Shown here one piece after another: positions 1 through 64,000 of a stretch of 64,000 bases of DNA (the stretch's first letter is position 1; every line of letters starts with the position of its first letter). The DNA lies in contig NZ_JAUHPX010000002.1 in the NCBI RefSeq assembly GCF_030418305.1, positions 186,001-250,000 of the forward strand, in the 5' to 3' direction. The notes under the pieces were generated by a model. That model had not been told where the DNA came from and did no database searches. It worked only from the letters and a program-made list of their open reading frames with translations. The DNA is from Demequina lignilytica (GTDB taxonomy: Bacteria > Actinomycetota > Actinomycetes > Actinomycetales > Demequinaceae). The position numbers and the translations under genes are program-made.

Positions 1-694
1 TTCCAGGCGTGTCGAGGCCGAACACCTGCATGGGCATCCGGTTGTCCATCGCGAGGGAGAACGCCGCGGCGTCCATGACGGCGAGACGCTTCTGCAGCGC
101 CTCGGCGTAGGTGACGTGCTCCAGGCGCTCCGCGTCGGGGTCCTTGCGCGGGTCGGCGGTGTAGACCGCGTCGACTCCGTTCTTGCCCATCAGCACCTCG
201 GAGCAGCGGGTCTCGAGGGCGCGCTGGAGGGAGACGGTGTCGGTCGAGAAGTAGGGCATGCCGGCGCCCGCGCCGAAGATCACCACGCGGCCCTTCTCCA
301 TGTGACGGATGGCGCGCAGCGGCAGGTAGGACTCCGCGACCTGGCCCATGGTGATGGCGGTCTGGACGCGGGTGGTGACGCCCGCCTGCTCGAGGAAGTC
401 CTGGAGGGCGAGGGCGTTCATGACGGTGCCCAGCATGCCCATGTAGTCGGCGCGCGAGCGCTCCATGCCCCGCTCGGACAGCTCGGCGCCGCGGAAGAAG
501 TTGCCGCCGCCGACCACGACCGCGACCTGCACGCCCTGGTGGACGGCGTCCGCGATCTCGCGCGCCACGCGGCTCACGACGTCCGGGTCGAGGCCGAGCT
601 GGCCCCCGCCGAACATCTCGCCGGAGAGCTTGAGAAGCACGCGGCGCGCCGCCTGGGGCTCCGTGCCCGGGATCAGATCGCTGGTCTCGGTCAC
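1..694 (-). CDS. pyrH: UMP kinase, 3' end cut by window edge
   Basis: Cytosolic hexameric kinase that makes UDP from UMP and ATP for pyrimidine nucleotide synthesis. The start is GTG at 694, chosen because AGGAGG lies 5 nt upstream (700-705). The visible 231 codons contain the N-terminal LLKLSGE motif, [25 protein letters not shown] and, near the C-terminus, [18 protein letters not shown] and DNRMPM, all typical of bacterial PyrH. Only about ten C-terminal residues should lie beyond the window. It follows rpsB and tsf on the same strand, the usual bacterial order. Confidence 0.93.
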
Positions 695-748
695 GGAATC
701 CTCCTGACGGCGCGCCGCGCCTTGGTCATCTATGGGTGAAGCTGGGTC

Positions 749-1588
749 CTAGGCTCCCACACGGAAGCGCGCGAAGGAAACGAGCGCGCCACCCGTGGCG
801 TCCACGACCTTGCCGACCGTGGTCTTGGGGTCCTTGGCGAACGCCTGCTCGACGAGCACGTTCTCCTTGAACCAGCCGTTGAGGCGGCCCTCGACGATCT
901 TCGGCAGCGCGGCCTCGGGCTTGCCCTCCGCACGCGACACCTCCTCGGCGACGCGACGCTCGTTCTCCACGACGTCCGCCGGAGCGTCCTCACGGGTGAG
1001 GTACGCGGGCGAGTACGCCGCGGTGTGCATCGCGACGTCCTTGGCCACCGAGGCGGCCTTGGCGTCCGAGCCCACGAGGACGCCCACCTGGGCGGGCAGG
1101 TCCTTGTTGGTGCGGTGGAGGTACTCGGTCACGACCGGGGCCTCGACGCGCGCCACGCGGCGCAGCACGACCTTCTCGCCGAGCGTGCCGGCGGCCTCGT
1201 CGATGAACGCCTGGACGGTCTTGCCGTCGATGTCGGCGGCCAGCGCGGCCTCGGCCGAGTCGGCGCCGGCCGCGGCCGCCGCGTCGAGCACGGCGTTCGC
1301 GAGCGTGATGAACTTGTCGTTCTTCGCGACGAAGTCGGTCTCCGAGTTGAGCTCGAGCAGGGTGCCGACCTGAGCGCCCTCGTCACCCTCGATCTTGGTG
1401 ATGACGAGGCCCTCGGAGGCCGCGCGGCCCTCGCGCTTCGCGACGCCCTTCAGGCCCTTGATGCGCAGGATCTCGACGGCCTTCTCCTGGTCGCCGTCCG
1501 CCTCGTCGAGCGCCTTCTTGACGTCGAGCATGCCGGCGCCGGTGCGCTCGCGGAGCGCCTGGATGTCGGCAACGGTGTAGTTGGCCAT
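749..1588 (-). CDS. tsf: Elongation factor Ts
   Basis: Nucleotide-exchange factor that releases GDP from EF-Tu. At 279 residues it has the normal actinobacterial length. The N-terminal UBA-like domain starts MANYTVADIQALRERTGAGM and includes the DVKKALDEADGD helix. The central part has the conserved LELNSETDFVAKND motif and the C-terminal core follows. It lies 11 nt after rpsB and 54 nt before pyrH, so co-transcription is likely. Confidence 0.97.
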   Translation of the reverse strand: MANYTVADIQALRERTGAGMLDVKKALDEADGDQEKAVEILRIKGLKGVAKREGRAASEGLVITKIEGDEGAQVGTLLELNSETDFVAKNDKFITLANAVLDAAAAAGADSAEAALAADIDGKTVQAFIDEAAGTLGEKVVLRRVARVEAPVVTEYLHRTNKDLPAQVGVLVGSDAKAASVAKDVAMHTAAYSPAYLTREDAPADVVENERRVAEEVSRAEGKPEAALPKIVEGRLNGWFKENVLVEQAFAKDPKTTVGKVVDATGGALVSFARFRVGA

Positions 1589-1599
1589 GTGAGGGGTCC

Positions 1600-2481
1600 T
1601 TACTTCTCGTCGGCCGCGACCACGGGGGTCTCGGCGTCAGCGGTGGTCTCGGCGGGGGCCTCGGCAGCCTCGGCGGCGGGCGCCTCGGCGGCCTTCTCCT
1701 CGGCCTTCGCGCCGTCCAGGAGCTCCTGCTCCCACTCGGCGAGGGGCTCCTCGCCCGCCTCGGCCTCGGCGCCGGTGGCGGCCGAGCCCGAGTGACGCAG
1801 GCGGATGCCCTCCGCGACGGCGTCGGCGATCACGCGGGTGAGCAGGCCCACCGAGCGGATGGCGTCGTCGTTGCCGGGGATGCCGTAGGCGACCTGGTCC
1901 GGGTCGCAGTTCGAGTCGAGGATGCCGACGACCGGGACGCCGAGCTTCTTCGCCTCGTCGACCGCGAGGTGCTCCTTGTTGGTGTCGACGATCCACACGA
2001 CCGAGGGGACCTTGGCCATGTCGCGGATGCCGCCGAGGGTCTTGTCGAGCTTCTCCATCTCGCGACGGAGGCCCAGGAGCTCCTTCTTGGTGCGGCCCGA
2101 GCCGGCGACGTCGTCGAAGTCGATCTCCTCGAGCTCCTTGAGGCGCTGCACGCGCTTGCTGACCGTCTGGAAGTTGGTCAGCATGCCGCCGAGCCAGCGC
2201 TCGTTCACGTAGGGCATGCCCACGCGCTTGGCCTGCTCGGCGATCTGCTCCTGCGCCTGGCGCTTGGTGCCGACGAACAGCACGGTGCCGCCGTGGGCGA
2301 CGGTGTCGCGCACGAACTCGTAGGCGGCGTCGATCTTGGACAGCGACTGCTGAAGGTCGATGATGTAGATGCCGTTGCGCTCGGTGAAGATGAAGCGCTT
2401 CATCTTGGGGTTCCAGCGGCTGGTCTGGTGTCCGAAGTGGACACCCGAGTCGAGCAGCTGGCGCATGGTCACGACGGCCAT
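1600..2481 (-). CDS. rpsB: 30S ribosomal protein S2 with acidic Ala/Glu-rich tail
   Basis: Small-subunit protein uS2, needed late in 30S assembly. Recognised by the start [20 protein letters not shown], the segment [20 protein letters not shown] and the later [20 protein letters not shown]. Translation starts at 2481 with AAGGA a few bases upstream. The protein is 293 residues, longer than the roughly 240 of the E. coli protein. The extra length is a low-complexity tail rich in Ala, Glu and Pro after about residue 240. It heads the rpsB-tsf-pyrH group. Confidence 0.97.
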
Positions 2482-2819
2482 GGCTCATCCTTGTCCGCAC
2501 GCGCACGCGCGTGCCTGGTGTGGGGGCGCACGGGGCGCCCATGTTCGGTTGACGATGCGGGCCGGGAGGCTCGCATCCCTGGCGCCAACGCGGTCGGGCA
2601 CCGATTGCTCGGACCTCGCCCTTCCGGCGCGTCCCCTCACGGGGGCGCGAATGGCGCGCGATGTCATCCGGGCATGCCGGATGCGGGATCAATGGTACCT
2701 GAGGGTGGCGGCCACGCGCGACCGCCGACCGATGTCCCCCGCCCGCGAAGGCGGACGGCTCGTCCCCGGGCCGCGGCGGCGGCGCCCCGGCGCCACCGGG
2801 GCGACCGCAGCATCGTCCC
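2482..2819. other. Divergent intergenic region between rpsB and the M23 gene
   Basis: This 338-nt gap must hold promoters for rpsB (leftward) and the M23 gene (rightward). I see no convincing gene or RNA. TACCAT, a possible -10 for rpsB, reads on the minus strand near 2694-2699, but no good -35 precedes it. Two near-copies of the window-wide decamer lie here: TGACGATGCG at 2551 and AGCATCGTCC at 2809, the latter ending one base before the ATG of the M23 gene. Confidence 0.4.
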
Positions 2820-3356
2820 ATGAGGATCCGTCCCCGCCGTCGCGGAGCGGCCGCCGCGCTGGTCGCGCTCGCGCTCGCCGTCACCGCCGTCGGCGCCACC
2901 GCGCCGGCGGGACGGGCGGTCGCGCCGGGGCCGGTCGAGGAGGCCGCTCCGGTGCTCGACGCACCGGTCCAGCCGCTGCGCGCCGCGGGCCTGTTCGACC
3001 CTCCCGCGCGGCCGTGGCTGCCGGGGCACCGCGGGCTCGACCTGATCGCGGTCGTGGGCGCCCCGGTGCTCTCCCCCGGCGCCGGCGTCGTGACGTTCGC
3101 GGGACGGGTGGTGGACCGCGGCGTGGTGACCGTCGACCACGGGTCGCTGCGATCGTCCCTCGAGCCCGTCGACGCGCACGTCGCGGCGGGCACGGCCGTG
3201 CAGGCGGGCGAACCGGTGGGCGTGGTCGGGTCGGAGCCGGGGCATTGCGCCCCGACGACCTGCCTGCACTGGGGCGTGCGCGCGGGCGACGCCTACGTCG
3301 ACCCGCTCGACGTGCTGCGCGGCTACGGCCCGATCATCCTGCTGCCGGACCGGTAG
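2820..3356 (+). CDS. Secreted M23-type (LytM-like) peptidase domain protein
   Basis: Small exported protein of 178 residues with a twin-Arg-rich, hydrophobic signal region (about residues 1-33) and a single LytM/M23 fold. M23 enzymes cut peptide cross-links in peptidoglycan with zinc held by His, Asp and His. HRGLD (first His and Asp) and CLHWGVR (last zinc His) are visible. In classical M23 enzymes the last motif is HxH; here the first His is Cys, so the general base is altered and hydrolysis is uncertain. It may be a wall-binding or regulatory domain. It stands alone on the plus strand, divergent from rpsB. No clear ribosome-binding site precedes the ATG. Confidence 0.8.
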   Translation: MRIRPRRRGAAAALVALALAVTAVGATAPAGRAVAPGPVEEAAPVLDAPVQPLRAAGLFDPPARPWLPGHRGLDLIAVVGAPVLSPGAGVVTFAGRVVDRGVVTVDHGSLRSSLEPVDAHVAAGTAVQAGEPVGVVGSEPGHCAPTTCLHWGVRAGDAYVDPLDVLRGYGPIILLPDR

Positions 3357-3371
3357 GCGATGCGGCCCCGA

Positions 3372-4190
3372 TCAGTCGAAGGCGCCGGTCCGCACCAGGG
3401 TCTCGCGCAGCTTCTTCACCGCGGCCGAATGGATCTGCGACACGCGCGACTCCGTCACGCCGAGGATCTCGCCGATCTGCGCCAGCGTGAGGTTCTCGTA
3501 GTAGTAGAGGCGCAGCACCTCCTGCTCGCGGTCGCGCACGCCCTGCACGGCGACCGCCAGGAGCGAGGAGCGCTCCCGCGCCTCGAGGGCATGGTGCGTC
3601 GCCCCGAGCATCCCCGCGCCGAGCGTCGGGATCGGCCGCGTGTCGGGCTCCACGGGCATGCCGTCGAGCGCCGCGACATGGGACAGTGCGACCTGCGCGC
3701 GAACGGTGCGCACCTCCGCCGTGGCCCAGCCGAGGTGCTCGGCCACGTCCTCGTCCGTCACGGGGCGCAGCAGCTGCTGCTCGAGCGTGCGCGTCGCGTG
3801 CTCGAGGGTGCGCGCCTTCGACCGCACCGACCTCGGCACCCAGTCCGCCGCCCGCAGCTCGTCGATGATCGCCCCGCGGATGCGCGTGGCCGCGTAGGTC
3901 TCGAACTTGAACCCGCGCTCGGCCTCGAACTTCTCCACGGCGTCGATCAGGCCGAACATGCCGTACGAGACCAGGTCGCCGAGCTCGACCGTGTCGGGCA
4001 GCTTCGCGATCACGCGGGTCGCGACCTGGGTGACGAGCGGGGCGTAGTGGGTGATGAGCGCGTCCCGGGCGGCGGCGCGGCGGTCGCCCTCGCCCGCCAT
4101 CGCCTCCCACCACGGCGCGGTGTCGACGGTCCTCAGGGCGACGGGACGGTCGGGCTCGACCTCGGACAGGAGCGTGTTCAGCTCGGACAT
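3372..4190 (-). CDS. whiG: FliA/WhiG-family RNA polymerase sigma factor
   Basis: Sigma-70 group 3 factor of 272 residues. Region 2 includes LGDLVSYGMFGLIDAVEKF and KFETYAATRIRGAIIDELR; region 3 follows (RSVRSKARTLE); region 4 has the helix-turn-helix LTLAQIGEILGVTESRVSQI. The start at 4190 (MSELNTLL) has GAGGGAGA upstream; longer in-frame readings run into xerC and were discarded. In Streptomyces the relative WhiG controls sporulation; in motile actinobacteria this family drives flagellar genes. Neither programme is visible here, so the regulon is unknown. It follows xerC by 14 nt. Confidence 0.9.
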   Translation of the reverse strand: MSELNTLLSEVEPDRPVALRTVDTAPWWEAMAGEGDRRAAARDALITHYAPLVTQVATRVIAKLPDTVELGDLVSYGMFGLIDAVEKFEAERGFKFETYAATRIRGAIIDELRAADWVPRSVRSKARTLEHATRTLEQQLLRPVTDEDVAEHLGWATAEVRTVRAQVALSHVAALDGMPVEPDTRPIPTLGAGMLGATHHALEARERSSLLAVAVQGVRDREQEVLRLYYYENLTLAQIGEILGVTESRVSQIHSAAVKKLRETLVRTGAFD

Positions 4191-4204
4191 GGTGGCGTCT
4201 CCCT

Positions 4205-5131
4205 CTAGGCGCGCGGGTGGGCGAGTTGGTAGGCGGCGCGCAGCCGCTCCGCGGTGACGTGGGTGTAGCGCTGGGTGGTGGACAGGCTGGCGTGCCCGAG
4301 GACCTCCTGGACCGACCTCAGGTCGGATCCCCCCGAGAGCAGGTGGGTCGCGGCGGTGTGCCGCAGCGCGTGGGGCGCGACCTCCTCGACCCCGGCGAGA
4401 CGGCAGAGCTCGTGGACTGCCTCGCGGACCTGGCGCTGGTTGACGCGCTGTCCACGCCGGCCGAGCAGCAGCGCCGCGTCGGTCGACTCGGAGACGAGCA
4501 GCGGTCGCCCGCGCTCCAGCCACTGCTCGATCGCGCGGGCCGCGGGCTGGCCGAACGGCACCATCCGCTCCTTGCCGCCCTTGCCCATCACCCTCACCAG
4601 GCGCTGGGCCAGGTCGACGTCACCGATCTCGACCCCCGCGAGCTCGCCCACGCGCATGCCGGTCGCGTAGAGCAGCTCGACGGCGGCCCAGTCGCGCAGG
4701 TGGAGCGGGTCGCCGTCATCGGCGCGGGTGCCCGCGAGCTCGAGGAGCGCCAGGACGTCGGCGTTCGACAGCACGGTCGGCAGCGTCGAGGCCGGCCGCG
4801 CCGAGGCGAGCCGCAGCGCGGGGTTGGGGACGATGCGTCCGGTCTCCTCGGCCCACCCGAAGAACGTGCGCGCGGCGGCCCCCCGCCGCGCCAGCGTGGT
4901 CCGGGACAGCCCCTCCGCGTGCATCGAGGCGAGCCAGGCGCGCAGATCAGCGAGCGTCGCGGCCGTCAGCGCCACGTCCGGATCGCCGTCGGCGTCGAGG
5001 TGGCGGGTGAGGTGGCTCAGATCGCCCAGGTACGCGCGCACCGTGTTGCCCGAGAGTCCGCGCTGGTGGCGCAGAAACCCCTCGTACGAGCGCAGAAGGT
5101 CGCTCGCGGTGGCGATGTCCATGGTCGACAT
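4205..5131 (-). CDS. xerC: Tyrosine recombinase XerC
   Basis: Site-specific recombinase that acts with XerD at dif to resolve chromosome dimers. The N-terminal SAM-like domain (YEGFLRHQRGLSGNTVRAYL) is followed by the catalytic domain. Catalytic residues are visible: Arg in ATGMRVGELAGV, Lys in GKGGKERMVPFG, His/Arg in HALRHTAATHLL, His in LGHASLSTTQ and the nucleophile Tyr in QRYTHV. About 308 residues. ATG at 5131 is preferred, but GTG at 5137 and ATG at 5122 are also in frame and none has a strong ribosome-binding site. The decamer lies inside at 4828, read as Arg-Ile-Val. Confidence 0.94.
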   Translation of the reverse strand: MSTMDIATASDLLRSYEGFLRHQRGLSGNTVRAYLGDLSHLTRHLDADGDPDVALTAATLADLRAWLASMHAEGLSRTTLARRGAAARTFFGWAEETGRIVPNPALRLASARPASTLPTVLSNADVLALLELAGTRADDGDPLHLRDWAAVELLYATGMRVGELAGVEIGDVDLAQRLVRVMGKGGKERMVPFGQPAARAIEQWLERGRPLLVSESTDAALLLGRRGQRVNQRQVREAVHELCRLAGVEEVAPHALRHTAATHLLSGGSDLRSVQEVLGHASLSTTQRYTHVTAERLRAAYQLAHPRA

Positions 5132-5149
5132 GGCCACACCATGGCACCG

Positions 5150-5203
5150 TCACACCTGTCAAATCAATACCTTCAGTCACATTTGTCACATGATTCACAC
5201 CTG
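5150..5203. promoter_or_regulatory. AT-rich region with 9-bp TCACA repeats upstream of xerC
   Basis: TCACA occurs at 5150, 5177, 5186 and 5195. The last three are in register every 9 bp (TCACATTTG, TCACATGAT, TCACACCTG), and TCACACCTG is present twice exactly (5150 and 5195). The segment between xerC and dprA is markedly AT-richer than its surroundings. It looks like a promoter with repeated operator half-sites, but I recognise no specific factor. Confidence 0.4.
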
Positions 5204-5236
5204 ACACACATGGTTTGCATGGGAATGTCCGATTTA

Positions 5237-6391
5237 TCAGGGCGAAAGGCGGTGCCACCGCCCGTCGCGGAGCTCCACGAGCCCTCGCAGGCTCAGGCCG
5301 CCGAGCGCGGCCTGCGCCTGGCCCCCGGTCAGGCCCGCGGCGCGCGCGATCGCGTCGGTGGTCGAACCGCGCGCACCGATCCCGGCGTGGGCCGCGCGCT
5401 CCTGCGCGCTGCCGAAGTCGGTGCGGCCGTCGCTCCCGACTGCGGCCGGCTCGTCGACCTCCCCGAGGGGAGCGGCGAGTTCGAGCGCCTCGCCGGGACC
5501 GGTCACCAGCACGGCCGCGCCGGCCCGGATCAGGGCGTGGCATCCGGCGGACGCCCCCGAGGTCACCGGACCGGGCACGGCCCCGACCGGACGCGCGAGC
5601 TCCGACGCGTGGCGGGCCGTGTTGAGCGCGCCCGACCGGGCAGCGGCCTCCACCACGATCGTGGCCGACGCCGCGGCGATCAGCCGGTTGCGGCTCAGGA
5701 AGCGGTGCCGCATGGGGGCGCGGCCCGGCGGCTGCTCCGAGACCACGGCGCCGCACGCCACGACCTGCTCGAGCATGCGTGTGTTGCCCGCTGGGTAGAG
5801 TCGGTCGACCCCTCCCGCCAGGACGGCGATCGGCGCACCGACGCAGGCGAGCGTCGCGCGATGCGCGGCCGCGTCGATCCCGTACGCTCCCCCGCTGATG
5901 ACGGCGATGCCGCGCGCCGCCGCCTCGGCGGCGATCGCTCCCGCCACGTGCTCGCCGTACGCCGTCGCGGCCCGCGCCCCCACGAGCGCGATCGAGCGCG
6001 ACCAGCTCGCCGCCGGATCGAGCTCACCGCGGATCCAGAGTGCGAACGGAGCAGCCGCGCCGAGCCGGTCGAGCGCCGGCGGCCATCCGCGCCCACCGCG
6101 CGTGACGAGGCGCGCCCCCAGCAGGTCCGCCCGCTCTCGTAGCGCACGCGGATCCGCCTCGGGCAGCCGCGCGACCCATCGGGGCAGCGCCCCCACCAGC
6201 GCGTCCCGCTGCTTCCGATCGAGCGCGGGAGGGCTCAGGAGCACGCCGGACCCGGCGCAGCTGCGCACCCAGGCGAGTGCCTCCGTCGCACCGAGGGCGG
6301 CGACGATCCCGAGCGCGAGCGGGTCGTCCGGCTCCGCGAGCGCGCTCCACGCCACGAGCGCCGAGGCCTCGGTGCCGGTCCCGTCGCTCAC
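5237..6391 (-). CDS. dprA: DNA-processing protein DprA
   Basis: Loads RecA on incoming single-stranded DNA during transformation and protects it. Starts at GTG 6391, overlapping the comM stop by 4 nt (GTGA), giving 384 residues. The Rossmann-like DprA domain is clear: SIALVGARAATAYGEHVA, VISGGAYGIDAAAHRATL, PIAVLAGGVDRLYP, VVSEQPPG, FLSRNRLIAAASATIVVEAA and SGALNTARHASELARPVGAVPG. The C-terminus has the usual winged-helix region. With comM and yraN it forms an overlapping operon. Confidence 0.96.
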   Translation of the reverse strand: MSDGTGTEASALVAWSALAEPDDPLALGIVAALGATEALAWVRSCAGSGVLLSPPALDRKQRDALVGALPRWVARLPEADPRALRERADLLGARLVTRGGRGWPPALDRLGAAAPFALWIRGELDPAASWSRSIALVGARAATAYGEHVAGAIAAEAAARGIAVISGGAYGIDAAAHRATLACVGAPIAVLAGGVDRLYPAGNTRMLEQVVACGAVVSEQPPGRAPMRHRFLSRNRLIAAASATIVVEAAARSGALNTARHASELARPVGAVPGPVTSGASAGCHALIRAGAAVLVTGPGEALELAAPLGEVDEPAAVGSDGRTDFGSAQERAAHAGIGARGSTTDAIARAAGLTGGQAQAALGGLSLRGLVELRDGRWHRLSP

Positions 6392-7899
6392 GCCGTCACC
6401 CCCTGCCGCAGCACGAGCGCCCGAGCCACGTGGTCCCGCCGCGGCGACTCGACGCCGTCCAGATCCGCCAGCGTCCAGGCGACCCGGAGCACGCGGTCGA
6501 ACCCCCGTCCCGTGAGGGTGCCCCTCTCCACCGCGCGGAACAGGTCGGTGGTGACCGCGCGTGAGGTCACGGTCCTGAGCCACGGGCCCGGCGCCCGCGC
6601 CGACACCCGGATGCCGAGCTCTGCCAGGCGCGCGGCGCCCGCCGCCCGCGCGGTTGCGACCCGGGAGGCCACCGTCGCCGAGTCCTCGCCGCGCTCGGTA
6701 TCCGCGGCTCCGACGGGGAGGAGCGCGACCTGGAGGTCGACCCGGTCCAGGAGCGGACCGGAGAGGCGGCCGAAGTACCGGCGTCGCGCGAGCGGCGTGC
6801 ACTCGCAGCGTGCCCCGGGTGCGCCGAGCTGACCGCAGGGGCACGGGTTCGCCGCGAGCACGAGCTGGAAGCGCGCCGGGTAGCGCACCGCTCCCTGCGC
6901 GCGGTGCAGCACGATCTGACCGCTCTCGAGCGGCTGGCGCAGCGTCTCGAGCACCCGCACGGGGAACTCGGGCGCCTCGTCGAGGAAGAGGACGCCCGCA
7001 TGCGCGCGCGAGATCGCCCCCGGCCGCGCGATCCCGGACCCGCCGCCGACGATCGCGACGGTCGACGCGGTGTGGTGAGGCGCCTCGAGCGGGGGCCGGC
7101 GCAGGAGGCCCCCGGCGGCGTCGAACGTCCCGGCGAGCGAGTGGATGCCGGTGGCCGCGAGCGCGTCCGGGTCGTCGAGGGGCGGCAGGATGCCGGGCAG
7201 GCGTTCGGCGAGCATCGTCTTGCCGGCGCCCGGCGGTCCGACCATGAGCAGGTGGTGCCCCCCAGCGGCTGCGACCTCGATCGCCATGCGCGCGTCCGCC
7301 TGCCCCCGCACGTCGGCGAGGTCGAGGTCGGGCGGCGTGGCGCTCGGCGGCCGTCGCGCGAGCACCGGCTCGACCGCGGCGGGGCTCGCGTCGCCGCCGA
7401 GCGCCCGCAGCACGGCCGCGAGGGTCGCCTCGGCACGGACCGTCGCCCCGGGGACCAGCAGCGCCTCGTCCCGGTTCCCCGCCGGCACCACCACGTCGCG
7501 CGCACCCGCCTCGACCGCGGCCGCGACCGCGGGGAGGACGCCGCGCACGGGGCGGATCCGTCCGTCGAGGCCGAGCTCGCCGAGGAGCATCAGCCGCCCG
7601 GCCCGGCGCGCGTCGATCCGACCGCCCGCCGCGAGCACCGCGGTCGCGATGGCGAGGTCCGTGGTCGAGCCCGACTTGGGCAGCGACGCCGGCGAGAGGT
7701 TCACGGTGACCCGGCCGCGCGGCCACTCCATCCCCGAGGACGCGACGGCCGCTCGCACCCGCTCCTTCGACTCCGCGAGGGAGGCGTCCGGGAGGCCGAC
7801 GATGGTGAAGGCGGGCAGTCCCGCGGCGGCGTGCGCCTCCACGTCGATCACGTGACCGGACAGCCCGGTGAGCACGACCGAGCGGGCCCGCCCGATCAT
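6388..7899 (-). CDS. comM: ComM-type AAA+ ATPase (Mg-chelatase-like)
   Basis: Hexameric helicase-like ATPase that helps branch migration when transformed DNA is integrated. 503 residues. The N-terminal Lon-protease-like ChlI domain begins MIGRARSVVLTGL and contains VTVNLSPASLPKSGS. The AAA+ core has Walker A GPPGAGKTMLAERLPGILPP, Walker B GVLFLDEAPEF, and the Cys-rich NPCPCGQLGAPGARCEC insert. A C-terminal Mg-chelatase domain follows. Its ATG overlaps the yraN stop (TGATG) and its stop overlaps the dprA start, implying translational coupling. Confidence 0.96.
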   Translation of the reverse strand: MIGRARSVVLTGLSGHVIDVEAHAAAGLPAFTIVGLPDASLAESKERVRAAVASSGMEWPRGRVTVNLSPASLPKSGSTTDLAIATAVLAAGGRIDARRAGRLMLLGELGLDGRIRPVRGVLPAVAAAVEAGARDVVVPAGNRDEALLVPGATVRAEATLAAVLRALGGDASPAAVEPVLARRPPSATPPDLDLADVRGQADARMAIEVAAAGGHHLLMVGPPGAGKTMLAERLPGILPPLDDPDALAATGIHSLAGTFDAAGGLLRRPPLEAPHHTASTVAIVGGGSGIARPGAISRAHAGVLFLDEAPEFPVRVLETLRQPLESGQIVLHRAQGAVRYPARFQLVLAANPCPCGQLGAPGARCECTPLARRRYFGRLSGPLLDRVDLQVALLPVGAADTERGEDSATVASRVATARAAGAARLAELGIRVSARAPGPWLRTVTSRAVTTDLFRAVERGTLTGRGFDRVLRVAWTLADLDGVESPRRDHVARALVLRQGVTA

Positions 7900-8252
7900 C
7901 CGACGTCACGCAGGTGCTCGACCACCGGCGGGCCCGACCGCGGGAGCGTGACCGCGACCACGTCGATGCGGGCGCCGTCGAACGCACGGTCCTGGGACGC
8001 GAGCCACGCTCCCGCGAGGAGCCGGAGCCTGCGCAGCTTCGCCGGCGTCACCGCGGCGACGGCGCCTCCGTAGGCCTCGGAGCGCCGGGTCTTCACCTCG
8101 ACGAACACCGCGTCGCGGCCGTCGACCGCCACCAGGTCGAGCTCGCCGAGCGCGCACCGCCAGTTGGTCGCGAGCACCTCCCAGCCGTGCTCCCGGAGCC
8201 GCCGCTCCGCGAGCCGCTCCCCGAACCGCCCCACCGCATCCTTGAGCGCCAT
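7896..8252 (-). CDS. YraN family (UPF0102) putative endonuclease
   Basis: 118-residue protein of the YraN family, a PD-(D/E)xK nuclease-like fold of unproven function often found beside rnhB and dprA. The catalytic-type motif is visible as CALGELDLVAVDGRDAVFVE with VKTR following, which supplies the E, D and ExK residues. It begins at ATG 8252 with GGGAGG upstream; that site is buried in a hairpin (see 8258-8280). It is the first gene of yraN-comM-dprA, with 4-nt junctions. Confidence 0.93.
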   Translation of the reverse strand: MALKDAVGRFGERLAERRLREHGWEVLATNWRCALGELDLVAVDGRDAVFVEVKTRRSEAYGGAVAAVTPAKLRRLRLLAGAWLASQDRAFDGARIDVVAVTLPRSGPPVVEHLRDVG

Positions 8253-8257
8253 GGCAC

Positions 8258-8280
8258 CTCCCGCGACCACGATGCGGGAG
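8258..8280 (-). promoter_or_regulatory. Hairpin covering the yraN ribosome-binding site
   Basis: CTCCCGC (8258-8264) and GCGGGAG (8274-8280) form a 7-bp GC-rich stem with a 9-nt loop. In the minus-strand transcript the GGAGG ribosome-binding site of yraN is in the arm nearest the ATG. Folding would hide it. An 8-base core of the decamer (ACGATGCG) overlaps the loop and one arm. Confidence 0.4.
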
Positions 8281-8341
8281 CCACCGTTCACCGGCACTCG
8301 CAGCGCCCACACCGGTGGACAGCGTCGGCGGCGGGGCCTCC

Positions 8342-8361
8342 GGGGGACATCGGCGTCCCCC
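8342..8361 (-). terminator. GC hairpin downstream of the MFS gene
   Basis: GGGGGAC and GTCCCCC pair perfectly around a 6-nt loop, about 105 nt beyond the MFS stop codon. No T-run follows, as is common in actinobacterial terminators. A second hairpin lies closer to the gene at 8390-8417. Confidence 0.4.
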
Positions 8362-8389
8362 ACGCAACGGCGACGACGCCCCGAGGCGA

Positions 8390-8417
8390 CCCTCGCCTCG
8401 TCACTCCCAGGCGAGGG
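8390..8417 (-). terminator. Hairpin just downstream of the MFS gene
   Basis: CCCTCGCC (8390-8397) pairs with GGCGAGGG (8410-8417) across a 12-nt loop, about 50 nt past the stop of the MFS gene. An alternative pairing, CGCCTCG with CGAGGCG, is also possible. Likely terminator of the tetR-MFS operon. Confidence 0.45.
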
Positions 8418-8467
8418 CGAGGCGACGGGCCACCGGGGGCGCCACCGAGGATCGCGCGTGGCGGGGG

Positions 8468-10033
8468 CTACACGGCGACGGCCTCGGGCTCGGTCTCCGG
8501 GGCCCGGGTCTCGAGGGTGGTGCGCAGCGGCGCCTCCTTCACGAACAGCAGCAGCGTGAGCGACAGCAGCGCGAGCGGCACGATGTACAGGAACACCGGG
8601 GTGAGCGCGTCGTTGTACGAGCTCACGATGATGTCCTGCGCGGCCTGCGGCAGGTCCTGGACGGCGGCGGGCGTGAGCGAGTTGGCGTCGGCGAGCGCGG
8701 AGCCGCCGCCGTCCACCCGCTCCGACAGCAGCGCGACCAGGCGGTTGGTGAAGAGGGACCCGACCACCGCGGCTCCGAGCGATGCGCCGATCTGCCGGAA
8801 GTAGTTGTTCGCCGCGGTCGCGGTGCCGACCATCGTCAGCGGGAAGGTGTTCTGCACGATCAGCACGAGCACCTGCATCTGCAGGCCCAGTCCCATGCCG
8901 AACACGGCCAGGTAGAGGCAGGTCACCCACACCGGCTGCGTGTAGGTCATGGTCGACAGCAGGTACATCGCCACGGCGATGATCACCGAGCCCGCGACCG
9001 GGTACCACTTGTACCGGCCCGTGCGGCTGACCGCGCGGCCCACGATGATCGAGGTGGGCAGCATCGCGCCCATCATGGGGATCATGAGCAGGCCCGCCGT
9101 GGTCGCGTCCACCTGGGCGACCATCTGGAGGTACGTGGGCATGTAGGCGAGGGTGCCGAACATCGCGATGCCCATGAGCAGGCCCGCGCCCGTGGTGAGC
9201 ACGAAGTTGCGCTCGCGGAACATGTGCAGCGGCATGATCGGCTCCGCGGCGCGGCGCTCGACGGCGACGAAGGCGGCGCCCGCGATCACGGTGACAGCGA
9301 CGAGCGACAGGATGACCGGCGAGTCCCAGTCGTACTGGCCGCCGCCCCACGAGGTGAACAGCACCAGCGCGGCGGAGGCGATCGCGATGAGCATCATGCC
9401 GGCGATGTCGAGGCGGGGCTTCGCACGACCCTGCGGGTTCGGGTGGAGGAACAGGATGGCCGAGAGGATCGCGATCGCGCCCAGCGGGATGTTGATCCAC
9501 ATGCACCACCGCCAGCCGACGGACTCGGTGAACCAGCCGCCCAGCAGCGGGCCGATCACGGAGGCGAGGGCGAACACGCCGCCCATCACGCCCATGTAGC
9601 GCCCGCGCTCACGTGCCGGGACGATGTCCGCGATGATCGCCTGCGACAGGATCATGAGCCCGCCGCCGCCGAGGCCCTGGATGGCGCGGCCGACGATCAG
9701 CTCCGTCATGCCCTGCGACAGGCCGCCCACGATCGAGCCGACCATGAACAGCGAGATCGCGATGATGAACAGCGACTTGCGTCCGATCAGGTCGCCGAGC
9801 TTGCCGTACACCGGCATCATGATGGTCGCCGCGAGGATGTACGCGGTGGTCACCCAGAGCATGTGGTCGACGCCGTCCAGCTCGCCGACGATCGTCGGAA
9901 GCGCCGTCGAGAAGATGGTCTGGTCGAGCGCGGACAGCAGCATGGCCGTCATGAGCCCGACGAAGACCAGCAGGATGCCCCTGCGGTCGGTGGGCGGCTC
10001 CGCGTGGGCGCGCGCCGATGAGGTGGTGGTCAT
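8468..10033 (-). CDS. DHA2-family (EmrB/QacA-like) MFS drug efflux transporter
   Basis: Proton-driven multidrug exporter of 521 residues with about 14 predicted membrane helices, the DHA2 layout. Motif D1-like LSALDQTIFSTALPTIVGEL is in helix 1, the helix 2-3 loop reads GKLGDLIGRKSLF (motif A), and motif C is VIGPLLGGWF. The Gln/Pro-rich loop and the large C-terminal extracellular loop also fit this family. It starts 31 nt after a TetR gene on the same strand, so it is probably the efflux gene that repressor controls. Substrate unknown. Confidence 0.9.
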   Translation of the reverse strand: MTTTSSARAHAEPPTDRRGILLVFVGLMTAMLLSALDQTIFSTALPTIVGELDGVDHMLWVTTAYILAATIMMPVYGKLGDLIGRKSLFIIAISLFMVGSIVGGLSQGMTELIVGRAIQGLGGGGLMILSQAIIADIVPARERGRYMGVMGGVFALASVIGPLLGGWFTESVGWRWCMWINIPLGAIAILSAILFLHPNPQGRAKPRLDIAGMMLIAIASAALVLFTSWGGGQYDWDSPVILSLVAVTVIAGAAFVAVERRAAEPIMPLHMFRERNFVLTTGAGLLMGIAMFGTLAYMPTYLQMVAQVDATTAGLLMIPMMGAMLPTSIIVGRAVSRTGRYKWYPVAGSVIIAVAMYLLSTMTYTQPVWVTCLYLAVFGMGLGLQMQVLVLIVQNTFPLTMVGTATAANNYFRQIGASLGAAVVGSLFTNRLVALLSERVDGGGSALADANSLTPAAVQDLPQAAQDIIVSSYNDALTPVFLYIVPLALLSLTLLLFVKEAPLRTTLETRAPETEPEAVAV

Positions 10034-10064
10034 GGGTCTTCTTCCTGGGGGGACGTGGCGCGGG

Positions 10065-10733
10065 TCAGGCGCCGGGGCAGACGATGCGTCGGACGCGGGA
10101 GATCGCGTCGTCGACGAGGGCGGCGATGTCGGGGCTGGCGACGTCGGCGGCGGTCCATTCGCGGCCGAGCTGCTGGAAGGCTGACATCGCGATGCCGTGG
10201 GTGAGGTGGCCCTCCCGCAGGGCGGCCTCCTCGGACAGGGCGGGGTCGGCGGCGCGCAGGCGGGTCGCCACGGTGGCGGCCACGCGCTCCCTCTTGTCGG
10301 CCACGCGGCTCAGCTGCGCGGCGTGCAGCACGGGCTCGCGCGCGAACAGCTCGCGGCGCATGCGCCAGATCTCCATGTCGGGCTCGTTCGCGAGGAACGT
10401 GGTCGCGAGCAGCGTCATCAGGTCCTCGAGCACGGTGCCGTCGCCGGCGAGGAACACCTCGACCTGAGCGTCCGTGAGCGGGGCGGGAGGGGCGCCGAGG
10501 AGCGCGCTCTCCTTCGAGCCGAAGTAGTTGAAGAACGTGCGGGCCGAGATGTCGCTCGCGTCGCAGATCGCGTCGACGGTGGTGGCGTCGAGCCCGTGCT
10601 CGAGGGCCAGCTCGAGGGCCGCGCGCTCGACGCGCCGGGTGCGGCGCAGACGGTTGCGCTCACGCAGGCCCGTCGGGGCCGGGGCGGATGCGGGGGCCGC
10701 ACCCGCGGCCTCCCGCGACGGTGCAGTGTGCAT
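10065..10733 (-). CDS. TetR-family repressor, probably of the adjacent efflux gene
   Basis: 222 residues from the ATG at 10733. The N-terminal helix-turn-helix is typical of TetR (RVERAALELALEHGLDATTV, then CDASDISARTFFNYFGSKE); the C-terminal ligand domain is not recognisable by family. An in-frame ATG also exists at 10742, but it overlaps the best -10 element, so the inner ATG, giving a leaderless message, is preferred. It lies 31 nt before the MFS gene. The last codons carry a near-copy of the decamer at 10079. Confidence 0.9.
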   Translation of the reverse strand: MHTAPSREAAGAAPASAPAPTGLRERNRLRRTRRVERAALELALEHGLDATTVDAICDASDISARTFFNYFGSKESALLGAPPAPLTDAQVEVFLAGDGTVLEDLMTLLATTFLANEPDMEIWRMRRELFAREPVLHAAQLSRVADKRERVAATVATRLRAADPALSEEAALREGHLTHGIAMSAFQQLGREWTAADVASPDIAALVDDAISRVRRIVCPGA

Positions 10734-10740
10734 ATTCTGC

Positions 10741-10770
10741 ATTCTTGCAGACTCTGCAAATTTGCGTCAA
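10741..10770 (-). promoter_or_regulatory. tetR promoter with palindromic operator in the spacer
   Basis: On the minus strand TTGACG (10765-10770) is followed after 18 nt by AAGAAT (10741-10746). The spacer is almost filled by the 15-bp palindrome TTGCAG-ACT-CTGCAA (10745-10759). A TetR dimer bound there would block RNA polymerase. The predicted +1 falls at about 10733-10734, the inner ATG of tetR. Confidence 0.55.
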
Positions 10771-10867
10771 GTGCACGAATCGTTCGCGCGCCAGAGACCC
10801 AGGTCCCGGATCGGGGGCGGCGAGGCGATCGAGGGGGACGATGCGCGGGCGAGGCGCCCGCGGTGCG

Positions 10868-11191
10868 TCAGCGTCCGCGGAGCTGGCGCAGGTCGGGGAG
10901 GTCGTCGTCGCGCGCCAGCTCCTCGATGTTGACGTCCTTGAAGGTGACCACGCGCACGTTCCGCACCAGCCGCGCGGAGCGGTAGACGTCCCACACCCAG
11001 GCGTCGGCCATGGTGACCTCGAAGTAGACGTCGCCTCCGGACGCCTTCACCTGCAGGTCCACCTTGTTGCACAGGTAGAAGCGGCGCTCCGTCTCGACGA
11101 CGTACTGGAACAGGCCCACGACGTCGCGGTACTCGCGGTACAGCGCCAGCTCGGCTTCGGTCTCGTAGTTCTCGAGGTCCTCGTGGCTCAC
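10868..11191 (-). CDS. DUF2469 conserved actinobacterial protein
   Basis: 107-residue protein of the DUF2469 family, found almost only in actinobacteria and nearly always directly after rnhB. The start is GTG 11191 (first residues SHEDLENYETEAELALYREY). The family-typical segment FYLCNKVDLQVKASGGDVYF and the basic end DLRQLRGR are present. Function unknown; no signal or membrane segment. It starts 35 nt after the rnhB stop, so it probably belongs to the lepB-rnhB operon. Confidence 0.9.
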   Translation of the reverse strand: MSHEDLENYETEAELALYREYRDVVGLFQYVVETERRFYLCNKVDLQVKASGGDVYFEVTMADAWVWDVYRSARLVRNVRVVTFKDVNIEELARDDDLPDLRQLRGR

Positions 11192-11226
11192 CGGTCCATC
11201 ATACGAACGCACGCCGCCCGCGCGCG

Positions 11227-11889
11227 TCACGCCTCGCGCGTCGGCAGCCTCCAGCTGACCCGATGGAGCGGCGACGGCCCGAGCCGCCGCAGCGCGTCCA
11301 GGTGGGCCGCGGCCCCGTAGCCCTTGTTGCCGTCCCAGCCGTAGGCGGGATGGTCGGCGTGGGCGGCCGCCATCAGCGCGTCGCGCTCCACCTTCGCGAT
11401 CACCGATCCGGCGGCGATCGAGGCGCAGGCCCGGTCGCCCTTGACCACCATGGTGACGGGCGGCGCCTCCCACTCTTCCGCATCGTCCCCCAGGCCGCTG
11501 AAGAGGTCCGCCGGCGGCGGCGTGAGCCAGTCGTGCGTGCCGTCGAGCAGGACGGCGTCGACGGGCAGCGCGATCTCCTCGAGAGCACGCCTGGCGGCGA
11601 GGCGGAGCGCCGCGACGATGCCGACCGCATCGATCTCGCCCGCGCTCGCGTGCCCGACCGCGCGGCCCTCGCCGAAGGTCGAGAGCGGCTCCATGAGCGC
11701 CTCGCGACGGGCGGCCGTCAGCAGCTTCGAGTCCGTGAGCCCCTCGGGCCAGGTCTCGCATGGGCCGAGCACCACCACCCCGACCGAGACGGGACCGGCG
11801 AGCGCGCCGCGCCCGACCTCGTCGATGCCGGCGACCAGCCGTGCGCCCGCGTCCCACAGCGCGCGCTCGTGGGCGAGCGAGACGGTCAC
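11227..11889 (-). CDS. rnhB: Ribonuclease HII
   Basis: Removes ribonucleotides misincorporated in DNA by nicking RNA-DNA hybrids. The GTG at 11889 is chosen because it begins 1 nt after the lepB stop and just before the catalytic core; a longer in-frame opening runs through lepB. Catalytic residues appear in GIDEVGRGALAGPV (Asp, Glu), LTDSKLLTAARRE and SIAAGSVIAKVERD, with HPAYGWDGNKGYG following. 220 residues. A decamer copy (11479) encodes GDDAE in an insert within the domain. Confidence 0.94.
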   Translation of the reverse strand: MTVSLAHERALWDAGARLVAGIDEVGRGALAGPVSVGVVVLGPCETWPEGLTDSKLLTAARREALMEPLSTFGEGRAVGHASAGEIDAVGIVAALRLAARRALEEIALPVDAVLLDGTHDWLTPPPADLFSGLGDDAEEWEAPPVTMVVKGDRACASIAAGSVIAKVERDALMAAAHADHPAYGWDGNKGYGAAAHLDALRRLGPSPLHRVSWRLPTREA

Positions 11890-11890
11890 G

Positions 11891-12520
11891 TCAGTCGTCC
11901 TCGGAGACCGCCTGGTCCCCGAAGGGGTTGCCGACGCCGGTGAAGCGGTCGAGCGGCCAGACGACGGCGAAGGTCGTGCCCACGACGTTGGCCCGCGGCA
12001 CCGCGCCGCCGCCGGGGTCACCCATGTGGGCCCGCGAGTCGGCGCTGTCGTCGCGGTTGTCGCCCATCACCCACAGGTAGCCGTCGGGCACCACCGCGGT
12101 GAAGGTGGTGCCGCAGGCGCGCGATCCCTCGGCGATGTAGGGCTCGTCGAGCGCCTCGCCGTTGACCACGACCGGTCCGTCCGGGTCGTCGCAGACGACC
12201 GTGTCGCCGGGCAGCCCGATCACACGCTTGATCAGGTGCTCGCCGGCGTCCTCCGGCAGGAGGCCCGTCCACGTGAGGACGTCCTTCACCACCAGGTGCA
12301 GCCCGCTCTGCTCCTCGGAGGAGTGGCCGAGCCAGTTGTTCGGGTCCTTGAAGACCACGATGTCGCCGCGTCGCAGCGGCAGCGGATCCGGCCGCCACTT
12401 GGTGACGAGGATCCTGTCGCCCACCTCGAGGGTCGGGACCATCGAGGGCGAGGGGATGTAGAACGACTGGAAGAAGAAGGTCTTGATGATCAGCGAGAGC
12501 AGCAGCGCGCTCACGATCAC
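11891..12520 (-). CDS. lepB: Signal peptidase I
   Basis: Membrane-bound serine protease that removes signal peptides from exported proteins. An N-terminal membrane helix (VIVSALLLSLIIKTFFF) is followed by the catalytic Ser in YIPSPSMVPTLEVGDRI and the Lys general base in HLIKRVIGLPGD; box E reads GYLWVMGDNRDDSADSR. The annotated GTG at 12520 (209 residues) has AAGGAG 9 nt upstream but begins inside the membrane helix. The open frame continues upstream through RRAWGWIKETAL to a CTG at 12610 that overlaps the rplS stop, so the true start may be non-standard and 30 codons earlier. Confidence 0.92.
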   Translation of the reverse strand: MIVSALLLSLIIKTFFFQSFYIPSPSMVPTLEVGDRILVTKWRPDPLPLRRGDIVVFKDPNNWLGHSSEEQSGLHLVVKDVLTWTGLLPEDAGEHLIKRVIGLPGDTVVCDDPDGPVVVNGEALDEPYIAEGSRACGTTFTAVVPDGYLWVMGDNRDDSADSRAHMGDPGGGAVPRANVVGTTFAVVWPLDRFTGVGNPFGDQAVSEDD

Positions 12521-12606
12521 CAGGGCGGTCTCCTTGATCCACCCCCACGCACGACGGCCGGCAGACGGATTCCCGTCTGCCGGCGCGTCGTTGGCGGTCG
12601 CGATGG

Positions 12607-12954
12607 TCAGCTCTCGCGCTTCTCGCGGATGCGCGCGGCCTTGCCGCGGAGACCGCGGAGGTAGTACAGCTTCGCGCGACGGACGTCGCCGCGACGGTCG
12701 ACCTCGATCTTCTCGATGGTCGGCGCGTGGAGCGGGAACACACGCTCGACGCCCACGCCGAACGAGATCTTGCGGACCGTGAAGGTCTCGCCGATGCCCT
12801 GGCCCTGACGCGCGATGACGACGCCCTGGAACACCTGGATACGCGAGCGGTTGCCCTCGATGACCTTGACGTGGACCTTCACGGTGTCGCCGGCGCGGAA
12901 GGCCGGGATGTCGTCGCGGAGCTGGCCCGCGACCACGTTGTCAAGCTTCTGCAT
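12607..12954 (-). CDS. rplS: 50S ribosomal protein L19
   Basis: Protein bL19 sits at the interface of the two ribosomal subunits. ATG at 12954 ([20 protein letters not shown]) has GAGGAGAGAG just upstream and gives 115 residues, the usual length. [20 protein letters not shown] and [16 protein letters not shown] are diagnostic. It is separated from trmD by 174 nt, so it probably has its own promoter, and lepB follows immediately. Confidence 0.97.
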
Positions 12955-13128
12955 GACTCTCTCTCCTCGTACATGCCACAGGTCACGCACGGTTCTGCCC
13001 GAAGGCATTCGATGTGACAGCTGCGTCGCGGGCTGAGCCGGACCCCCTGTGGCAGATCCCGGCGCCGCGCGCACCGAGGATCTATTCTGCCATATCCGGG
13101 CGGGACGATGCGAGGGGCGCGGTGCGCG
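12955..13128 (-). promoter_or_regulatory. rplS leader and promoter region
   Basis: Gap between trmD and rplS. On the minus strand GGCAGAATAG (near 13085-13094) is an AT-richer -10 candidate; CAGAAT is the best hexamer. An exact decamer (13103-13112) lies near where its -35 would be. No RNA motif recognised. Confidence 0.3.
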
Positions 13129-13839
13129 TCATCCTTCCGGGGGCAGCAGGTCGGGGCGGCGGGTCCGCGTGCGCTGCAGCTGCTGCTCGTGCCGCCACTC
13201 CTCGATGCGAGCGTGGTGCCCGCTGAGCAGGATGTCGGGCACGTCGTGACCCCGCCAGGTGGCCGGGCGCGTGTAGCTCGGGTATTCGAGCAGCCCGTCC
13301 GCGTGAGACTCCTCGACGATCGACTGCGCGTTGCCCATGAACCCCGGGATCAGCCGCGTGACGGCCTCGGTCATGGCGAACGCCGCCACCTCTCCCCCGT
13401 TGAGCACGTAGTCGCCGAGGCTGACCTCGAGGACCCGGTGCCCGGCCGCGGCGTAGTGCTCCGCGACGCGCGCATCGATGCCCTCGTAGCGACCGCACGC
13501 GAACACCAGCTGCGGCGCCGTCGCGAGATCGGCGGCCAGCGCCTGGGTGAAGAGCGTGCCCGCGGGGCTGGGGATCACCAGCACGCCGCCGGGCTCGAGG
13601 ACGTCGTCGATCGCCTTGCCCCACACGTCGGGCTTCATCACCATCCCGGCGCCACCGCCGAACGGGGCGTCGTCGACCGTGCGGTGGACGTCCGGGGACC
13701 CGTCGGCCTTGAAGGCCGCGTAGTCGCGGAGGTCGTGCACGCGGGTCTGCACCAGCTCCGCCTGCCGCGCCTTGCCCAGCAGCGAGACGTCCAGGACCGA
13801 GAAGAACTCGGGGAAGATCGTGATCAGGTCGATGCGCAT
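13129..13839 (-). CDS. trmD: tRNA (guanine-37-N1)-methyltransferase
   Basis: SPOUT-family enzyme that makes m1G37 in tRNAs reading CNN codons, preventing +1 frameshifts. 236 residues starting [20 protein letters not shown]. Knot-region motifs: [34 protein letters not shown] and [20 protein letters not shown]. Starts 2 nt after the rimM stop; the pair is co-transcribed. Confidence 0.97.
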
Positions 13840-13841
13840 GG

Positions 13842-14375
13842 TCAGCCCGCGGTCTCCCCGGTGCTCTCCGGCTCCTCGCCCGCCAGCAGGCCGTAGGGCG
13901 GCGTCAGCACCACGCGCCCGCCGTCGAGATCGACCTCGGGCACGAACTCCTCGACGAACGGGATCATCGCCCGGTGACCGTTCGGCTCCTTCACCACCAG
14001 CACGTCCTGCGCCGGCATCGAGAGCAGGTCGACCACCTCGCCGACCGGCGCGCCGTCGGGTCGCACCGCCGCGAGTCCCACGAGCTGGTGCACGTACCAG
14101 GCGTCGTCCTCGTCGGACTCGGCGCCGTCGAGCGTGAGCTCGACCCCGCGGGCGGCCTCGGCCGCGTCGCGATCGCCGATCTCCGCGAACTGCACGTACC
14201 AGCGGCCCGCCTGGACCCGCACCCGCGCCACCGTGAGCGGGCCCGCGGACGCCGGCTCCGTCTCGAACACCTCGCCCGGCACGAGCCTGTCGTCGGGGAT
14301 GTCGGTCCGGAGCTCGACGGACACCTCGCCCTTGAGCCCATGGGCGCGTCCGATGCGCGCGACGGTCAGTCTCAT
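13842..14375 (-). CDS. rimM: 16S rRNA processing protein RimM
   Basis: Assembly factor that binds S19 and matures the 30S head. 177 residues: N-terminal RimM barrel ([20 protein letters not shown]) and C-terminal PRC-barrel ([20 protein letters not shown], then [20 protein letters not shown]). In most relatives it follows the KH-domain gene; here two opposite-strand membrane-protein genes separate them. Only GGACC precedes the ATG as a weak ribosome-binding site. Confidence 0.95.
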
Positions 14376-14481
14376 GGGTCCAGGGTACGGTCCCCGCGGG
14401 TCCGGGAGGTCCTCGGCCCTGGCGGAGCGCTCCCCCGCGCGCTAGCGTGGAGAGGCCGGTTACCAGCGGAAAGGATCCTCG

Positions 14482-14895
14482 ATGGCCAGCACCGTCAAGC
14501 GCCCTGCGGGTGTGACGTTCGTCGTGATCCTCACCTGGCTGTCCGCGCTGCTCGACCTGGTCGGCGGTGCGATGCTCGTGTGGCTGTCCTTCAGCACCGA
14601 GCCGATCGACGTCGACGTCACGGAGCGCCAGCTGCAGATCTACGGAGGCTCCCTGCTCGGGCTCGCACTGGTGACGGCGGCCGTCGCGCTGGGGCTGGCC
14701 GCCGGGTCGCAGGTCTCGCGGGTCGCGGTGTACCTGCTCATGCTCGCGCGCATCGTCGTCGCGGGCTACGCCCTCGCGACGCTGGGCGACCTCACCTACT
14801 GGCAGGCGATCGGCCAGATCGTCGGCGCCGCCCTCATCATCCTGATGCTGTCGACACCGCGCGCCTCCGCGTTCTTCCGCGGGCCGCGCGCCTAG
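14482..14895 (+). CDS. Four-helix membrane protein, copy 1 of a tandem pair
   Basis: 137 residues with four hydrophobic stretches: about residues 10-34, 53-73, 80-98 and 104-121. I recognise no named family. It shares the opening pattern VT(F/V)[16 protein letters not shown] with the next gene ([18 protein letters not shown]), and both end in short basic tails, so the two are tandem duplicates. AAAGGATC lies upstream of the ATG. Both are on the plus strand, against the flow of the ribosomal block. Confidence 0.7.
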
Positions 14896-14945
14896 CCTGG
14901 AGCAGAGGCGCGACGACGACGCCGTCGCCTCACCCAGGAGGCGAC

Positions 14946-15356
14946 ATGTCCACCGCTGAACGCACCCGACCCGGCAGCGTCATCACCGTCATCATCCTGA
15001 CGTGGCTGGCCGCGATCCTCGACGTCCTCGGCGGCGTCATCATGATGGCGCTGTCACGCAGCTCGACGTTCACGGACGCCATCGAGGTCAGCGGCGCCAC
15101 CGTGCTCATCTCGGGGATCGTGTCCGTCGCGGTCGGGCTGGTCACCGGGGCGGTCGCCGCGTTGCTGGGCGCCGGCGCCGCGATGGCCCGGATCCTCGTC
15201 TCGGTGGTGATGGTCGTGCGGATCGCCGCCGGCGTCTACAGCCTCGTCCTGCTCGGGACCGGCGGCGCGATGTCGGCCGTCATCACCATCCTGTTCGCGG
15301 TGCTCATCCTCGCCCTGCTGTGGAACAAGGCCGCCAACCGGTACTTCGCTCACTGA
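14946..15356 (+). CDS. Four-helix membrane protein, copy 2 of a tandem pair
   Basis: 136 residues from ATG 14946, with AGGAGG 5 nt upstream, a stronger ribosome-binding site than copy 1. Four membrane helices and the same N-terminal motif ([14 protein letters not shown]) as its neighbour, which ends 50 nt earlier. Function unknown. It ends 12 nt before a strong bidirectional hairpin terminator that separates it from the convergent khpA-rpsP operon. Confidence 0.7.
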
Positions 15357-15368
15357 CCTCCCGGACGC

Positions 15369-15406
15369 GCAGAGGCCCCCTTCCCTGACGGGAAGGGGGC
15401 CTCTGC
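15369..15406. terminator. Bidirectional intrinsic terminator
   Basis: A perfect 17-bp stem: GCAGAGGCCCCCTTCCC (15369-15385), loop TGAC, then its complement (15390-15406). It sits between convergent genes (plus-strand membrane protein ending at 15356 and khpA ending at 15418). Confidence 0.85.
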
Positions 15407-15417
15407 TGCGAGAGATG

Positions 15418-15648
15418 TCAGGCGACGTCGACGATGTTGACGCGGACGTCGTCCCTGGCGACCGCCTCGACCACCGTGCGGATGGCCGTCGCGGTGCGAC
15501 CGCGGCGACCGATCACGCGGGGGAGGTCGTCGGGGTGGACCACCACGTTGAGGGTGGTGCCCCGGCGCCCGGAACGCTCGGTCACGCGCACGTCGTCCGG
15601 GTTGCGGACGATGCTGCGGACCAGGAACTCGAGCGCGTCGACGACCAT
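15418..15648 (-). CDS. khpA: KH-domain RNA-binding protein KhpA
   Basis: 76-residue single KH domain. The RNA-binding loop is visible as VIGRRGRTATAIRTVVEA (GxxG loop GRRG). In Gram-positive bacteria KhpA pairs with KhpB/Jag and affects cell division and RNA metabolism. It starts 2 nt after the rpsP stop. Confidence 0.92.
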   Translation of the reverse strand: MVVDALEFLVRSIVRNPDDVRVTERSGRRGTTLNVVVHPDDLPRVIGRRGRTATAIRTVVEAVARDDVRVNIVDVA

Positions 15649-15650
15649 GC

Positions 15651-16088
15651 TTACGCGTCCTCGCCGTCGGTCGCCTCGGCGGCCTCGGCCTCGGGGGCCT
15701 CCTCGGCCTTCGCGGCGTCCTTCTTGGCGGCGGCGTCGGCCTTGGCCTTCTCGGCCGCGTCGGCGTGAGCCTTGATCGCGTCGGCGGCGTCGGCCTTGGC
15801 GACGGCGCCCTTGACGTTGTTGACGCCCTTCTCACCCTTGAAGGTGGCCCAGTCGCCGGTCAGCTTGAGCAGCGCGGCGACCTGCTCCGTGGGCTGCGCG
15901 CCCACCGAGAGCCAGTACTGCGCACGCTCGGAGTCGATCTCGATGACCGAGGGCTCCTCGGTGGGGTGGTACTTGCCGATCTCCTCGATCGCGCGGCCGT
16001 CGCGGCGCGAACGCGAGTCCATCACGACCACGCGGTAGAAGGGGGCGCGCTTCTTGCCGAAGCGCTTCAGACGAATCTTGACAGCCAT
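15651..16088 (-). CDS. rpsP: 30S ribosomal protein S16 with Ala/Lys/Glu-rich tail
   Basis: bS16, required for 30S assembly. The start [20 protein letters not shown] is diagnostic, as are [20 protein letters not shown] and [20 protein letters not shown]. At 145 residues it exceeds the 80-90 of E. coli S16. The surplus is a low-complexity tail from about residue 100, similar in composition to the S2 tail. GGAGCAAC precedes the ATG. khpA follows in the same operon. Confidence 0.97.
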
Positions 16089-16111
16089 GGCTGTTGCTCC
16101 TTGATCATTCG

Positions 16112-16178
16112 GTGTGAGCCGGCGCTCGCTCCCCTGGGGAAATCAGAGGGGCCGCCGGCAAGACGAATCGGCTCACAC
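16112..16178 (-). promoter_or_regulatory. Long stem-loop in the rpsP leader
   Basis: GTGTGAGCCG (16112-16121) and CGGCTCACAC (16169-16178) are perfect complements enclosing 47 nt that can form further GC hairpins. The structure would lie 24-90 nt upstream of the rpsP start. Ribosomal-protein leaders are often autoregulated; no known motif is recognised. Confidence 0.4.
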
Positions 16179-16249
16179 GGGTAGAGGGCCGCGATCACCA
16201 GCGACCCATTGTGCCAGAACCCGCCCGCCTCGACCAACACGCGGCGCGC

Positions 16250-17035
16250 TCAGCGCACGCTCGGCCAGCCCGGGGACGTCTGCGCGTCGAAGGTGCCGTC
16301 GTACCGCTCCCCCGTCACCACCATCACCTCGAGGCCCCGGTCGAGCGCCGCCGCGACGATGCGCGGGCCGCCTCCCGCGATGGCGGTCGCCCAGGCGTCG
16401 GCCTCCGTCAGGTCGGTCCCCGCGACCGACACCTGCTGGTAGTGCCGGGCGACCTCTCCGGTCGCGGGGTCCCAGATGTGATCCACCACCTGCGCCCCGC
16501 CCGAGGTCGCGAGAGCGGTGAACGCTCCGCCGAGCGCCACCACGTCGATCACCGCCGTGCCCGTCGGATCGCCCTTGACTCGCGGGTCCGCGATGCCGAT
16601 CCGCCGGTCCGTCCCCGGCGCGACCAGCACGTCGCCGGAGGCTCCCACCATCCAGCCCGTGCCGCGAGCGCCGTCGAGGTGGCGCGCCGCTCGCGCGACC
16701 GCCCACCCCTTGACCAGGCCGGTCGGGTCGACCACGCCGTCGGCGCGGCGGGCGTCGAAGCCGCCCGCCGTCACCTCGCGGAACCACTCGCACGCCTCCA
16801 GCACCTCGCGCAGCTCCCGCGGCGCCTCGTCGAGGGTCAGCTCGCCGCGCTCGAGCATCCTGAGGTAGGAGTCCTCCCGCCACCGCGAGAACACGTCGTC
16901 CGCCCACTCGAGGGCGGCGTGGAACTGCGCCACGGCCGGCTCGCACGCCTCGGCGTCGGCGTCATCGATCTCGACCACGAACGGCATGGCCATCGAGTGG
17001 ACGGTGGTGCGGAAGGTCGTCATGCCCGGCATCAT
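16250..17035 (-). CDS. apbE: ApbE-like FAD:protein FMN transferase
   Basis: Transfers FMN from FAD to a Thr/Ser of target flavoproteins outside the membrane. 261 residues from ATG 17035 (ATG 17023 also possible). ApbE features: FSRWREDSYLRML near the N-terminus, GGFDARRADGVVDPTGLVKG, GASGDVLVAPG, and later TDLTEADAWATAIAGGG. No clear signal peptide is visible, which is odd for an enzyme acting outside the cytoplasm. It follows by 34 nt a gene encoding an FMN-binding-domain protein, its probable substrate, and may also serve the second copy at 27.5 kb. Confidence 0.88.
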   Translation of the reverse strand: MMPGMTTFRTTVHSMAMPFVVEIDDADAEACEPAVAQFHAALEWADDVFSRWREDSYLRMLERGELTLDEAPRELREVLEACEWFREVTAGGFDARRADGVVDPTGLVKGWAVARAARHLDGARGTGWMVGASGDVLVAPGTDRRIGIADPRVKGDPTGTAVIDVVALGGAFTALATSGGAQVVDHIWDPATGEVARHYQQVSVAGTDLTEADAWATAIAGGGPRIVAAALDRGLEVMVVTGERYDGTFDAQTSPGWPSVR

Positions 17036-17069
17036 CGCAGGCGAACCTGGCAGGCGGCTGGGCGCGCGC

Positions 17070-17543
17070 TCACAGTCCGGCGCCGGCGAACGCCCCTTCG
17101 ACGGACTCGAGGAAGCCCGGCGAGGTGAAGCTGGCGCCGGACACGTGGTCCACGTCCCACGTCTGCGCCGCCAGCACGCGCGCGGCGAGCTCCGGCACCG
17201 CGGCGGCGTTGATTCGGACGGACTCGGCGTCCTGGGTCCCCGCCGCGAGCGCCTCGACCGCGGTGACGGTGCCGTCGACCACGGTGATGCGGGCCTGATA
17301 GTCGCCCCTGATGTTGGTCACGACCGGGCCGTCGACCACGACCGCATCGGCGTCGCCGCCGTCGGCGGTCGACGTCGGATCGGCCGTCGGATCGGCTGTC
17401 GGCTCAGCCGTCGGATCGGCCGTCGCGGCGCCGTCCGGCTCGGCCAGGTTCAGGTCGGGCAGCTCCTTGGGCGACACCGCCCAGCCGGCGCCCACGATCG
17501 CGACGCAGCCGCCGGCGACGATCACCGCACGCGACGCACGCAT
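17070..17543 (-). CDS. Membrane-anchored FMN-binding domain protein, copy 1
   Basis: 157-residue extracytoplasmic electron carrier. An N-terminal anchor (AVIVAGGCVAIVGAGWAV) is followed by a Pro/Thr/Asp-rich linker from 12-bp repeats (about residues 38-60) and an FMN_bind domain (residues 70-157). The flavinylation motif is HVSGASFTS; the Thr of SGASFT is the expected attachment residue, by analogy with NqrC and RnfG. Starts at ATG 17543 with GGGAGG upstream; the start codon lies within a decamer copy. It is between the flavocytochrome gene (13 nt upstream) and apbE. Confidence 0.85.
   Translation of the reverse strand: MRASRAVIVAGGCVAIVGAGWAVSPKELPDLNLAEPDGAATADPTAEPTADPTADPTSTADGGDADAVVVDGPVVTNIRGDYQARITVVDGTVTAVEALAAGTQDAESVRINAAAVPELAARVLAAQTWDVDHVSGASFTSPGFLESVEGAFAGAGL
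17374..17421. repeat. Four 12-bp tandem repeats in the linker of FMN protein 1
   Basis: Units of GTCGGATCGGCC or near copies at 17374, 17386, 17398 and 17410. On the coding strand they encode alternating Ala-Asp/Glu-Pro-Thr. They set the distance between membrane anchor and flavin domain. Confidence 0.75.
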
Positions 17544-17556
17544 CGTCCACCTCCCG

Positions 17557-18900
17557 TCACCAGCCGAACCTCTCCTCATGGATGGCGTGCCGGGGCACCC
17601 CGGCCGCCCGCGCATCGTCCCGCACCCGCGCGGTCCAGGCGGGCGGGCCGCACACGTACACGTCACGGTCGGCGACGTCGGTCACCAGCGAGGCGAGCGT
17701 CTCGCCTGCCGCCGTGCCCCACCCGGTGGATGCCCGCGGCCCCTCCACGACGTGCAGCGCGACGCCGCGCTCCGCCGCGAGGGCGGCGACCTCGTCGAGC
17801 AGGGGCGCCTCGGACCGCGAGCGGACCCGGTAGATCAGCGCGGCGGGAGCGTCGTCGCCCTCGAGCAGCGCGCGCATGGGCGTGATGCCGATCCCCGCCG
17901 CGACGAGCACCGCGCCCGGCGCATGCGCGCTGTCCTCGGTGAAGACCCCCAACGGACCCTCGGCGACCACGCGGGTGCCGGGGCGCAGGGCGGCGAGGCC
18001 GCGCGAGTGATCGCCGGACGGCTTCACGGTGAGCCGCAGCGTGTCGGCCTCCGGCGCCCGCGACAGCGAGTACGGGTGCGCCTCGGTCCAGCGCTCCCGG
18101 TCGAGGAACCGCCACAGCATGAACTGGCCGGGACGGGCGCGGAGGCGGTCGAGGCCGCGACCCGCGAGCACGATGCTGGTGGACCCGTCCGCGAGCGGCT
18201 CCACCGACGCCACCCGCAGGCCGTGGGCGGAGGTCCGGATCGCCGGCACGACGATCCGCCAGAGCAGGAACGAGCCCAGGGCGAGCACGTAGAGCACGAG
18301 CCAGAACCACCACGCGGCACCCGCGTCGCGGAAGGTCGACCCCTCGAGGAACTGGTGCGGCACCGCCGCGGCCACTCCCACGTACACGAGGAGGTGGACC
18401 GCGTGCCAACGCTCGTACCGCCAGCGCCGGCGGACGGCGACCAGGGAGGTCGCGGCGATCACCAGGAAGATCCCCAGCGCCGCCTGCGCGGCGATCATGA
18501 ACCATCCCAGCTCCCAGAACGCGGCGCTCTGGGACAGCACCGAGTGCCCGTCGTACTGCGCCGACACCACCGTGATGATGCCGGCGTGGACCAGCATGAG
18601 GATCACGACGGGCTTGCCGAGGCGCGTGTGGACGGCGGCGACGCGATCGTGGCCGAAGGCGCGCTCGACGAAGGGCGCGCGCGAGATCAGCGTCATCTGC
18701 ACGAGCACCAGGATCGCGGCGACGATGCCGGTGAGGCGTCCCGCCGCATAGATCCCGTCGAGCGCCGAGGTGGCGAGGAGCGCGCCGTCTGCGATCGCGA
18801 ACGCGATCCCGATCGCGCACAGCAGGTAGATCGAGCCCTCGAGCCCGTCACGCCACCACGAGCGCGCCGCCTGGCGACGCGCGTAGGTCGCGTGGGTCAT
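17557..18900 (-). CDS. Ferric-reductase-like flavocytochrome, copy 1
   Basis: 447-residue membrane oxidoreductase. The N-terminal half has about six helices of the ferric-reductase type with paired His for two b-haems (RLGKPVVILMLVHAGI and ERWHAVHLLVYVG, plus VPHQF). The C-terminal half is a cytoplasmic FAD/NAD(P) reductase: HPYSLSRAPE (flavin), LVAAGIGITPM (nucleotide) and DVYVCGPPAW. It should take electrons from NAD(P)H across the membrane to a flavinylated partner, here the next gene. A decamer at 17611 encodes RDDAR. Paralogue of the gene at 26060-27466. Confidence 0.88.
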   Translation of the reverse strand: MTHATYARRQAARSWWRDGLEGSIYLLCAIGIAFAIADGALLATSALDGIYAAGRLTGIVAAILVLVQMTLISRAPFVERAFGHDRVAAVHTRLGKPVVILMLVHAGIITVVSAQYDGHSVLSQSAAFWELGWFMIAAQAALGIFLVIAATSLVAVRRRWRYERWHAVHLLVYVGVAAAVPHQFLEGSTFRDAGAAWWFWLVLYVLALGSFLLWRIVVPAIRTSAHGLRVASVEPLADGSTSIVLAGRGLDRLRARPGQFMLWRFLDRERWTEAHPYSLSRAPEADTLRLTVKPSGDHSRGLAALRPGTRVVAEGPLGVFTEDSAHAPGAVLVAAGIGITPMRALLEGDDAPAALIYRVRSRSEAPLLDEVAALAAERGVALHVVEGPRASTGWGTAAGETLASLVTDVADRDVYVCGPPAWTARVRDDARAAGVPRHAIHEERFGW

Positions 18901-19016
18901 CGTGCCTCCGGGGTCGATCGGCAGCGGGTTCCGTCACATCCTACGAAGGCGGTGCCGCGTTCCGGCAACCGTGCTCAGCCGGGACGTCTCTTCGCGGCGG
19001 TCGACGGGGTCTCCGC

Positions 19017-22000
19017 TCACGGGAGCGCCAGGACGATCACCGGCGACGCCGCCCCGGTGTCACCGTCGGCGTCCCGGATCACGGCGACGAGGTAGTTGTA
19101 CCCGCCCTCGGTGACGGAATCGGTGAGCGTCACGGGGATGTCCACGCTCCCGCTCGTCACGGTTCCGGAGATCACCTCGACCACGACCGCGCTGTTGATC
19201 TCGTACGGATCGACGTCGACGCCACCGCCGGACTGCTCGAACATGGCGCCCTCGACCCGCAGGAGCTCGTACGTCGCACCGGCGGGGCCGGTGAGCGTGA
19301 CGGTCTGCGCCACATCGGTCACGTCCGCCGGTCCGGCCCCGACGCCGGCCACCGAGATGGTCGGTGCGGCGGCGGCGTCAGCCTTGGCGATCGCGATCGC
19401 GCCCCCGTCGCTGCCGTCCGAGAAGAGCGTCGCGACGTGGGTCTCGCCGTTGGAGAACGTCATGGTGACCGTCGCGCCCGTCAGCTCGAGCCCCGAGACG
19501 GATCCCGACTCGCCTGGCCCGGGCGAGCCCGTGCCCTTGATGCTGGTCGGGTCGATGTCCACCTGGAAGCCGAACGCGTAGGCGCCCGAGCCATCGTCAC
19601 CCTCGTCGAAGTCGTCGAACTCGAGGTGCAGCGTGCGGAAGCCGTCCTGGTACGGATCCAGGAAGGCATCGGTGAGCGGCTGCGGCGCGTCCGGCCCGCA
19701 GTTCTCACCGGAGATCAGCTGCGTGGTCAGGCCCGTAGCCGCGGCGCCCGAGTTGGGAACGAAGCAGACATCGGTGTTGTCGCCCGCGGTGGTCCCGTCG
19801 TCCGGGTCGAAGACCAGATCGGGGAGGATCGCCGTCGACAGGTCGAACTCGACGGAGGTGAGGAGCACGCCGGGGTCGCTCTCGTTCGTGATCTGGATCG
19901 TGTTCGTCCCCCACGTCGACGTGTTGAGCGCGCCGCCGGGCGTGACCTCGACCCGTGCCTGGGCGATCGGGGCCGGGTCCACCGGCGGGTCCGGGTCCAC
20001 CGGCGGGTCCGGGTCGACCGGCGGGTCGGTCGGGGTCACGAAGAGATCAGTCCAGGCGGCGTCGAACGGCTCCGCGGCGCCGCGCGAGGTCGCGATGATG
20101 CCGGCCGCGAGGGTCGACGCAGGATCGCCGGTCTCGAGGTACGCGGGGCCGTCGAACCACGACATCGGGATGGTCATCTCCGGGAGCACCACCGGCGTGC
20201 CGTCGTCGACCACGTAGGACGGCACCACGGTCGCCTCGGTCGTCCCCGGCGTGACGTCGAGGATCAGCCCGACGTATGCGGCGTCGACGGCGTCGGGAGC
20301 AGCGGGCGCGTTGACCTCCACGACCGTGTCGTCGACCTCCTTGAGCGCCTGGATGACCACTCCACCGTCGTAGGCGAGCGCGAACCTCAGATAGTTCGAC
20401 TGCGTGCCGTCACCGATGAACACCCCCTGCGCCGCGAAGTCCTGTGCCGCGCCGGCGAACGCGGGATCGGTGCTCGCGAACGACGGCGCCGCGATCGTGG
20501 TCTCGACACGGAAGGGCGTGCCCGCCGTGTCGACACCCACCTGCAGAGCGTCCATCTGGTCGTTGCCGCCGGCGAACGCGTCGCCCTCCTTGACCTCGTT
20601 GATCTGGATCAGCGGCGAGGTGCCGCCCCAGATCACGTCCGTCCGGTTGAGCAGGTCGAGGTAGTCGTCACCCGCGCCGGCGCCCTTGTCGGTGGCGTTC
20701 ACCATCAGACCGGTGAGCCCCGCACCCTCGAAGCCGCCCGCGTTCTGGGTGGCGTCGAACGTGAGGAGGATCTCGGTGGTCCCCACGCCGTTGGTCGGGT
20801 CCACCTGGAACGGGTCGACCACGTCGGCCAGGCCGTCGTTGTCGTCGTCGGGGTCCGTGACGTCACCGATCAGGTCGCCATCGAAGTCCGGCGGTCGCGA
20901 CCCGTTGTTGCACGGCGCCGTCCCGCTCGCCACCTCGTCGGCGTTCGTGTAGCCGTCGCCGTCGCTGTCCGCAGCCGGGTCCGACGGGTCGCACGCCGCG
21001 CCGCCCGCGGGCTCCCACAGCACGATGCTCGCCGCCGCCTGGTAGGCGACGGCCGCCACCAGGCCCGGGAACTCCTCGTCGTCGCCCTGCGCGACCACGT
21101 CGAGCGGGTAGGCGCCGAAACCGGAGAACAGCTCGACCTTCTGCGTGGTGAGCGACAGCCCGTCCGCCGACGGGATCATCGCCCAGATCACACCGTTGCC
21201 GGTGTAGGAGGCCGTCAGCAGCGCCCCCTCGAGCGCGCCCCCGAAGACCGACGAGGCGGTGTACTCGGTGATGCCGTTCGTCGAGGAACCGAAGGTCGTG
21301 AGCGCGCCGTCCAACCCGGCGGGCAGGTACTCGCACTCGCGCGGATCCTGGTACCAGGCCCCCGGGATGGCCGCTCCGAAGTTCTCGACGCCGTCGGGCA
21401 GCCCGAGGGGGTTGCCGCGAGTGACGTTCGGGTGCCCACCGTAGTCGCCGGCGTTCGCCCGATGAAGCTGGTCGGGCTTGGTCGTTCCGCCCGCGGCGTA
21501 CGACGAGTCGACGCACAGGCCGTTCTCCACCGTGGCGTCGCCCGCCCCCGTGATGTCGTCGTCGACGTAGCTCGCGCTCGGGGCGTGCCCCCAGCCACCG
21601 TTCGGCCCGTTGTCCACGGTGAAGAAGTTGCCGTTCTCGGTCAGCACCACGTCGTAGGCGTTCCGGTAGCCGGGCGAGTGGATCTGGACGGGGCCGCCCT
21701 CGATCAGCATGGCCATGTTGGCGCCGCCCTGCCCGCCCCACGGCATGACGCCCGCGCCGGGGTTGGGGCCGGAGCTGATCGTGGGCAGGAGGTACTTGTA
21801 GTCGACACCGTCGATGGTCTGCGTGGGCATCGCGTCGATGGCGCCGAGGTCGATGCTCAGGATCGCGGAGCCGAGCGCGTACTCGGGGAGCTGGTCCATG
21901 TTGTTCGAGCGGGCACCCTGGTTGGTGTTGCCACCCGAGGTGATGTACGCCATGTTGGCGCCCGGATCGATCTGGATGCCGCCGAGCATGTGGTCGTGCT

Positions 22001-25000
22001 GGGAGCGCGGAAGGCCCGCGACCAGGACGAGGTGCTCCCATGAGCTGCCCGTCCACGAGACCCGCGAGAGCGCGCCCGAGTTGGTGTCGATGGCGGTTCC
22101 GCCGTTGATCATCGGGTGGTTCGAGGTGACGTAGATGACGGGGTTCGCCGCGGTGCCCTCCACGAGGATGCCGAGGATCACCCTGCCGGTCATGGTCGGC
22201 TGCGCCGTGCCCTGGTCATCGTGGTTCGGGATCTCCTTCACCACGTCGATCTGCTCGCTGGCGGTGACGACGTAGGTCCCCGGAACGCTGTAGTCGGTAC
22301 CCTGCTCACGCTCCACCGTGTAGGCGAAGATCGTCCCGTCGATCTGCGCGACGTAGAGCCTGCCGTCGGGACCCCAATCGAGGGTGGTCGCGGACTGCGA
22401 CACCTCGCCGCCGAGCTGCGACTGGTTCCACGAGAGCGCGTCGATCGACAGATCCGTCACGCCCACACCCGACAGCGGCACGATCAGGCTGCCCGTCTCG
22501 CCGTCACGCTCGTAGTCGAACGTGGCGGTGGCGGAGTGCGACGCCACGCTCGACGGATCGAAGGCGAGGTCGACCGTGGCTCCCGCTCCTGGCGCGATCG
22601 CCGCGCCCGGCAGCGCGCCCGCGGAGAACTGCGGGTCGGAGACGGTCACGCCCGTGATGGTCACCGCGCCCTCGCCCGACGCGCCCGTGTTGAGGAGCTG
22701 CACCGGCACGGTGTTGCTGCCGCCGTCCACGAGCGTGTCAGGGAAGGTCACCGCATCGGGGTCGGCCGCGAGCGCGTCGGCGATCGGCGTCGACTCGGCG
22801 CCCGTGCCCGTGAGCGCGACATCGACCTCGCCGGAGCCCGCGGAGCTCGAGTACGCGACCGTCATGGTGGCGGTGTCGACGCCCGTCGCGGTCGGCGCAT
22901 AGGTGACAGCGACCGACGAGGACTGTCCCGGCGCGATCGACGAGACGCTGGGAGCGCCCGTCGAGAACACCAGGTCCGGCGAGACGGTGATCGCGTCGAT
23001 CGTGATGTCCGGGTCGCCCGCACCGCCCGTGTTGACGAGGTCGATGGACGCGCTCGAGGATCCACCCACGATCGCCGAACCGAGGTCGAGCGATGTGGCT
23101 TCGGGGATCAGGACGCCCGGCTCGGGGACCGTCTCGACGATCTCGATGGCGTTGATCAGCGGGTTCTCCACGATCCCGGTGAAGCCGATGTCGACCGCGC
23201 CGTCCGAGTACACAGGGATGGCGAACATGTGCCCGACCTGGTGGCCGAACTGCGCCGACAGGTCGATGGCCGACAGCTCCGGCGGCACCACGCCGTCGAT
23301 GCTGATGTCGAACACGCGCTGGCCGGGCTGGGAGGTCCCGCCCCACCCGTTCGCCGCGTAGAGGCGCACCTCGACCCACGTGCCCGCGGGCACGTCGAAC
23401 GAGTAGGCCATGGTGCTCGTCGTGTCGTACCGCTCGGACGAGAAGACCTGCGGCGGGGTCGTCGCCGGCACCGACGCGTCGGGAGTCGAGTTGACGGAGA
23501 TGCCGCCGTTCGAACCCGCGGCCACCAGGTAGTCGGACGGGATCGAGCTCGTGTCGATCTGCCACGGAGGGCCGTCGTCCAGGGCCGCAAGCGTCGCTCC
23601 GCCCGAGTTCACGCGGTACAGCACCGTGCCGGAGGACAGCACGGGCACACCGGTGCCGGAGAGCGGCACGCTCACCGTCTGCGGGGCTCCGGAGCCCTGG
23701 TAGTCCACCACGAGCGAGCCGCTCACCGGGCCGTCGCTCGACGGCGCGAACGTGACGTCGAGCGAGACGCTGTCGCCGCCGGCGACGGATGTGCCCGTCA
23801 GGTCCGGATCGATCGCGAAGTCGTCACCGGCGCTCACCGACAGGATCGTCAGCTCAGGGTCGCCGACGGCGCCCAGGTTGGTGAGTGCGAGCGTCTGCGC
23901 CGCAGACGTGTCTCCGACCGTCACACCGCCGAAGGACAACGCGTCGGGGGTGGCGGCGAGGATGCCGTCGTAGGAGGTGAGGTCGGTGATCTCGATACCC
24001 TTGAGCGCCGGGTTCTGCGCCACGTGCAGGAACACCAGGTCGAGCGTCGAGTCCGTGGCGGTGAACTCCACGGTGCGCGCCATCGCGCCGGCCGCGCCCG
24101 CCTGGGCGAAGGCGTCGATGCCGTCGAACTCAGCCGGGACCGCACCTTCGAGCGAGACGTCGAACACGCGCTCGCCCACCGTGTCGATGCCCGCGTACAG
24201 CTCCGCGAACAACAGGCTGACCCGGTACGTGGAGCCCACCGTCACCGGGAAGGCCCAGGTCATCTCGTCCCCGCCGGAGTTGTCCCAGCGCTCGGTCTCG
24301 AACACCGCCGCCGCGGCGCTCGCCGGCACGCTCGCGTCGCTCATGTCGATCGGACCTGAGTACGCGCTGCCCGCTCCCAAGGCGTACGTGTTGTTGCTGC
24401 CACCGACGCGGTACGGCGAGAGCGACGCGCCCGAGTCGGCACCCCAGTCGGGGCTCGTGCCGTCCGCGGCGGCCACCAGCGGGCCGCCCACGTTGATGCG
24501 GTACACCACGTTCTCGACCGGCGCCGAGCCGGCCTCACCTGTGCCGGCGAGCGGCACCACGAGGCTGGCGGTCTCGCCATCCCGCTCGTAGTCGATGGTC
24601 GCGGTGGCGGTCTGGCTGCCTGCGGCAGCGGGATCGAAGGTGAAGTCCACGTCCGTCGTGGCACCCGGGTCGATCGCCGCGACCGGCAGGGCGCCACCGC
24701 CGAACTGCGCGTCGGAGATGGTGATCGCCGTGACGGTGATGGCCGACTCGCCCACGGCGCCGGCGTTCGCCAGCTGCACGGACACGGTGCTCAGGCCGCC
24801 GTCGACCAGGGTCGCGGGGAAGGTCACCGACGCGGGGTCGGCCGTCAACGCGCTGCCGATCGGCGTCGGCTCGACACCGGACCCGCTGAGCGGCACCTCG
24901 ACCGTCGCGGCGCCCGCGGTGCTCGAGTACGCGACGGTGAGGGTGTCCGAGTGCGCCCCCGCGCCGGTCGGCGCGTAGGTGACGTCGAGCGCGACGGTTC

Positions 25001-25859
25001 CGCCCGGGCCGACCACCGTGGTGCTCGGCGCGCCGGCGGAGAAGTCCGTACCCGTGGCCAGGGTGATCGAGTCGATGGTGATGGCCGGGTCGGGCACGAC
25101 CCCGACGTGGGTGAGGGTGAGCGCCTGCGGCGCCGAGGAGACGCCGACGTTCACGGCTCCGAAGTCGAGCGCGGCGGGGGACGCGGCGAGAGCGACCTCG
25201 CTGGACGAGATCTCGACGATCTCGATGCCCTTGAGCGCGGGGTTCTGCGCGACATGGAGGAACTCGAGGTCGAGCGTGCCGTCCGCCGCAAGCACCTCGA
25301 CGGTGCGCGCCATGGCGCCGGTCGCACCCGCCTGGGCGAACGGGTCGATGCCGGAGAACTCGGTCGGCACCGCACCGTCCACCGAGACGTCGAACACGCG
25401 CTCGCCGACCTGGTCGATGCCCGAGTACAGCTCCGCGAACAGCAGGCTCACCCGGTACGTGGAACCGACCGTGACCGGGAACGCCCACGCCATCTCGGTG
25501 CCGCCCGAGTTGTCGTAGCGCTCGGTCTCGAACACCTCGGCGGGCGCGCTCGCGGGCACGCTTCCGTCGCTCATGTCGATCGGGCCGGAGTACGCGCCTC
25601 CACGCCCGAGCCCGTACGTGTTGTTGCTGCCGGCCACGCGGTACGGCGAGGTGGACCCGCCCGTGTCGGCGCTCCAACCGGGGCTGGACCCGTCCGCGGC
25701 GGCCACCGCGGGGCCGCCCACGTTGATCCGGTACACCACGTCCTCGAGGAGCGCCGCGGACGTGGGGCTCGCCTGTACGACCAGCGCTCCCAGCAGCAAC
25801 ACCAACAGCGTGGCGGCCCAGCCCGCCCTCATGGACTTCCGCGTCGTCATCGTGGCCAT
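19017..25859 (-). CDS. Giant secreted multidomain protein: malectin repeats and sugar-dehydrogenase-like propeller
   Basis: 2280 residues from ATG 25859 (GGGGGAGAAAC upstream). Signal peptide about 1-36. Malectin modules start near residues 40, 450 and 746; Ig-like choice-of-anchor-D (ASH-type) domains lie between them. A glucose/sorbosone-dehydrogenase-like six-blade propeller covers about 1133-1613 (DWGPDGRLYVAQIDGTI, SQHDHMLGGIQIDPG, GYRNAYDVVLTENGNF). Then come calcium-type DxDxDG repeats (1631-1686), a lectin-like jelly roll (1696-1938), a PVDPDP linker and two beta domains. No LPXTG or membrane anchor at the C-terminus. Carbohydrate binding is likely; dehydrogenase activity with PQQ is only inferred. 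It lies between two flavin electron-transfer modules on the same strand. Confidence 0.85.
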   Translation of the reverse strand: MATMTTRKSMRAGWAATLLVLLLGALVVQASPTSAALLEDVVYRINVGGPAVAAADGSSPGWSADTGGSTSPYRVAGSNNTYGLGRGGAYSGPIDMSDGSVPASAPAEVFETERYDNSGGTEMAWAFPVTVGSTYRVSLLFAELYSGIDQVGERVFDVSVDGAVPTEFSGIDPFAQAGATGAMARTVEVLAADGTLDLEFLHVAQNPALKGIEIVEISSSEVALAASPAALDFGAVNVGVSSAPQALTLTHVGVVPDPAITIDSITLATGTDFSAGAPSTTVVGPGGTVALDVTYAPTGAGAHSDTLTVAYSSTAGAATVEVPLSGSGVEPTPIGSALTADPASVTFPATLVDGGLSTVSVQLANAGAVGESAITVTAITISDAQFGGGALPVAAIDPGATTDVDFTFDPAAAGSQTATATIDYERDGETASLVVPLAGTGEAGSAPVENVVYRINVGGPLVAAADGTSPDWGADSGASLSPYRVGGSNNTYALGAGSAYSGPIDMSDASVPASAAAAVFETERWDNSGGDEMTWAFPVTVGSTYRVSLLFAELYAGIDTVGERVFDVSLEGAVPAEFDGIDAFAQAGAAGAMARTVEFTATDSTLDLVFLHVAQNPALKGIEITDLTSYDGILAATPDALSFGGVTVGDTSAAQTLALTNLGAVGDPELTILSVSAGDDFAIDPDLTGTSVAGGDSVSLDVTFAPSSDGPVSGSLVVDYQGSGAPQTVSVPLSGTGVPVLSSGTVLYRVNSGGATLAALDDGPPWQIDTSSIPSDYLVAAGSNGGISVNSTPDASVPATTPPQVFSSERYDTTSTMAYSFDVPAGTWVEVRLYAANGWGGTSQPGQRVFDISIDGVVPPELSAIDLSAQFGHQVGHMFAIPVYSDGAVDIGFTGIVENPLINAIEIVETVPEPGVLIPEATSLDLGSAIVGGSSSASIDLVNTGGAGDPDITIDAITVSPDLVFSTGAPSVSSIAPGQSSSVAVTYAPTATGVDTATMTVAYSSSAGSGEVDVALTGTGAESTPIADALAADPDAVTFPDTLVDGGSNTVPVQLLNTGASGEGAVTITGVTVSDPQFSAGALPGAAIAPGAGATVDLAFDPSSVASHSATATFDYERDGETGSLIVPLSGVGVTDLSIDALSWNQSQLGGEVSQSATTLDWGPDGRLYVAQIDGTIFAYTVEREQGTDYSVPGTYVVTASEQIDVVKEIPNHDDQGTAQPTMTGRVILGILVEGTAANPVIYVTSNHPMINGGTAIDTNSGALSRVSWTGSSWEHLVLVAGLPRSQHDHMLGGIQIDPGANMAYITSGGNTNQGARSNNMDQLPEYALGSAILSIDLGAIDAMPTQTIDGVDYKYLLPTISSGPNPGAGVMPWGGQGGANMAMLIEGGPVQIHSPGYRNAYDVVLTENGNFFTVDNGPNGGWGHAPSASYVDDDITGAGDATVENGLCVDSSYAAGGTTKPDQLHRANAGDYGGHPNVTRGNPLGLPDGVENFGAAIPGAWYQDPRECEYLPAGLDGALTTFGSSTNGITEYTASSVFGGALEGALLTASYTGNGVIWAMIPSADGLSLTTQKVELFSGFGAYPLDVVAQGDDEEFPGLVAAVAYQAAASIVLWEPAGGAACDPSDPAADSDGDGYTNADEVASGTAPCNNGSRPPDFDGDLIGDVTDPDDDNDGLADVVDPFQVDPTNGVGTTEILLTFDATQNAGGFEGAGLTGLMVNATDKGAGAGDDYLDLLNRTDVIWGGTSPLIQINEVKEGDAFAGGNDQMDALQVGVDTAGTPFRVETTIAAPSFASTDPAFAGAAQDFAAQGVFIGDGTQSNYLRFALAYDGGVVIQALKEVDDTVVEVNAPAAPDAVDAAYVGLILDVTPGTTEATVVPSYVVDDGTPVVLPEMTIPMSWFDGPAYLETGDPASTLAAGIIATSRGAAEPFDAAWTDLFVTPTDPPVDPDPPVDPDPPVDPAPIAQARVEVTPGGALNTSTWGTNTIQITNESDPGVLLTSVEFDLSTAILPDLVFDPDDGTTAGDNTDVCFVPNSGAAATGLTTQLISGENCGPDAPQPLTDAFLDPYQDGFRTLHLEFDDFDEGDDGSGAYAFGFQVDIDPTSIKGTGSPGPGESGSVSGLELTGATVTMTFSNGETHVATLFSDGSDGGAIAIAKADAAAAPTISVAGVGAGPADVTDVAQTVTLTGPAGATYELLRVEGAMFEQSGGGVDVDPYEINSAVVVEVISGTVTSGSVDIPVTLTDSVTEGGYNYLVAVIRDADGDTGAASPVIVLALP
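23991..24517. repeat. Malectin-encoding direct repeat, unit A
   Basis: Matches 25221-25747 at a constant offset of 1230 bp with no insertions or deletions seen at the points checked. Encodes the second malectin module of the giant protein. The conserved boundary is CTCGAT(A/G)CCCTTGAGCGC. Confidence 0.7.
25221..25747. repeat. Malectin-encoding direct repeat, unit B
   Basis: Partner of 23991-24517. Encodes the first malectin module. The two encoded proteins share most residues, for example AELY(A/S)GID and HVAQNPALKGIEI, suggesting a recent internal duplication of about 1.23 kb. Confidence 0.7.
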
Positions 25860-25890
25860 GTTTCTCCCCCCAGAACCCAGGCTCGACTCG

Positions 25891-25920
25891 AACCTAGCGA
25901 AGATGGGGGTTTGTCCACAA
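25891..25920 (-). promoter_or_regulatory. Probable promoter of the giant secreted protein
   Basis: TTGTGG (25915-25920), 18-nt spacer, TAGGTT (25891-25896), 31 nt before the ATG. A perfect actinobacterial DnaA-box sequence TTGTCCACA (25911-25919, plus strand) overlaps the -35; with a single copy this may be chance. The surrounding 40 nt are AT-rich for this genome. The remainder of the gap to 26059 shows nothing else. Confidence 0.4.
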
Positions 25921-26059
25921 GATGCAGTTTTTCCGATTTGACCGCTACGGCGAGCGGCCGGCCGCGGGAGGCGCGGGGTTCTGCGCACGGGGACGTCGCG
26001 CCGAGGCCTCGCGCTCGCGACGCCGTCGGCGTCGGATCAGCGGGTCAGGACCGCCCGCC

Positions 26060-27466
26060 TCACCAGGAGAACTCCTCGGCGTGCAGGTGCTTCTGTGAGA
26101 GTCCCGATGCCTCGGCGTCGGCGAACAGACTCTCGACCCACGCCGTCGGCCCGCACGCGTAGACGTCGGCGTCGGCGATGTCGGGGACCAGCTCCGCGAT
26201 CCGGACAGGGTTCTCGGCGGGGCTCCACCCGTCACCGCGGGGGCCCGTGAGAACGTGCACACGGGCGCCTCGTTGCTCGGCGATCGCGATCACCTCGTCC
26301 AGGTGGGGCGCCTGCTCGATGCTGGACGCACGGGCGATGACCGTGCAGCGACCAGGATCGATGTCGGCGGTCTCGAGGAACGCCAGGATGGGCGTGATGC
26401 CGATGCCCGAGCCGGCCAGCACGAGGTGGTCGCCCGTGCGGGTCTTCTCGGTGAACACGCCGAGCGGCCCCTCGACCATCACCGTGGTGCCGATCTTGAG
26501 CTCGTTCATGCGCGCCGAGTGGTCCCCGAGCGGCTTGACCGTGATGCGCATCCAGCGGTCCAGCGGGGCGCGCGACAGCGAGTACGGATGCGCCTCGCCC
26601 CACAGGTCCTTCTGCAGGAAGCGGAAGAGGAAGAACTGGCCGGCCTCCGGCCTCATCCGGAGCAGGTCGCGCCCCGTCAGGGTGATGACCGTCGAGCCGT
26701 CGGCGAGCGTGTCGATCGCGGCCACCGAGATGCGGTGCCGGAAGTACCGCACCAGCGGGCGGACCACGCGGTACGCGATCAGCCCTCCCACCGCCACGGT
26801 CCACAGCGTGAGCCAGTACCACCAGGCGAAGTCCATGGCCATGAAGGTCTCGCCGTCGGTGAACTGATGCGGGATGGCGAGGCCGACCGCGATGTAGCTG
26901 AAGATGTGGACCGCGTGCCAGTTCTCATACCTCCAGCGCGAGCGGACCAGCGCGAGCGAGGTCACCACGACGATCGTGAGCACCGCGAACCCGGCCCACG
27001 CGAGGAACATCGGGCCGCCGTACGCGACGATCAGCTGCCACGTCTGGTCCCAGATCCCGGTCTGGGTGGGCAGCGCGTAGCCCAGCACCAGGGTGACGAT
27101 GTGCGCGAGCATGACCAGGAAGCCCATGCGTCCCAGCTGCCCATGAAGGCGCGCCGCGCGGTCGTGACCGACCACGCGCTCGACCACCGGCATGCGCGCG
27201 ATCAGGATGAGCTGGCCCATGATCATGGTCGACGCGACGATCCCGGTGATGCGGCCCATGGTGACGAGGAACCCGGAGAGCGACGTCACGTCGACGGTGC
27301 CCGAGGAGAGCATGAAGGCGAGCGAGCCCACCCCGACGAGCCAGAGCGCGGCCTCGACGGAGTCCTTCCAGCGGCTGCGGCGGGCGGCCCGCCGGCGGCG
27401 CTCATCGCGCTTGCGGCGCGCCTCCTCCTGCCCGGTGGCGGGGACGGCCCAGCTCAGCGAGGTCAT
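26060..27466 (-). CDS. Ferric-reductase-like flavocytochrome, copy 2
   Basis: 468 residues, paralogous along its whole length to the 17557-18900 product. A basic N-terminal cytoplasmic segment (residues 10-34) precedes about six helices with haem His pairs (GRMGFLVMLAHIV and ENWHAVHIFSYIA, IPHQF). The reductase half has AHPYSLSRAPLDRWMR, LAGSGIGITPILAFLE and DVYACGPTAW, and ends HAEEFSW (copy 1 ends HEERFGW). The ATG overlaps the stop of the upstream FMN-binding protein gene by 4 nt, so the two are made together. Confidence 0.88.
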   Translation of the reverse strand: MTSLSWAVPATGQEEARRKRDERRRRAARRSRWKDSVEAALWLVGVGSLAFMLSSGTVDVTSLSGFLVTMGRITGIVASTMIMGQLILIARMPVVERVVGHDRAARLHGQLGRMGFLVMLAHIVTLVLGYALPTQTGIWDQTWQLIVAYGGPMFLAWAGFAVLTIVVVTSLALVRSRWRYENWHAVHIFSYIAVGLAIPHQFTDGETFMAMDFAWWYWLTLWTVAVGGLIAYRVVRPLVRYFRHRISVAAIDTLADGSTVITLTGRDLLRMRPEAGQFFLFRFLQKDLWGEAHPYSLSRAPLDRWMRITVKPLGDHSARMNELKIGTTVMVEGPLGVFTEKTRTGDHLVLAGSGIGITPILAFLETADIDPGRCTVIARASSIEQAPHLDEVIAIAEQRGARVHVLTGPRGDGWSPAENPVRIAELVPDIADADVYACGPTAWVESLFADAEASGLSQKHLHAEEFSW

Positions 27467-28050
27467 GCCAGACCCGCCGCCTGCATCGCGGAGAGCACGG
27501 CCTCCTCGACGCCCTCGGACGTGTAGCTCGCGCCGGAGATGTAGCCGACGTCGGTCGACTGCGCCTCGAGGATGGCGTCCTCGAGCTGGGGGATCGCGTA
27601 CTCGTTGATCTGCTGCGACTTGTGATCGGCCTCGCCGTCCTGCAACCAGGTGATGGCGGTCATGACGCCGTCCACCACCGTGATCTCGGCCTGGAAGTTC
27701 CCGTACCTCGTGGTCACGGCGGAGCCGTCGAACGTACCCGAGACGCTGGTCGTCGAACCCGTCGAGGTATCGGTGGACGCGTCCGTCGACGTGTCGGTCG
27801 AGGTATCGGTGGAGGTGTCCGTCGAGGAGCCGGTCGAGCTCTCCGTCGACGAACTCGCCTCCGGCGTGGCCTCGGTGGTGGCGGTCGAGTCGCTGGTCGT
27901 CGTCGAGTCCGACGTGTCGAGGGTGGCGGCCTCGGCGGTGGAGGTGGTCGTCGACTCTCCGCCGGAGAAGAGGCCCGACCCGCTGGCGGCGCCGGCCGTC
28001 AGCAGCACGGCCGAGAGGCCCGTGACGATGATGCCTGAGGATCGCTTCAT
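27463..28050 (-). CDS. Exported FMN-binding domain protein, copy 2
   Basis: 195 residues: N-terminal signal or anchor (IIVTGLSAVLLTAGAASG), a Ser/Thr/Asp-rich linker with DTST repeats (about 65-100), then the FMN_bind domain with flavinylation motif YISGASYTSEG. The Thr of SGASYT should carry FMN. No ribosome-binding site is obvious; GATATT lies 6 nt before the ATG, so the mRNA may be leaderless. It precedes and overlaps the flavocytochrome copy 2 gene. No second apbE is nearby, so the enzyme at 16.2 kb probably flavinylates this protein too. Confidence 0.84.
   Translation of the reverse strand: MKRSSGIIVTGLSAVLLTAGAASGSGLFSGGESTTTSTAEAATLDTSDSTTTSDSTATTEATPEASSSTESSTGSSTDTSTDTSTDTSTDASTDTSTGSTTSVSGTFDGSAVTTRYGNFQAEITVVDGVMTAITWLQDGEADHKSQQINEYAIPQLEDAILEAQSTDVGYISGASYTSEGVEEAVLSAMQAAGLA
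27761..27844. repeat. Seven 12-bp tandem repeats in the linker of FMN protein 2
   Basis: Units related to GTCGAGGTATCG begin at 27761, 27773, 27785, 27797, 27809, 27821 and 27833; the units at 27761 and 27797 are identical. They encode the Ser/Thr/Asp-rich linker. The unit length matches that in FMN protein 1, though the sequence differs. Confidence 0.72.
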
Positions 28051-28122
28051 GACACCAATATCACCGCCTGCCCCTGAGAGGACTCACAGGCGGACCTCAG
28101 AGTTCGCTGGGACGCGGCGGGG

Positions 28123-29196
28123 TCACACCAGCGCGCCGCGCAGCATGACGTGCCGCGGCGACGCGAGGGCGGCGATGTCCACCCGCGGATCGGCAGCGTA
28201 GACCACCAGGTCCGCAGGCTCGCCCTCCTCGAGCACGGGGGCGCCGAGGAAGGCCCGTGCGCGCCATGAGGCGATCGCGACCACCTCGTCCGCGGGGATG
28301 CCGGCCTCGACCAGCAGCGCAGCCTCGTCCGGCAGCACCCCGTGCCCGATGGTGCCGCCCGCATCGGTCCCGACCAGGAGGGGGACCCCGGCCTCGTGCA
28401 TCGCGCGGACGTGGGCGAAGCGCCGCTCGTGCATCGCGCGCATCCGGGCGGAGTAGGCGGGGAACTTCTCGGCACCCTGCTCGGCGTAGCCCTCGAAGTT
28501 CGCCACCTGGAGCAGCGTCGGGACCACCGGGATGCCGCGGCGCACGCACTCCTCCACGTGCTCCGGCTGAAGACCGGTGCCGTGCTCGATGCAGTCGATC
28601 CCGCCGTCGAGCAGCGCGTCCGCGGCCTCGGTCGCGAAGGTATGGGCGGTGACCCGCGCGCCTTGCTCGTGCGCGGCGGCGATACCCTCCGCCAGCACGT
28701 CGGCGGGCCACAGCGGGGTGAGGTCGCCGGCGTCGCGGTCGATCCAGTCGGCGATGATCTTGACCCAGCCGTCGCTCTTGCGCGCCTCCTCCGCCATCAC
28801 CGCGGGCAGGTCGGAGACCTCGATCTCGCGGGCGTAGTACCGGAGGTACCGCTTGGGGCGCGCGATGAATCGCGCGGCGCGGACGATGCGCGGGGCGTCG
28901 GCGACGGCGTCGAGGAACCGGGTGTCGGTGGGCGAGCCCGCGTCGCGGATCAGCAGCGTGCCGGCGTCGCGGTCGACCATCGCCTGCTTGAGCGCGAGAT
29001 CGCGGTCCACCTCGCCCCCGCTGTCGAGTCCCACGTGGCAGTGGACGTCGACCAGCCCGGGCACCACGACGCCGTCCAGGGTCGCCGTGACCGGGGCCGC
29101 GGGCTCGCGGTAGGTGATGCGGCCGTCCACCACCCAGGCACCGTCGCGGACGTCTCCGTCGCCCGCGAGGACCGGTCCCGAGAGGCGGATCGCCAC
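28123..29196 (-). CDS. Amidohydrolase-family metal-dependent hydrolase
   Basis: 357-residue cytosolic TIM-barrel hydrolase of the imidazolonepropionase/aryldialkylphosphatase type. The metal-binding VDVHCHVGLD motif follows the first beta segment; metal ligands continue with VTAHTFATEAA, DCIEHGTGL and LLVGTDAGGTIGHG. The end ADLVVYAADPR is typical. Substrate cannot be read from the sequence. It begins 1 nt after the ffh stop, implying one transcript, although ffh is functionally unrelated. A decamer copy lies inside at 28881. Confidence 0.85.
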   Translation of the reverse strand: MAIRLSGPVLAGDGDVRDGAWVVDGRITYREPAAPVTATLDGVVVPGLVDVHCHVGLDSGGEVDRDLALKQAMVDRDAGTLLIRDAGSPTDTRFLDAVADAPRIVRAARFIARPKRYLRYYAREIEVSDLPAVMAEEARKSDGWVKIIADWIDRDAGDLTPLWPADVLAEGIAAAHEQGARVTAHTFATEAADALLDGGIDCIEHGTGLQPEHVEECVRRGIPVVPTLLQVANFEGYAEQGAEKFPAYSARMRAMHERRFAHVRAMHEAGVPLLVGTDAGGTIGHGVLPDEAALLVEAGIPADEVVAIASWRARAFLGAPVLEEGEPADLVVYAADPRVDIAALASPRHVMLRGALV

Positions 29197-29197
29197 G

Positions 29198-30799
29198 TCA
29201 GCGGCCCAGGTACTTGCCGAGACCCTCGCCGAGCGAGGCGCGGTCGACCTCCTGCGGCGCCGGCTGCCCGATCCCGAAGGCGGAGCCCGCCTGCTGCGAG
29301 GGACCGTTCACCGCCCGATCGCGGGCGGCCGCCTCCTGCTGGGCGCGCTTCGCCGGGTTGCCGGACTTGCCCTTCACCTTGCGCTGCGGGGCCTGCTTGC
29401 CCTTCGACTTCTTCCCGCCGGGGAGACCGCCGAAGGCGCCCGGGCCCCCGCCGGCGCCCGGCATCGCGGGCATGCCGCCGCCCCGCGACATCGCGCGCAT
29501 CATCTGCTGCGCCTGCTCGAACCGCTTGATCAACGAGTTGATCTGGGCGACCGACGTGCCGGATCCCGCGGCGATGCGGGTGCGACGCGAGCCGTTGAGG
29601 ACCTTGGGGTTCTCGCGCTCGAGCGGCGTCATGGACTGGATGATCGCCTCGGTGCGCACCAGCTCGCGCTCGTCGAAGTTCTCGATCTGGTCGCGGACCT
29701 GGCCCATGCCGGGAAGCATGGTGAGCATCTTCTTCATCGAGCCCATGTTCTTGAGCTGCTGCATCTGCGACAGGAAGTCCGCAAGCGTGAAGTCCTCGCC
29801 CTTGCTGACCTTCTCCGCCATGCGCTCGGCCTCGGCCTGGTCGAACGTGCGCTCGGCCTGCTCGATGAGCGTGAGGATGTCGCCCATGTCGAGGATCCGC
29901 GACGCCATCCGGTCCGGGTGGAAGACCTCGAAGTCGTCGAGCTTCTCACCCGTCGACGCGAACATGATCGGGCGGCCCGTGACCTCGGCGACCGACAGCG
30001 CGGCACCGCCGCGCGCGTCGCCGTCGAGCTTGGTGAGCACCACGCCCGTGAAGTCGACGCCCTCCTGGAAGGCGGTCGCGGTGGCGACGGCGTCCTGACC
30101 GATCATCGCGTCGATGACGAACAGCACCTCGTGCGGCTCGACCGCCTTGCGGATGTCGCCGGCCTGACGCATCAGCTCCTGGTCGATGCCGAGCCGGCCC
30201 GCGGTGTCGACGATCACGACGCTGTGCTGGCGCTGCTCGGCCTCCTTGAGACCCTTCTTCGCCACCTTGACGGGATTGCCGCGCGGGCGCTCGTCCTCGC
30301 GGGTCACGCCCGGCTCGGGTGCGAACACCGGCACGCCGGCGCGCTCGCCGACCACCCGGAGCTGGGTGACGGCGTTCGGGCGCTGCAGGTCCGCCGCGAC
30401 GAGCAGCGGCGTGTGGCCCTGCTGCTTGAGGTGATGGGCGAGCTTGCCCGCGAGCGTGGTCTTGCCCGCGCCCTGCAGACCCGCCAGCATGATCACGGTC
30501 GGGCCGTTCTTCGCGAACCGCAGCGGGCGGGACTCGCCGCCGAGGATCGCGATGAGCTCCTCGTTGACGATCTTGACGACCTGCTGTCCGGGGTTCAGGG
30601 CCTGCGAGACCTCGATCCCGAGCGCGCGCTCGCGGATGTTGCCGGTGAACGTCCGCACCACCGGCACGGCGACGTCGGCGTCGAGCAGCGCGCGGCGGAT
30701 CTCGCGGATGGTGCCGTCGATGTCGGCCTCGGAGAGGCGACCCTTGCCCCGCAGATTGCGGAACGTCTCTGTCAGGCGATCGGAGAGGTTGGCGAACAC
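29198..30799 (-). CDS. ffh: Signal recognition particle protein Ffh
   Basis: GTPase that binds signal sequences of nascent membrane proteins and docks with FtsY. GTG at 30799 (AAGGGA upstream) gives 533 residues. N domain 1-90; G domain with GLQGAGKTTLAGKLA, VDTAGRLGIDQELM and VLTKLDGDARGG; Met-rich M domain with MQQLKNMGSMKKMLTMLPGM and SRRTRIAAGSG. A Gly/Lys-rich disordered tail of about 100 residues is longer than in E. coli. It follows glnD by 29 nt. Confidence 0.96.
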   Translation of the reverse strand: MFANLSDRLTETFRNLRGKGRLSEADIDGTIREIRRALLDADVAVPVVRTFTGNIRERALGIEVSQALNPGQQVVKIVNEELIAILGGESRPLRFAKNGPTVIMLAGLQGAGKTTLAGKLAHHLKQQGHTPLLVAADLQRPNAVTQLRVVGERAGVPVFAPEPGVTREDERPRGNPVKVAKKGLKEAEQRQHSVVIVDTAGRLGIDQELMRQAGDIRKAVEPHEVLFVIDAMIGQDAVATATAFQEGVDFTGVVLTKLDGDARGGAALSVAEVTGRPIMFASTGEKLDDFEVFHPDRMASRILDMGDILTLIEQAERTFDQAEAERMAEKVSKGEDFTLADFLSQMQQLKNMGSMKKMLTMLPGMGQVRDQIENFDERELVRTEAIIQSMTPLERENPKVLNGSRRTRIAAGSGTSVAQINSLIKRFEQAQQMMRAMSRGGGMPAMPGAGGGPGAFGGLPGGKKSKGKQAPQRKVKGKSGNPAKRAQQEAAARDRAVNGPSQQAGSAFGIGQPAPQEVDRASLGEGLGKYLGR

Positions 30800-30828
30800 G
30801 GAAATCCCTTCACAACGTGCGCACCAGC

Positions 30829-32622
30829 CTACCGTCCCCCACCGGCCTCCCCCGTGGCCAGCGCCCGCCGGGCGCGATCGGTGAGCGAGTCGATCAGCTG
30901 CGCGCGCCAGGCCGTCCACGCCTTCGGGCCCGCCGCCTTGGAGTCGGCCTCGGTGAGCGCCCGGAGCAGCTCGAGCAGGTCCGCGCGGTGGTCGACGGCC
31001 TCGAGCAGGCGCGCCACCGTCTCGGGGGCCTCGGGGTCCTTGGTGGTCGCGAGCGACGCGAGCGTGAGGTGCTCGCGGACGAGCCTCTCGAGGTCCGCCG
31101 CAGAACCCTCCGACAGGCCCATGCGGGAGGCGATGCGCGGGATGAGCGCCGCGCCGTCCATCGAGTGGTCGGTCGCGCCGGCGCGCTTTCCGATGTCGTG
31201 GAACAGGGCGGCCAGCAGCAGCAGGTCCAGCTGCGGGACGCCGCGACGGTGCCGTCCCGCGAGCACCACGGCCTCGAGGTTGTGCCGGTCGACCGTGAAC
31301 ACGTGGATCGCGCTGCGCTGCGGACGGTTGCGGACCCCGTCCCACTCGGGGATCCACCGCACCACCTGGCCCCAGAGGTCGACCGCCTCCCAGACGCCGA
31401 CCAGGTGAGAGCTGGAACGGAGCAGGTCGCGGAGGTGCTGGCGCGCCTCGGACGGCCACGGCTCGGGAAGGTCGGGGGCGCGGCGCATCGACTCGAGCAG
31501 CGTCGGCGTGAACGTCAGCCCGGTGGTAGCGGCGACGGCGGCGGCGCGCAGCGGGAGCAGCGCGTCCTCCTCGACGGGGTGATGCGGCGCCAACGCGAGC
31601 TCGCCGTCGACGTCGATCAGGCCGGGAGCGACCGAGACATGGCGGGGCGCGGCCGCGCGCCGGCGCGCCAGGAACGCGCGGCTGCCGACGCCGGACCGCT
31701 CGAGGGAGCGGCGCGCGCCGCGCTCGGTCGTGTCCAGCGCGAACGCGACCGTCCGCCCGGCCTCGGCCAGACCGGCCAGGAGGTCGTCGGGGTCGTCGAA
31801 GCCGACCCGCTCCGCGACCTCCGGCGCCAGGTGGCGGCCCAGGACGTTGACCGCGCGGCCCGACTCCATCTGGATCGCGTCGCGGACGTCCATCAGGAAG
31901 TCGCCGGCGGCGTCGACGGCGCCGTGCGGGCGGTCGGTCAGCCAGGTGGCGGAGAGCGCCGTGAGGCTCGTGAAGTCGCGCATCCCGCCGCGCGCCTCCT
32001 TGAGGTTCGGCTCGATCAGGTACGCCAGCTCGCCATGCCGCTCGGCGCGGGCGCGCGAGGCCGCCAGGAGGTCGGGCAGACGCTTGCGCGACGCCGCGCG
32101 CCAGTCCTGGTAGATGTAGGTGCGAGCCTGCTGGATCACCTGCTCGTCACCGGCGATCGCGTGCAGGTCGAGCAGCCCGGCGGCTGCGGCGAGGTCCTTC
32201 TGCGCCACCTGTCGGCACTCCGTGAGCGTGCGGGTCGAGTAGTCCAGCTCGAGACCCTCGTCCCAGATCGGGTACCAGAGGCTCTGCGCGAGGTCGGCGA
32301 CGGTCTGCTTCGCGTGGGTCGATCCGTCGTGCAGGATCACCAGGTCCAGGTCCGACGCCGGACCGAGCTGGTTCCGGCCGAGCGACCCCACGGCGCCGAA
32401 GGCGATCCCCGACTCCAGGCCCGGGGCGTGCTGGAGCCAGTGCTCGCGGAGCCGCGCGAGCACGAACGCGGTCAGCTGCTGGCGCCGCTCGCGACCGGGG
32501 ACGTTCTCGGCATAGAGCTTCTCGGCGAGCTCCCGGCGGACGCGCTTGAGGTCCCGCACCCCCAGGGGGTGCGGGACCTCAGCGTCGGAGCCGTCACGTG
32601 CAGGGACGTCACGGCCCGACAT
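30829..32622 (-). CDS. glnD: PII uridylyl/adenylyltransferase GlnD, without ACT domains
   Basis: Modifies the Tyr of PII (GlnK) according to nitrogen status; in actinobacteria it adenylylates GlnK. The nucleotidyltransferase core has [20 protein letters not shown] (GS and DxD metal ligands); the HD hydrolase domain has [14 protein letters not shown] and [10 protein letters not shown]. The protein ends at 597 residues, just after the HD region. E. coli GlnD is about 890 residues with two C-terminal glutamine-sensing ACT domains, which are absent here. The stop codon is clean and ffh starts 29 nt later, so this is not an assembly edge. Third gene of amt-glnK-glnD. Confidence 0.9.
32548..32580 (-). 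terminator. Strong 33-nt inverted repeat in the first codons of glnD
   Basis: GAGGTCCCGCACCCCC and GGGGGTGCGGGACCTC flank a single A, giving up to 16 paired bases (fewer after loop formation). It lies 42-74 nt into glnD and 60 nt past the glnK stop, coding for [11 protein letters not shown]. It resembles a terminator stem without a T-run and may limit read-through from amt-glnK into glnD-ffh. A GTG inside the second arm could be an alternative glnD start. Confidence 0.5.
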
Positions 32623-32639
32623 GGATGGAGCGGAGTCCC

Positions 32640-34261
<1,622 letters not shown>

Positions 34262-34321
34262 TGGTTGTCTCTCCTTTTCGCTAGCCCTCCGGCTAGTCAA
34301 CGATGAGACTTCCCTAGAACT

Positions 34322-34359
34322 GTTACCCCTGAACGACCTCCGTGTTTCCGAACGGTTAC
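34322..34359 (-). promoter_or_regulatory. GlnR-type operator upstream of amt-glnK-glnD
   Basis: On the minus strand the order is GTAAC, 6 nt, GAAAC, 6 nt, GTCGT, 6 nt, GTAAC. This has exactly the 11-bp spacing of the actinobacterial GlnR consensus (GTnAC-n6-GAAAC twice). The third box is the weakest. It lies 61-98 nt before the amt ATG. A small CTAGCC/GGCTAG hairpin is in the leader at 34281-34296. Confidence 0.72.
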
Positions 34360-34442
34360 ATCAGGGGGTCAAGCGTAAAAGGTGTGTTGCATGACCATGC
34401 AGAGAGGAACGATGCGGACATCTCGCGCGTCCTCGCGACGGC

Positions 34443-35036
34443 TCACCATGCCGCGTCGACGAGCCAGCGACCGTCGACGCGCACGAGGTCGTAGGTCCAT
34501 TCCTCGGTGTCGCTGGTGCCGTCCGACCATGTGACCTCCTCGACCGCGGTCAGACGGGCCTCTCCCCCGTCGACCTCGAGCGCGGTGATCTGCATCGACC
34601 ACGACGGGAGGTCCGCCTCCGTGAACGGCTCGCCCATCTCGGCGCAGTACTCGTCGGCGCTGCCGCCGCGGTAGGCCGCCGTGGTGAGGGCCGCCTCGGC
34701 CGCGCAGTCGTTCGCGTACCAGGCGTCGAGATAGTCCGCGTAGGCGTCGGCGACCGCGCGCTCGTCCGCGGAGGCCACCGCCACCGGCGCGCCCGTCGCG
34801 TCGGAGGCCTCACCCGCGCCGATCAGGGCGGGGACCAGCACGAGGGCGACCACCACGCCGACGCCGACCACGAGCGCGATCGCCGCCGCGGCGACGCCGA
34901 TCCACAGCCCCGTGCGGCGGGCGGGGCGAGGCGCGACGGCCGGCTGCTGCACATGCTCCGTCCACGCGGAGCCGTCCCACCAGCGCAGCGCGCCGTGACC
35001 GTCCGGATACCAGCCGGGTGCAGGGCTCTCGCTCAC
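34443..35036 (-). CDS. DUF2510 membrane protein, copy A
   Basis: 197 residues. The N-terminal DUF2510 motif is PGWYPDGHGALRWWDGSAWT, followed by a membrane helix (residues 45-72, IGVAAAAIALVVGVGVVVAL) and an exported domain of about 110 residues with NTF2-like character (ADAYADYLDAWYANDCAAEA; end LVRVDGRWLVDAAW). Function unknown. It is next to a second protein of the same layout, whose gene ends 7 nt before this one starts. A near-decamer lies in its 3' flank at 34407. Confidence 0.75.
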   Translation of the reverse strand: MSESPAPGWYPDGHGALRWWDGSAWTEHVQQPAVAPRPARRTGLWIGVAAAAIALVVGVGVVVALVLVPALIGAGEASDATGAPVAVASADERAVADAYADYLDAWYANDCAAEAALTTAAYRGGSADEYCAEMGEPFTEADLPSWSMQITALEVDGGEARLTAVEEVTWSDGTSDTEEWTYDLVRVDGRWLVDAAW

Positions 35037-35043
35037 CGGGGCG

Positions 35044-35775
35044 TCACTCGATCCACTCGAAGTCGGACACCCGCCAGCCGGCGTCGGTCAGGACGAGCAT
35101 GTACGCGGTGGTCGAGTCCGAGGTCCACCCGTCGCCCCAGTCGACCGTCTCGAGCAGCGTGACCTCGGCGGCGTCGGCCCCGACCGACTCGTCCAGCACC
35201 TCGGCGCCGACGAGCACGGGCTCGTCACCGGTGGGCTCGATCCCCTCGCAGTAGTCCTCCTCGGACATGCCCCACGTGCGCTCCTCGGAGCTGAGACGGT
35301 GCTCGGCGATGCAGTCGTTCGCGTTCCATGCGGCGACCCAGGCGATCGCGACCTCCGAGGGCGACGAGTCGGCGGTGATCTCCGCGATCTCGAGCGCAGC
35401 CGCCGGCTCGACGGTCTCCTCTGCGGCGCCGGCGGCGGTCGCGTCCGCGGACGGCTCGGCACCGCCGCTCGCGCTCGCGACGCTCGTGGGAGCGGGTGCC
35501 GCCGCGGTCGACGAGCCCAGTCCGGTCAGCGTCGGCACCAGCATCAGCCCGATCCCGGCGAGCGCGAGCACGCCGGCCACGACGAGCGCTCCGATCTGGC
35601 CGCCGCTGAGGGGCCGTGCGGCGGGCGCGGCTTCCGCCGCGACCGGGAGCACCTGGGTCGGCGCCGGCTCGGCGGGAGGCGCGGGGTCGTGGGTGTGCTC
35701 CGTCCAGGCCTGGCCGTCCCAATACCTCAGCAGCCCGGATCCGTCCGGATACCAGCCAGGATCAACGTTCACCAT
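35044..35775 (-). CDS. DUF2510 membrane protein, copy B
   Basis: 243 residues with the same architecture as copy A: PGWYPDGSGLLRYWDGQAWT, an Ala/Pro linker, a membrane helix (about 66-91) and an exported domain (IAWVAAWNANDCIAEHRLSS; end MLVLTDAGWRVSDFEW). DUF2510 is common in actinobacterial membrane proteins but has no assigned activity. The two genes are 7 nt apart and likely co-transcribed. Confidence 0.75.
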   Translation of the reverse strand: MVNVDPGWYPDGSGLLRYWDGQAWTEHTHDPAPPAEPAPTQVLPVAAEAAPAARPLSGGQIGALVVAGVLALAGIGLMLVPTLTGLGSSTAAAPAPTSVASASGGAEPSADATAAGAAEETVEPAAALEIAEITADSSPSEVAIAWVAAWNANDCIAEHRLSSEERTWGMSEEDYCEGIEPTGDEPVLVGAEVLDESVGADAAEVTLLETVDWGDGWTSDSTTAYMLVLTDAGWRVSDFEWIE

Positions 35776-35842
35776 GCCCCCTCAGCGCGTGTCTGCGTGC
35801 ATCGTGGCGGGGGGCCCATGACGCTGTCAACCCGGTGTGCGG

Positions 35843-36976
35843 TCAGTCACCCAGGAGCGAGTCGACGAAGCCGTGAGGATCGAACGGCGCGAGGTCGTCG
35901 GCCCCCTCGCCCAGGCCGACGAACTTCACCGGCACGCCGAGCTCGCGCTGCACGGCGAGGACGATGCCGCCCTTGGCGGTGCCGTCGAGCTTGGTGAGGA
36001 CGATGCCGGTCAGCGGCGCGACCTGGCCGAAGACCCGGGCCTGGGTGAGACCGTTCTGCCCCGTGGTCGCGTCGAGCACGAGCAGCACCTCGCGCGGCGG
36101 GCTCACCTTCGACACGACGCGGACGATCTTCCCGAGCTCGTCCATCAGGCCCTGCTTGTTCTGCAGGCGGCCCGCGGTGTCGACGAGGAGGACGTCCACG
36201 GAGTCGTCGCGGGCACGGTCGGCGGCCTCGAAGGCCACGGAGGCGGGGTCGGCACCGTCGGCGTGCGCGCGCACCACCGGCACCCCGACGCGTGCACCCC
36301 AGGTCTCGAGCTGGTCCGCGGCGGCGGCGCGGAAGGTGTCGGCGGCGCCGAGCACCACGGTGCGGCCCTCCGCCACCAGGACGCGCGCGAGCTTGCCGAC
36401 CGTGGTGGTCTTCCCGACGCCGTTGACGCCGACGACGATCACCGCGTCGGTCTCGCCGCGGCCGGGCTCGCCGAACGCCAACGTGCGGTCGAGGCCCGGG
36501 TCGACCACGTCGAGCAGGGCGGCGCGCAGAAGCTCGCGCGGCTCGGCCTCCGGGTCGGCGCGCAGACGGGCCCGCAGGTCCGCGAGCAGCGCGTCGGAGG
36601 CCGCGGCTCCGACATCGGCGAGCAGCAGGGTCTCCTCGAGCTCGTCCCAGTCGTCCTGGGTGAGGGCGCCGCGGCGGAAGATGCTCAGCAGCGACGCGCC
36701 GAGCCCGCTGCTGACCCGGCGTCGGAGCCGAGCGAAGCGATCCTCGACGCGCTCGGGAGACTCGGCCGTCGCGACGGCGGGCCCCGCATCGTCCTTGGGC
36801 TCGAGCTCGACCGCGGGCGCCTCGGGTGCGGCCGAGGGGGACGTGGGCGGAGCGGGTCGCGGCGGCGCCTGACGCGTCCTGCCGATCAGCGCGGCGGCCG
36901 CGCCACCGAGCACGACCAGACCGGCCACCACCGTCACGATGAGGTCGTTGTCACCTGGGATCCACGAGACGTCCAT
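35843..36976 (-). CDS. ftsY: Signal recognition particle receptor FtsY
   Basis: Membrane-associated GTPase that receives the SRP-ribosome complex. 377 residues. An N-terminal membrane helix (LIVTVVAGLVVLGGAAAALI), typical of actinobacterial FtsY, and an acidic linker precede the NG domain: VIVVGVNGVGKTTTVGKLAR, ADTFRAAAADQLETW, DVLLVDTAGRLQNKQGLMDE, LTKLDGTAKGG and PVKFVGLGEGADDLAPFD. A decamer at 36785 encodes DDAG in the linker. Shares a locus with smc. Confidence 0.96.
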   Translation of the reverse strand: MDVSWIPGDNDLIVTVVAGLVVLGGAAAALIGRTRQAPPRPAPPTSPSAAPEAPAVELEPKDDAGPAVATAESPERVEDRFARLRRRVSSGLGASLLSIFRRGALTQDDWDELEETLLLADVGAAASDALLADLRARLRADPEAEPRELLRAALLDVVDPGLDRTLAFGEPGRGETDAVIVVGVNGVGKTTTVGKLARVLVAEGRTVVLGAADTFRAAAADQLETWGARVGVPVVRAHADGADPASVAFEAADRARDDSVDVLLVDTAGRLQNKQGLMDELGKIVRVVSKVSPPREVLLVLDATTGQNGLTQARVFGQVAPLTGIVLTKLDGTAKGGIVLAVQRELGVPVKFVGLGEGADDLAPFDPHGFVDSLLGD

Positions 36977-37024
36977 GGACGCAGTCTCTCAGGTCGGAAG
37001 GGAGCAGGGAACGCCCCCGCCGGC

Positions 37025-37309
37025 TCAGCGTCCGGAGACCTGCAGCTCCCGGGTCTGCGGGCGACCGAGCTTGTCGACGACGTCGAGCGACGCCTCCGGC
37101 CGGTCGAGCTCGTCGAACAGGTGCTCGCGCACGGGGCGGCGCTCCTCGACCCCGAGCAGGATGCGGATGACGCGCTGGCCCCGGCCCTCGGCGGCGAAGG
37201 CGGCGACGATGACTCCGGCGGCGATGAGGCCGGCGACGATGAGGGTGCCCTCCATGTGGCTGAACATCGACTCTCCAAGCTGTGACGACCACTCGGTCGG
37301 TGCTGACAT
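37025..37309 (-). CDS. Small single-pass membrane protein between smc and ftsY
   Basis: 94 residues from ATG 37309 (GAGGGAACG upstream). One membrane helix (about 20-39, TLIVAGLIAAGVIVAAFAA) and a charged tail rich in Arg, Glu and Asp. No family recognised. It starts 198 nt after the smc stop, has its own likely promoter, and ends 48 nt before ftsY. Confidence 0.65.
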   Translation of the reverse strand: MSAPTEWSSQLGESMFSHMEGTLIVAGLIAAGVIVAAFAAEGRGQRVIRILLGVEERRPVREHLFDELDRPEASLDVVDKLGRPQTRELQVSGR

Positions 37310-37328
37310 GTGCGTTCCCTCGGGAGGA

Positions 37329-37372
37329 ATTGTCACCCGAAGCGGACAAGCGCGACAAACTCCCACGTGGGA
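37329..37372 (-). promoter_or_regulatory. Promoter with CACGTG palindrome upstream of the small membrane protein and ftsY
   Basis: TTGTCG (37353-37358), 18 nt, GACAAT (37329-37334) on the minus strand. The 12-bp palindrome TCCCACGTGGGA (37361-37372) is just upstream of the -35. The predicted leader is about 13 nt. Confidence 0.45.
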
Positions 37373-37507
37373 TCGCGTGTCGCAGAGGGTTCAACGCGGA
37401 GGGAGGCGGCTTGTTCCCGACCCGGCGCCCGAGGGGACGGTCGCGCCGGCGCCGCGCACGATGATATCTCAACGGCACGCCGTGCCGGAACCGGGCTCGC
37501 GCCCCGG

Positions 37508-40500
37508 TCAGACCTCGTCGCGCAGGCGCTGGCTGATGACGGTCGTGACGCCGTCGCCGCGCATCGTCACGCCGTAGAGCGCGTCGGCGATCTCCATCGT
37601 CCGCTTCTGGTGCGTGATGACGATCAGCTGCGAGTCCTCCTGCAGCTCGGTGAAGATCTCCAGCAGCCGGCCCAGGTTGACGTCGTCGAGCGCGGCCTCG
37701 ACCTCGTCCATCACGTAGAAGGGGCTCGGGCGGGCCTTGAAGATCGACACGAGCAGCGCCACGGCGGTGAGCGAACGCTCGCCGCCCGACAGCAGCGACA
37801 GCCGCTTGACCTTCTTCCCCGCCGGCCGGGCCTCGACCTCGATGCCCGTCTCGAGCATGTTGCCGGGGTCGGTCAGCACGAGCCGCCCCTCGCCGCCGGG
37901 GAACAGCCGGGGGAACACGCGGTCGAACTGCGCGGCGGTGTCCGCGAAGGCCTCGGCGAACACCTGCTCGACGCGGGCGTCGATCTCCTTGACGATCTCG
38001 AGCAGGTCGGCGCGCGACTTCTTGATGTCGTTCAGCTGGTCGGTGAGGAACTTGTGACGCTCCTCCAGCGCGGCGAACTCCTCCAGGGCGAGCGGGTTGA
38101 CCCGGCCCAGCTGGTTCATCGCGCGCTCCGCCTGGCGCAGCCGCTTCTCCTGCTGCTCGCGCACGTAGGGCGTGGCGGGCGCCTCCTCGTCGTCCGCGGC
38201 GGCCTCCGTCGACGGCACGGGGACCTCGGGTCCGAACTCCTCGACCAGCCGGTCGGGATCGACGCCCAGCTCGTCGATCGCCCGCTGGCGGAGCTGCTCG
38301 AGACGGATCTTCTGCTCGGCACGCGCGACCTCGTCGCGGTGCGCCGAGTCCGTGAGGCGGGCGTGCTCGCCACCGAGCTCCTCGACCGTGCGGCGGACGT
38401 CGGCGAGGGTGCCGGAGCGCTCGGCGCGCTCCGCCTCGACAGCAGCTCGCGCATCGTCCGCCCGTTGGACGGAGCCGTCGATCAGGTGCAGCGCGTCCTC
38501 CGCGCCCGCGATGACCTCGCGGGCGGCGCGCGACTGGCGCTCGCGGCGCGCCGCGGCCTCCGCCGCTCGCGCACGGGCGTCGCGTTCCGCGACCACGGCT
38601 CGCTCGAGGCTCTCGGCCCTCGAGGCGAGCGCCCGGCCGCGCTCCTCGGACGTGCGGAGCGACAGCCGTGCCTCGGTCTCGCGGGCACGCGCGGCCTTGG
38701 CCGACTCCTCGTCCTCGTTCCGCCGCTCGAGCGCCTCGGCGGTGTCCGCCTCGAACTGCTCGGGCTCGGCCTGGGCGCCGGCGAGGCGCTCGGCGAGGCT
38801 CTCGAGCTCCTGCGCGTCGGCCGCCATGCGCTCGTGCGCCTGCTCGAGCTGCACGTCGAGGCGATCGGCCTCGTTCCGCGCCGCGCGGGCCTGCGCACCC
38901 AGCTGGCCGAGCTGCTCGGCCACGGCCGCCATGCGGGCGTCGGACTCGTTCAGCCGGGCGAGGGTGCGCTCGTGCCCCGCGCGGGTCTCGGCCTCCTCGC
39001 GCTCGGCCGTCGCGAGGCGCGTCTCGAGGGTCTCGAGCTCGGCGACCGCCGCGTCCCTGCGCTCCCGCGCGTCGTCGAAGGCGGCCTGCATGTGCAGCAC
39101 GCTCGGGGCGTCGCCGGCGCCGCCGGAGGCGCTGCGCGCGCCCAGGAGATCGCCCCGGCGGGTGACGGCCACGATCTCGCGGTGACGCCCCACGAGCGCG
39201 CGGGCGGCGGCGAGGTCCTCGACCACCACGACGCCCGACACGAAGGCGCGGACCGTCGCGCCGACCCCGCCCGGGCCGGACACCAGCTCGGACGCCCACG
39301 CGGCGCCCTCGGGCAGGTCGATCGCGGGGTTGTCGACGGCGGCGCCGGCGTCGGCGACCACGAACCATGAACGCCCCGCGTCCTCGTCCCGCAGCCACCG
39401 GATCGCGTCCACCGCGTCCTCGACACCGTCGACCGCGAGCGCGTCGGCGAGGCCGCCGAGCGCGGCCGCGATCGCATCCTCGGCGCCGGCCGCGATGTCG
39501 ATCAGGGAGGCCAGCGAGCCGCGCACCGCGCGCGTGCCGCTCGCCAGGAGCGCCCCCGCACCGTCCTTACGGACCAGCGACAGCTCGAGCGCCTCGCCGC
39601 GGGCCGCCCACGAGTCGCGGTCGCGCATCGCGGCATGGCGTGCGTCCTTGAGGTCGGACAGCCGCTGCTTCGCCTGCTCCCAGGCCTCGGTCGCGGACTC
39701 GTGCTGGACGTCCAGGTCCTCCTCGCCCGCCTCGACGGAGGCGACGGAGGTCTCGACGTGCTGGAACTCGGCGTTCGCCTCGTGCGCGCGTCGCTCGGCC
39801 GCGGCGCGCTGCTCCTGGAGGCGCCCGATCTCGGCCTCGGTCGACTCGACCCGCGAGCGCTTGGCGGCCACCTGCCCGGCGAGCCGCGCCACCCCCTCGC
39901 GGCGGTCGGCGACGGAGCGCAGCAGGTTGGCGTGGTGGCGCTCGGAGGCGAAGGCGGTGTCCTCGGCGCCCTTGCGCGCCTCGATCGCCGCCTCCAGCTC
40001 CTGCGCCGCGAGCGCGACCTCAGCGTCGAGCTCGGCGCGCGCCGCGCGGGCCCGCTCGAGCTGCTCGTCGAGGTCCACCAGGTCCGTCGGCGGCGCGGCG
40101 TCGACCTGCGTGCCGAGCATGCGGACACGCTCCTCCGCGAGCGTCGCGAGGTTGCGCAGCCGCTCGCGCTGGGCGCTGAGGCGGTAGTAGATGTCGTTGG
40201 CGCGGGTCAGCGCGGGCGCGGCCTCCGCGGAGGCCCGCTCGAGGTCCGCGAGCCTGCCGCGGGCCTCCGTCAGCGCCTTCTCCACGGCGGCGCGGCGCTC
40301 GAGCAGGGCCGACTCGTCGGCCTGGTCCTTCGCCATCGACCCCTGCAGGGTCGCGAGGTCGTCCGCGAGGAGGCGGCTGCGGGCGTCGCGCACGTCGATC
40401 TGGATGCGCTGCGCCTGCCGCGCGACCTCCGCCTGCTTCCCGAGCGGCCCCAGCTGTCGCCGGATCTCGCCCGTGAGGTCCTGCACGCGGGTGAGGTTCG

Positions 40501-41056
40501 CCTGCATCGAGTCGAGCTTGCGCAGCGCCTTCTCCTTGCGGCGGCGATGCTTGAGGATGCCGGCGGCCTCCTCGATGAAGTGGCGGCGGTCCTCGGGGGT
40601 CGCCCGCAGGACGGCGTCGAGCTGGCCCTGCCCGACGATCACGTGCATCTCGCGTCCCAGGCCCGAGTCCGAGAGCAGGTCCTGGATGTCGAGCAGTCGG
40701 CACGGCGAGCCGTTAATCGCATACTCGGAGCCGCCCGAGCGGAACAGGGTGCGGCTGATGGTGACCTCGGTGTAGTCGATCGGCAGCGCGCCGTCGGCGT
40801 TGTCGATCGTGAGCGAGACCTCGGCGCGGCCCAGCGGCGCACGGCCCGACGTGCCGGCGAAGATGACGTCCGCCATCTGGCCGCCGCGCAGCGTCTTCGC
40901 CCCCTGCTCGCCCATCACCCAGGCGAGCGCGTCCACCACGTTCGACTTGCCCGACCCGTTCGGGCCGACCACGCAGGTGACCCCCGGCTCGAACTCGAGG
41001 GTGGTCGCCGACGCGAAGGACTTGAAGCCTCGCAGCGTCAGCGTCTTGAGATGCAT
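37508..41056 (-). CDS. smc: Chromosome segregation ATPase SMC
   Basis: 1182-residue ABC-type ATPase that compacts and resolves chromosomes. N-terminal head with Walker A VVGPNGSGKSNVVDALAW and GFKSFASATTLEFEPGVTCV; coiled coil; hinge about 500-670 (AIAAALGGLADALAVDGVED, then GDLLGARSASGG); second coiled coil; C-terminal head with signature LSLLSGGERSLTAVALLVSI and Walker B FYVMDEVEAALDDVNL. Full length. Decamer at 38450 (RADDARA) and near-copy at 37560. Confidence 0.97.
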   Translation of the reverse strand: MHLKTLTLRGFKSFASATTLEFEPGVTCVVGPNGSGKSNVVDALAWVMGEQGAKTLRGGQMADVIFAGTSGRAPLGRAEVSLTIDNADGALPIDYTEVTISRTLFRSGGSEYAINGSPCRLLDIQDLLSDSGLGREMHVIVGQGQLDAVLRATPEDRRHFIEEAAGILKHRRRKEKALRKLDSMQANLTRVQDLTGEIRRQLGPLGKQAEVARQAQRIQIDVRDARSRLLADDLATLQGSMAKDQADESALLERRAAVEKALTEARGRLADLERASAEAAPALTRANDIYYRLSAQRERLRNLATLAEERVRMLGTQVDAAPPTDLVDLDEQLERARAARAELDAEVALAAQELEAAIEARKGAEDTAFASERHHANLLRSVADRREGVARLAGQVAAKRSRVESTEAEIGRLQEQRAAAERRAHEANAEFQHVETSVASVEAGEEDLDVQHESATEAWEQAKQRLSDLKDARHAAMRDRDSWAARGEALELSLVRKDGAGALLASGTRAVRGSLASLIDIAAGAEDAIAAALGGLADALAVDGVEDAVDAIRWLRDEDAGRSWFVVADAGAAVDNPAIDLPEGAAWASELVSGPGGVGATVRAFVSGVVVVEDLAAARALVGRHREIVAVTRRGDLLGARSASGGAGDAPSVLHMQAAFDDARERRDAAVAELETLETRLATAEREEAETRAGHERTLARLNESDARMAAVAEQLGQLGAQARAARNEADRLDVQLEQAHERMAADAQELESLAERLAGAQAEPEQFEADTAEALERRNEDEESAKAARARETEARLSLRTSEERGRALASRAESLERAVVAERDARARAAEAAARRERQSRAAREVIAGAEDALHLIDGSVQRADDARAAVEAERAERSGTLADVRRTVEELGGEHARLTDSAHRDEVARAEQKIRLEQLRQRAIDELGVDPDRLVEEFGPEVPVPSTEAAADDEEAPATPYVREQQEKRLRQAERAMNQLGRVNPLALEEFAALEERHKFLTDQLNDIKKSRADLLEIVKEIDARVEQVFAEAFADTAAQFDRVFPRLFPGGEGRLVLTDPGNMLETGIEVEARPAGKKVKRLSLLSGGERSLTAVALLVSIFKARPSPFYVMDEVEAALDDVNLGRLLEIFTELQEDSQLIVITHQKRTMEIADALYGVTMRGDGVTTVISQRLRDEV

Positions 41057-41131
41057 GGCGCCGAGTCTAGGGGAACCCTTGACCCGCTCAGGTGAGGCGC
41101 GTGGGACACGGCAGGAACCGCATCGTCCCTC

Positions 41132-41725
41132 CTACGGCGTGATGCGATCGAGCTCGGCGTCCTCGACGTCCGGGTGCGCGTCGTGAGCGGTCGCGAGCAG
41201 CACCTGGCGCTTCGCGCCCCAGTAGTCCATCACCGCGAACAGCAGGCCCGACAGCACGAATGTGAAGTGCAGGCCGATGCGCCACGCGATCGACGTGTAG
41301 TCGGCCTCACCGCCCTTGCTGTCGAGCGCGACGAAGTCCTTCAGCAGCAGGATCACGGAGATCGCGACCAGCGAGCCGATCAGCTTCATCTTGAGGCCCG
41401 AGAAGTCGACGTGGCCCATCCAGGACGGCCGGTCGGTGTTGCCCTCGGCGGCCTCCATCTTGGAGACGAAGTTCTCGTAGCCCGCGAAGATCACGATCAC
41501 GATGAGGTTGCCCAGCAGCGCGATGTCGATCAGCGACAGGATCGCGACGGTGATCTCGTCCGCCTCGGACTCGAGGCTGAACTCGGCGATGAGGTGCCAT
41601 AGCTCCATGAAGAACTTCACGAGCACCACGCCGAGCCCGGCCACGAGGCCGACGTACATCGGGGCGAGGAGCCAGCGGGTGGCGAAGAGGCCCTTCTCCA
41701 GGGCGTGCTCGAGCGGGTTGCTCAT
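41132..41725 (-). CDS. YqhA family (UPF0114) membrane protein
   Basis: 197 residues with four membrane helices. Family hallmarks: LFATRWLLAPMYVGLVAGLG at the start, IDIALLGNLIVIVIFAGYEN in the middle and VDFSGLKMKLIGSLVAISVI later. UPF0114/YqhA has no proven function. ATG 41725 chosen; further upstream the frame is not protein-like. An exact decamer (41119) lies 4 nt beyond its stop. Confidence 0.88.
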   Translation of the reverse strand: MSNPLEHALEKGLFATRWLLAPMYVGLVAGLGVVLVKFFMELWHLIAEFSLESEADEITVAILSLIDIALLGNLIVIVIFAGYENFVSKMEAAEGNTDRPSWMGHVDFSGLKMKLIGSLVAISVILLLKDFVALDSKGGEADYTSIAWRIGLHFTFVLSGLLFAVMDYWGAKRQVLLATAHDAHPDVEDAELDRITP

Positions 41726-41835
41726 CGGGGGGACCTTCCGGGGAGGCGGCGCGCGGGCGCGCGGGGATGATGCAGATGCACCGGCTCGACGCGCGAAGGC
41801 GGCCGGTGGTGCCAGGGGTCGTGCGGCGGGGCGGG

Positions 41836-42255
41836 CTACAGCGCGGGGAACCAGATCCCGATCTCGCGGTCCGCGGACTCGGGCGAGTCCGAGCCGTGCA
41901 CGATGTTCTGGATCACCGGCAGGTCCCACGTGCGTGCGAGGTCGCCGCGGATGGTGCCGGGGGCCGCCGTGGTCGGGTCCGTGGTGCCCGCGAGCGAGCG
42001 GAAACCCTCGATCACGCGCTCGCCCTCCGCGACCACCGCGAGCACGGGGCCCGACAGCATGAAGTCGACCAGGGGCGCGTAGAAGGGCTTGCCCACGTGC
42101 TCCGCGTAGTGCTCGGCGAGCAGCTCGGGGGTGGCGTGCTTGAGCTCGACGGCGACGAGCGTGTAGCCCTTCGCCTCGATGCGCCGCAGGACCTCCCCCG
42201 ACAGCGCGCGCTTCACTCCGTCGGGCTTGACCAGGATCAGGGTGCGTTCCGTCAT
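41836..42255 (-). CDS. ndk: Nucleoside diphosphate kinase
   Basis: Balances nucleoside triphosphate pools through a phosphohistidine intermediate. 139 residues: TERTLILVKPDGVKRALSG at the start, active-site His in NIVHGSDSPESADREI, GTIRGDLA before it. Divergent from apt across a 140-nt gap with paired repeats. Confidence 0.97.
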   Translation of the reverse strand: MTERTLILVKPDGVKRALSGEVLRRIEAKGYTLVAVELKHATPELLAEHYAEHVGKPFYAPLVDFMLSGPVLAVVAEGERVIEGFRSLAGTTDPTTAAPGTIRGDLARTWDLPVIQNIVHGSDSPESADREIGIWFPAL

Positions 42256-42312
42256 GGCGCGAGCCTACCGAAGGCCTGCCCCGCCACCGGTCGCTCCCCC
42301 ACCGCCGCGCCC

Positions 42313-42369
42313 GTGAAGCGATTCGTGTCGTCTCCCGGCGCCGAGCCGGCCCCGGTGAAGGGATCCGTG
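42313..42369. promoter_or_regulatory. Pair of 15-bp direct repeats between ndk and apt
   Basis: GTGAAGCGATTCGTG (42313-42327) and GTGAAGGGATCCGTG (42355-42369) agree at 13 of 15 positions and start 42 bp apart, four helical turns. They lie between divergent ndk and apt. Possible operator pair; no regulator recognised. Confidence 0.35.
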
Positions 42370-42395
42370 CCACCGCGCCGTGACAGGATGGGCGC

Positions 42396-42905
42396 GTGAT
42401 CACTCTCGAGGACTTCGACACGTATCCCGACTTCCCCGTCGAGGGGATCCTCTTCTACGACATCGCGCCCATCCTCGCGAGCCCCGAACGCTTCCGCGAG
42501 GCCTGCATCCAGCTGATGCCGCCGCGCGACGCACAGGTGGACATCGTCGCGGGCGTCGACGCGCGCGGGTTCATCTTCGCCCCTGTGGTCGCGCAGACGC
42601 TCGACGTGGGCATGGCGATGGTGCGCAAGGCCGGGAAGATGCCGGGCGTCGACCTGCTCGAGTCCTCGACGGAGATCGAGTACGGCTCGCGCGACCTCGC
42701 GGTCAGCGCCGGCTCGATCGAGGGTCGCCACGTGCTGGTGATCGACGACGTGCTCGCGACCGGCGGCACCGCCCGCGCGGTCGCGCAGATGCTGGAGCGC
42801 GGCGGGGCCGCCTCGGTGCGGTTCAGCTTCCTCATCGAGATCGGCGACCTGCCGGGGCGCGACGCCCTGGAGGGGTACGCGGTCACCTCGGTGGTCGTCG
42901 TCTAG
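42396..42905 (+). CDS. apt: Adenine phosphoribosyltransferase
   Basis: Salvages adenine to AMP with PRPP. GTG 42396, 169 residues. The PRPP loop is HVLVIDDVLATGGTARAV; the substrate region shows FPVEGILFYDIAPILASPE and GVDARGFIFAPVVA. Its last 4 nt overlap the end of a convergent membrane-protein gene. Confidence 0.95.
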   Translation: MITLEDFDTYPDFPVEGILFYDIAPILASPERFREACIQLMPPRDAQVDIVAGVDARGFIFAPVVAQTLDVGMAMVRKAGKMPGVDLLESSTEIEYGSRDLAVSAGSIEGRHVLVIDDVLATGGTARAVAQMLERGGAASVRFSFLIEIGDLPGRDALEGYAVTSVVVV

Positions 42906-43348
42906 CCTCGCCGCCGGGTCGCGAGCCGCGTCACCAGCAGCACGGCGGGCACGAGCGCGAGCGCGGCGAACGCGACCTCGTAGGCGATGAATCCCTGGCC
43001 GATCTCCGTCGGCACGGGGTCCTGCGCGCGCAGGTAGCTCGCGTGGATGGCGATGCCCGCCACCAGCACGGCGCCGAACAGGAGCGCCAGTCCGCCGAGG
43101 AGCCACGCCGGCAGCTGCCGGGTGTCGGGGTGCTCACGCACGTATCCGATCCATCGCGTCAGCGTGGACATCACCGCCCACCCGAGCAGCAGCAGCCCCG
43201 CGAACAGCAGCCCGTACACCGCGATCGACGGCCGGCCGAGGTCGCCGAGCGCGTTCAGCGACGCGTGCTCGAGCTGCCAGAAGATCAGCGTGAGCCCGAG
43301 CACCCCGGCGGCGAGGGCGCCGCCCACGCGCCACAGGAACCCGCTCAC
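42902..43348 (-). CDS. Four-helix membrane protein downstream of folC
   Basis: 148 residues from GTG 43348, which overlaps the stop of the upstream DUF4233 gene (GTGA). Four hydrophobic helices (about 7-27, 41-62, 82-104, 120-140) and a basic C-terminus TRLATRRRG. No family recognised. Last gene of the folC operon. Confidence 0.65.
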   Translation of the reverse strand: MSGFLWRVGGALAAGVLGLTLIFWQLEHASLNALGDLGRPSIAVYGLLFAGLLLLGWAVMSTLTRWIGYVREHPDTRQLPAWLLGGLALLFGAVLVAGIAIHASYLRAQDPVPTEIGQGFIAYEVAFAALALVPAVLLVTRLATRRRG

Positions 43349-43779
43349 GCGATCTCCGCGCCGCTCTCCCCCGCGCCGGGCGAAGCAGCCGCGTCGCGCT
43401 CGGCGCGCTCGCGGTCGATCCTGCCGCCGAGCCGCAGGGCCATGATCCACAGCCCGAGGAAGATCACGCCGATGAGCGCGATGGCGGGCTCGACCAGCCC
43501 GGCCGCCAGCATCGGCGCCTGGAGCGCCCAGCCGAGCCACCGGCCCCAGCTCTTGCGCTGCTGCCCGGCCGCGTACCCGAGCGCGAGCACGAACGGGAGG
43601 CCGCAGCCCCACACGAGCCACGCGGGCGCGGCGACCTCTCCGGCGCGTCCGAGGCCCCAGAGGAGCAGGATCGCGAAGATCGCGGCGAAGGCCTGCAGCC
43701 CGAGGATCGCCTGCGTGAAGGTCAGCGTCGCCGGCCGCTGCGGACGCGGCATCGGGACGTTCTCCTGCGCCGCCGTCAT
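43345..43779 (-). CDS. DUF4233 membrane protein
   Basis: 144 residues with four membrane helices (about 20-45, 50-68, 80-95, 97-118). In actinobacteria a DUF4233 gene typically follows folC, as here, with a 4-nt ATGA overlap. The segment GVIFLGLWIMALRLGGRIDR is typical. Function unknown. Confidence 0.78.
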   Translation of the reverse strand: MTAAQENVPMPRPQRPATLTFTQAILGLQAFAAIFAILLLWGLGRAGEVAAPAWLVWGCGLPFVLALGYAAGQQRKSWGRWLGWALQAPMLAAGLVEPAIALIGVIFLGLWIMALRLGGRIDRERAERDAAASPGAGESGAEIA

Positions 43780-45173
43780 CGGGCCCTCCCCACGCCCTTG
43801 CGGCGGTCGGCGCCGGTGAGGATCCGCGCGTCCGCCACCAGGGTGATGGACCCGACGACGAGGACGCCCGCGCCCAGGTCGTCGTCGCGCTCGGCGCGCT
43901 GGACGGCGGCATCGATCGCGTCCGGCAGCGACGAGGCCTCGGTCACGCGGTCCTCGCCGAAGACGTCGCGCGCGATGGCCGCGAGCTCGTCGACCGGGAT
44001 CGCACGGGGGGAGGACGATGCGGTGATCACCACGTGGTCGAGGGCGGGCTCGAGCGCCCCGAGGACGCCCTCGGCGTCCTTGTCCCGCAGGATCCCGACC
44101 ACGCCGACGAGCGTGGTGAAGGCGAAGGACTCCTCGACGGCGCCGACGAGCGCCTCCGCGCCGTGCGGGTTGTGGGCGGCGTCGACCAGGATCAGCGGGG
44201 AGGTCCGGACCGCCTCGAGACGGCCGGGCGACGTCACCGAGGCGAAGCCCGCCTCGACCGTCTCCCCCGCGAGAGAGGCCGGCTCGCCGCCGTCGGCGAG
44301 CAGCAGCTCGGTCGCCGCGAGGGCGAGGAGCGCGTTGTGCGCCTGGTACTCGCCGTAGAGGGGCACGAACAGCTCGGCGTACACGGCCGCCGGCGTGCGC
44401 AGCGTCACGAGCTGGCCGCCGACGCCCGGCTGACGGTCGACGACCTCGAGGGCCTCGCCCTCCCAGTAGCCGCGCGCGGCGTGCTCCTCGACGGCGTGGG
44501 CGAGGACCGGCGCGACGGACTCGGCCTGGGCCGCGATCACCGCCGCGGCGCCGTCCTTGATGATCCCGGACTTCTCCGCGGCGATGTCGACCAGCGAGTC
44601 GCCGAGCCACTCCTGGTGGTCGAGCCCCACCGGGGTCACCACCGCGACGTCGCCGTCGGCGACGTTGGTGGCGTCCCACACGCCGCCCATCCCGACCTCG
44701 ACCACGGCGACGTCCACCGGCGCGTCCGCGAACGCGGCGAACGCGAGCACCACGAGCACCTCGAAGAAGCTCATGCGCGGCCCCCCGGCCTCGGCCGACC
44801 GGGCGTCGACCAGCGCGAGGATCGGCGCGATCTCCTGCCACAGGCGCACGAAGTCCTCGCGCGGGATCGGCTCGCCGTCGATCATGATCCGCTCGCGGAC
44901 GGTCGTGAGGTGCGGCGACGTGAACAGGCCCGTGCGCAGGCCGTGCTCGCGCACCAGCGCCTCGGTCATGCGCGCGGTCGAGGTCTTGCCGTTCGTGCCG
45001 GTCAGGTGCACGACCTTGTAGGCGTGCTGCGGCGAACCGAGCAGGTCGCAGGCGTCGCGGACGCGGTCGAGGGTGGGCTCGAAGTCGTGCTCGGGATTGC
45101 GGGAGACGATGTGCGCGTAGATCTCGCGCTCGGCCTCCTCGAGGCTCAGGCCACCGAGGTCAAGGTCGGTCAT
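43776..45173 (-). CDS. folC: Folylpolyglutamate synthase/dihydrofolate synthase, copy 1
   Basis: Mur-ligase-type enzyme that adds glutamate to folates. 465 residues from ATG 45173. P-loop VVHLTGTNGKTSTARMTEAL; FTSPHLTTVRERIMIDGEPI; GMGGVWDATNV; LDHQEWLGDSLVDIAAEKSG; VDAAHNPHG. All catalytic motifs intact. Lies 13 nt after a second folC; the stop overlaps DUF4233. Decamer at 44013. Confidence 0.93.
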   Translation of the reverse strand: MTDLDLGGLSLEEAEREIYAHIVSRNPEHDFEPTLDRVRDACDLLGSPQHAYKVVHLTGTNGKTSTARMTEALVREHGLRTGLFTSPHLTTVRERIMIDGEPIPREDFVRLWQEIAPILALVDARSAEAGGPRMSFFEVLVVLAFAAFADAPVDVAVVEVGMGGVWDATNVADGDVAVVTPVGLDHQEWLGDSLVDIAAEKSGIIKDGAAAVIAAQAESVAPVLAHAVEEHAARGYWEGEALEVVDRQPGVGGQLVTLRTPAAVYAELFVPLYGEYQAHNALLALAATELLLADGGEPASLAGETVEAGFASVTSPGRLEAVRTSPLILVDAAHNPHGAEALVGAVEESFAFTTLVGVVGILRDKDAEGVLGALEPALDHVVITASSSPRAIPVDELAAIARDVFGEDRVTEASSLPDAIDAAVQRAERDDDLGAGVLVVGSITLVADARILTGADRRKGVGRAR

Positions 45174-45186
45174 GGGCTCCAGTGTG

Positions 45187-46668
45187 TCACGCAGCGACGT
45201 TGCCGGGCTCCCCCGCGTCCCCGGCGCCCACCGCATCGTCCGCACCACCGGCGGCGTCCGCGTGCTCCCCCGCGGCGGCCACCATCGCGGCGTCGACCGT
45301 GCGCGGGAGATGCGTCTCCTGCAGGTGCCGTCGCGCCTCGGCAACCAGGGTGATCGAGCCCGCGACCAGCACGCCGGCCTCGCCATCGGCATCCTCGGCG
45401 AGGCGGGTGGCGAGCTGGATCGCGTCGGGGACCGTGGCGGCGACGCGCACGCGGTGCTCGCCGAACACGACGCGCGCCCGCGCGGCGAGCACCTCGGCGT
45501 CCGCCGCGCGGTGGGAGCGGGTCTGCGTGATCACCACCTCGTCGATGATCCCGGACAGGCCCGTGAGGATGCCCTCCGCGTCCTTGTCGGCGAGCACCGC
45601 GACCACGCCGTAGGTCCGGTCGAAGGCGAAGGACTCGCGCAGGGTGTCGGCGAGGGCGGCGATGCCGTGCGGGTTGTGGGCGGCGTCCACGATCACGGTG
45701 GGCTCGGCGGACACCACCTCGAGGCGTCCCGGCGACGTGGCGCCGGCGAAGCCGCGGGCGACGGCGGGCGGGTGCAGCCCACGCGGCACGCCCGCGCCGA
45801 GGAAGGTCTCGCAGGCCGCGAGCGCGATGAGCGCGTTCTGGGCCTGGAACTCTCCGTGGAGCGGCACGAACACGTCGCGGTAGTTGCGCGCCGCGGTCCG
45901 CAGCGACACCACCTGACCGGAGGGCACCACGCGGCGCGACTCGACGGAGAGGTGGGCGCCCTCCCAGAACACGGAGGCGCCGCGGGCGGCGGCCGCGGCG
46001 ACGATCACCTGCGACGCCTCGTCCCGCTGCAAGGCGCTCACCACGGTGGCACCGGGCTTGATGATCCCGGACTTCTCGTGCGCGATGCCCGGCAGCCCGC
46101 CCGTGAAGTACTTGTCGTGGTCCAGCGCCATGGGCGTGAGCACGGCGACGCGCCCGTCCGCCACGTTGGTCGCGTCGCGGAGCCCGCCGATGCCGACCTC
46201 CAGCACCAGCACGTCGACCTCGGCGTCGGCGTAGGCGACGAACCCGAGCACGGTGAGCACCTCGAAGAAGCTCATGCGCGGGCCGCCCCGGTGCTGCGAC
46301 GCCTGGTCGACCGCGTGGATGACCGGCGCGACGCGCTGCCACAGGCGGATGAGGTCCTCCTGCGCGAGCGGCGCGCCGTCGATCATGATGCGTTCGCGCA
46401 GCGTGGTGAGGTGGGGCGACGTGTACAGGCCGGTGCGCAGCCCGTGGGCGCGCAGCAGGGACTCCATCATCCGGCTCGTGGAGGTCTTCCCGTTGGTGCC
46501 GGTGACGTGGATGATGTCGAGCTCGTGGTGCGGATCACCCAGCAGCGACAGCGCCTGGGTGACGCGCAGCAGCTTGGCCGCGTGGTCCGCCTCGGGAGAG
46601 CGGGAGAAGATGTGCGCGTCGATCTCGCGCTCGGCCTCGGCGAGGCTCAGTTCGGGGAAGACATCCAT
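45187..46668 (-). CDS. Folylpolyglutamate synthase/dihydrofolate synthase, copy 2
   Basis: FolC paralogue of 493 residues from ATG 46668 (GTG 46674 may be used as a leaderless start, since CACAAT lies 7 nt before it). IIHVTGTNGKTSTSRMMESL, YTSPHLTTLRERIMIDGAPL, GIGGLRDATNV, LDHDKYFTGGLPGIAHEKSG and VDAAHNPHG are intact. An extra Ala/Asp/Gly-rich tail of about 40 residues holds a decamer (45232, GADDAVG). Clearly a tandem duplicate of copy 1, now diverged. One may have dihydrofolate synthase and the other polyglutamylation activity, but this cannot be assigned. Confidence 0.9.
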   Translation of the reverse strand: MDVFPELSLAEAEREIDAHIFSRSPEADHAAKLLRVTQALSLLGDPHHELDIIHVTGTNGKTSTSRMMESLLRAHGLRTGLYTSPHLTTLRERIMIDGAPLAQEDLIRLWQRVAPVIHAVDQASQHRGGPRMSFFEVLTVLGFVAYADAEVDVLVLEVGIGGLRDATNVADGRVAVLTPMALDHDKYFTGGLPGIAHEKSGIIKPGATVVSALQRDEASQVIVAAAAARGASVFWEGAHLSVESRRVVPSGQVVSLRTAARNYRDVFVPLHGEFQAQNALIALAACETFLGAGVPRGLHPPAVARGFAGATSPGRLEVVSAEPTVIVDAAHNPHGIAALADTLRESFAFDRTYGVVAVLADKDAEGILTGLSGIIDEVVITQTRSHRAADAEVLAARARVVFGEHRVRVAATVPDAIQLATRLAEDADGEAGVLVAGSITLVAEARRHLQETHLPRTVDAAMVAAAGEHADAAGGADDAVGAGDAGEPGNVAA

Positions 46669-46719
46669 CGTCACGGCGTCAATTGTGCGGCACGTCGAGG
46701 GGTGCCGACGACACCCCGC

Positions 46720-46742
46720 GGGACATAGCGCTGTGATGTCCC
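46720..46742. promoter_or_regulatory. Inverted repeat between folC copy 2 and pabC
   Basis: GGGACAT and ATGTCCC are separated by 9 nt, the centre containing AGCGCT. Located 52 nt before folC copy 2 and 178 nt before pabC. Candidate operator for the divergent folate genes. Confidence 0.35.
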
Positions 46743-46858
46743 TCATATGCCCGTCTATCAGGGACGATGCTGGGGTCGTGCACCGGCGTCTGGCGCCCCT
46801 GCGGCGCGTCTTGAGGGCGTGGGTGTCCCCGCCTGCGCGACAGGCGCGACCGCACTCC

Positions 46859-46888
46859 TTCGCACGCCCTCCCGAGGCGCGTTACCGT
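46859..46888 (+). promoter_or_regulatory. Probable pabC promoter
   Basis: TTCGCA (46859-46864), 18 nt, TACCGT (46883-46888), 31 nt before the GTG start, which has AAGGAG at 46909. The -35 is weak. A near-decamer (GGACGATGCT, 46762) is further upstream. Confidence 0.35.
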
Positions 46889-46919
46889 GGCAGGAGAGCC
46901 CTCGAACGAAGGAGATCAC

Positions 46920-47819
46920 GTGCCCGTTCTCGTCCTCTGCGGAGCCCCGGTGGCGGGCATGCCTGGAGCCCCGTCGCGGATGGTCGACCCGACGACCCCG
47001 ATCGCCTCCGCGACCGATCTGGGCCTGACGCGGGGCGACGGCGTCTTCGAGACCGTGGGGGTGCACGACGGTCGCATGCACGACCTCGAGCCTCACCTCG
47101 AGCGGCTCGCGCAGTCCGCGGCGATGCTGGACATGCCCAAGCCCGACCTCGGTGTCTTCCGCGAGGCCATCTCGTGGGCCGTGCGCGAGCTCCTCCACGG
47201 TCTCGACGAGGTGCCGGCGACCGCGCTGTGCAAGGTCGTCTACACCCGCGGGACGGAGACGGCGGCGGCCGAGATCCCCGGCGGGCGGCCGCTCGGGTTC
47301 GCCTATGCGGACGTGTTCCCCGACGTCAGCGCCGACCGCCACGAGGGGGTGCCGGTGATCACGCTGTCCCGCGGCTACCCCAAGGGCGTGGGCGCCCAGG
47401 CCCCATGGCTGCTCGCGGGCGCGAAGACCCTCTCCTACGCGATCAACATGGCGGCGCTGCGGCACGCCAAGGCGCGCGGTGCGAAGGACGTCATCCTCAC
47501 CACCACGGACGGGTTCGTGCTCGAGGCGCCGCGGTCGACGGTGCTGGTGCGCCACGGCGGGATGGTCGTCACCCCGGCGATCGAGGCCGGCCTGCTCCAC
47601 GGCACCGCGCAGAGGGCCGCGTTCGACGCCTTCGAGGACCGGGGATTCACCTGCGACTACCGCGACGTGACGGTCGAGCAGCTCACCTCGGCCGACGCCG
47701 TGTGGCTCACCGACTCGGTGCAGCTGCTGCGCCCCGTCCGCACCCTGGACGGCACGGAGCTCGCGGTGGATCAGGAGCTCACGGGCGCGGTCAACGCGCA
47801 CATGCTCGCCGCGCACTGA
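46920..47819 (+). CDS. pabC: Class IV aminotransferase, probably aminodeoxychorismate lyase
   Basis: PLP enzyme of 299 residues from GTG 46920 (AAGGAG upstream). Fold-IV motifs: LTRGDGVFETVGVHDGRMHD; catalytic Lys in AGAKTLSYAINMAALRHAKA; DVILTTTDGFVLEAPRSTVL; LLHGTAQRAAFD. PabC makes p-aminobenzoate for folate. The divergent folC pair supports this assignment over a branched-chain or D-amino-acid aminotransferase, which share the fold. Confidence 0.82.
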   Translation: MPVLVLCGAPVAGMPGAPSRMVDPTTPIASATDLGLTRGDGVFETVGVHDGRMHDLEPHLERLAQSAAMLDMPKPDLGVFREAISWAVRELLHGLDEVPATALCKVVYTRGTETAAAEIPGGRPLGFAYADVFPDVSADRHEGVPVITLSRGYPKGVGAQAPWLLAGAKTLSYAINMAALRHAKARGAKDVILTTTDGFVLEAPRSTVLVRHGGMVVTPAIEAGLLHGTAQRAAFDAFEDRGFTCDYRDVTVEQLTSADAVWLTDSVQLLRPVRTLDGTELAVDQELTGAVNAHMLAAH

Positions 47820-47838
47820 CGGGAGCGTCCGCCCCGGC

Positions 47839-48669
47839 TCACGGACCCGTGGCGGCGGGGCGGCGCGGATCGTTCGACCACTCCGACCACGAGCCCGGGT
47901 ACAGGGACGCCCGGATGCCGGCGATCTCGAGCGCGGCGATCTGATGCGCGGCGGTCACCCCGGAGCCGCAGTACACGGCGACGCGGGTAGCGTCGTCCAC
48001 CCCGAGCTGGGCGAACCGCTCGGCGAGGTCGCGCGCGGTCAGGAAGGTGCCATCGGCGGCCGAGTTCGCGGCGGTGGGCGCGTTGACGGCGCCCGCGATG
48101 TGCCCGGCGACCGGGTCCATCGGCTCGACCTCGCCACGGAACCTCTCCGACGCACGCGCGTCGAGCAGGATCCCGCGCCGGGGCCAGGCGGCGGCGCCGT
48201 CGGCGTCGGTCACGGGCATCCGGTCCCAGTCCAGCGCGATGTCGCCGGGCTCCACGGTCACCGCTCCCTCCTCGAGCGGGCCACCAGCGGCTGTCCAGGC
48301 GGCGAGCCCGCCGTCCAGGATGCGCACGTCGGCCACGCCCGCGTGCCGGAGCAGCCACCACGCCCGGGCCGCGCCGAAGGAGGGACCGTCGTCGTAGACC
48401 ACCACCGCATCGTCCTGCCGCAGGCCCCACCGGCGGGCGGCCTGCTGGAACGCCTCGGCGGTCGGCAGCGGGTGACGGCCGCGGCGCGGATCCCCGATCG
48501 ACGCGAGCTCGGTGTCCAGGTCGACGTAGACCGCGCCGGGGAGGTGCCCAGCGGCGTGGTCGTCGCGGCCGTCGGGCCGGGTGAGCGTCCACCGCACGTC
48601 GAGGAGGCGGGGCGGCTGCGGGTCCGCGAGCAGGGCGGCGAGCTCGGCGGCAGAGACGAGCACGGGCAT
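47839..48669 (-). CDS. sseA: Thiosulfate/3-mercaptopyruvate sulfurtransferase (two rhodanese domains)
   Basis: 276 residues from ATG 48669 (GGAGGA upstream). An inactive N-terminal rhodanese domain (LLDVRWTLTRPDGRDD, HLPGAVYVDLDTEL) and an active C-terminal domain with persulfide Cys in VAVYCGSGVTAAHQIAALE. The loop CGSGVT favours 3-mercaptopyruvate-type activity, but donors cannot be fixed from sequence. A decamer at 48406 encodes DDAVVVYDD. Stands alone, convergent with pabC. Confidence 0.88.
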   Translation of the reverse strand: MPVLVSAAELAALLADPQPPRLLDVRWTLTRPDGRDDHAAGHLPGAVYVDLDTELASIGDPRRGRHPLPTAEAFQQAARRWGLRQDDAVVVYDDGPSFGAARAWWLLRHAGVADVRILDGGLAAWTAAGGPLEEGAVTVEPGDIALDWDRMPVTDADGAAAWPRRGILLDARASERFRGEVEPMDPVAGHIAGAVNAPTAANSAADGTFLTARDLAERFAQLGVDDATRVAVYCGSGVTAAHQIAALEIAGIRASLYPGSWSEWSNDPRRPAATGP

Positions 48670-48797
48670 CCGGTCCTCCGATCGTGGGCGCCTCACCATC
48701 CTGGCACCTCCGCCGGCGTGATCTCGGCCACATCCCCTCGGGGGCGCGTCACCCGTGCCGCTAGCGTGGGGCGCACCGACTGCTGGGGAGACATCAG

Positions 48798-48980
48798 ATG
48801 GATCATGTGGGCACCATGAGGCCCGACGCGCCGGCACCTGCGAAGGACGCCGCCGCCGGCTGGTACCCCGACCCCACGCTGCCGGGTCAGCAGCGGTGCT
48901 GGGACGGCGCCGCGTGGACGCCGCGCACCCAGGTGACGGTCCCGGTCGAGCCGATCGCGCCGCTGCCCGCGGAGGGCTGA
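48798..48980 (+). CDS. Small DUF2510-only protein
   Basis: 60 residues, mostly one DUF2510 motif (AGWYPDPTLPGQQRCWDGAA, then WTPRTQ). No membrane helix, unlike the other two DUF2510 proteins here, so it may be a remnant or a soluble partner. GGGGAGA is upstream of the ATG. Confidence 0.55.
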   Translation: MDHVGTMRPDAPAPAKDAAAGWYPDPTLPGQQRCWDGAAWTPRTQVTVPVEPIAPLPAEG

Positions 48981-49041
48981 GCACCGCGCCCACGAGGCCC
49001 CCGGACCCCGCTCCCCCGGACACTGCGCACGGAGTTCAGCG

Positions 49042-49090
49042 CGACACGCCGAGGCCCGACCCCGATTCGGGATCGGGCCTCGGCGTGTCG
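49042..49090. terminator. Bidirectional terminator between DUF2510 gene and ileS
   Basis: An 18-bp perfect stem (49042-49059 with 49073-49090) capped by a further 4 bp. It separates the convergent DUF2510 and ileS genes, ending 62 nt short of the ileS stop. Confidence 0.82.
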
Positions 49091-49151
49091 GATCCGGATC
49101 CGTGCGGACTGTCCAGGGGTTCAGGGCGGGGCGGGGCGGACGGGCGGGCGC

Positions 49152-52100
49152 TCAGGCCTTCGCCACCGCGATCGCCTGCTCGCCTTCGACCACCGCGAGC
49201 TCGGCGGCGAGCGTCTCCCCCGCGATGAGCTCCCGATGCGCCTCGACGGCGGCGACCCGCTCGGCGGGGACCGTCAGCGTGAGCACGATCCGGTCGGCGA
49301 CGTTCAGACCCGCGTTCTTGCGCTCGTCCTGGATGGCGCGCACCAGGTCGCGGGCGTAGCCCTCGGCCTCGAGCTCGGGCGTGATCGCGGTGTCGATGAG
49401 GACGAAGCCGCCGGCAGGGAGCACGGACGCGGCCTCCGCCGCATCGTCCGCACCCGAGCCGATCACGGTCGCGACCTCGTACTCCCCCTCCACCAGCGCG
49501 ATGCCGCCGGACACGACCTCGCCGGCCGCCTCCGACCAGTCGCCGGTCTTCGAGCCCCGGATCGCGGCCTGCACGTCCTTGCCGATGCGCGGGCCGGCGG
49601 CGCGGGCGTTGACCGTGAGGCGACGCTCGACCGGGTGGTCCACCGTGAAGGCGTCCTCCGTGACGAAGGCGACGGACTTCACGTTGAGCTCGCTCGCGAT
49701 GAGGTCCCCGTACGCCTCCAGCGCCTCCGGCGCGGACACCGCGACCTTGAGGAGCGAGAGCGGCTGACGCACGCGGATCTTCTCCTTCTTGCGCAGCGCG
49801 TGGGCGGTGGAGACCACCTCGCGCACCTGGTCCATGACGGCGCCGAGCGACGCGTCGTCCCAGGCAGCCGGCGCCGTCGGGTAGTCCGTGAGGTGCACGG
49901 AGCGCTCGCCGGTGAGGCCGCGGTAGATCTCCTCCGTGGCGAGCGGCAGCAGCGGCGCCGCGAGGCGGGACACCGTCACCAGCACGGTGAACAGCGTGTC
50001 GAACGCCGCCTGGTCCTCCTGCCAGAACCGGTCGCGCTGGGTGCGCACGTACCAGTTGGTCAGCAGCTCCATGAACTGGCGCAGCGACTCGGAGGCGCCG
50101 GGGACGTCGAAGACCTCCATCTGCGCGGTCACGGTCCGCACCAGCTCCGCGGTCTTGGCCAGCACGTACCGGTCCATCACGGGCAGCGACTCGACCGCCG
50201 CATCGTCCACCAGCCGGCCGCGCGCGCCCGCGCCGCCGTTCGCGGCGCCCGCGTAGAGCGTGAAGAAGTAGTACGTCGACCACAGCGGCAGCAGCACCTG
50301 GCGGACGCCCTCGCGGATGCCCTCCTCGGTGACGATGAGGTTGCCGCCGCGCAGGATGGGCGAGCTCATGAGGAACCAGCGCATCGCGTCCGAGCCGTCG
50401 CGGTGGAACACCTCGTTGACGTCCGGGTAGTTGCGCAGCGACTTCGACATCTTGCGGCCGTCGGAGCCGAGGACGATGCCGTGGCTCACGCAGGTCTTGA
50501 ATGCCGGCCGGTCGAACAGCGCAGTGGCGAGCACGTGCATGACGTAGAACCAGCCGCGGGTCTGGCCGATGTACTCGACGATGAAGTCCGCCGGGTTGTG
50601 CCCGTCGAACCAGTCGCGGTTCTCGAACGGGTAGTGCACCTGCGCGAACGGCATCGAGCCCGAGTCGAACCACACGTCGAACACGTCGGGGATGCGGCGC
50701 ATGGTCGCGTTCCCCGACGGGTCGTCGGGGTTGGGACGGGTGAGGTCGTCGATGAAGGGACGATGCAGGTTGGGCTCGCCCTTCGCGTCCAGCGGGAGGC
50801 GGCCGAAGTCCCGCTCCAGCTCCTCGAGCGAGCCGTACACGTCGGTGCGCGGGAAGGCCGGGTCGTCCGACACCCACACCGGGATGGGCGTGCCGAAGTA
50901 GCGGTTGCGGCTGATGGACCAGTCGCGCGCGCCCTCGAGCCACTTGCCGAACTGGCCGTGCTTGATGTGCTCGGGGACCCAGGTGATGTCCTCGTTGAGC
51001 TCGACCATGCGGTCGCGGAACTCCGTCACGCGCACGAACCACGAGCCCACCGCGCGGTAGATCAGCGGGTTGCGGCACCGCCAGCAGTGGGGATACGGGT
51101 GCTCGTAGGTCTCGTGGCGCAGGACGACCCCGGCCTCCTTGAGGTCCTTGATCACCGCCGGGTTCGTGTCGAACACCTGCTGGCCGGCGTACTCCGGGAC
51201 CTCGGAGGTGAAGCGGCCCTTCGCGTCGATCGGGATGACGGGCTCGATGCCGGCCTCCTGGCAGACCGCCATGTCCTCCTCACCGAAGGCCGGGGCCAGG
51301 TGGACGATCCCGGTGCCGTCCTCGGTGGTCACGTAGTCCGCGGCGAGGATGCGGTGGGCGTTCGGCTGGCCGCGGAAGTGCGGGAACGGCGGCTCGTAGC
51401 CCAGGCCCGCGAGGTCCGCGCCGGTCAGCGTGACGAGGGTCTCGAAGCCCTCGCCGAGCTCGCGCCCGTAGTAAGCGAGTCGACTGACTGCGAGCACCAT
51501 GGCCGTGCCCGCGAAGGCGCCCCCGGTCGGGCGCACCACGGCGTACTCGATCTCGGGACCGACGGCGGCGGCGAGGTTGCTCGGCAGCGTCCACGGCGTG
51601 GTGGTCCACACCGTGACGGCGGCGCCCGTGAGCGCCTCCTTCGCCTCCGCGGGCAGGGACGATGCGGCGACCGACTCCGCGGTCAGCGGCAGGAAGATCG
51701 CGAGGGTCGGGTCCTGCCGCGACTGGTAGACGTCGTCGTCCATGCGCAGCTCGTGGTTGGACAGCGGGGTCTCGTCGCGCCAGCAGTACGGGAGCACGCG
51801 GAAGCCCTCGTACGCGAGGCCCTTGTCGTACAGCGACTTGAAGGCCCAGATGACGGACTCCATGAAGGTCACGTCGAGCGTCTTGTAGTCGTTCTCGAAG
51901 TCGACCCAGCGCGCCTGGCGGGTGACGTACGCCTCCCACTCCTTGGTGTACTTCAGGACCGAGCTCTCGCAGGCCTCGTTGAAGGCGGCGATGCCCATCT
52001 CCTCGATCTGGGCCTTGTCGGTGATCCCGAGGATGCGCTCGGCCTCGAGCTCCGCGGGAAGCCCGTGCGTGTCCCAGCCGAAGCGGCGCTCGACGCGACG

Positions 52101-52388
52101 CCCGCGCATCGTCTCGAAGCGCGGGACCACGTCCTTCGCGTACCCGGTCAGGAGGTGGCCGTAGTGCGGCAGGCCGTTCGCGAAGGGAGGGCCGTCGTAG
52201 AAGACGAACTCGTTGTTGCCCGCCTCGGTGCGCGCGGGGCGGTTGTCGACCGACGCCTGGAAGGTCTGGTCGGCCTCCCAGTAGGCGAGCACGTCGGACT
52301 CGATCTCCGGGAAGTGCGGCGACGGGGCCACCTGGGCCGTGGGGTCGGTGGCGGTGCGGTGGAGCGGGTAGCGCGCGGCGTCGGTCAT
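49152..52388 (-). CDS. ileS: Isoleucyl-tRNA synthetase
   Basis: Class I synthetase of 1078 residues from ATG 52388 (CGAGGAACG upstream). HIGH-type motif [20 protein letters not shown]; editing domain ([20 protein letters not shown]); second catalytic signature [16 protein letters not shown]; anticodon-binding C-terminus. The motifs resemble the eukaryote-like type 2 IleRS, often less sensitive to mupirocin, but that is inference. Three exact decamers (49440, 50199, 51657) and three near-copies occur. Controlled by the T-box upstream. Confidence 0.96.
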
Positions 52389-52604
52389 GCGTTCCTCGGG
52401 TGGTCCTGGCGTTCGACTCGTCTGCGAGGACGCCCCGTCCGTCAGGACGATGCGCGGTACCACCCCGCTTGCGGCCTCCCCGGGTGGGGCGGTCGCCGCT
52501 CATGGATCGCTGTGACGGGCTGCCCGTGCGGTTCTAGTGAGGCCCGGCCGAGGCCGGTCCCGTTCTTCCGCAAGCTCGCCGGTGATGGCCGGGTCGACGC
52601 TGTG
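52389..52604 (-). promoter_or_regulatory. ileS T-box riboswitch
   Basis: The minus-strand leader contains the T-box sequence GGGTGGTACCGCGC (52465 down to 52452), preceded by a short Stem I with the isoleucine specifier ATC (52586-52584) in CGGCCATCACCGG. This is the actinobacterial short-Stem-I, translation-controlling class: uncharged tRNA-Ile should expose the ribosome-binding site. An exact decamer (52445-52454) overlaps the end of the T-box. Confidence 0.88.
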
Positions 52605-52610
52605 CGCACC

Positions 52611-52638
52611 AGTGTACGGGAGGGCGCGCCGCGGTCAT
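52611..52638 (-). promoter_or_regulatory. Promoter of the T-box/ileS transcript
   Basis: TACACT (52611-52616) is a good -10; ATGACC (52633-52638), 16 nt upstream, is a weak -35 that overlaps the stop codon of the preceding gene. Predicted transcription start near 52604. Confidence 0.5.
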
Positions 52639-53405
52639 CCACTCGCCGCCGTGAACCACGCGATGATGATGTCGGCCGTGGTGGCCTCGCCGGCGCCCGG
52701 CTGCGCCGTGACCGCGAGCGCCTCGGATCCCTGGACGTGGACCCAGGTGCGCCACGACGTCCCGAAGCCGTCTCCGGCGCTCACGAGCACCCGGACCCCC
52801 TCGCCCGCGAGCGACTGGATGCCGACCTCCGCCGCGTCGACCCCGATCTCCCCGTCGGCCTCGCCGTCGCACGCGGACGCCGCTCGCGTGAGAGCGTCGA
52901 GGTACTCGCGGGCGGCGTCGGCCGAGTCGAAGTCCCGTGCGACGACCGCGGAGACGTTGCCCTCCCCGTGGGCGACGCCCCCGAGCGCGACCGGCACGCC
53001 TCCGAGGTCGGGGCGCCCGTCGAGGCGCGACGACGAGTCGAGCGCCACGCATCCCGACGCCTCCTCACGCGTCACCGCCACGGAGCCGAACAGGTCGGCC
53101 CCGGCACCGCCGACCAGTCCCCGTCCGGGCGGGTCCCACTCGCGCTCGTCGAGGGGCACGGCCGTGGCGCTCGCCGACTCCGCCGGCTCCACCGTGGAGC
53201 GCGGCTGCACCAGCGCGTGCGCGCCGACCGCGACCGCCGCCGCGACCGCGAGCGCCACTCCCGCCTCCGCGGCCCTGCGGATCCGGCGTCGCGGCACGAT
53301 CGCCTTCTCGTACAGGGTGGTCTCGGACCCCGGGTGCGCGCGGTCGAAGCGCCGCGCCTCCTTGTCCAGCGAGTCGAGCATCATCGTCGTCAGGTCGTCG
53401 GTCAT
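52635..53405 (-). CDS. Membrane partner of ECF sigma, unit 3 (anti-sigma-like)
   Basis: 256 residues: cytoplasmic N-terminus (1-43, including FDRAHPGSETTLYEKAIVPR), one helix (about 44-66), exported domain. The ATG overlaps the sigma gene stop by 4 nt, the usual sigma/anti-sigma arrangement. The exported domain has two Cys (EASGCVALDS and AASACDGEAD) matching those in the two paralogues at 55.7 and 58.1 kb. No known anti-sigma (zinc ASD) motif is seen, so the role is inferred from context. Confidence 0.7.
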   Translation of the reverse strand: MTDDLTTMMLDSLDKEARRFDRAHPGSETTLYEKAIVPRRRIRRAAEAGVALAVAAAVAVGAHALVQPRSTVEPAESASATAVPLDEREWDPPGRGLVGGAGADLFGSVAVTREEASGCVALDSSSRLDGRPDLGGVPVALGGVAHGEGNVSAVVARDFDSADAAREYLDALTRAASACDGEADGEIGVDAAEVGIQSLAGEGVRVLVSAGDGFGTSWRTWVHVQGSEALAVTAQPGAGEATTADIIIAWFTAASG

Positions 53406-53950
53406 CGCGCTCGCCTCCTCGTCTCCACGGCGGTCAGATCCTCGTCGTCGTCACGGTCCCCGAAGCCGAACCCGCCGAGCGTCTCGCGCATCGCCGCCAG
53501 CGCGTCGTGCAGGTATCGCTTGACGGCGCCCTCGGACACGCCCATCCGGTCGGCCGTCTCGGCGGTGGTCAGCCCCTCGACGTGGCGGAGCACCACGCAG
53601 GCGCGCTGCCGGGGCGGGAGCCTCCGCAAGGCGACCACCACCGCATCGTGCTCGCCCGCGTGCTCGTCCGCGGGCGGGGCGTCCCTCTCGACCAGCAGCG
53701 GGAGCTTCGACCGCGCCATCGCCGCGTGGTCGCGGCGGTTGAGGAACTGCGTGAGGATGGTGCGCCGCACGTAGGCCTCGGCCTCGTTGACGTGGTCGAG
53801 GCGTCGCGCTCGCGAGAAGGTCCGGATGATCGCGTCGTGGACCAGGTCCTCCGCGGTGGGACGGTCGCCGGCGAGAAGGTAGGCGTATCCGACGAGCCGG
53901 CTGCGCCGCTCGCGGACCAGCGTGTCGAGCACGCCGTGCCACGCCCTCAT
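53402..53950 (-). CDS. SigE-family ECF sigma factor, unit 3
   Basis: 182 residues. Region 2: YAYLLAGDRPTAEDLVHDAI and EAYVRRTILTQFLNRR; region 4: LPPRQRACVVLRHVEGLTTA and MGVSEGAVKRYLHDALAAMR. Nearly the same length and spacing as the unit 2 sigma. The tail is acidic then basic. Followed by an overlapping membrane partner. The 34-nt gap upstream contains an exact decamer (53969) and no visible promoter. Confidence 0.88.
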   Translation of the reverse strand: MRAWHGVLDTLVRERRSRLVGYAYLLAGDRPTAEDLVHDAIIRTFSRARRLDHVNEAEAYVRRTILTQFLNRRDHAAMARSKLPLLVERDAPPADEHAGEHDAVVVALRRLPPRQRACVVLRHVEGLTTAETADRMGVSEGAVKRYLHDALAAMRETLGGFGFGDRDDDEDLTAVETRRRAR

Positions 53951-53984
53951 CCCGCGCCTCCCGTGTCCCGCATCGTCCCGGCCG

Positions 53985-54827
53985 TCAGGCCGCGCCCATG
54001 TGATCCACGTACGCCTGGATCACTCGCGCCGCCTGCGCCTCCTCGTCCTCGACACCGACCACCTCGACCGAGATCGCGTACGGGCCGGCGACATGGACGT
54101 ACGCGGTGCGCGGCTCGTACGTGGACCTGTGCTCGACCTCGCCGTCGGGGCCGTAGAACACGGACTCCTCGGCGCCGTGCCGAACGCGCACGATCGGCGC
54201 CGCGAGACCCGGCAGGTCGAGCTGGTCGACGGCGGTGATCACCCGCTCGTCGGCGGCGGTGGTGCCGTCCCACGAGCTGGTCACGGTGTAGGCCGTGCAC
54301 TCGGACTCGAGCAGCGCAGCCGGCACGGTCGACGCGAGCTCCGGATCGCCGAAGACGCGCGTGAGGACGCTCGCCACCGTCAGATCCTCCTCGTCCTCCG
54401 GCGGCACCCCGTCGACGAAGAACGGTCCGACCGGGTTGATGAGGTCCTGCGCCGCCGCGCCGAGATCCGCGTCCGACCCGAGCTCCGCCGCCTGGTGGAA
54501 CGCGGTGCACGACGCGGGCTCGACCACCGAGGTCGCGGAGCCGTAGAAGCCTTCCGCGGAGTCGACGGGGCTGAACTGCCCTGCGGGCACGGCGAGGCCC
54601 TCGAACGCCACGAGCGAGTCGAACGCTGCCAGATGGAGCTTCAGCGCGCCCCCGGACGTCGCGGTCGTCTCGCCGACGTCGCCGACGGACGCCTCAGCCG
54701 AGGGCGAGGCGTCGGACGGCTCCTCGGCGCCGCCGTCGCAGGCGGCCAGCAGCGGGAGCGCGCAGCAGGCCGCCCCGGCCACGACGGCCCGCCCCCACCG
54801 CGCTCGCGGGTGGTTCTCTCGGATCAT
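53985..54827 (-). CDS. Lipoprotein of the sigma cluster, unit 2
   Basis: 280 residues from ATG 54827. Lipobox LPLLAACDGG with lipid-attachment Cys. The rest resembles the lipoprotein at 57.1 kb: a first Cys (VVEPASCTAFHQ) and a second (ALLESECTAYTV), and a shared PFFVDGV / AFFAIADGV segment. No enzyme motif. Promoter-like motif 44 nt upstream. Probably an extracytoplasmic sensor or ligand-binding part of the cluster. Confidence 0.75.
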   Translation of the reverse strand: MIRENHPRARWGRAVVAGAACCALPLLAACDGGAEEPSDASPSAEASVGDVGETTATSGGALKLHLAAFDSLVAFEGLAVPAGQFSPVDSAEGFYGSATSVVEPASCTAFHQAAELGSDADLGAAAQDLINPVGPFFVDGVPPEDEEDLTVASVLTRVFGDPELASTVPAALLESECTAYTVTSSWDGTTAADERVITAVDQLDLPGLAAPIVRVRHGAEESVFYGPDGEVEHRSTYEPRTAYVHVAGPYAISVEVVGVEDEEAQAARVIQAYVDHMGAA

Positions 54828-54870
54828 GATGGCTCCCCTCCCCGGCGAGCGGATGCCCGCCATGGTCTGA

Positions 54871-54898
54871 CAACAGACGGGTCCTCCCCGCGGTTGTG
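54871..54898 (-). promoter_or_regulatory. CAACCG-N15-TGTT motif, copy 3
   Basis: Minus strand CACAACCG, then CGTCTGTTG, 44 nt before the unit 2 lipoprotein start. Same layout as 58051-58080 and 59449-59478. Confidence 0.5.
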
Positions 54899-54916
54899 CC
54901 GCCGCGCACGCCGACC

Positions 54917-55732
54917 TCACCGCGCGCCCAGATGGTCCAGCAGCTGGTCGGCGACGGCGAGGCTGATCGCGTCAGGATCGGCGACATCGGTGGCGCCCAG
55001 GCAGAGCAGGTAGGGCCCGCGCGCGATGAGGTAGACGCGGTCGTCGACGGCGAGCGCCGGACCGGTCTCGCGCCACACACGCCCGTCGGGCAGCGTCAGC
55101 ACCTCGGGCCCGACGCGGAGGCCGACCCCGAGGTCCGGCCCGGCGAGCGGGACCGTCTCGAGCACGGCCTCGGTCGCGATCAGGTGCGTGCCCTCCTCCG
55201 TCCCCGGGACGAAGGGGCGGACGCTGGCGATCGCAGCGCAGTCGGCGGCCGCCGCCAGGCGGACGATCTCCGCGGGCGCCTCCCGGTCGGCGAAGACGCG
55301 CAGGGCGATTGTGAGCGTGCTCACGCGCGAGCCGCCGCCGACCGCCTGCAGGTAGCCGAGCCGCGCATAGAGGTCGCCACGGCGGGCGGCGGAGTCCGAC
55401 GCGGTCGCCAGGTCGAGGGCGCGCCGGAGCGCGACGCAGTCGCGGCTCCCGGTCGGCCGCTCCGCCCAGGACAGCTCGCCCACGTCCACCACGCCGGACG
55501 ATGCGTCGGCTCGGTACGCGTACCCGGCGAGGATCGGCACGAAGCCGAGGACGCTCGCGCGCAGCTCCGGATCCCCGGCGGGCGTGGCGGGCGCCGCGGT
55601 CGCCGTCGGGGCCGCCGTGGAGGCGGGGCCGCCGGTCTCGGCGAGCACCAGCACGAGCCCGAGGGCGACGACGACCAACGCGGCCGCCGCGAGCCACGCC
55701 CGGGTGCGCCAGCCGGCGCTAGCCCACGGCAC
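54917..55732 (-). CDS. Membrane-anchored protein related to the cluster lipoproteins
   Basis: 271 residues from GTG 55732, overlapping the preceding gene by 14 nt. One N-terminal helix (LAAAALVVVALGLVLVLAET) then an exported domain with Cys pair SRDCVALRRAL and AAADCAAIASV, resembling the two lipoproteins in spacing and in its end (ISLAVADQLLDHLGAR). It may be a lipoprotein-family member anchored by a helix instead of a lipid. Decamer at 55496. Confidence 0.7.
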   Translation of the reverse strand: MPWASAGWRTRAWLAAAALVVVALGLVLVLAETGGPASTAAPTATAAPATPAGDPELRASVLGFVPILAGYAYRADASSGVVDVGELSWAERPTGSRDCVALRRALDLATASDSAARRGDLYARLGYLQAVGGGSRVSTLTIALRVFADREAPAEIVRLAAAADCAAIASVRPFVPGTEEGTHLIATEAVLETVPLAGPDLGVGLRVGPEVLTLPDGRVWRETGPALAVDDRVYLIARGPYLLCLGATDVADPDAISLAVADQLLDHLGAR

Positions 55733-56513
55733 CTTCCACCCACGCCGCGATGACGTCGAGGGCGGCGACATCCGCGCCGGGCTCCGTGACGATCGCCACG
55801 GCATCCGCTCCGATCACATGCACGTCGAGACGCCAGACGGACTCGCCCGCCGGGAGCGTCGCCGTCACGGCCTCGCCCGGGAGCCCGGTCAGAGCGATGC
55901 GGGAGGCCCGGGCCTGCATCCCCTCCCCCTCGAGGTCCGTCACGCAACGGCCCGCGATCGATTCGAGGTCCCCGAGATAGGTCTGGGCGTCCTCAACGGA
56001 CTCGAAGGAACGCAGCCGCACCCCGGTCGCCGCCCCGGACTCTCCGACGAAGGCTCCCAGGTTCTTCGCGGCGCCCACGCTCGCGTCGGTCCCGCCCGCC
56101 AGTGCGGCGAACGACTCGAGCGAGCCACAGGCCACCGAGTCGGCGGCGGCCGCTCCGACGGCCTCGGCGGCGGTCATCGCGGTCACCCCCGGCGAGATCA
56201 CGACGTCGGCGACCGTCCATCCGGGCTCGCCCGCGACGGCGTCCGGATCGGACACGAGCGCCGCGGGCGTCGGGGTCGGCGTCTCGACGGCCGGATCCAG
56301 CGACGTGCCCGAGGGACCGAGCGCGAGGTAGCCGGCACCCGCGACCCCGACACCGACCAGCGCGACGGCGGCGACACCTGCGCGCCGGGCCGCGCGACGC
56401 GGGCGGATCGTGCGGACGTACGCGTCGGTGTCGCCGTCCCGGTGGGCCGCGTCGACGCGCGCGCGCTCCTCCTCGGCGACCGAGGTCAGCATGTCCTTCA
56501 GCTGCGTGCTCAT
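55719..56513 (-). CDS. Membrane partner of ECF sigma, unit 2 (anti-sigma-like)
   Basis: 264 residues; cytoplasmic segment 1-43 (AEEERARVDAAHRDGDTDAY), one helix (44-66, VAAVALVGVGVAGAGYLAL), exported domain with DSVACGSLESFAAL and IAGRCVTDLEG. VAGEPGWTVADVVISPG matches VAGEAGWTVAGLVIDPR in the unit 1 protein, showing common descent. Overlaps the sigma gene by 4 nt. Confidence 0.72.
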   Translation of the reverse strand: MSTQLKDMLTSVAEEERARVDAAHRDGDTDAYVRTIRPRRAARRAGVAAVALVGVGVAGAGYLALGPSGTSLDPAVETPTPTPAALVSDPDAVAGEPGWTVADVVISPGVTAMTAAEAVGAAAADSVACGSLESFAALAGGTDASVGAAKNLGAFVGESGAATGVRLRSFESVEDAQTYLGDLESIAGRCVTDLEGEGMQARASRIALTGLPGEAVTATLPAGESVWRLDVHVIGADAVAIVTEPGADVAALDVIAAWVEGAVG

Positions 56514-57058
56514 CGACGGCCTCCCCTCGGCGCGACCACCCTGACGCCGGCGTCCTCCCGGTCGTCCGCGCCGTCCAGACCCCGAAGCTCCTCGCGCAGG
56601 ACCGCGAGCGCGTCGTGCAGGTACCGCTTGACGGATCCGGTCGAGATGCCGAGCCGCTCCGCGGTCTCCTCCGTGCTCAGGTCCTCGAAGTGGCGGAGCA
56701 CCACGCAGGCGCGCTGGCGCCTGGTCAGCAGGCCGAGCGCGCGCGTGACCTCGGCGTTCTCCCCGGCGGTCTGGTCCGCCGGCGGGGCGTCCCGCTCGAC
56801 GAGCAGGTGCTGCTTAGCGCGCGCGACGGCACGCGAGCGCCGACCGTTGAGGAACTGCGTCGCGATGGTGCGGCGGACGTACGCCTCGGCGGCCCGCGGA
56901 TCGTCCAGCCGCCGTGCCCGGGTGAAGGTGCGGATGATCGCGTCGTGCACCAGGTCCTCGGCCGTCGGGCGATCCCCCGCGAGCAGGTAGGCGTACCCGA
57001 CGAGCGCGCCCCTGCGCTCGCGGATCATGGTGTCAAGCACGCCCTGCCACCGGTTCAT
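56510..57058 (-). CDS. SigE-family ECF sigma factor, unit 2
   Basis: 182 residues from ATG 57058. Region 2: YAYLLAGDRPTAEDLVHDAI and EAYVRRTIATQFLNGRRSRA; region 4: RRQRACVVLRHFEDLSTEET and LGISTGSVKRYLHDALAVLR. Very close to unit 3. No CAACCG motif upstream, so it may be read from the unit 1 transcript or an unseen promoter. Confidence 0.88.
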   Translation of the reverse strand: MNRWQGVLDTMIRERRGALVGYAYLLAGDRPTAEDLVHDAIIRTFTRARRLDDPRAAEAYVRRTIATQFLNGRRSRAVARAKQHLLVERDAPPADQTAGENAEVTRALGLLTRRQRACVVLRHFEDLSTEETAERLGISTGSVKRYLHDALAVLREELRGLDGADDREDAGVRVVAPRGGRR

Positions 57059-57147
57059 GGTGAGTCCCCGTCCGGCCGCCTCCCCTGTCCTGGCCACGTC
57101 TCACTGCCTCCATGATGACCCGCGGAGGCATGATGCGCAGGGCGCGG

Positions 57148-58005
57148 TCACGGCTCGACCGCCCGGATGGCGTCGGCGAGCTCGGCGATGACCGCCGCCG
57201 CGACCTGGTCCTGTGCCAGCGCCTCGTGCACCTCGAAGCGCACCATCACCCGCCCGATCGCGACGTAGTACGTGGTCTCCGGAAGATCGATGACCTCGAC
57301 GGAGCCGGCGGCCTCGTCGACCAGATCGACGATGTGCACATCGATCCGGGTCACCGGCGCGTCGACCCCGTCGAGGCCGATCCGCGCGATCACGACGTCC
57401 TCGACGTTCAGGGCACCGACGCTGCCCGACTCCGCGAACGCGGTGCATGCGTCGGCGCTCGCGGGGAGATCGGCCATGGCCGACGCCGACTCCGGGTCGT
57501 CGAGGATGCGTGCCCGCAGCGTCGACTCGTCGAAGCCCGACACCCCGTCGGCGATGGCGAAGAACGCTCCCGTGTGGACGGTCGGGTCGTCCGCGCGCGT
57601 GGTGCTGTCCTCGTTGGTCGCCCCGCCCAGCAGGTTCACCACCGGACCGCAGACGGCCGGGTCGACGGACCGGTGCTCGTAGGCCGTCCACTCGGACGCC
57701 AACGTGAACGCCTCCTCTCCGGCACGCAGGCCACGGAAGCCCAGCCCCTGCTCCTCGAGCAGCGCCTCGGACGGCTCGAAGGTCGCGAGCACCGCGATCA
57801 GGGCCTGGTCCTCGGCGGCCGCGCCGGGGTACTCCAGCGCCTCACCCTCCGCCGTCACCGTCGCAACCCCGGACGGCACCGGCGTCGCCTCGCCGCCGGA
57901 CGATGCGGTGGCACCCACCGCGCCGCCCTCGCCCGCGCTGCACCCCGCCAAGGTCGCGAGCGCGGCGACGGACGCGATCACGGTCAGCAGCCTCGAGCTC
58001 GTCAT
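57148..58005 (-). CDS. Lipoprotein of the sigma cluster, unit 1
   Basis: 285 residues from ATG 58005. Lipobox ALATLAGCSAGE. The mature part has Cys in SVDPAVCGPVVN and ASADACTAFAES, paralleling the unit 2 lipoprotein. Decamer at 57898 in the linker after the lipid site. Promoter motif 46 nt upstream. No catalytic motif seen. Confidence 0.75.
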   Translation of the reverse strand: MTSSRLLTVIASVAALATLAGCSAGEGGAVGATASSGGEATPVPSGVATVTAEGEALEYPGAAAEDQALIAVLATFEPSEALLEEQGLGFRGLRAGEEAFTLASEWTAYEHRSVDPAVCGPVVNLLGGATNEDSTTRADDPTVHTGAFFAIADGVSGFDESTLRARILDDPESASAMADLPASADACTAFAESGSVGALNVEDVVIARIGLDGVDAPVTRIDVHIVDLVDEAAGSVEVIDLPETTYYVAIGRVMVRFEVHEALAQDQVAAAVIAELADAIRAVEP

Positions 58006-58050
58006 CGGGCCCTCCCCTCGGCGGCGAGCGTCGTCGCCGCACCGACCAGA

Positions 58051-58080
58051 GAACACCGGGGACGCGGATCCGGTTGGGGG
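58051..58080 (-). promoter_or_regulatory. CAACCG-N15-TGTT motif, copy 2
   Basis: Minus strand CCCCCAACCGG, then CCGGTGTTC, 46 nt before the unit 1 lipoprotein. CAACCGG and CGGTGTT are identical to those in copy 1. Confidence 0.55.
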
Positions 58081-58084
58081 CGCC

Positions 58085-58894
58085 TCATCGGAGTCCTCCG
58101 GCCGCCCAGTCGCGCGTGATGCTCAGGGCGCGGTCCGCCGCGGTCGGGTCGGAGACCACGGCGATGGCGCTGGCCCCGTCGACGTAGACCTGGAGACGCC
58201 ACGCGTCCTCGGTGAACGGCACCGGGATCGCGACGGCGACCCCGTCACCGGGGAGGCCCGCCGCGTCGACGCGGGCGACCGTCATGGCGACACCCCACCC
58301 GCCCATCTCGTCCGCGCAGCGGCGCGCGATCCGCCACAGCTCGCCGACGTACTCGGCGGCGATGCCGGCGGTCGCGAACGACCGCACGTGGACGTCGTTC
58401 GCCCCGCCTCCGCTGGAGACGAACGCACCCAGGTGCACCGGCGCGGTCCCGTCGGCACGGCCGACCAGCCGGCCGAAGGCCTCCAGGGCCCCGCACGCCA
58501 CGGGCTCCTCGACCACCGGGCCGACGGAGTCCGCGAGGGGCGTCGCGGCCCCGCGGGGGTCGATCACGAGCCCGGCGACGGTCCACCCCGCCTCGCCGGC
58601 GACGGCCTCGGGATCCCCGACCGCGGAGGAGCCCGCAGAGGAGGAGGCGGCGACGGACGGCGCGGCGGGCGCGGTCGTGGCGCCCGTACCGGCCAGCCCG
58701 ATCAGCGCGAGGCCCGGCACCGCGAGCGCGAGGAGCACGCCCAGCACGGCGACCGGCGCCAGGCGCCGCGCCCGGCGCAGGGGCGAGATCACCCGCGAGT
58801 AGAGGACGGCGTCGTCGGCGGGGTGCTCGAAGTCGAACGTGGCGCGCTCCTCGGCGACCACGGCGTCCATCAGCCTGCCGAGGTCCGGGTTCAT
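58085..58894 (-). CDS. Membrane partner of ECF sigma, unit 1 (anti-sigma-like)
   Basis: 269 residues; cytoplasmic N-terminus (AEERATFDFEHPADDAVLYS), helix about 45-70 (VAVLGVLLALAVPGLALIGL), exported domain with PVACGALEAFGRLVG and IARRCADEMGG. The exported domain is homologous to unit 2 (GEAGWTVAGLV; LGAFVSSGG against LGAFVGESG). Overlaps the sigma stop by 4 nt. Confidence 0.72.
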   Translation of the reverse strand: MNPDLGRLMDAVVAEERATFDFEHPADDAVLYSRVISPLRRARRLAPVAVLGVLLALAVPGLALIGLAGTGATTAPAAPSVAASSSAGSSAVGDPEAVAGEAGWTVAGLVIDPRGAATPLADSVGPVVEEPVACGALEAFGRLVGRADGTAPVHLGAFVSSGGGANDVHVRSFATAGIAAEYVGELWRIARRCADEMGGWGVAMTVARVDAAGLPGDGVAVAIPVPFTEDAWRLQVYVDGASAIAVVSDPTAADRALSITRDWAAGGLR

Positions 58895-59409
58895 GGCGCG
58901 CCTCGCAGGTCGCGCGAGAGCTCGGCGGCGAGCACCGTGTCCGCCTGGTCCAGCGCCCGGGCGACCGCGTCGGCGCCCATCCCGACCGTCCGTGCGATGT
59001 CCGCCGTGGACTTCCGATCGACGTCCCGGAGCACCACGCAGGCGCGCTGACGGCGGTCGAGCATCCACAGCGCCCCCGTGATCGCCGAGGCCGGGCCCTC
59101 CGTGGCCGTCCCTGCCGGCGGCTCGCCGTCCACCCCCCGCAGCCGCGACGTCGCGCGGGCGATCATCGGGCCGCGCCGCGCGCGCACGAAGCGGGCCATG
59201 ATCTGACCCCGCACCGCGACCAGCGCCACCTCCGCGTCGTGCCACGCGCGAGGACGCGAGAAGGTGCGGATGATCGCCTCCCGAACCAGGTCCTGCGCGG
59301 CCCACCGCTCCCCGACCAGGAGCGACGCGTACCCGACGAGCTCGCCCCGCCGCGCGACCACCCCGGCCAGCGCATCGTCCCAGCCCCCGTGCCTCCGCAT
59401 GCCGTCCAT
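58891..59409 (-). CDS. Divergent SigE-like ECF sigma factor, unit 1
   Basis: 172 residues. Region 2 (GYASLLVGERWAAQDLVREA, IIRTFSRPRAW) and region 4 (LDRRQRACVVLRDVDRKSTA, VGMGADAVARALDQAD) are recognisable but altered: the recognition helix lacks the SVKRYLHDAL of the other two, so it may read a different promoter. ATG 59409; ATG 59400 is also possible. Decamer at 59371 (WDDALAG). First gene of the cluster. Confidence 0.78.
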   Translation of the reverse strand: MDGMRRHGGWDDALAGVVARRGELVGYASLLVGERWAAQDLVREAIIRTFSRPRAWHDAEVALVAVRGQIMARFVRARRGPMIARATSRLRGVDGEPPAGTATEGPASAITGALWMLDRRQRACVVLRDVDRKSTADIARTVGMGADAVARALDQADTVLAAELSRDLRGAP

Positions 59410-59448
59410 GGCCTCCCCCGACCCGCGCGCTCGACCGCGCTGCAGCCT

Positions 59449-59478
59449 CAACACCGTGGCGGCCGCGCCCGGTTGGGG
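59449..59478 (-). promoter_or_regulatory. CAACCG-N16-TGTT motif, copy 1
   Basis: Minus strand CCCCAACCGG, then ACGGTGTTG, 40 nt before the first sigma gene of the cluster. Placement relative to the start codon agrees with copies 2 and 3. It resembles an ECF promoter with AAC at -35. Confidence 0.55.
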
Positions 59479-59626
59479 CGCGCGCACGGCCGCGGCGGGA
59501 ATCCTTGCGACCGGTGGCCCGTTGAGACAGGTGCACGGGAATCCCCCGTCGGGCGGCGAAGCCCTCCTACGCCGCGCGACCTGAGCGGCGTCCGAACCTG
59601 TTCCGCGACCTGCATGGGATCCACAC

Positions 59627-61243
59627 GTGACCGACACCCGCACCCTCGAGCTCCCCCAGCTGGGCGAGATCCTCGACCGCTCCCCCGCACCCCCCGAGCG
59701 CTCCGCGCTGCCGCACGACCTCCACCACGAGCCCGAGCCCACCACGCTGGCGATCCCGGTGGTCGGCGGCGGCGAGGCCGTGGTGCTGGACGAGGCGCCG
59801 TCCGCGACCCGCACCACCGCCTCCCTCACCCTGACGCCGCGCCGCGCCGCCCTCGCGCTCACCGCGCTGGCCGCCGGGGCGTTCGTCACCGGCGCCAACG
59901 AGGCGTCCGTCGTGGCCCTGTCCCCCGCGATCGCGGCGGGCCTGGGCGTGCCCGTCGCGCAGGTCGGGCTCCTCGCGACGGCGTTCGCGCTGACGGTCGT
60001 GCTCGCCGCGATCCCGCTGACCGCGGTGACGGGGCGCCTCAGCCGCCGCCTCACGCTGGGCACGACCCTCGCCGTATGGACGACGGGCGTGGTGGTCGCG
60101 GCGACCGCCGGATCGTTCGCGCAGCTGGCCACCGGGCGCGTCATCTCCGCGGCCGCCCACGCGCTGTTCTGGGCGATCGTCGCCCCGACCGCCGCAAGCC
60201 TGTTCGCGCCGCACCTGCGCGGCAGATCCGTGACGCGCATCATGCTGGGCGCGGCCGCCGCGGGCGTGGTCGGCACGCCCGTGCTCACCGTCGCCGGGGA
60301 CCGGCTGGGCTGGCAGGCGCCCTACTGGGGCCTCGCCGTGCTCGGAGCAGTCCTGGCGGTCGCGTTCGCGCTCCTGCTGCCGGGCCCTGCGCCGCGCGAC
60401 GACGACGAGGACCCGGCCGACCGCCCCGCCCCGGTGCGAGGCGACCTGCCGTCCCGACCCGACTTCCTCCGCGTGCTCGCGGTCACCCTCACCGCCTCCG
60501 TGGCGATGACCACCACCTGGACGTACGTGGTGCCCTTCGTGACCGAGGTGTCCGGGATCCCGAGCGCCACGGTGCCGGTCATGCTCGCGCTCGGCGGGAC
60601 CGTGGCCGTGGGCGCGACGCTGGCGGTGGGCCCGTTCCTCGCGCGCCACGCCGTACCCACCGTCGCGGTCGGGCTCGCCCTGCTGTCGGGCGCCTGGACG
60701 ATGCTCGCGCTGGGCCAGGGGTGGTCGGGCCTGATGGCGCAGGTCCTGCAGGCCGCCGGCTGGGCGGTGCTGCTCTCGGCGCTGCTCAACTGGGCGATGC
60801 GGCACACGCCGTGGCCGACCGACATGGGGGCCTCGATCTACACGGTCACGATGAACTCCGGCGCGGCGCTCGGGCCGGTGGTGGGCTCGGTCCTCGCGGC
60901 GCGCTGGGGCCTCTGGCTGCTGCCGCTCGCGTCGCTCGTGCTGACGCTCGGCGCCGCCGCCATCACCGCGACCGCCGACAGGACGATGCTCCGCCGCCTC
61001 AGCGTCCCCGGCCAGCTGCGGCGCGCGCTCGCGGCGCGGCAGGCGGTGCGCGATCGCCGGCTGGAGTGGCAGCGACGGACCGCGGTGCGCGCGCATCGTC
61101 CGGTCGCGGCGGCCTTCGCCGCCGGCCAGGCGGCCGCCCGCGCGACCGAGCGCGGCACCGTGCGCGCCGCCTCGGCCGTGTCCGACCGGGCGGGTCGTGC
61201 GCTGCGCGGGCACGTCGCCGACCTGGACGCGCACCTCGGCTGA
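59627..61243 (+). CDS. MFS transporter with long cytoplasmic termini
   Basis: 538 residues from GTG 59627 with only a weak GGGA upstream. About 60 hydrophilic residues precede 12 helices; the loop LTAVTGRLSRRLTLGTTLAV is motif A-like, and ALFWAIVAPTAASLFAPHLR and LNWAMRHTPWPTDMGASIYT resemble AraJ/sugar-efflux transporters. A basic C-terminal tail of about 90 residues is unusual. Substrate unknown. Decamer at 61092 and near-copy at 60981. Confidence 0.82.
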   Translation: MTDTRTLELPQLGEILDRSPAPPERSALPHDLHHEPEPTTLAIPVVGGGEAVVLDEAPSATRTTASLTLTPRRAALALTALAAGAFVTGANEASVVALSPAIAAGLGVPVAQVGLLATAFALTVVLAAIPLTAVTGRLSRRLTLGTTLAVWTTGVVVAATAGSFAQLATGRVISAAAHALFWAIVAPTAASLFAPHLRGRSVTRIMLGAAAAGVVGTPVLTVAGDRLGWQAPYWGLAVLGAVLAVAFALLLPGPAPRDDDEDPADRPAPVRGDLPSRPDFLRVLAVTLTASVAMTTTWTYVVPFVTEVSGIPSATVPVMLALGGTVAVGATLAVGPFLARHAVPTVAVGLALLSGAWTMLALGQGWSGLMAQVLQAAGWAVLLSALLNWAMRHTPWPTDMGASIYTVTMNSGAALGPVVGSVLAARWGLWLLPLASLVLTLGAAAITATADRTMLRRLSVPGQLRRALAARQAVRDRRLEWQRRTAVRAHRPVAAAFAAGQAAARATERGTVRAASAVSDRAGRALRGHVADLDAHLG

Positions 61244-61418
61244 GCGCCCGCCGTGCGGCTCGGCGGAGTCGGGCGCACACTGGAGGTGTCCCCGGAGCGG
61301 CGGTTCGCCCGCCCACCGTCGGCGACGCCGCCGACGTCACACCTCGCAGCGGACGAGCGCGCGTGCGCCCCGCTGCCCCCCGGCACCAGGCCGGGACGCC
61401 TGACTGAGGAGCAGGATC

Positions 61419-61823
61419 ATGCTCAAGGACAGCACCGCGTTCGGGAGCTTCTCCACGAACGACATCGATGCGGCAGAGATGTTCTACCGCGACACCCTCG
61501 GACTCGACGTGATGCGCTGGTCCGACGCCGGCATGGGCGAGATGCTGTGGCTCACGCTGCCCGGCGGCGGCCGCGAGTTCGTCTACGCCAAGGACGACCA
61601 CATGCCCGCCAGCCACACCGTCCTCAACTTCGAGGTCGACGACTTCGAGGGCGAGGTCGCCTCGCTGCGCGGCAACGGCGTCGAGCCGGAGCACCTCGAG
61701 TGGACCGACGACGACGGCATCGCCCGCGACATCGAGGGCCGGATGCCCGCGACGTGCTGGTTCAAGGACCCCGCCGGCAACTGGATCTGCATGATGCAGC
61801 GGGTCCAGGCCATGCACCCCTGA
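61419..61823 (+). CDS. VOC (glyoxalase/dioxygenase fold) protein, copy 1
   Basis: 134 residues with the paired beta-alpha-beta modules of the VOC superfamily (FGSFSTNDIDAAEMFYRDTL, LNFEVDDFEGEVASLRGNGV, WFKDPAGNWICMMQ). VOC proteins bind metal at His/Glu sites; HTVLNFEV is the first candidate. Function unknown. AGGAGCAGG precedes the ATG. The next gene is a homologue. Confidence 0.85.
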   Translation: MLKDSTAFGSFSTNDIDAAEMFYRDTLGLDVMRWSDAGMGEMLWLTLPGGGREFVYAKDDHMPASHTVLNFEVDDFEGEVASLRGNGVEPEHLEWTDDDGIARDIEGRMPATCWFKDPAGNWICMMQRVQAMHP

Positions 61824-61839
61824 GCGCCGGGAGCCGATC

Positions 61840-62214
61840 ATGGACGCCACAGCAGTCGCCTGCTTCTCCACGGACTCGGTCGCGGATGCGAAGGAGTTCT
61901 ACGCCGGCACGCTCGGCATCGACGTCTCGGAGCTCGCGACCGGGACGCTCGTGCTCAACCTCGCGGGCGGCAGCCACGTGTTCATCTACGAGAAGGAGGA
62001 CCACGCGGCGTCGAACTACACCACGCTGATCCTCGCGGTCGCCGACGTGAGGGCGACCGTCCGCGACCTTGCGTCGAAGGGCGTCCAGATGGCACCCCTG
62101 CCCGGCACCGACGACGAGGGGGTCGCCCAGGACGAGGACATGCCGCCCACGGCCTGGTTCACGGACCCGGCGGGCAACTGGGTCGCGATCGGCGAGATGC
62201 CTGGCGTGGCCTGA
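61840..62214 (+). CDS. VOC (glyoxalase/dioxygenase fold) protein, copy 2
   Basis: 124 residues, same fold as copy 1 (CFSTDSVADAKEFYAGTLGI, LILAVADVRATVRDLASKGV, WFTDPAGNWVAIGEM). Starts 16 nt after copy 1; the two share the closing motif WF(K/T)DPAGNW and are tandem duplicates. Function unknown. Confidence 0.85.
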   Translation: MDATAVACFSTDSVADAKEFYAGTLGIDVSELATGTLVLNLAGGSHVFIYEKEDHAASNYTTLILAVADVRATVRDLASKGVQMAPLPGTDDEGVAQDEDMPPTAWFTDPAGNWVAIGEMPGVA

Positions 62215-62232
62215 CCGGCTAGCGTCGGGGGG

Positions 62233-63870
62233 ATGGACGCACTGACGCAGCTCGCCGACGAGTACTACGACTACGCGATGGGCCTCAGCCCCCTCGACCT
62301 CATGTGGGACGGGAGGCTGGAGCACCTCGCGGAGTGGAACGACGTGACGGTCGAGGGCCGCGCGCTCCAGCACGCACGGCTCATGGAGTTCGCGCGCGCC
62401 GCCGAGGCCATCGACGTGGGCGACGACCTGCAGGCGCTCGCGCTCAGGGACGTGGTCGCGTCCTCGGCGCGCGCGACCGCGCTCCACCTCGCGTGGGAGC
62501 CCGAGCTGCTGCACCTCAACCCGACCATGGGGGCCTGGGAGATGATCCTGGGCTTCATCGGGTCGTTCCCGCTCTCGACCGCGGAGCACGGCGAGGCCTA
62601 TCTCGCGAAGCTCAGCGGCATGCCGGCGTTCCTCGACTCGCTCATGGACGTCGCCGAGGACGCCGCGGGCGTCGGCCGGGTCGCGCTTCGACGGCACCTG
62701 GAGACGACGGCGTCGGCGGTCGAGTCGTACCTCGCCGAGGCGCGCGAGGGCGAGGACGGGCTGCGGGCGCAGGCCGCGCCGACCTCGCTCGGGGACGATG
62801 CGCGGGCCGCCTGGGCGGGGGTGCGCGACGGGATCGTCGAGGAGCAGCTGCACCCCGCGTGCGCGCGTTTCGCCGAGCGGCTGCGGACCCTCGCGGAGCG
62901 GGGGCTGCCCGACGAGACCCCGGGCCTGGTCCACCTCGAGGGCGGACCCGCGGTCTACCGCGACAAGATGTACTCCCATCTGCTGATCGACATCACCCCC
63001 GAGGAGGTCCACCGGATCGGTCTCGCGCAGGTCGAGCGCCTCGAGGACGAGTACCGCGCGATCGCGGGACCGCTGCTCGGCACGGACAGCATCGAGGAGA
63101 TCTACGCGCGGCTCCGGGACGACGACTCCCTGCGGTACACGGACGCCGACACGCTCGTCGCGGACGCCGAGCGGGCGCTCGCGAAGGCCAACGCCGCCGC
63201 GCCCGACTGGTTCGCGCACCTGCCGACGGCCGGCTGCACCGCGCACTCGACGCGGTTCGGCGCGATGGCCTACTACTCGCCGCCGGACCCCCGCACCGGC
63301 AAGGAGGGCCAGTTCTACTTCAAGACCTCCAACCCCCACGACTGGGCGACCTACGAGCTCGAGGCCATCACGTATCACGAGGCGGTCCCCGGGCATCACC
63401 TCCAGCTGGCGCTGCATGTCGAGAACGAGGCGCTGCACAAGGTCCAGCGCGAGATGTTCAACACGGCGTACGCGGAGGGGTGGGGCCTCTACACGGAGCG
63501 TCTGTCGGACGAGATGGGCCTGTACTCATCCGAGCTGTCGAGGATCGGGATGCTGTCCGCCGACTCGCTGCGGGCGTGCCGGCTCGTGGTGGACACGGGC
63601 ATCCACGCCCTGGGCTGGAGCCGCGAGCAGGCGATCCAGTACGTCCTCGACCACTCGCCGATGGACCGCGCCCACATCGAGCAGGAGATCGACCGGTACA
63701 TCGGTCTGCCCGGGCAGGCGCTCGCCTACATGATCGGCCGGCTCGAGATCCTGGCGATCCGCGCGGAGGCGCAGCAGCGCGAGGGCTACGACATCAGGGA
63801 CTTCCACGATGCGGTGCTCGGGTACGGCGCCGTGCCGCTGCCCACGCTCCGCCGCATCGTGCTGGGCTGA
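62233..63870 (+). CDS. DUF885 family putative metallopeptidase
   Basis: 545 residues, GGGGGG before ATG 62233. DUF885 members carry a zinc-like motif, here TYHEAVPGHHLQLALHVE, with a downstream Glu in FNTAYAEGWGLYTERLSDEM. No signal peptide. Probably a cytosolic carboxypeptidase-like hydrolase; substrate unknown. Decamer at 62793 (GDDARAA). Last full gene in the window. Confidence 0.88.
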   Translation: MDALTQLADEYYDYAMGLSPLDLMWDGRLEHLAEWNDVTVEGRALQHARLMEFARAAEAIDVGDDLQALALRDVVASSARATALHLAWEPELLHLNPTMGAWEMILGFIGSFPLSTAEHGEAYLAKLSGMPAFLDSLMDVAEDAAGVGRVALRRHLETTASAVESYLAEAREGEDGLRAQAAPTSLGDDARAAWAGVRDGIVEEQLHPACARFAERLRTLAERGLPDETPGLVHLEGGPAVYRDKMYSHLLIDITPEEVHRIGLAQVERLEDEYRAIAGPLLGTDSIEEIYARLRDDDSLRYTDADTLVADAERALAKANAAAPDWFAHLPTAGCTAHSTRFGAMAYYSPPDPRTGKEGQFYFKTSNPHDWATYELEAITYHEAVPGHHLQLALHVENEALHKVQREMFNTAYAEGWGLYTERLSDEMGLYSSELSRIGMLSADSLRACRLVVDTGIHALGWSREQAIQYVLDHSPMDRAHIEQEIDRYIGLPGQALAYMIGRLEILAIRAEAQQREGYDIRDFHDAVLGYGAVPLPTLRRIVLG

Positions 63871-63926
63871 CATACCCCCGCCCGCATCGTCGCCGGTAGT
63901 CGGGCGCGCCGTTCTCGGCGCATATT

Positions 63927-63974
63927 CTTCGCGAAGTGTCAATTTTTACAAGGCCGTTCGGGACGCCTACCCTT
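63927..63974 (+). promoter_or_regulatory. Leaderless promoter with CTTCGCGAAG palindrome
   Basis: TTTACA (63945-63950), 18 nt, TACCCT (63969-63974), ending 8 nt before ATG 63983. The predicted transcription start is at or next to the ATG. The perfect palindrome CTTCGCGAAG (63927-63936) is upstream of the -35. Confidence 0.55.
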
Positions 63975-63982
63975 GATGGGTC

Positions 63983-64000
63983 ATGTTCACTCCCCTCCGC
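63983..64000 (+). CDS. Start of a gene cut by the window edge
   Basis: ATG 63983 opens MFTPLR before the window ends. Supported only by the promoter just upstream; product unknown. Confidence 0.4.

Follow-up and report, generated by a model that had tools for sequence, protein, structure and literature searches.

A candidate array of autoregulated ECF sigma factor units with a PknH-like domain in membrane partners and lipoproteins of Demequina

A gene cluster of Demequina lignilytica probably encodes parallel, partly insulated and autoregulated units of ECF sigma and anti-sigma factors, in which a PknH-like sensor domain recurs in lipoproteins. This reading builds on the observed gene content, the homology of the proteins, their fold predictions, the distribution of a promoter-like motif and the agreement between promoter variant and sigma group. 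The cluster lies in a window of 64,000 nt, i.e. the whole stretch of DNA that was analysed, from a 2.9 Mb genome in 18 contigs. Two units (lip1-sig2-par2-anc and lip2-sig3-par3) would be working, and one (sig1-par1) would be decaying.

Gene layout and promoter-like sites

Nine minus-strand genes span 59409..52635, with an MFS gene on one side and a class I tRNA synthetase gene on the other. By eye the latter was taken for ileS and its product named IleRS. As the first-pass annotation had described, each of the three sigma genes overlaps its partner gene by 4 nt (sig1/par1 at 58891-58894, sig2/par2 at 56510-56513 and sig3/par3 at 53402-53405). The features are as follows.

59450..59475, minus strand: promoter-like site CAACC-N17-TGTT at the head of sig1-par1 (motif scan)
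58891..59409, minus strand: sig1, SigE-type ECF sigma factor, seemingly degenerate (61.9 bits against TIGR02983; region 2 unmatched in Pfam)
58085..58894, minus strand: par1, membrane partner with a short cytoplasmic segment, a transmembrane helix (TM) and a predicted PknH-like ectodomain (alignment, tree)
58052..58076, minus strand: promoter-like site CAACC-N16-TGTT, GTGTT type, at the head of lip1-sig2-par2-anc (motif scan)
57148..58005, minus strand: lip1, lipoprotein (LAGC lipobox) of the PknH-like domain family (lipobox, profile match)
56510..57058, minus strand: sig2, SigE-type ECF sigma factor of group II (TIGR02983, 131.9 bits; tree)
55719..56513, minus strand: par2, membrane partner, predicted anti-sigma factor and sensor (AlphaFold2 pLDDT 84.4; PknH ectodomain by VIA, Z 10.6)
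54917..55732, minus strand: anc, TM-anchored predicted PknH-like domain without lipobox Cys and without sigma-binding segment
54872..54896, minus strand: promoter-like site CAACC-N16-TGTT, CTGTT type, at the head of lip2-sig3-par3 (motif scan)
53985..54827, minus strand: lip2, lipoprotein (LAAC lipobox) with a predicted PknH-like domain (AlphaFold2 pLDDT 85.3; PknH ectodomain as Foldseek and VIA match)
53402..53950, minus strand: sig3, SigE-type ECF sigma factor of group I (TIGR02983, 125.2 bits; tree)
52635..53405, minus strand: par3, membrane partner of sig3 (alignment, tree)

The start of anc is ambiguous (55732 according to the gene finder, 55804 for the longest ATG frame). A counterpart of anc in genome G014, downstream of its partner gene, is likewise TM-anchored and has no lipobox Cys.

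The window holds three copies of the motif CAACC-N16/17-TGTT compared to 0.10 expected, and none of 100 shuffles reached three. The sites head sig1, lip1 and lip2 and are found nowhere else in the window; the whole genome holds six. Over seven genomes 51 sites were counted versus 14 for the reversed control. From the site positions the likely units are therefore sig1-par1, lip1-sig2-par2-anc and lip2-sig3-par3. The order sigma-partner-lipoprotein, as initially proposed, thus gives way to lip-sigma-partner for the two intact sigmas. We infer that the sites act as promoters.

Across ten Demequina genomes, sites of the form CAACC-N16/17-TGTK lie within 330 nt of all 25 unit heads of our own choosing, among them heads of sigma-less partners and of lipoproteins. 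Operon-internal genes were excluded (including anc, its G014 counterpart and two lipoprotein genes closely behind family genes), as were the G025 partner of uncertain start and the lone sigma of G032, whose site has one mismatch. The starts of two lipoproteins were adjusted by eye. For one G014 lipoprotein the site is 217 nt upstream of the called start, and the head of sig1-par1 is the sole one with N17 spacing. An extra CTGTT-type site on L226 (G030, 7959-7983) has no family gene directly behind it. An Rfam search for an ileS leader led nowhere.

Sigma groups and promoter variants

TIGR02983 was the best NCBIfam model for all three sigmas, and its curated cut-off (141.55) was reached by none of them; a described ECF group that covers these sigmas may exist. 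Sig2 and sig3 are 66-67% identical and match Sigma70_r2 and Sigma70_r4_2 above the Pfam cut-offs. For sig1 Pfam found region 4 only; region 2 stayed unmatched up to E 1. It retains 34 of the 53 columns that are invariant in 13 other sigmas, and its terminal branch in the sigma tree is 4.33 long versus a median of 0.21. Sig1 thus seems degenerate and sig1-par1 seems to be a decaying unit. Of the three SigE-type sigmas with membrane partners that had been claimed, sig2 and sig3 stand as such, and sig1 is the degenerate one.

In a sigma tree calculated without sig1, a group III pair was separated at 99/99. Group I, the orthologues of sig3, which adjoin ileS in relatives, was supported at 97/95. 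Group II is the remainder outside these two and forms no supported clade. The promoter variants follow the groups. Group I sigma operons carry aCAACC..CTGTT in seven of seven cases. Group II operons, whose members were labelled after the promoters had been seen, carry GTGTT in five of five, with c before CAACC in four. For group III, which comprises two loci, GTGTG was found in all four heads (two sigma operons and two adjacent lipoprotein heads). The sig1 head, GTGTT with N17, was left out of the group counts. Fisher's test for the -10 variant of group I versus II gave 0.0013, uncorrected for shared descent, and the match of variant and sigma group is not phylogenetically independent.

Five partners have no sigma gene, and all five carry the group-I -10 element CTGTT, three of them together with the c before CAACC that is usual in group II. 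Their cytoplasmic segments have an identity of 0.44, versus 0.45 in sigma-paired partners, although among themselves their ectodomains (0.51) are more alike than these segments (0.44). In the tree, par1 is placed close to sigma-less partners from G009, G014 and G019, to which it has at most 47% identity; support for this position is weak (56/80). From such comparisons, the sigma-less partners fit sensors that were kept after loss of their sigma.

The copies could alternatively be redundant paralogues that feed one shared sigma pool, in which sigmas and partners cross-react rather than forming insulated channels. In its favour, the motifs are one or two bases apart, the sequences of sig2 and sig3 are close, and the existence of partners without a sigma implies that several partners may share one. 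Against a shared pool, the -10 variant tracks the sigma group in 12 of 12 listed heads of group I and II sigma operons as well as in both group III loci, and we consider it unlikely. For partly insulated units, a C or G directly in front of TGTT would separate group I from group II sigmas, at least in part. When a sigma is lost, as seems to be the case for sig1, its partner could be kept and adopt the promoter of a remaining sigma, such that several sensors would serve one sigma. The multi-sensor arrangement suggested at the outset is supported.

A predicted PknH-like domain in partners and lipoproteins

The partners had been described as homologous proteins with one helix and two conserved Cys, which was borne out: par2 and par3 share 40 and 33% identity with par1, a single helix follows after about 45 residues, and all 19 Demequina partners in alignment A4 have retained both Cys. 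Two Cys are equally conserved in all 19 aligned lipoprotein-family members from Demequina (A5), of which 13 have a lipobox Cys, two are TM-anchored and four have late or interrupted starts. Some rows of both alignments have no N-terminus because the gene was called from a late start or is itself short. Over 17 partners the mean identity is 0.43 in the cytoplasmic segment, 0.36 in the ectodomain, 0.27 in the TM and 0.22 in the linker.

Partner and lipoprotein profiles match each other over the ectodomain (Prob 96.3, E 1.5e-9) with both Cys in register, and the two Cys families are therefore one domain family. The lipoproteins and anc, which the first-pass annotation had set apart as a second paired-Cys family, are thus related exported proteins as claimed, and their separateness is lost.

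Partners and lipoproteins gave no match to a curated family above cut-off in Pfam or NCBIfam, and a sequence search of solved structures led nowhere. Pfam PknH_C (PF14032) found one partner of 19 (E 1.3e-4, 22.3 bits, 176/187 positions) and one lipoprotein-family row of 19 (E 0.059); its cut-off (27) was reached by none of the 19 rows of either kind. We compared AlphaFold2 models to the PDB using Foldseek and VIA, the latter of which realigns Foldseek's match list. For the lip2 model the PknH ectodomain (4esq) was top in Foldseek (E 2.2e-4, prob 1.00) and in VIA (Z 12.0, 181 aligned, rmsd 3.8). For the par2 model it was top in VIA (Z 10.6, 151 aligned, rmsd 3.6). Plain Foldseek gave nothing at E 0.001 or better for par2; PknH held rank 20 (E 0.079), and the best matches were SciW (E 2.8e-3), DcrB and PsbP. 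In both VIA lists TiME came within 1 Z of 4esq. The predicted models thus point to a PknH-ectodomain fold in partner ectodomains and lipoproteins, clearly by Foldseek for lip2 and weakly for par2.

An unrelated enzyme family for the partners, which would have contradicted the initial interpretation, did not emerge from the Pfam searches, which gave weak matches only, none above cut-off, such as CO_deh_flav_C (E 0.0038) and FitA-like_RHH (E 0.0082), each to a single member.

Gene layout and conservation suggest an anti-sigma function for the partner. Zinc-type anti-sigma factors (class I) carry Hx3Cx2C in the cytoplasmic domain, and a cytoplasmic segment below 50 residues indicates a possible class II (CnrY-like) factor (excerpts of PMC7406223). 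Cytoplasmic Cys are absent from all 18 aligned partners with letters in this region, which places them outside zinc class I; a Pfam match to a zinc anti-sigma domain, which bears on zinc-type class I only, was likewise absent. The cytoplasmic segment of about 45 residues would fit class II in its length, and CnrY matches were at chance level (E 0.32 and 2.6). No Pfam anti-sigma family matched the cytoplasmic segment.

With no curated anti-sigma domain above cut-off, the partners might also be tethers or co-activators, and the lipoproteins plain envelope-protective outputs without sensing; lipoproteins and a secreted protein (see below) stand behind the same promoter kind, as regulon members would. 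However, the overlap of sigma and partner genes together with a single TM is the usual ECF anti-sigma arrangement and recurs in the sigma family, and the lipoproteins have the partners' sensor domain and stand first in both intact sigma operons here. Tethers with plain outputs thus appear improbable.

The Cys pairs had been proposed to form redox-sensitive or structural disulfides. The solved PknH ectodomain contains two intramolecular disulfides (excerpts of PMC3601408 and PMC4118811), and each PknH-like domain here has one conserved Cys pair. Since the pairs are invariant in 19 of 19 rows and the solved fold member has disulfides, a structural role fits better; the pair is probably a structural disulfide, and no separate evidence points to redox sensing. 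A redox relay switching by disulfide exchange is most improbable: two invariant Cys per ectodomain alignment, and a further pair in the family of the secreted target, would suit it, but invariant pairs and the intramolecular disulfides of the solved fold member (same excerpts) speak against it.

Proposed mechanism, distribution and candidate regulon

Sigma binding, inhibition, signal, insulation and lipoprotein role are what we infer for the units in the following scheme. The partner would hold its sigma at the membrane via the cytoplasmic segment and would sense the envelope through the PknH-like outer domain. Upon a signal, the partner may be released or proteolysed, freeing the sigma, which would transcribe its own operon from CAACC-N16-TGTT and thereby raise sigma, partner and lipoprotein in concert, along with a secreted two-Cys protein in several species. 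The lipoproteins would most likely act as decoys or modulators of the sensor, by RseB-like feedback or ligand buffering. A more far-reaching and tentative idea is an evolving sensor array: ECF sigmas would be separated by single -10 bases, sensors would outlive their sigma and be rewired to the surviving one, the sensor domain would be reissued as lipoprotein decoys, and the regulon would be almost only the array itself.

In E. coli RseA-RseB, an ECF sigma is combined with a membrane anti-sigma factor and an exported modulator. The Demequina units likewise comprise an ECF sigma, a membrane partner and an exported protein, the latter two with presumed anti-sigma and modulator roles. Unlike in RseA-RseB, modulator and sensor here share one domain. 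Lip2 aligns partly to RseB (Z 8.5 over 99 residues), near the background level of the tool. The PknH receptor kinase of M. tuberculosis shares its sensor domain with the lipoproteins LpqQ, LprH, LppH and LpqA (excerpt of PMC4118811). The Demequina cluster likewise has one sensor domain, of the same predicted fold, both in membrane receptors and in lipoproteins of their own. As far as this excerpt goes, the PknH receptor is joined to a kinase, whereas the Demequina receptor is joined to a presumed sigma-binding segment and, unlike the PknH set, shares one cluster and one promoter kind with its lipoproteins. Streptomyces SigE-CseABC also has an ECF sigma with a lipoprotein in the operon. There, according to an excerpt of PMC6767563, a two-component system exerts control and the sigE promoter is not a sigma-E target; in contrast, the nine genes here include no two-component genes, and each unit has a matching promoter-like site that it presumably uses. 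Literature searches found nothing that joins PknH-like domains with anti-sigma factors and led nowhere for ECF with SigE family, Demequina or Cellulomonas; for Demequina with sigma factor, the sole match, as far as its excerpt tells, concerned LuxR solos in Archaea.

The wider SigE family in Cellulomonas, Actinotalea, Demequina and relatives has similar units: a sigma, often with a 4-nt overlap, a single-TM partner with short cytoplasmic segment, tandem arrays and a CAACC -35 element with 16-nt spacing. For 93 distinct other SigE-type sigmas at named loci (contig-edge cases dropped), a same-strand gene lies within 20 nt in 77, exactly at -4 in 58, and an early TM occurs in 73 of the 77. Counted with target loci and duplicates included, the sigma genes formed 63 single, 15 double, three triple, one quadruple and one quintuple run. 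CAACC is present upstream in 41 of 97 cases versus 21.1 expected from base shuffling; at N16 it is followed most often by CGTC (13 times) and CGTT (nine times), unlike the sites here. Partners of the wider family are mostly longer, with PknH_C matched in none of ten scanned, and the lipoprotein family was matched in Demequina only. A tandem array is therefore ordinary, and the promoter class and the kinship of sensor and lipoprotein are special. The original remark that no described system has such a triplicated layout accordingly narrows to the shared sensor domain, the promoter code and the retained sensors as what is new.

The ten species allow sigma specificity, loss and gain of sensors and changes in promoters to be followed in parallel, and insulation of paralogous ECF sigmas becomes testable by exchanging one or two bases in a few promoters. 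The use of a PknH-like domain in both receptors and lipoproteins would extend from kinases to sigma control. A control sequence of its own for each unit hints how cells could keep similar stress switches apart.

The cluster is conserved in relatives, as the suggested neighbourhood check revealed. Full-length partners (E under 1e-20) were found in ten of 44 Demequina genomes (G000, G006, G009, G013, G014, G017, G019, G025, G030 and G035), all of which have a unit near ileS. There, G014 has two sigmas, three partners and three lipoprotein-family genes; G019 and G009 each have one sigma, two partners and two lipoprotein-family genes, and G009 has an additional sigma-partner-lipoprotein unit at another locus (L037). 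Among 396 genomes from the order, the lipoprotein profile matched nine, each of them Demequina; about six candidates were scored per listed genome, and absence outside Demequina is therefore only that reliable. G035 is not among the nine and may not have been drawn.

The exact sig3-type pattern CACAACC-N15-CTGTT, which would overlook weaker targets, has 11 sites in five genomes (G000, G013, G019, G006 and G009), eight before cluster genes and three before a gene whose product is secreted, has two Cys and is about 212 residues long. This protein is present in seven of 44 Demequina genomes, in six of the ten with the cluster versus one of the 34 others (Fisher p 1.9e-4, uncorrected for kinship). 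The motif lies upstream of its gene in G000, G013, G014 and G019. For G017 the motif is at the end of a contig and the gene at the start of a different one, and adjacency is therefore presumed. No motif precedes the gene in G035 (cluster present) or G018 (cluster absent). The two Cys recur in 11 aligned rows of the secreted family, the first being displaced in one row. Homology of this protein to the sensor domain was ruled out (hhalign Prob 0.6 and 0.4). Other G000 motif sites (L190, L191) gave no convincing conserved target; for other genomes, eight stretches with non-cluster sites were looked at. A one-mismatch search returned extra sites, one kind of which (CACAACCTCC..GCGGTT) is conserved in three genomes.

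Secreted two-Cys proteins and the sigma motif

The sigma motif that heads units of the cluster, a promoter-like CAACC-N16/17-TGTK site, was also found at the head of a gene for a secreted two-Cys protein (about 212 residues) in four genomes. This gene is a candidate further target outside the cluster:

Locus L189:3954-4601, secreted two-Cys protein gene

No Pfam match was obtained for the family. Its genes occur as tandem copies in several genomes, near a semialdehyde dehydrogenase gene.

Sigma units in related genomes

An additional sigma-partner-lipoprotein unit was observed in Demequina genome G009 (locus L037), with a UPF0102 (yraN-like) gene on one side of it and an MFS gene on the other; the corresponding spot in D. 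lignilytica (window 8312-8468) is without such a unit. In D. maris, the signal-peptide region of the group-I (CTGTT-type) lipoprotein gene (L034:7159-8110) is seemingly interrupted. The ectodomain of a Cellulomonas sigma partner (L094:9543-10952) matched BamB-type propeller models weakly (E-value 4.5e-8), the match falling far short of the cut-off.

Other regions of the window

Downstream of par3, the membrane partner of sig3, the leader of the ileS-like gene (window 52440-52620) contains, by eye, a T-box-like GGTGGTACCGCG stretch; an Rfam search of this leader gave no match, even at E-values up to 1. At window 19017-25859 lies a gene for an exported protein of 2280 residues, flanked on each side by a gene pair encoding a ferric-reductase-like membrane protein and an FMN_bind protein. 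The whole region (window 17070-28050) is possibly an extracytoplasmic flavin electron-transfer island.
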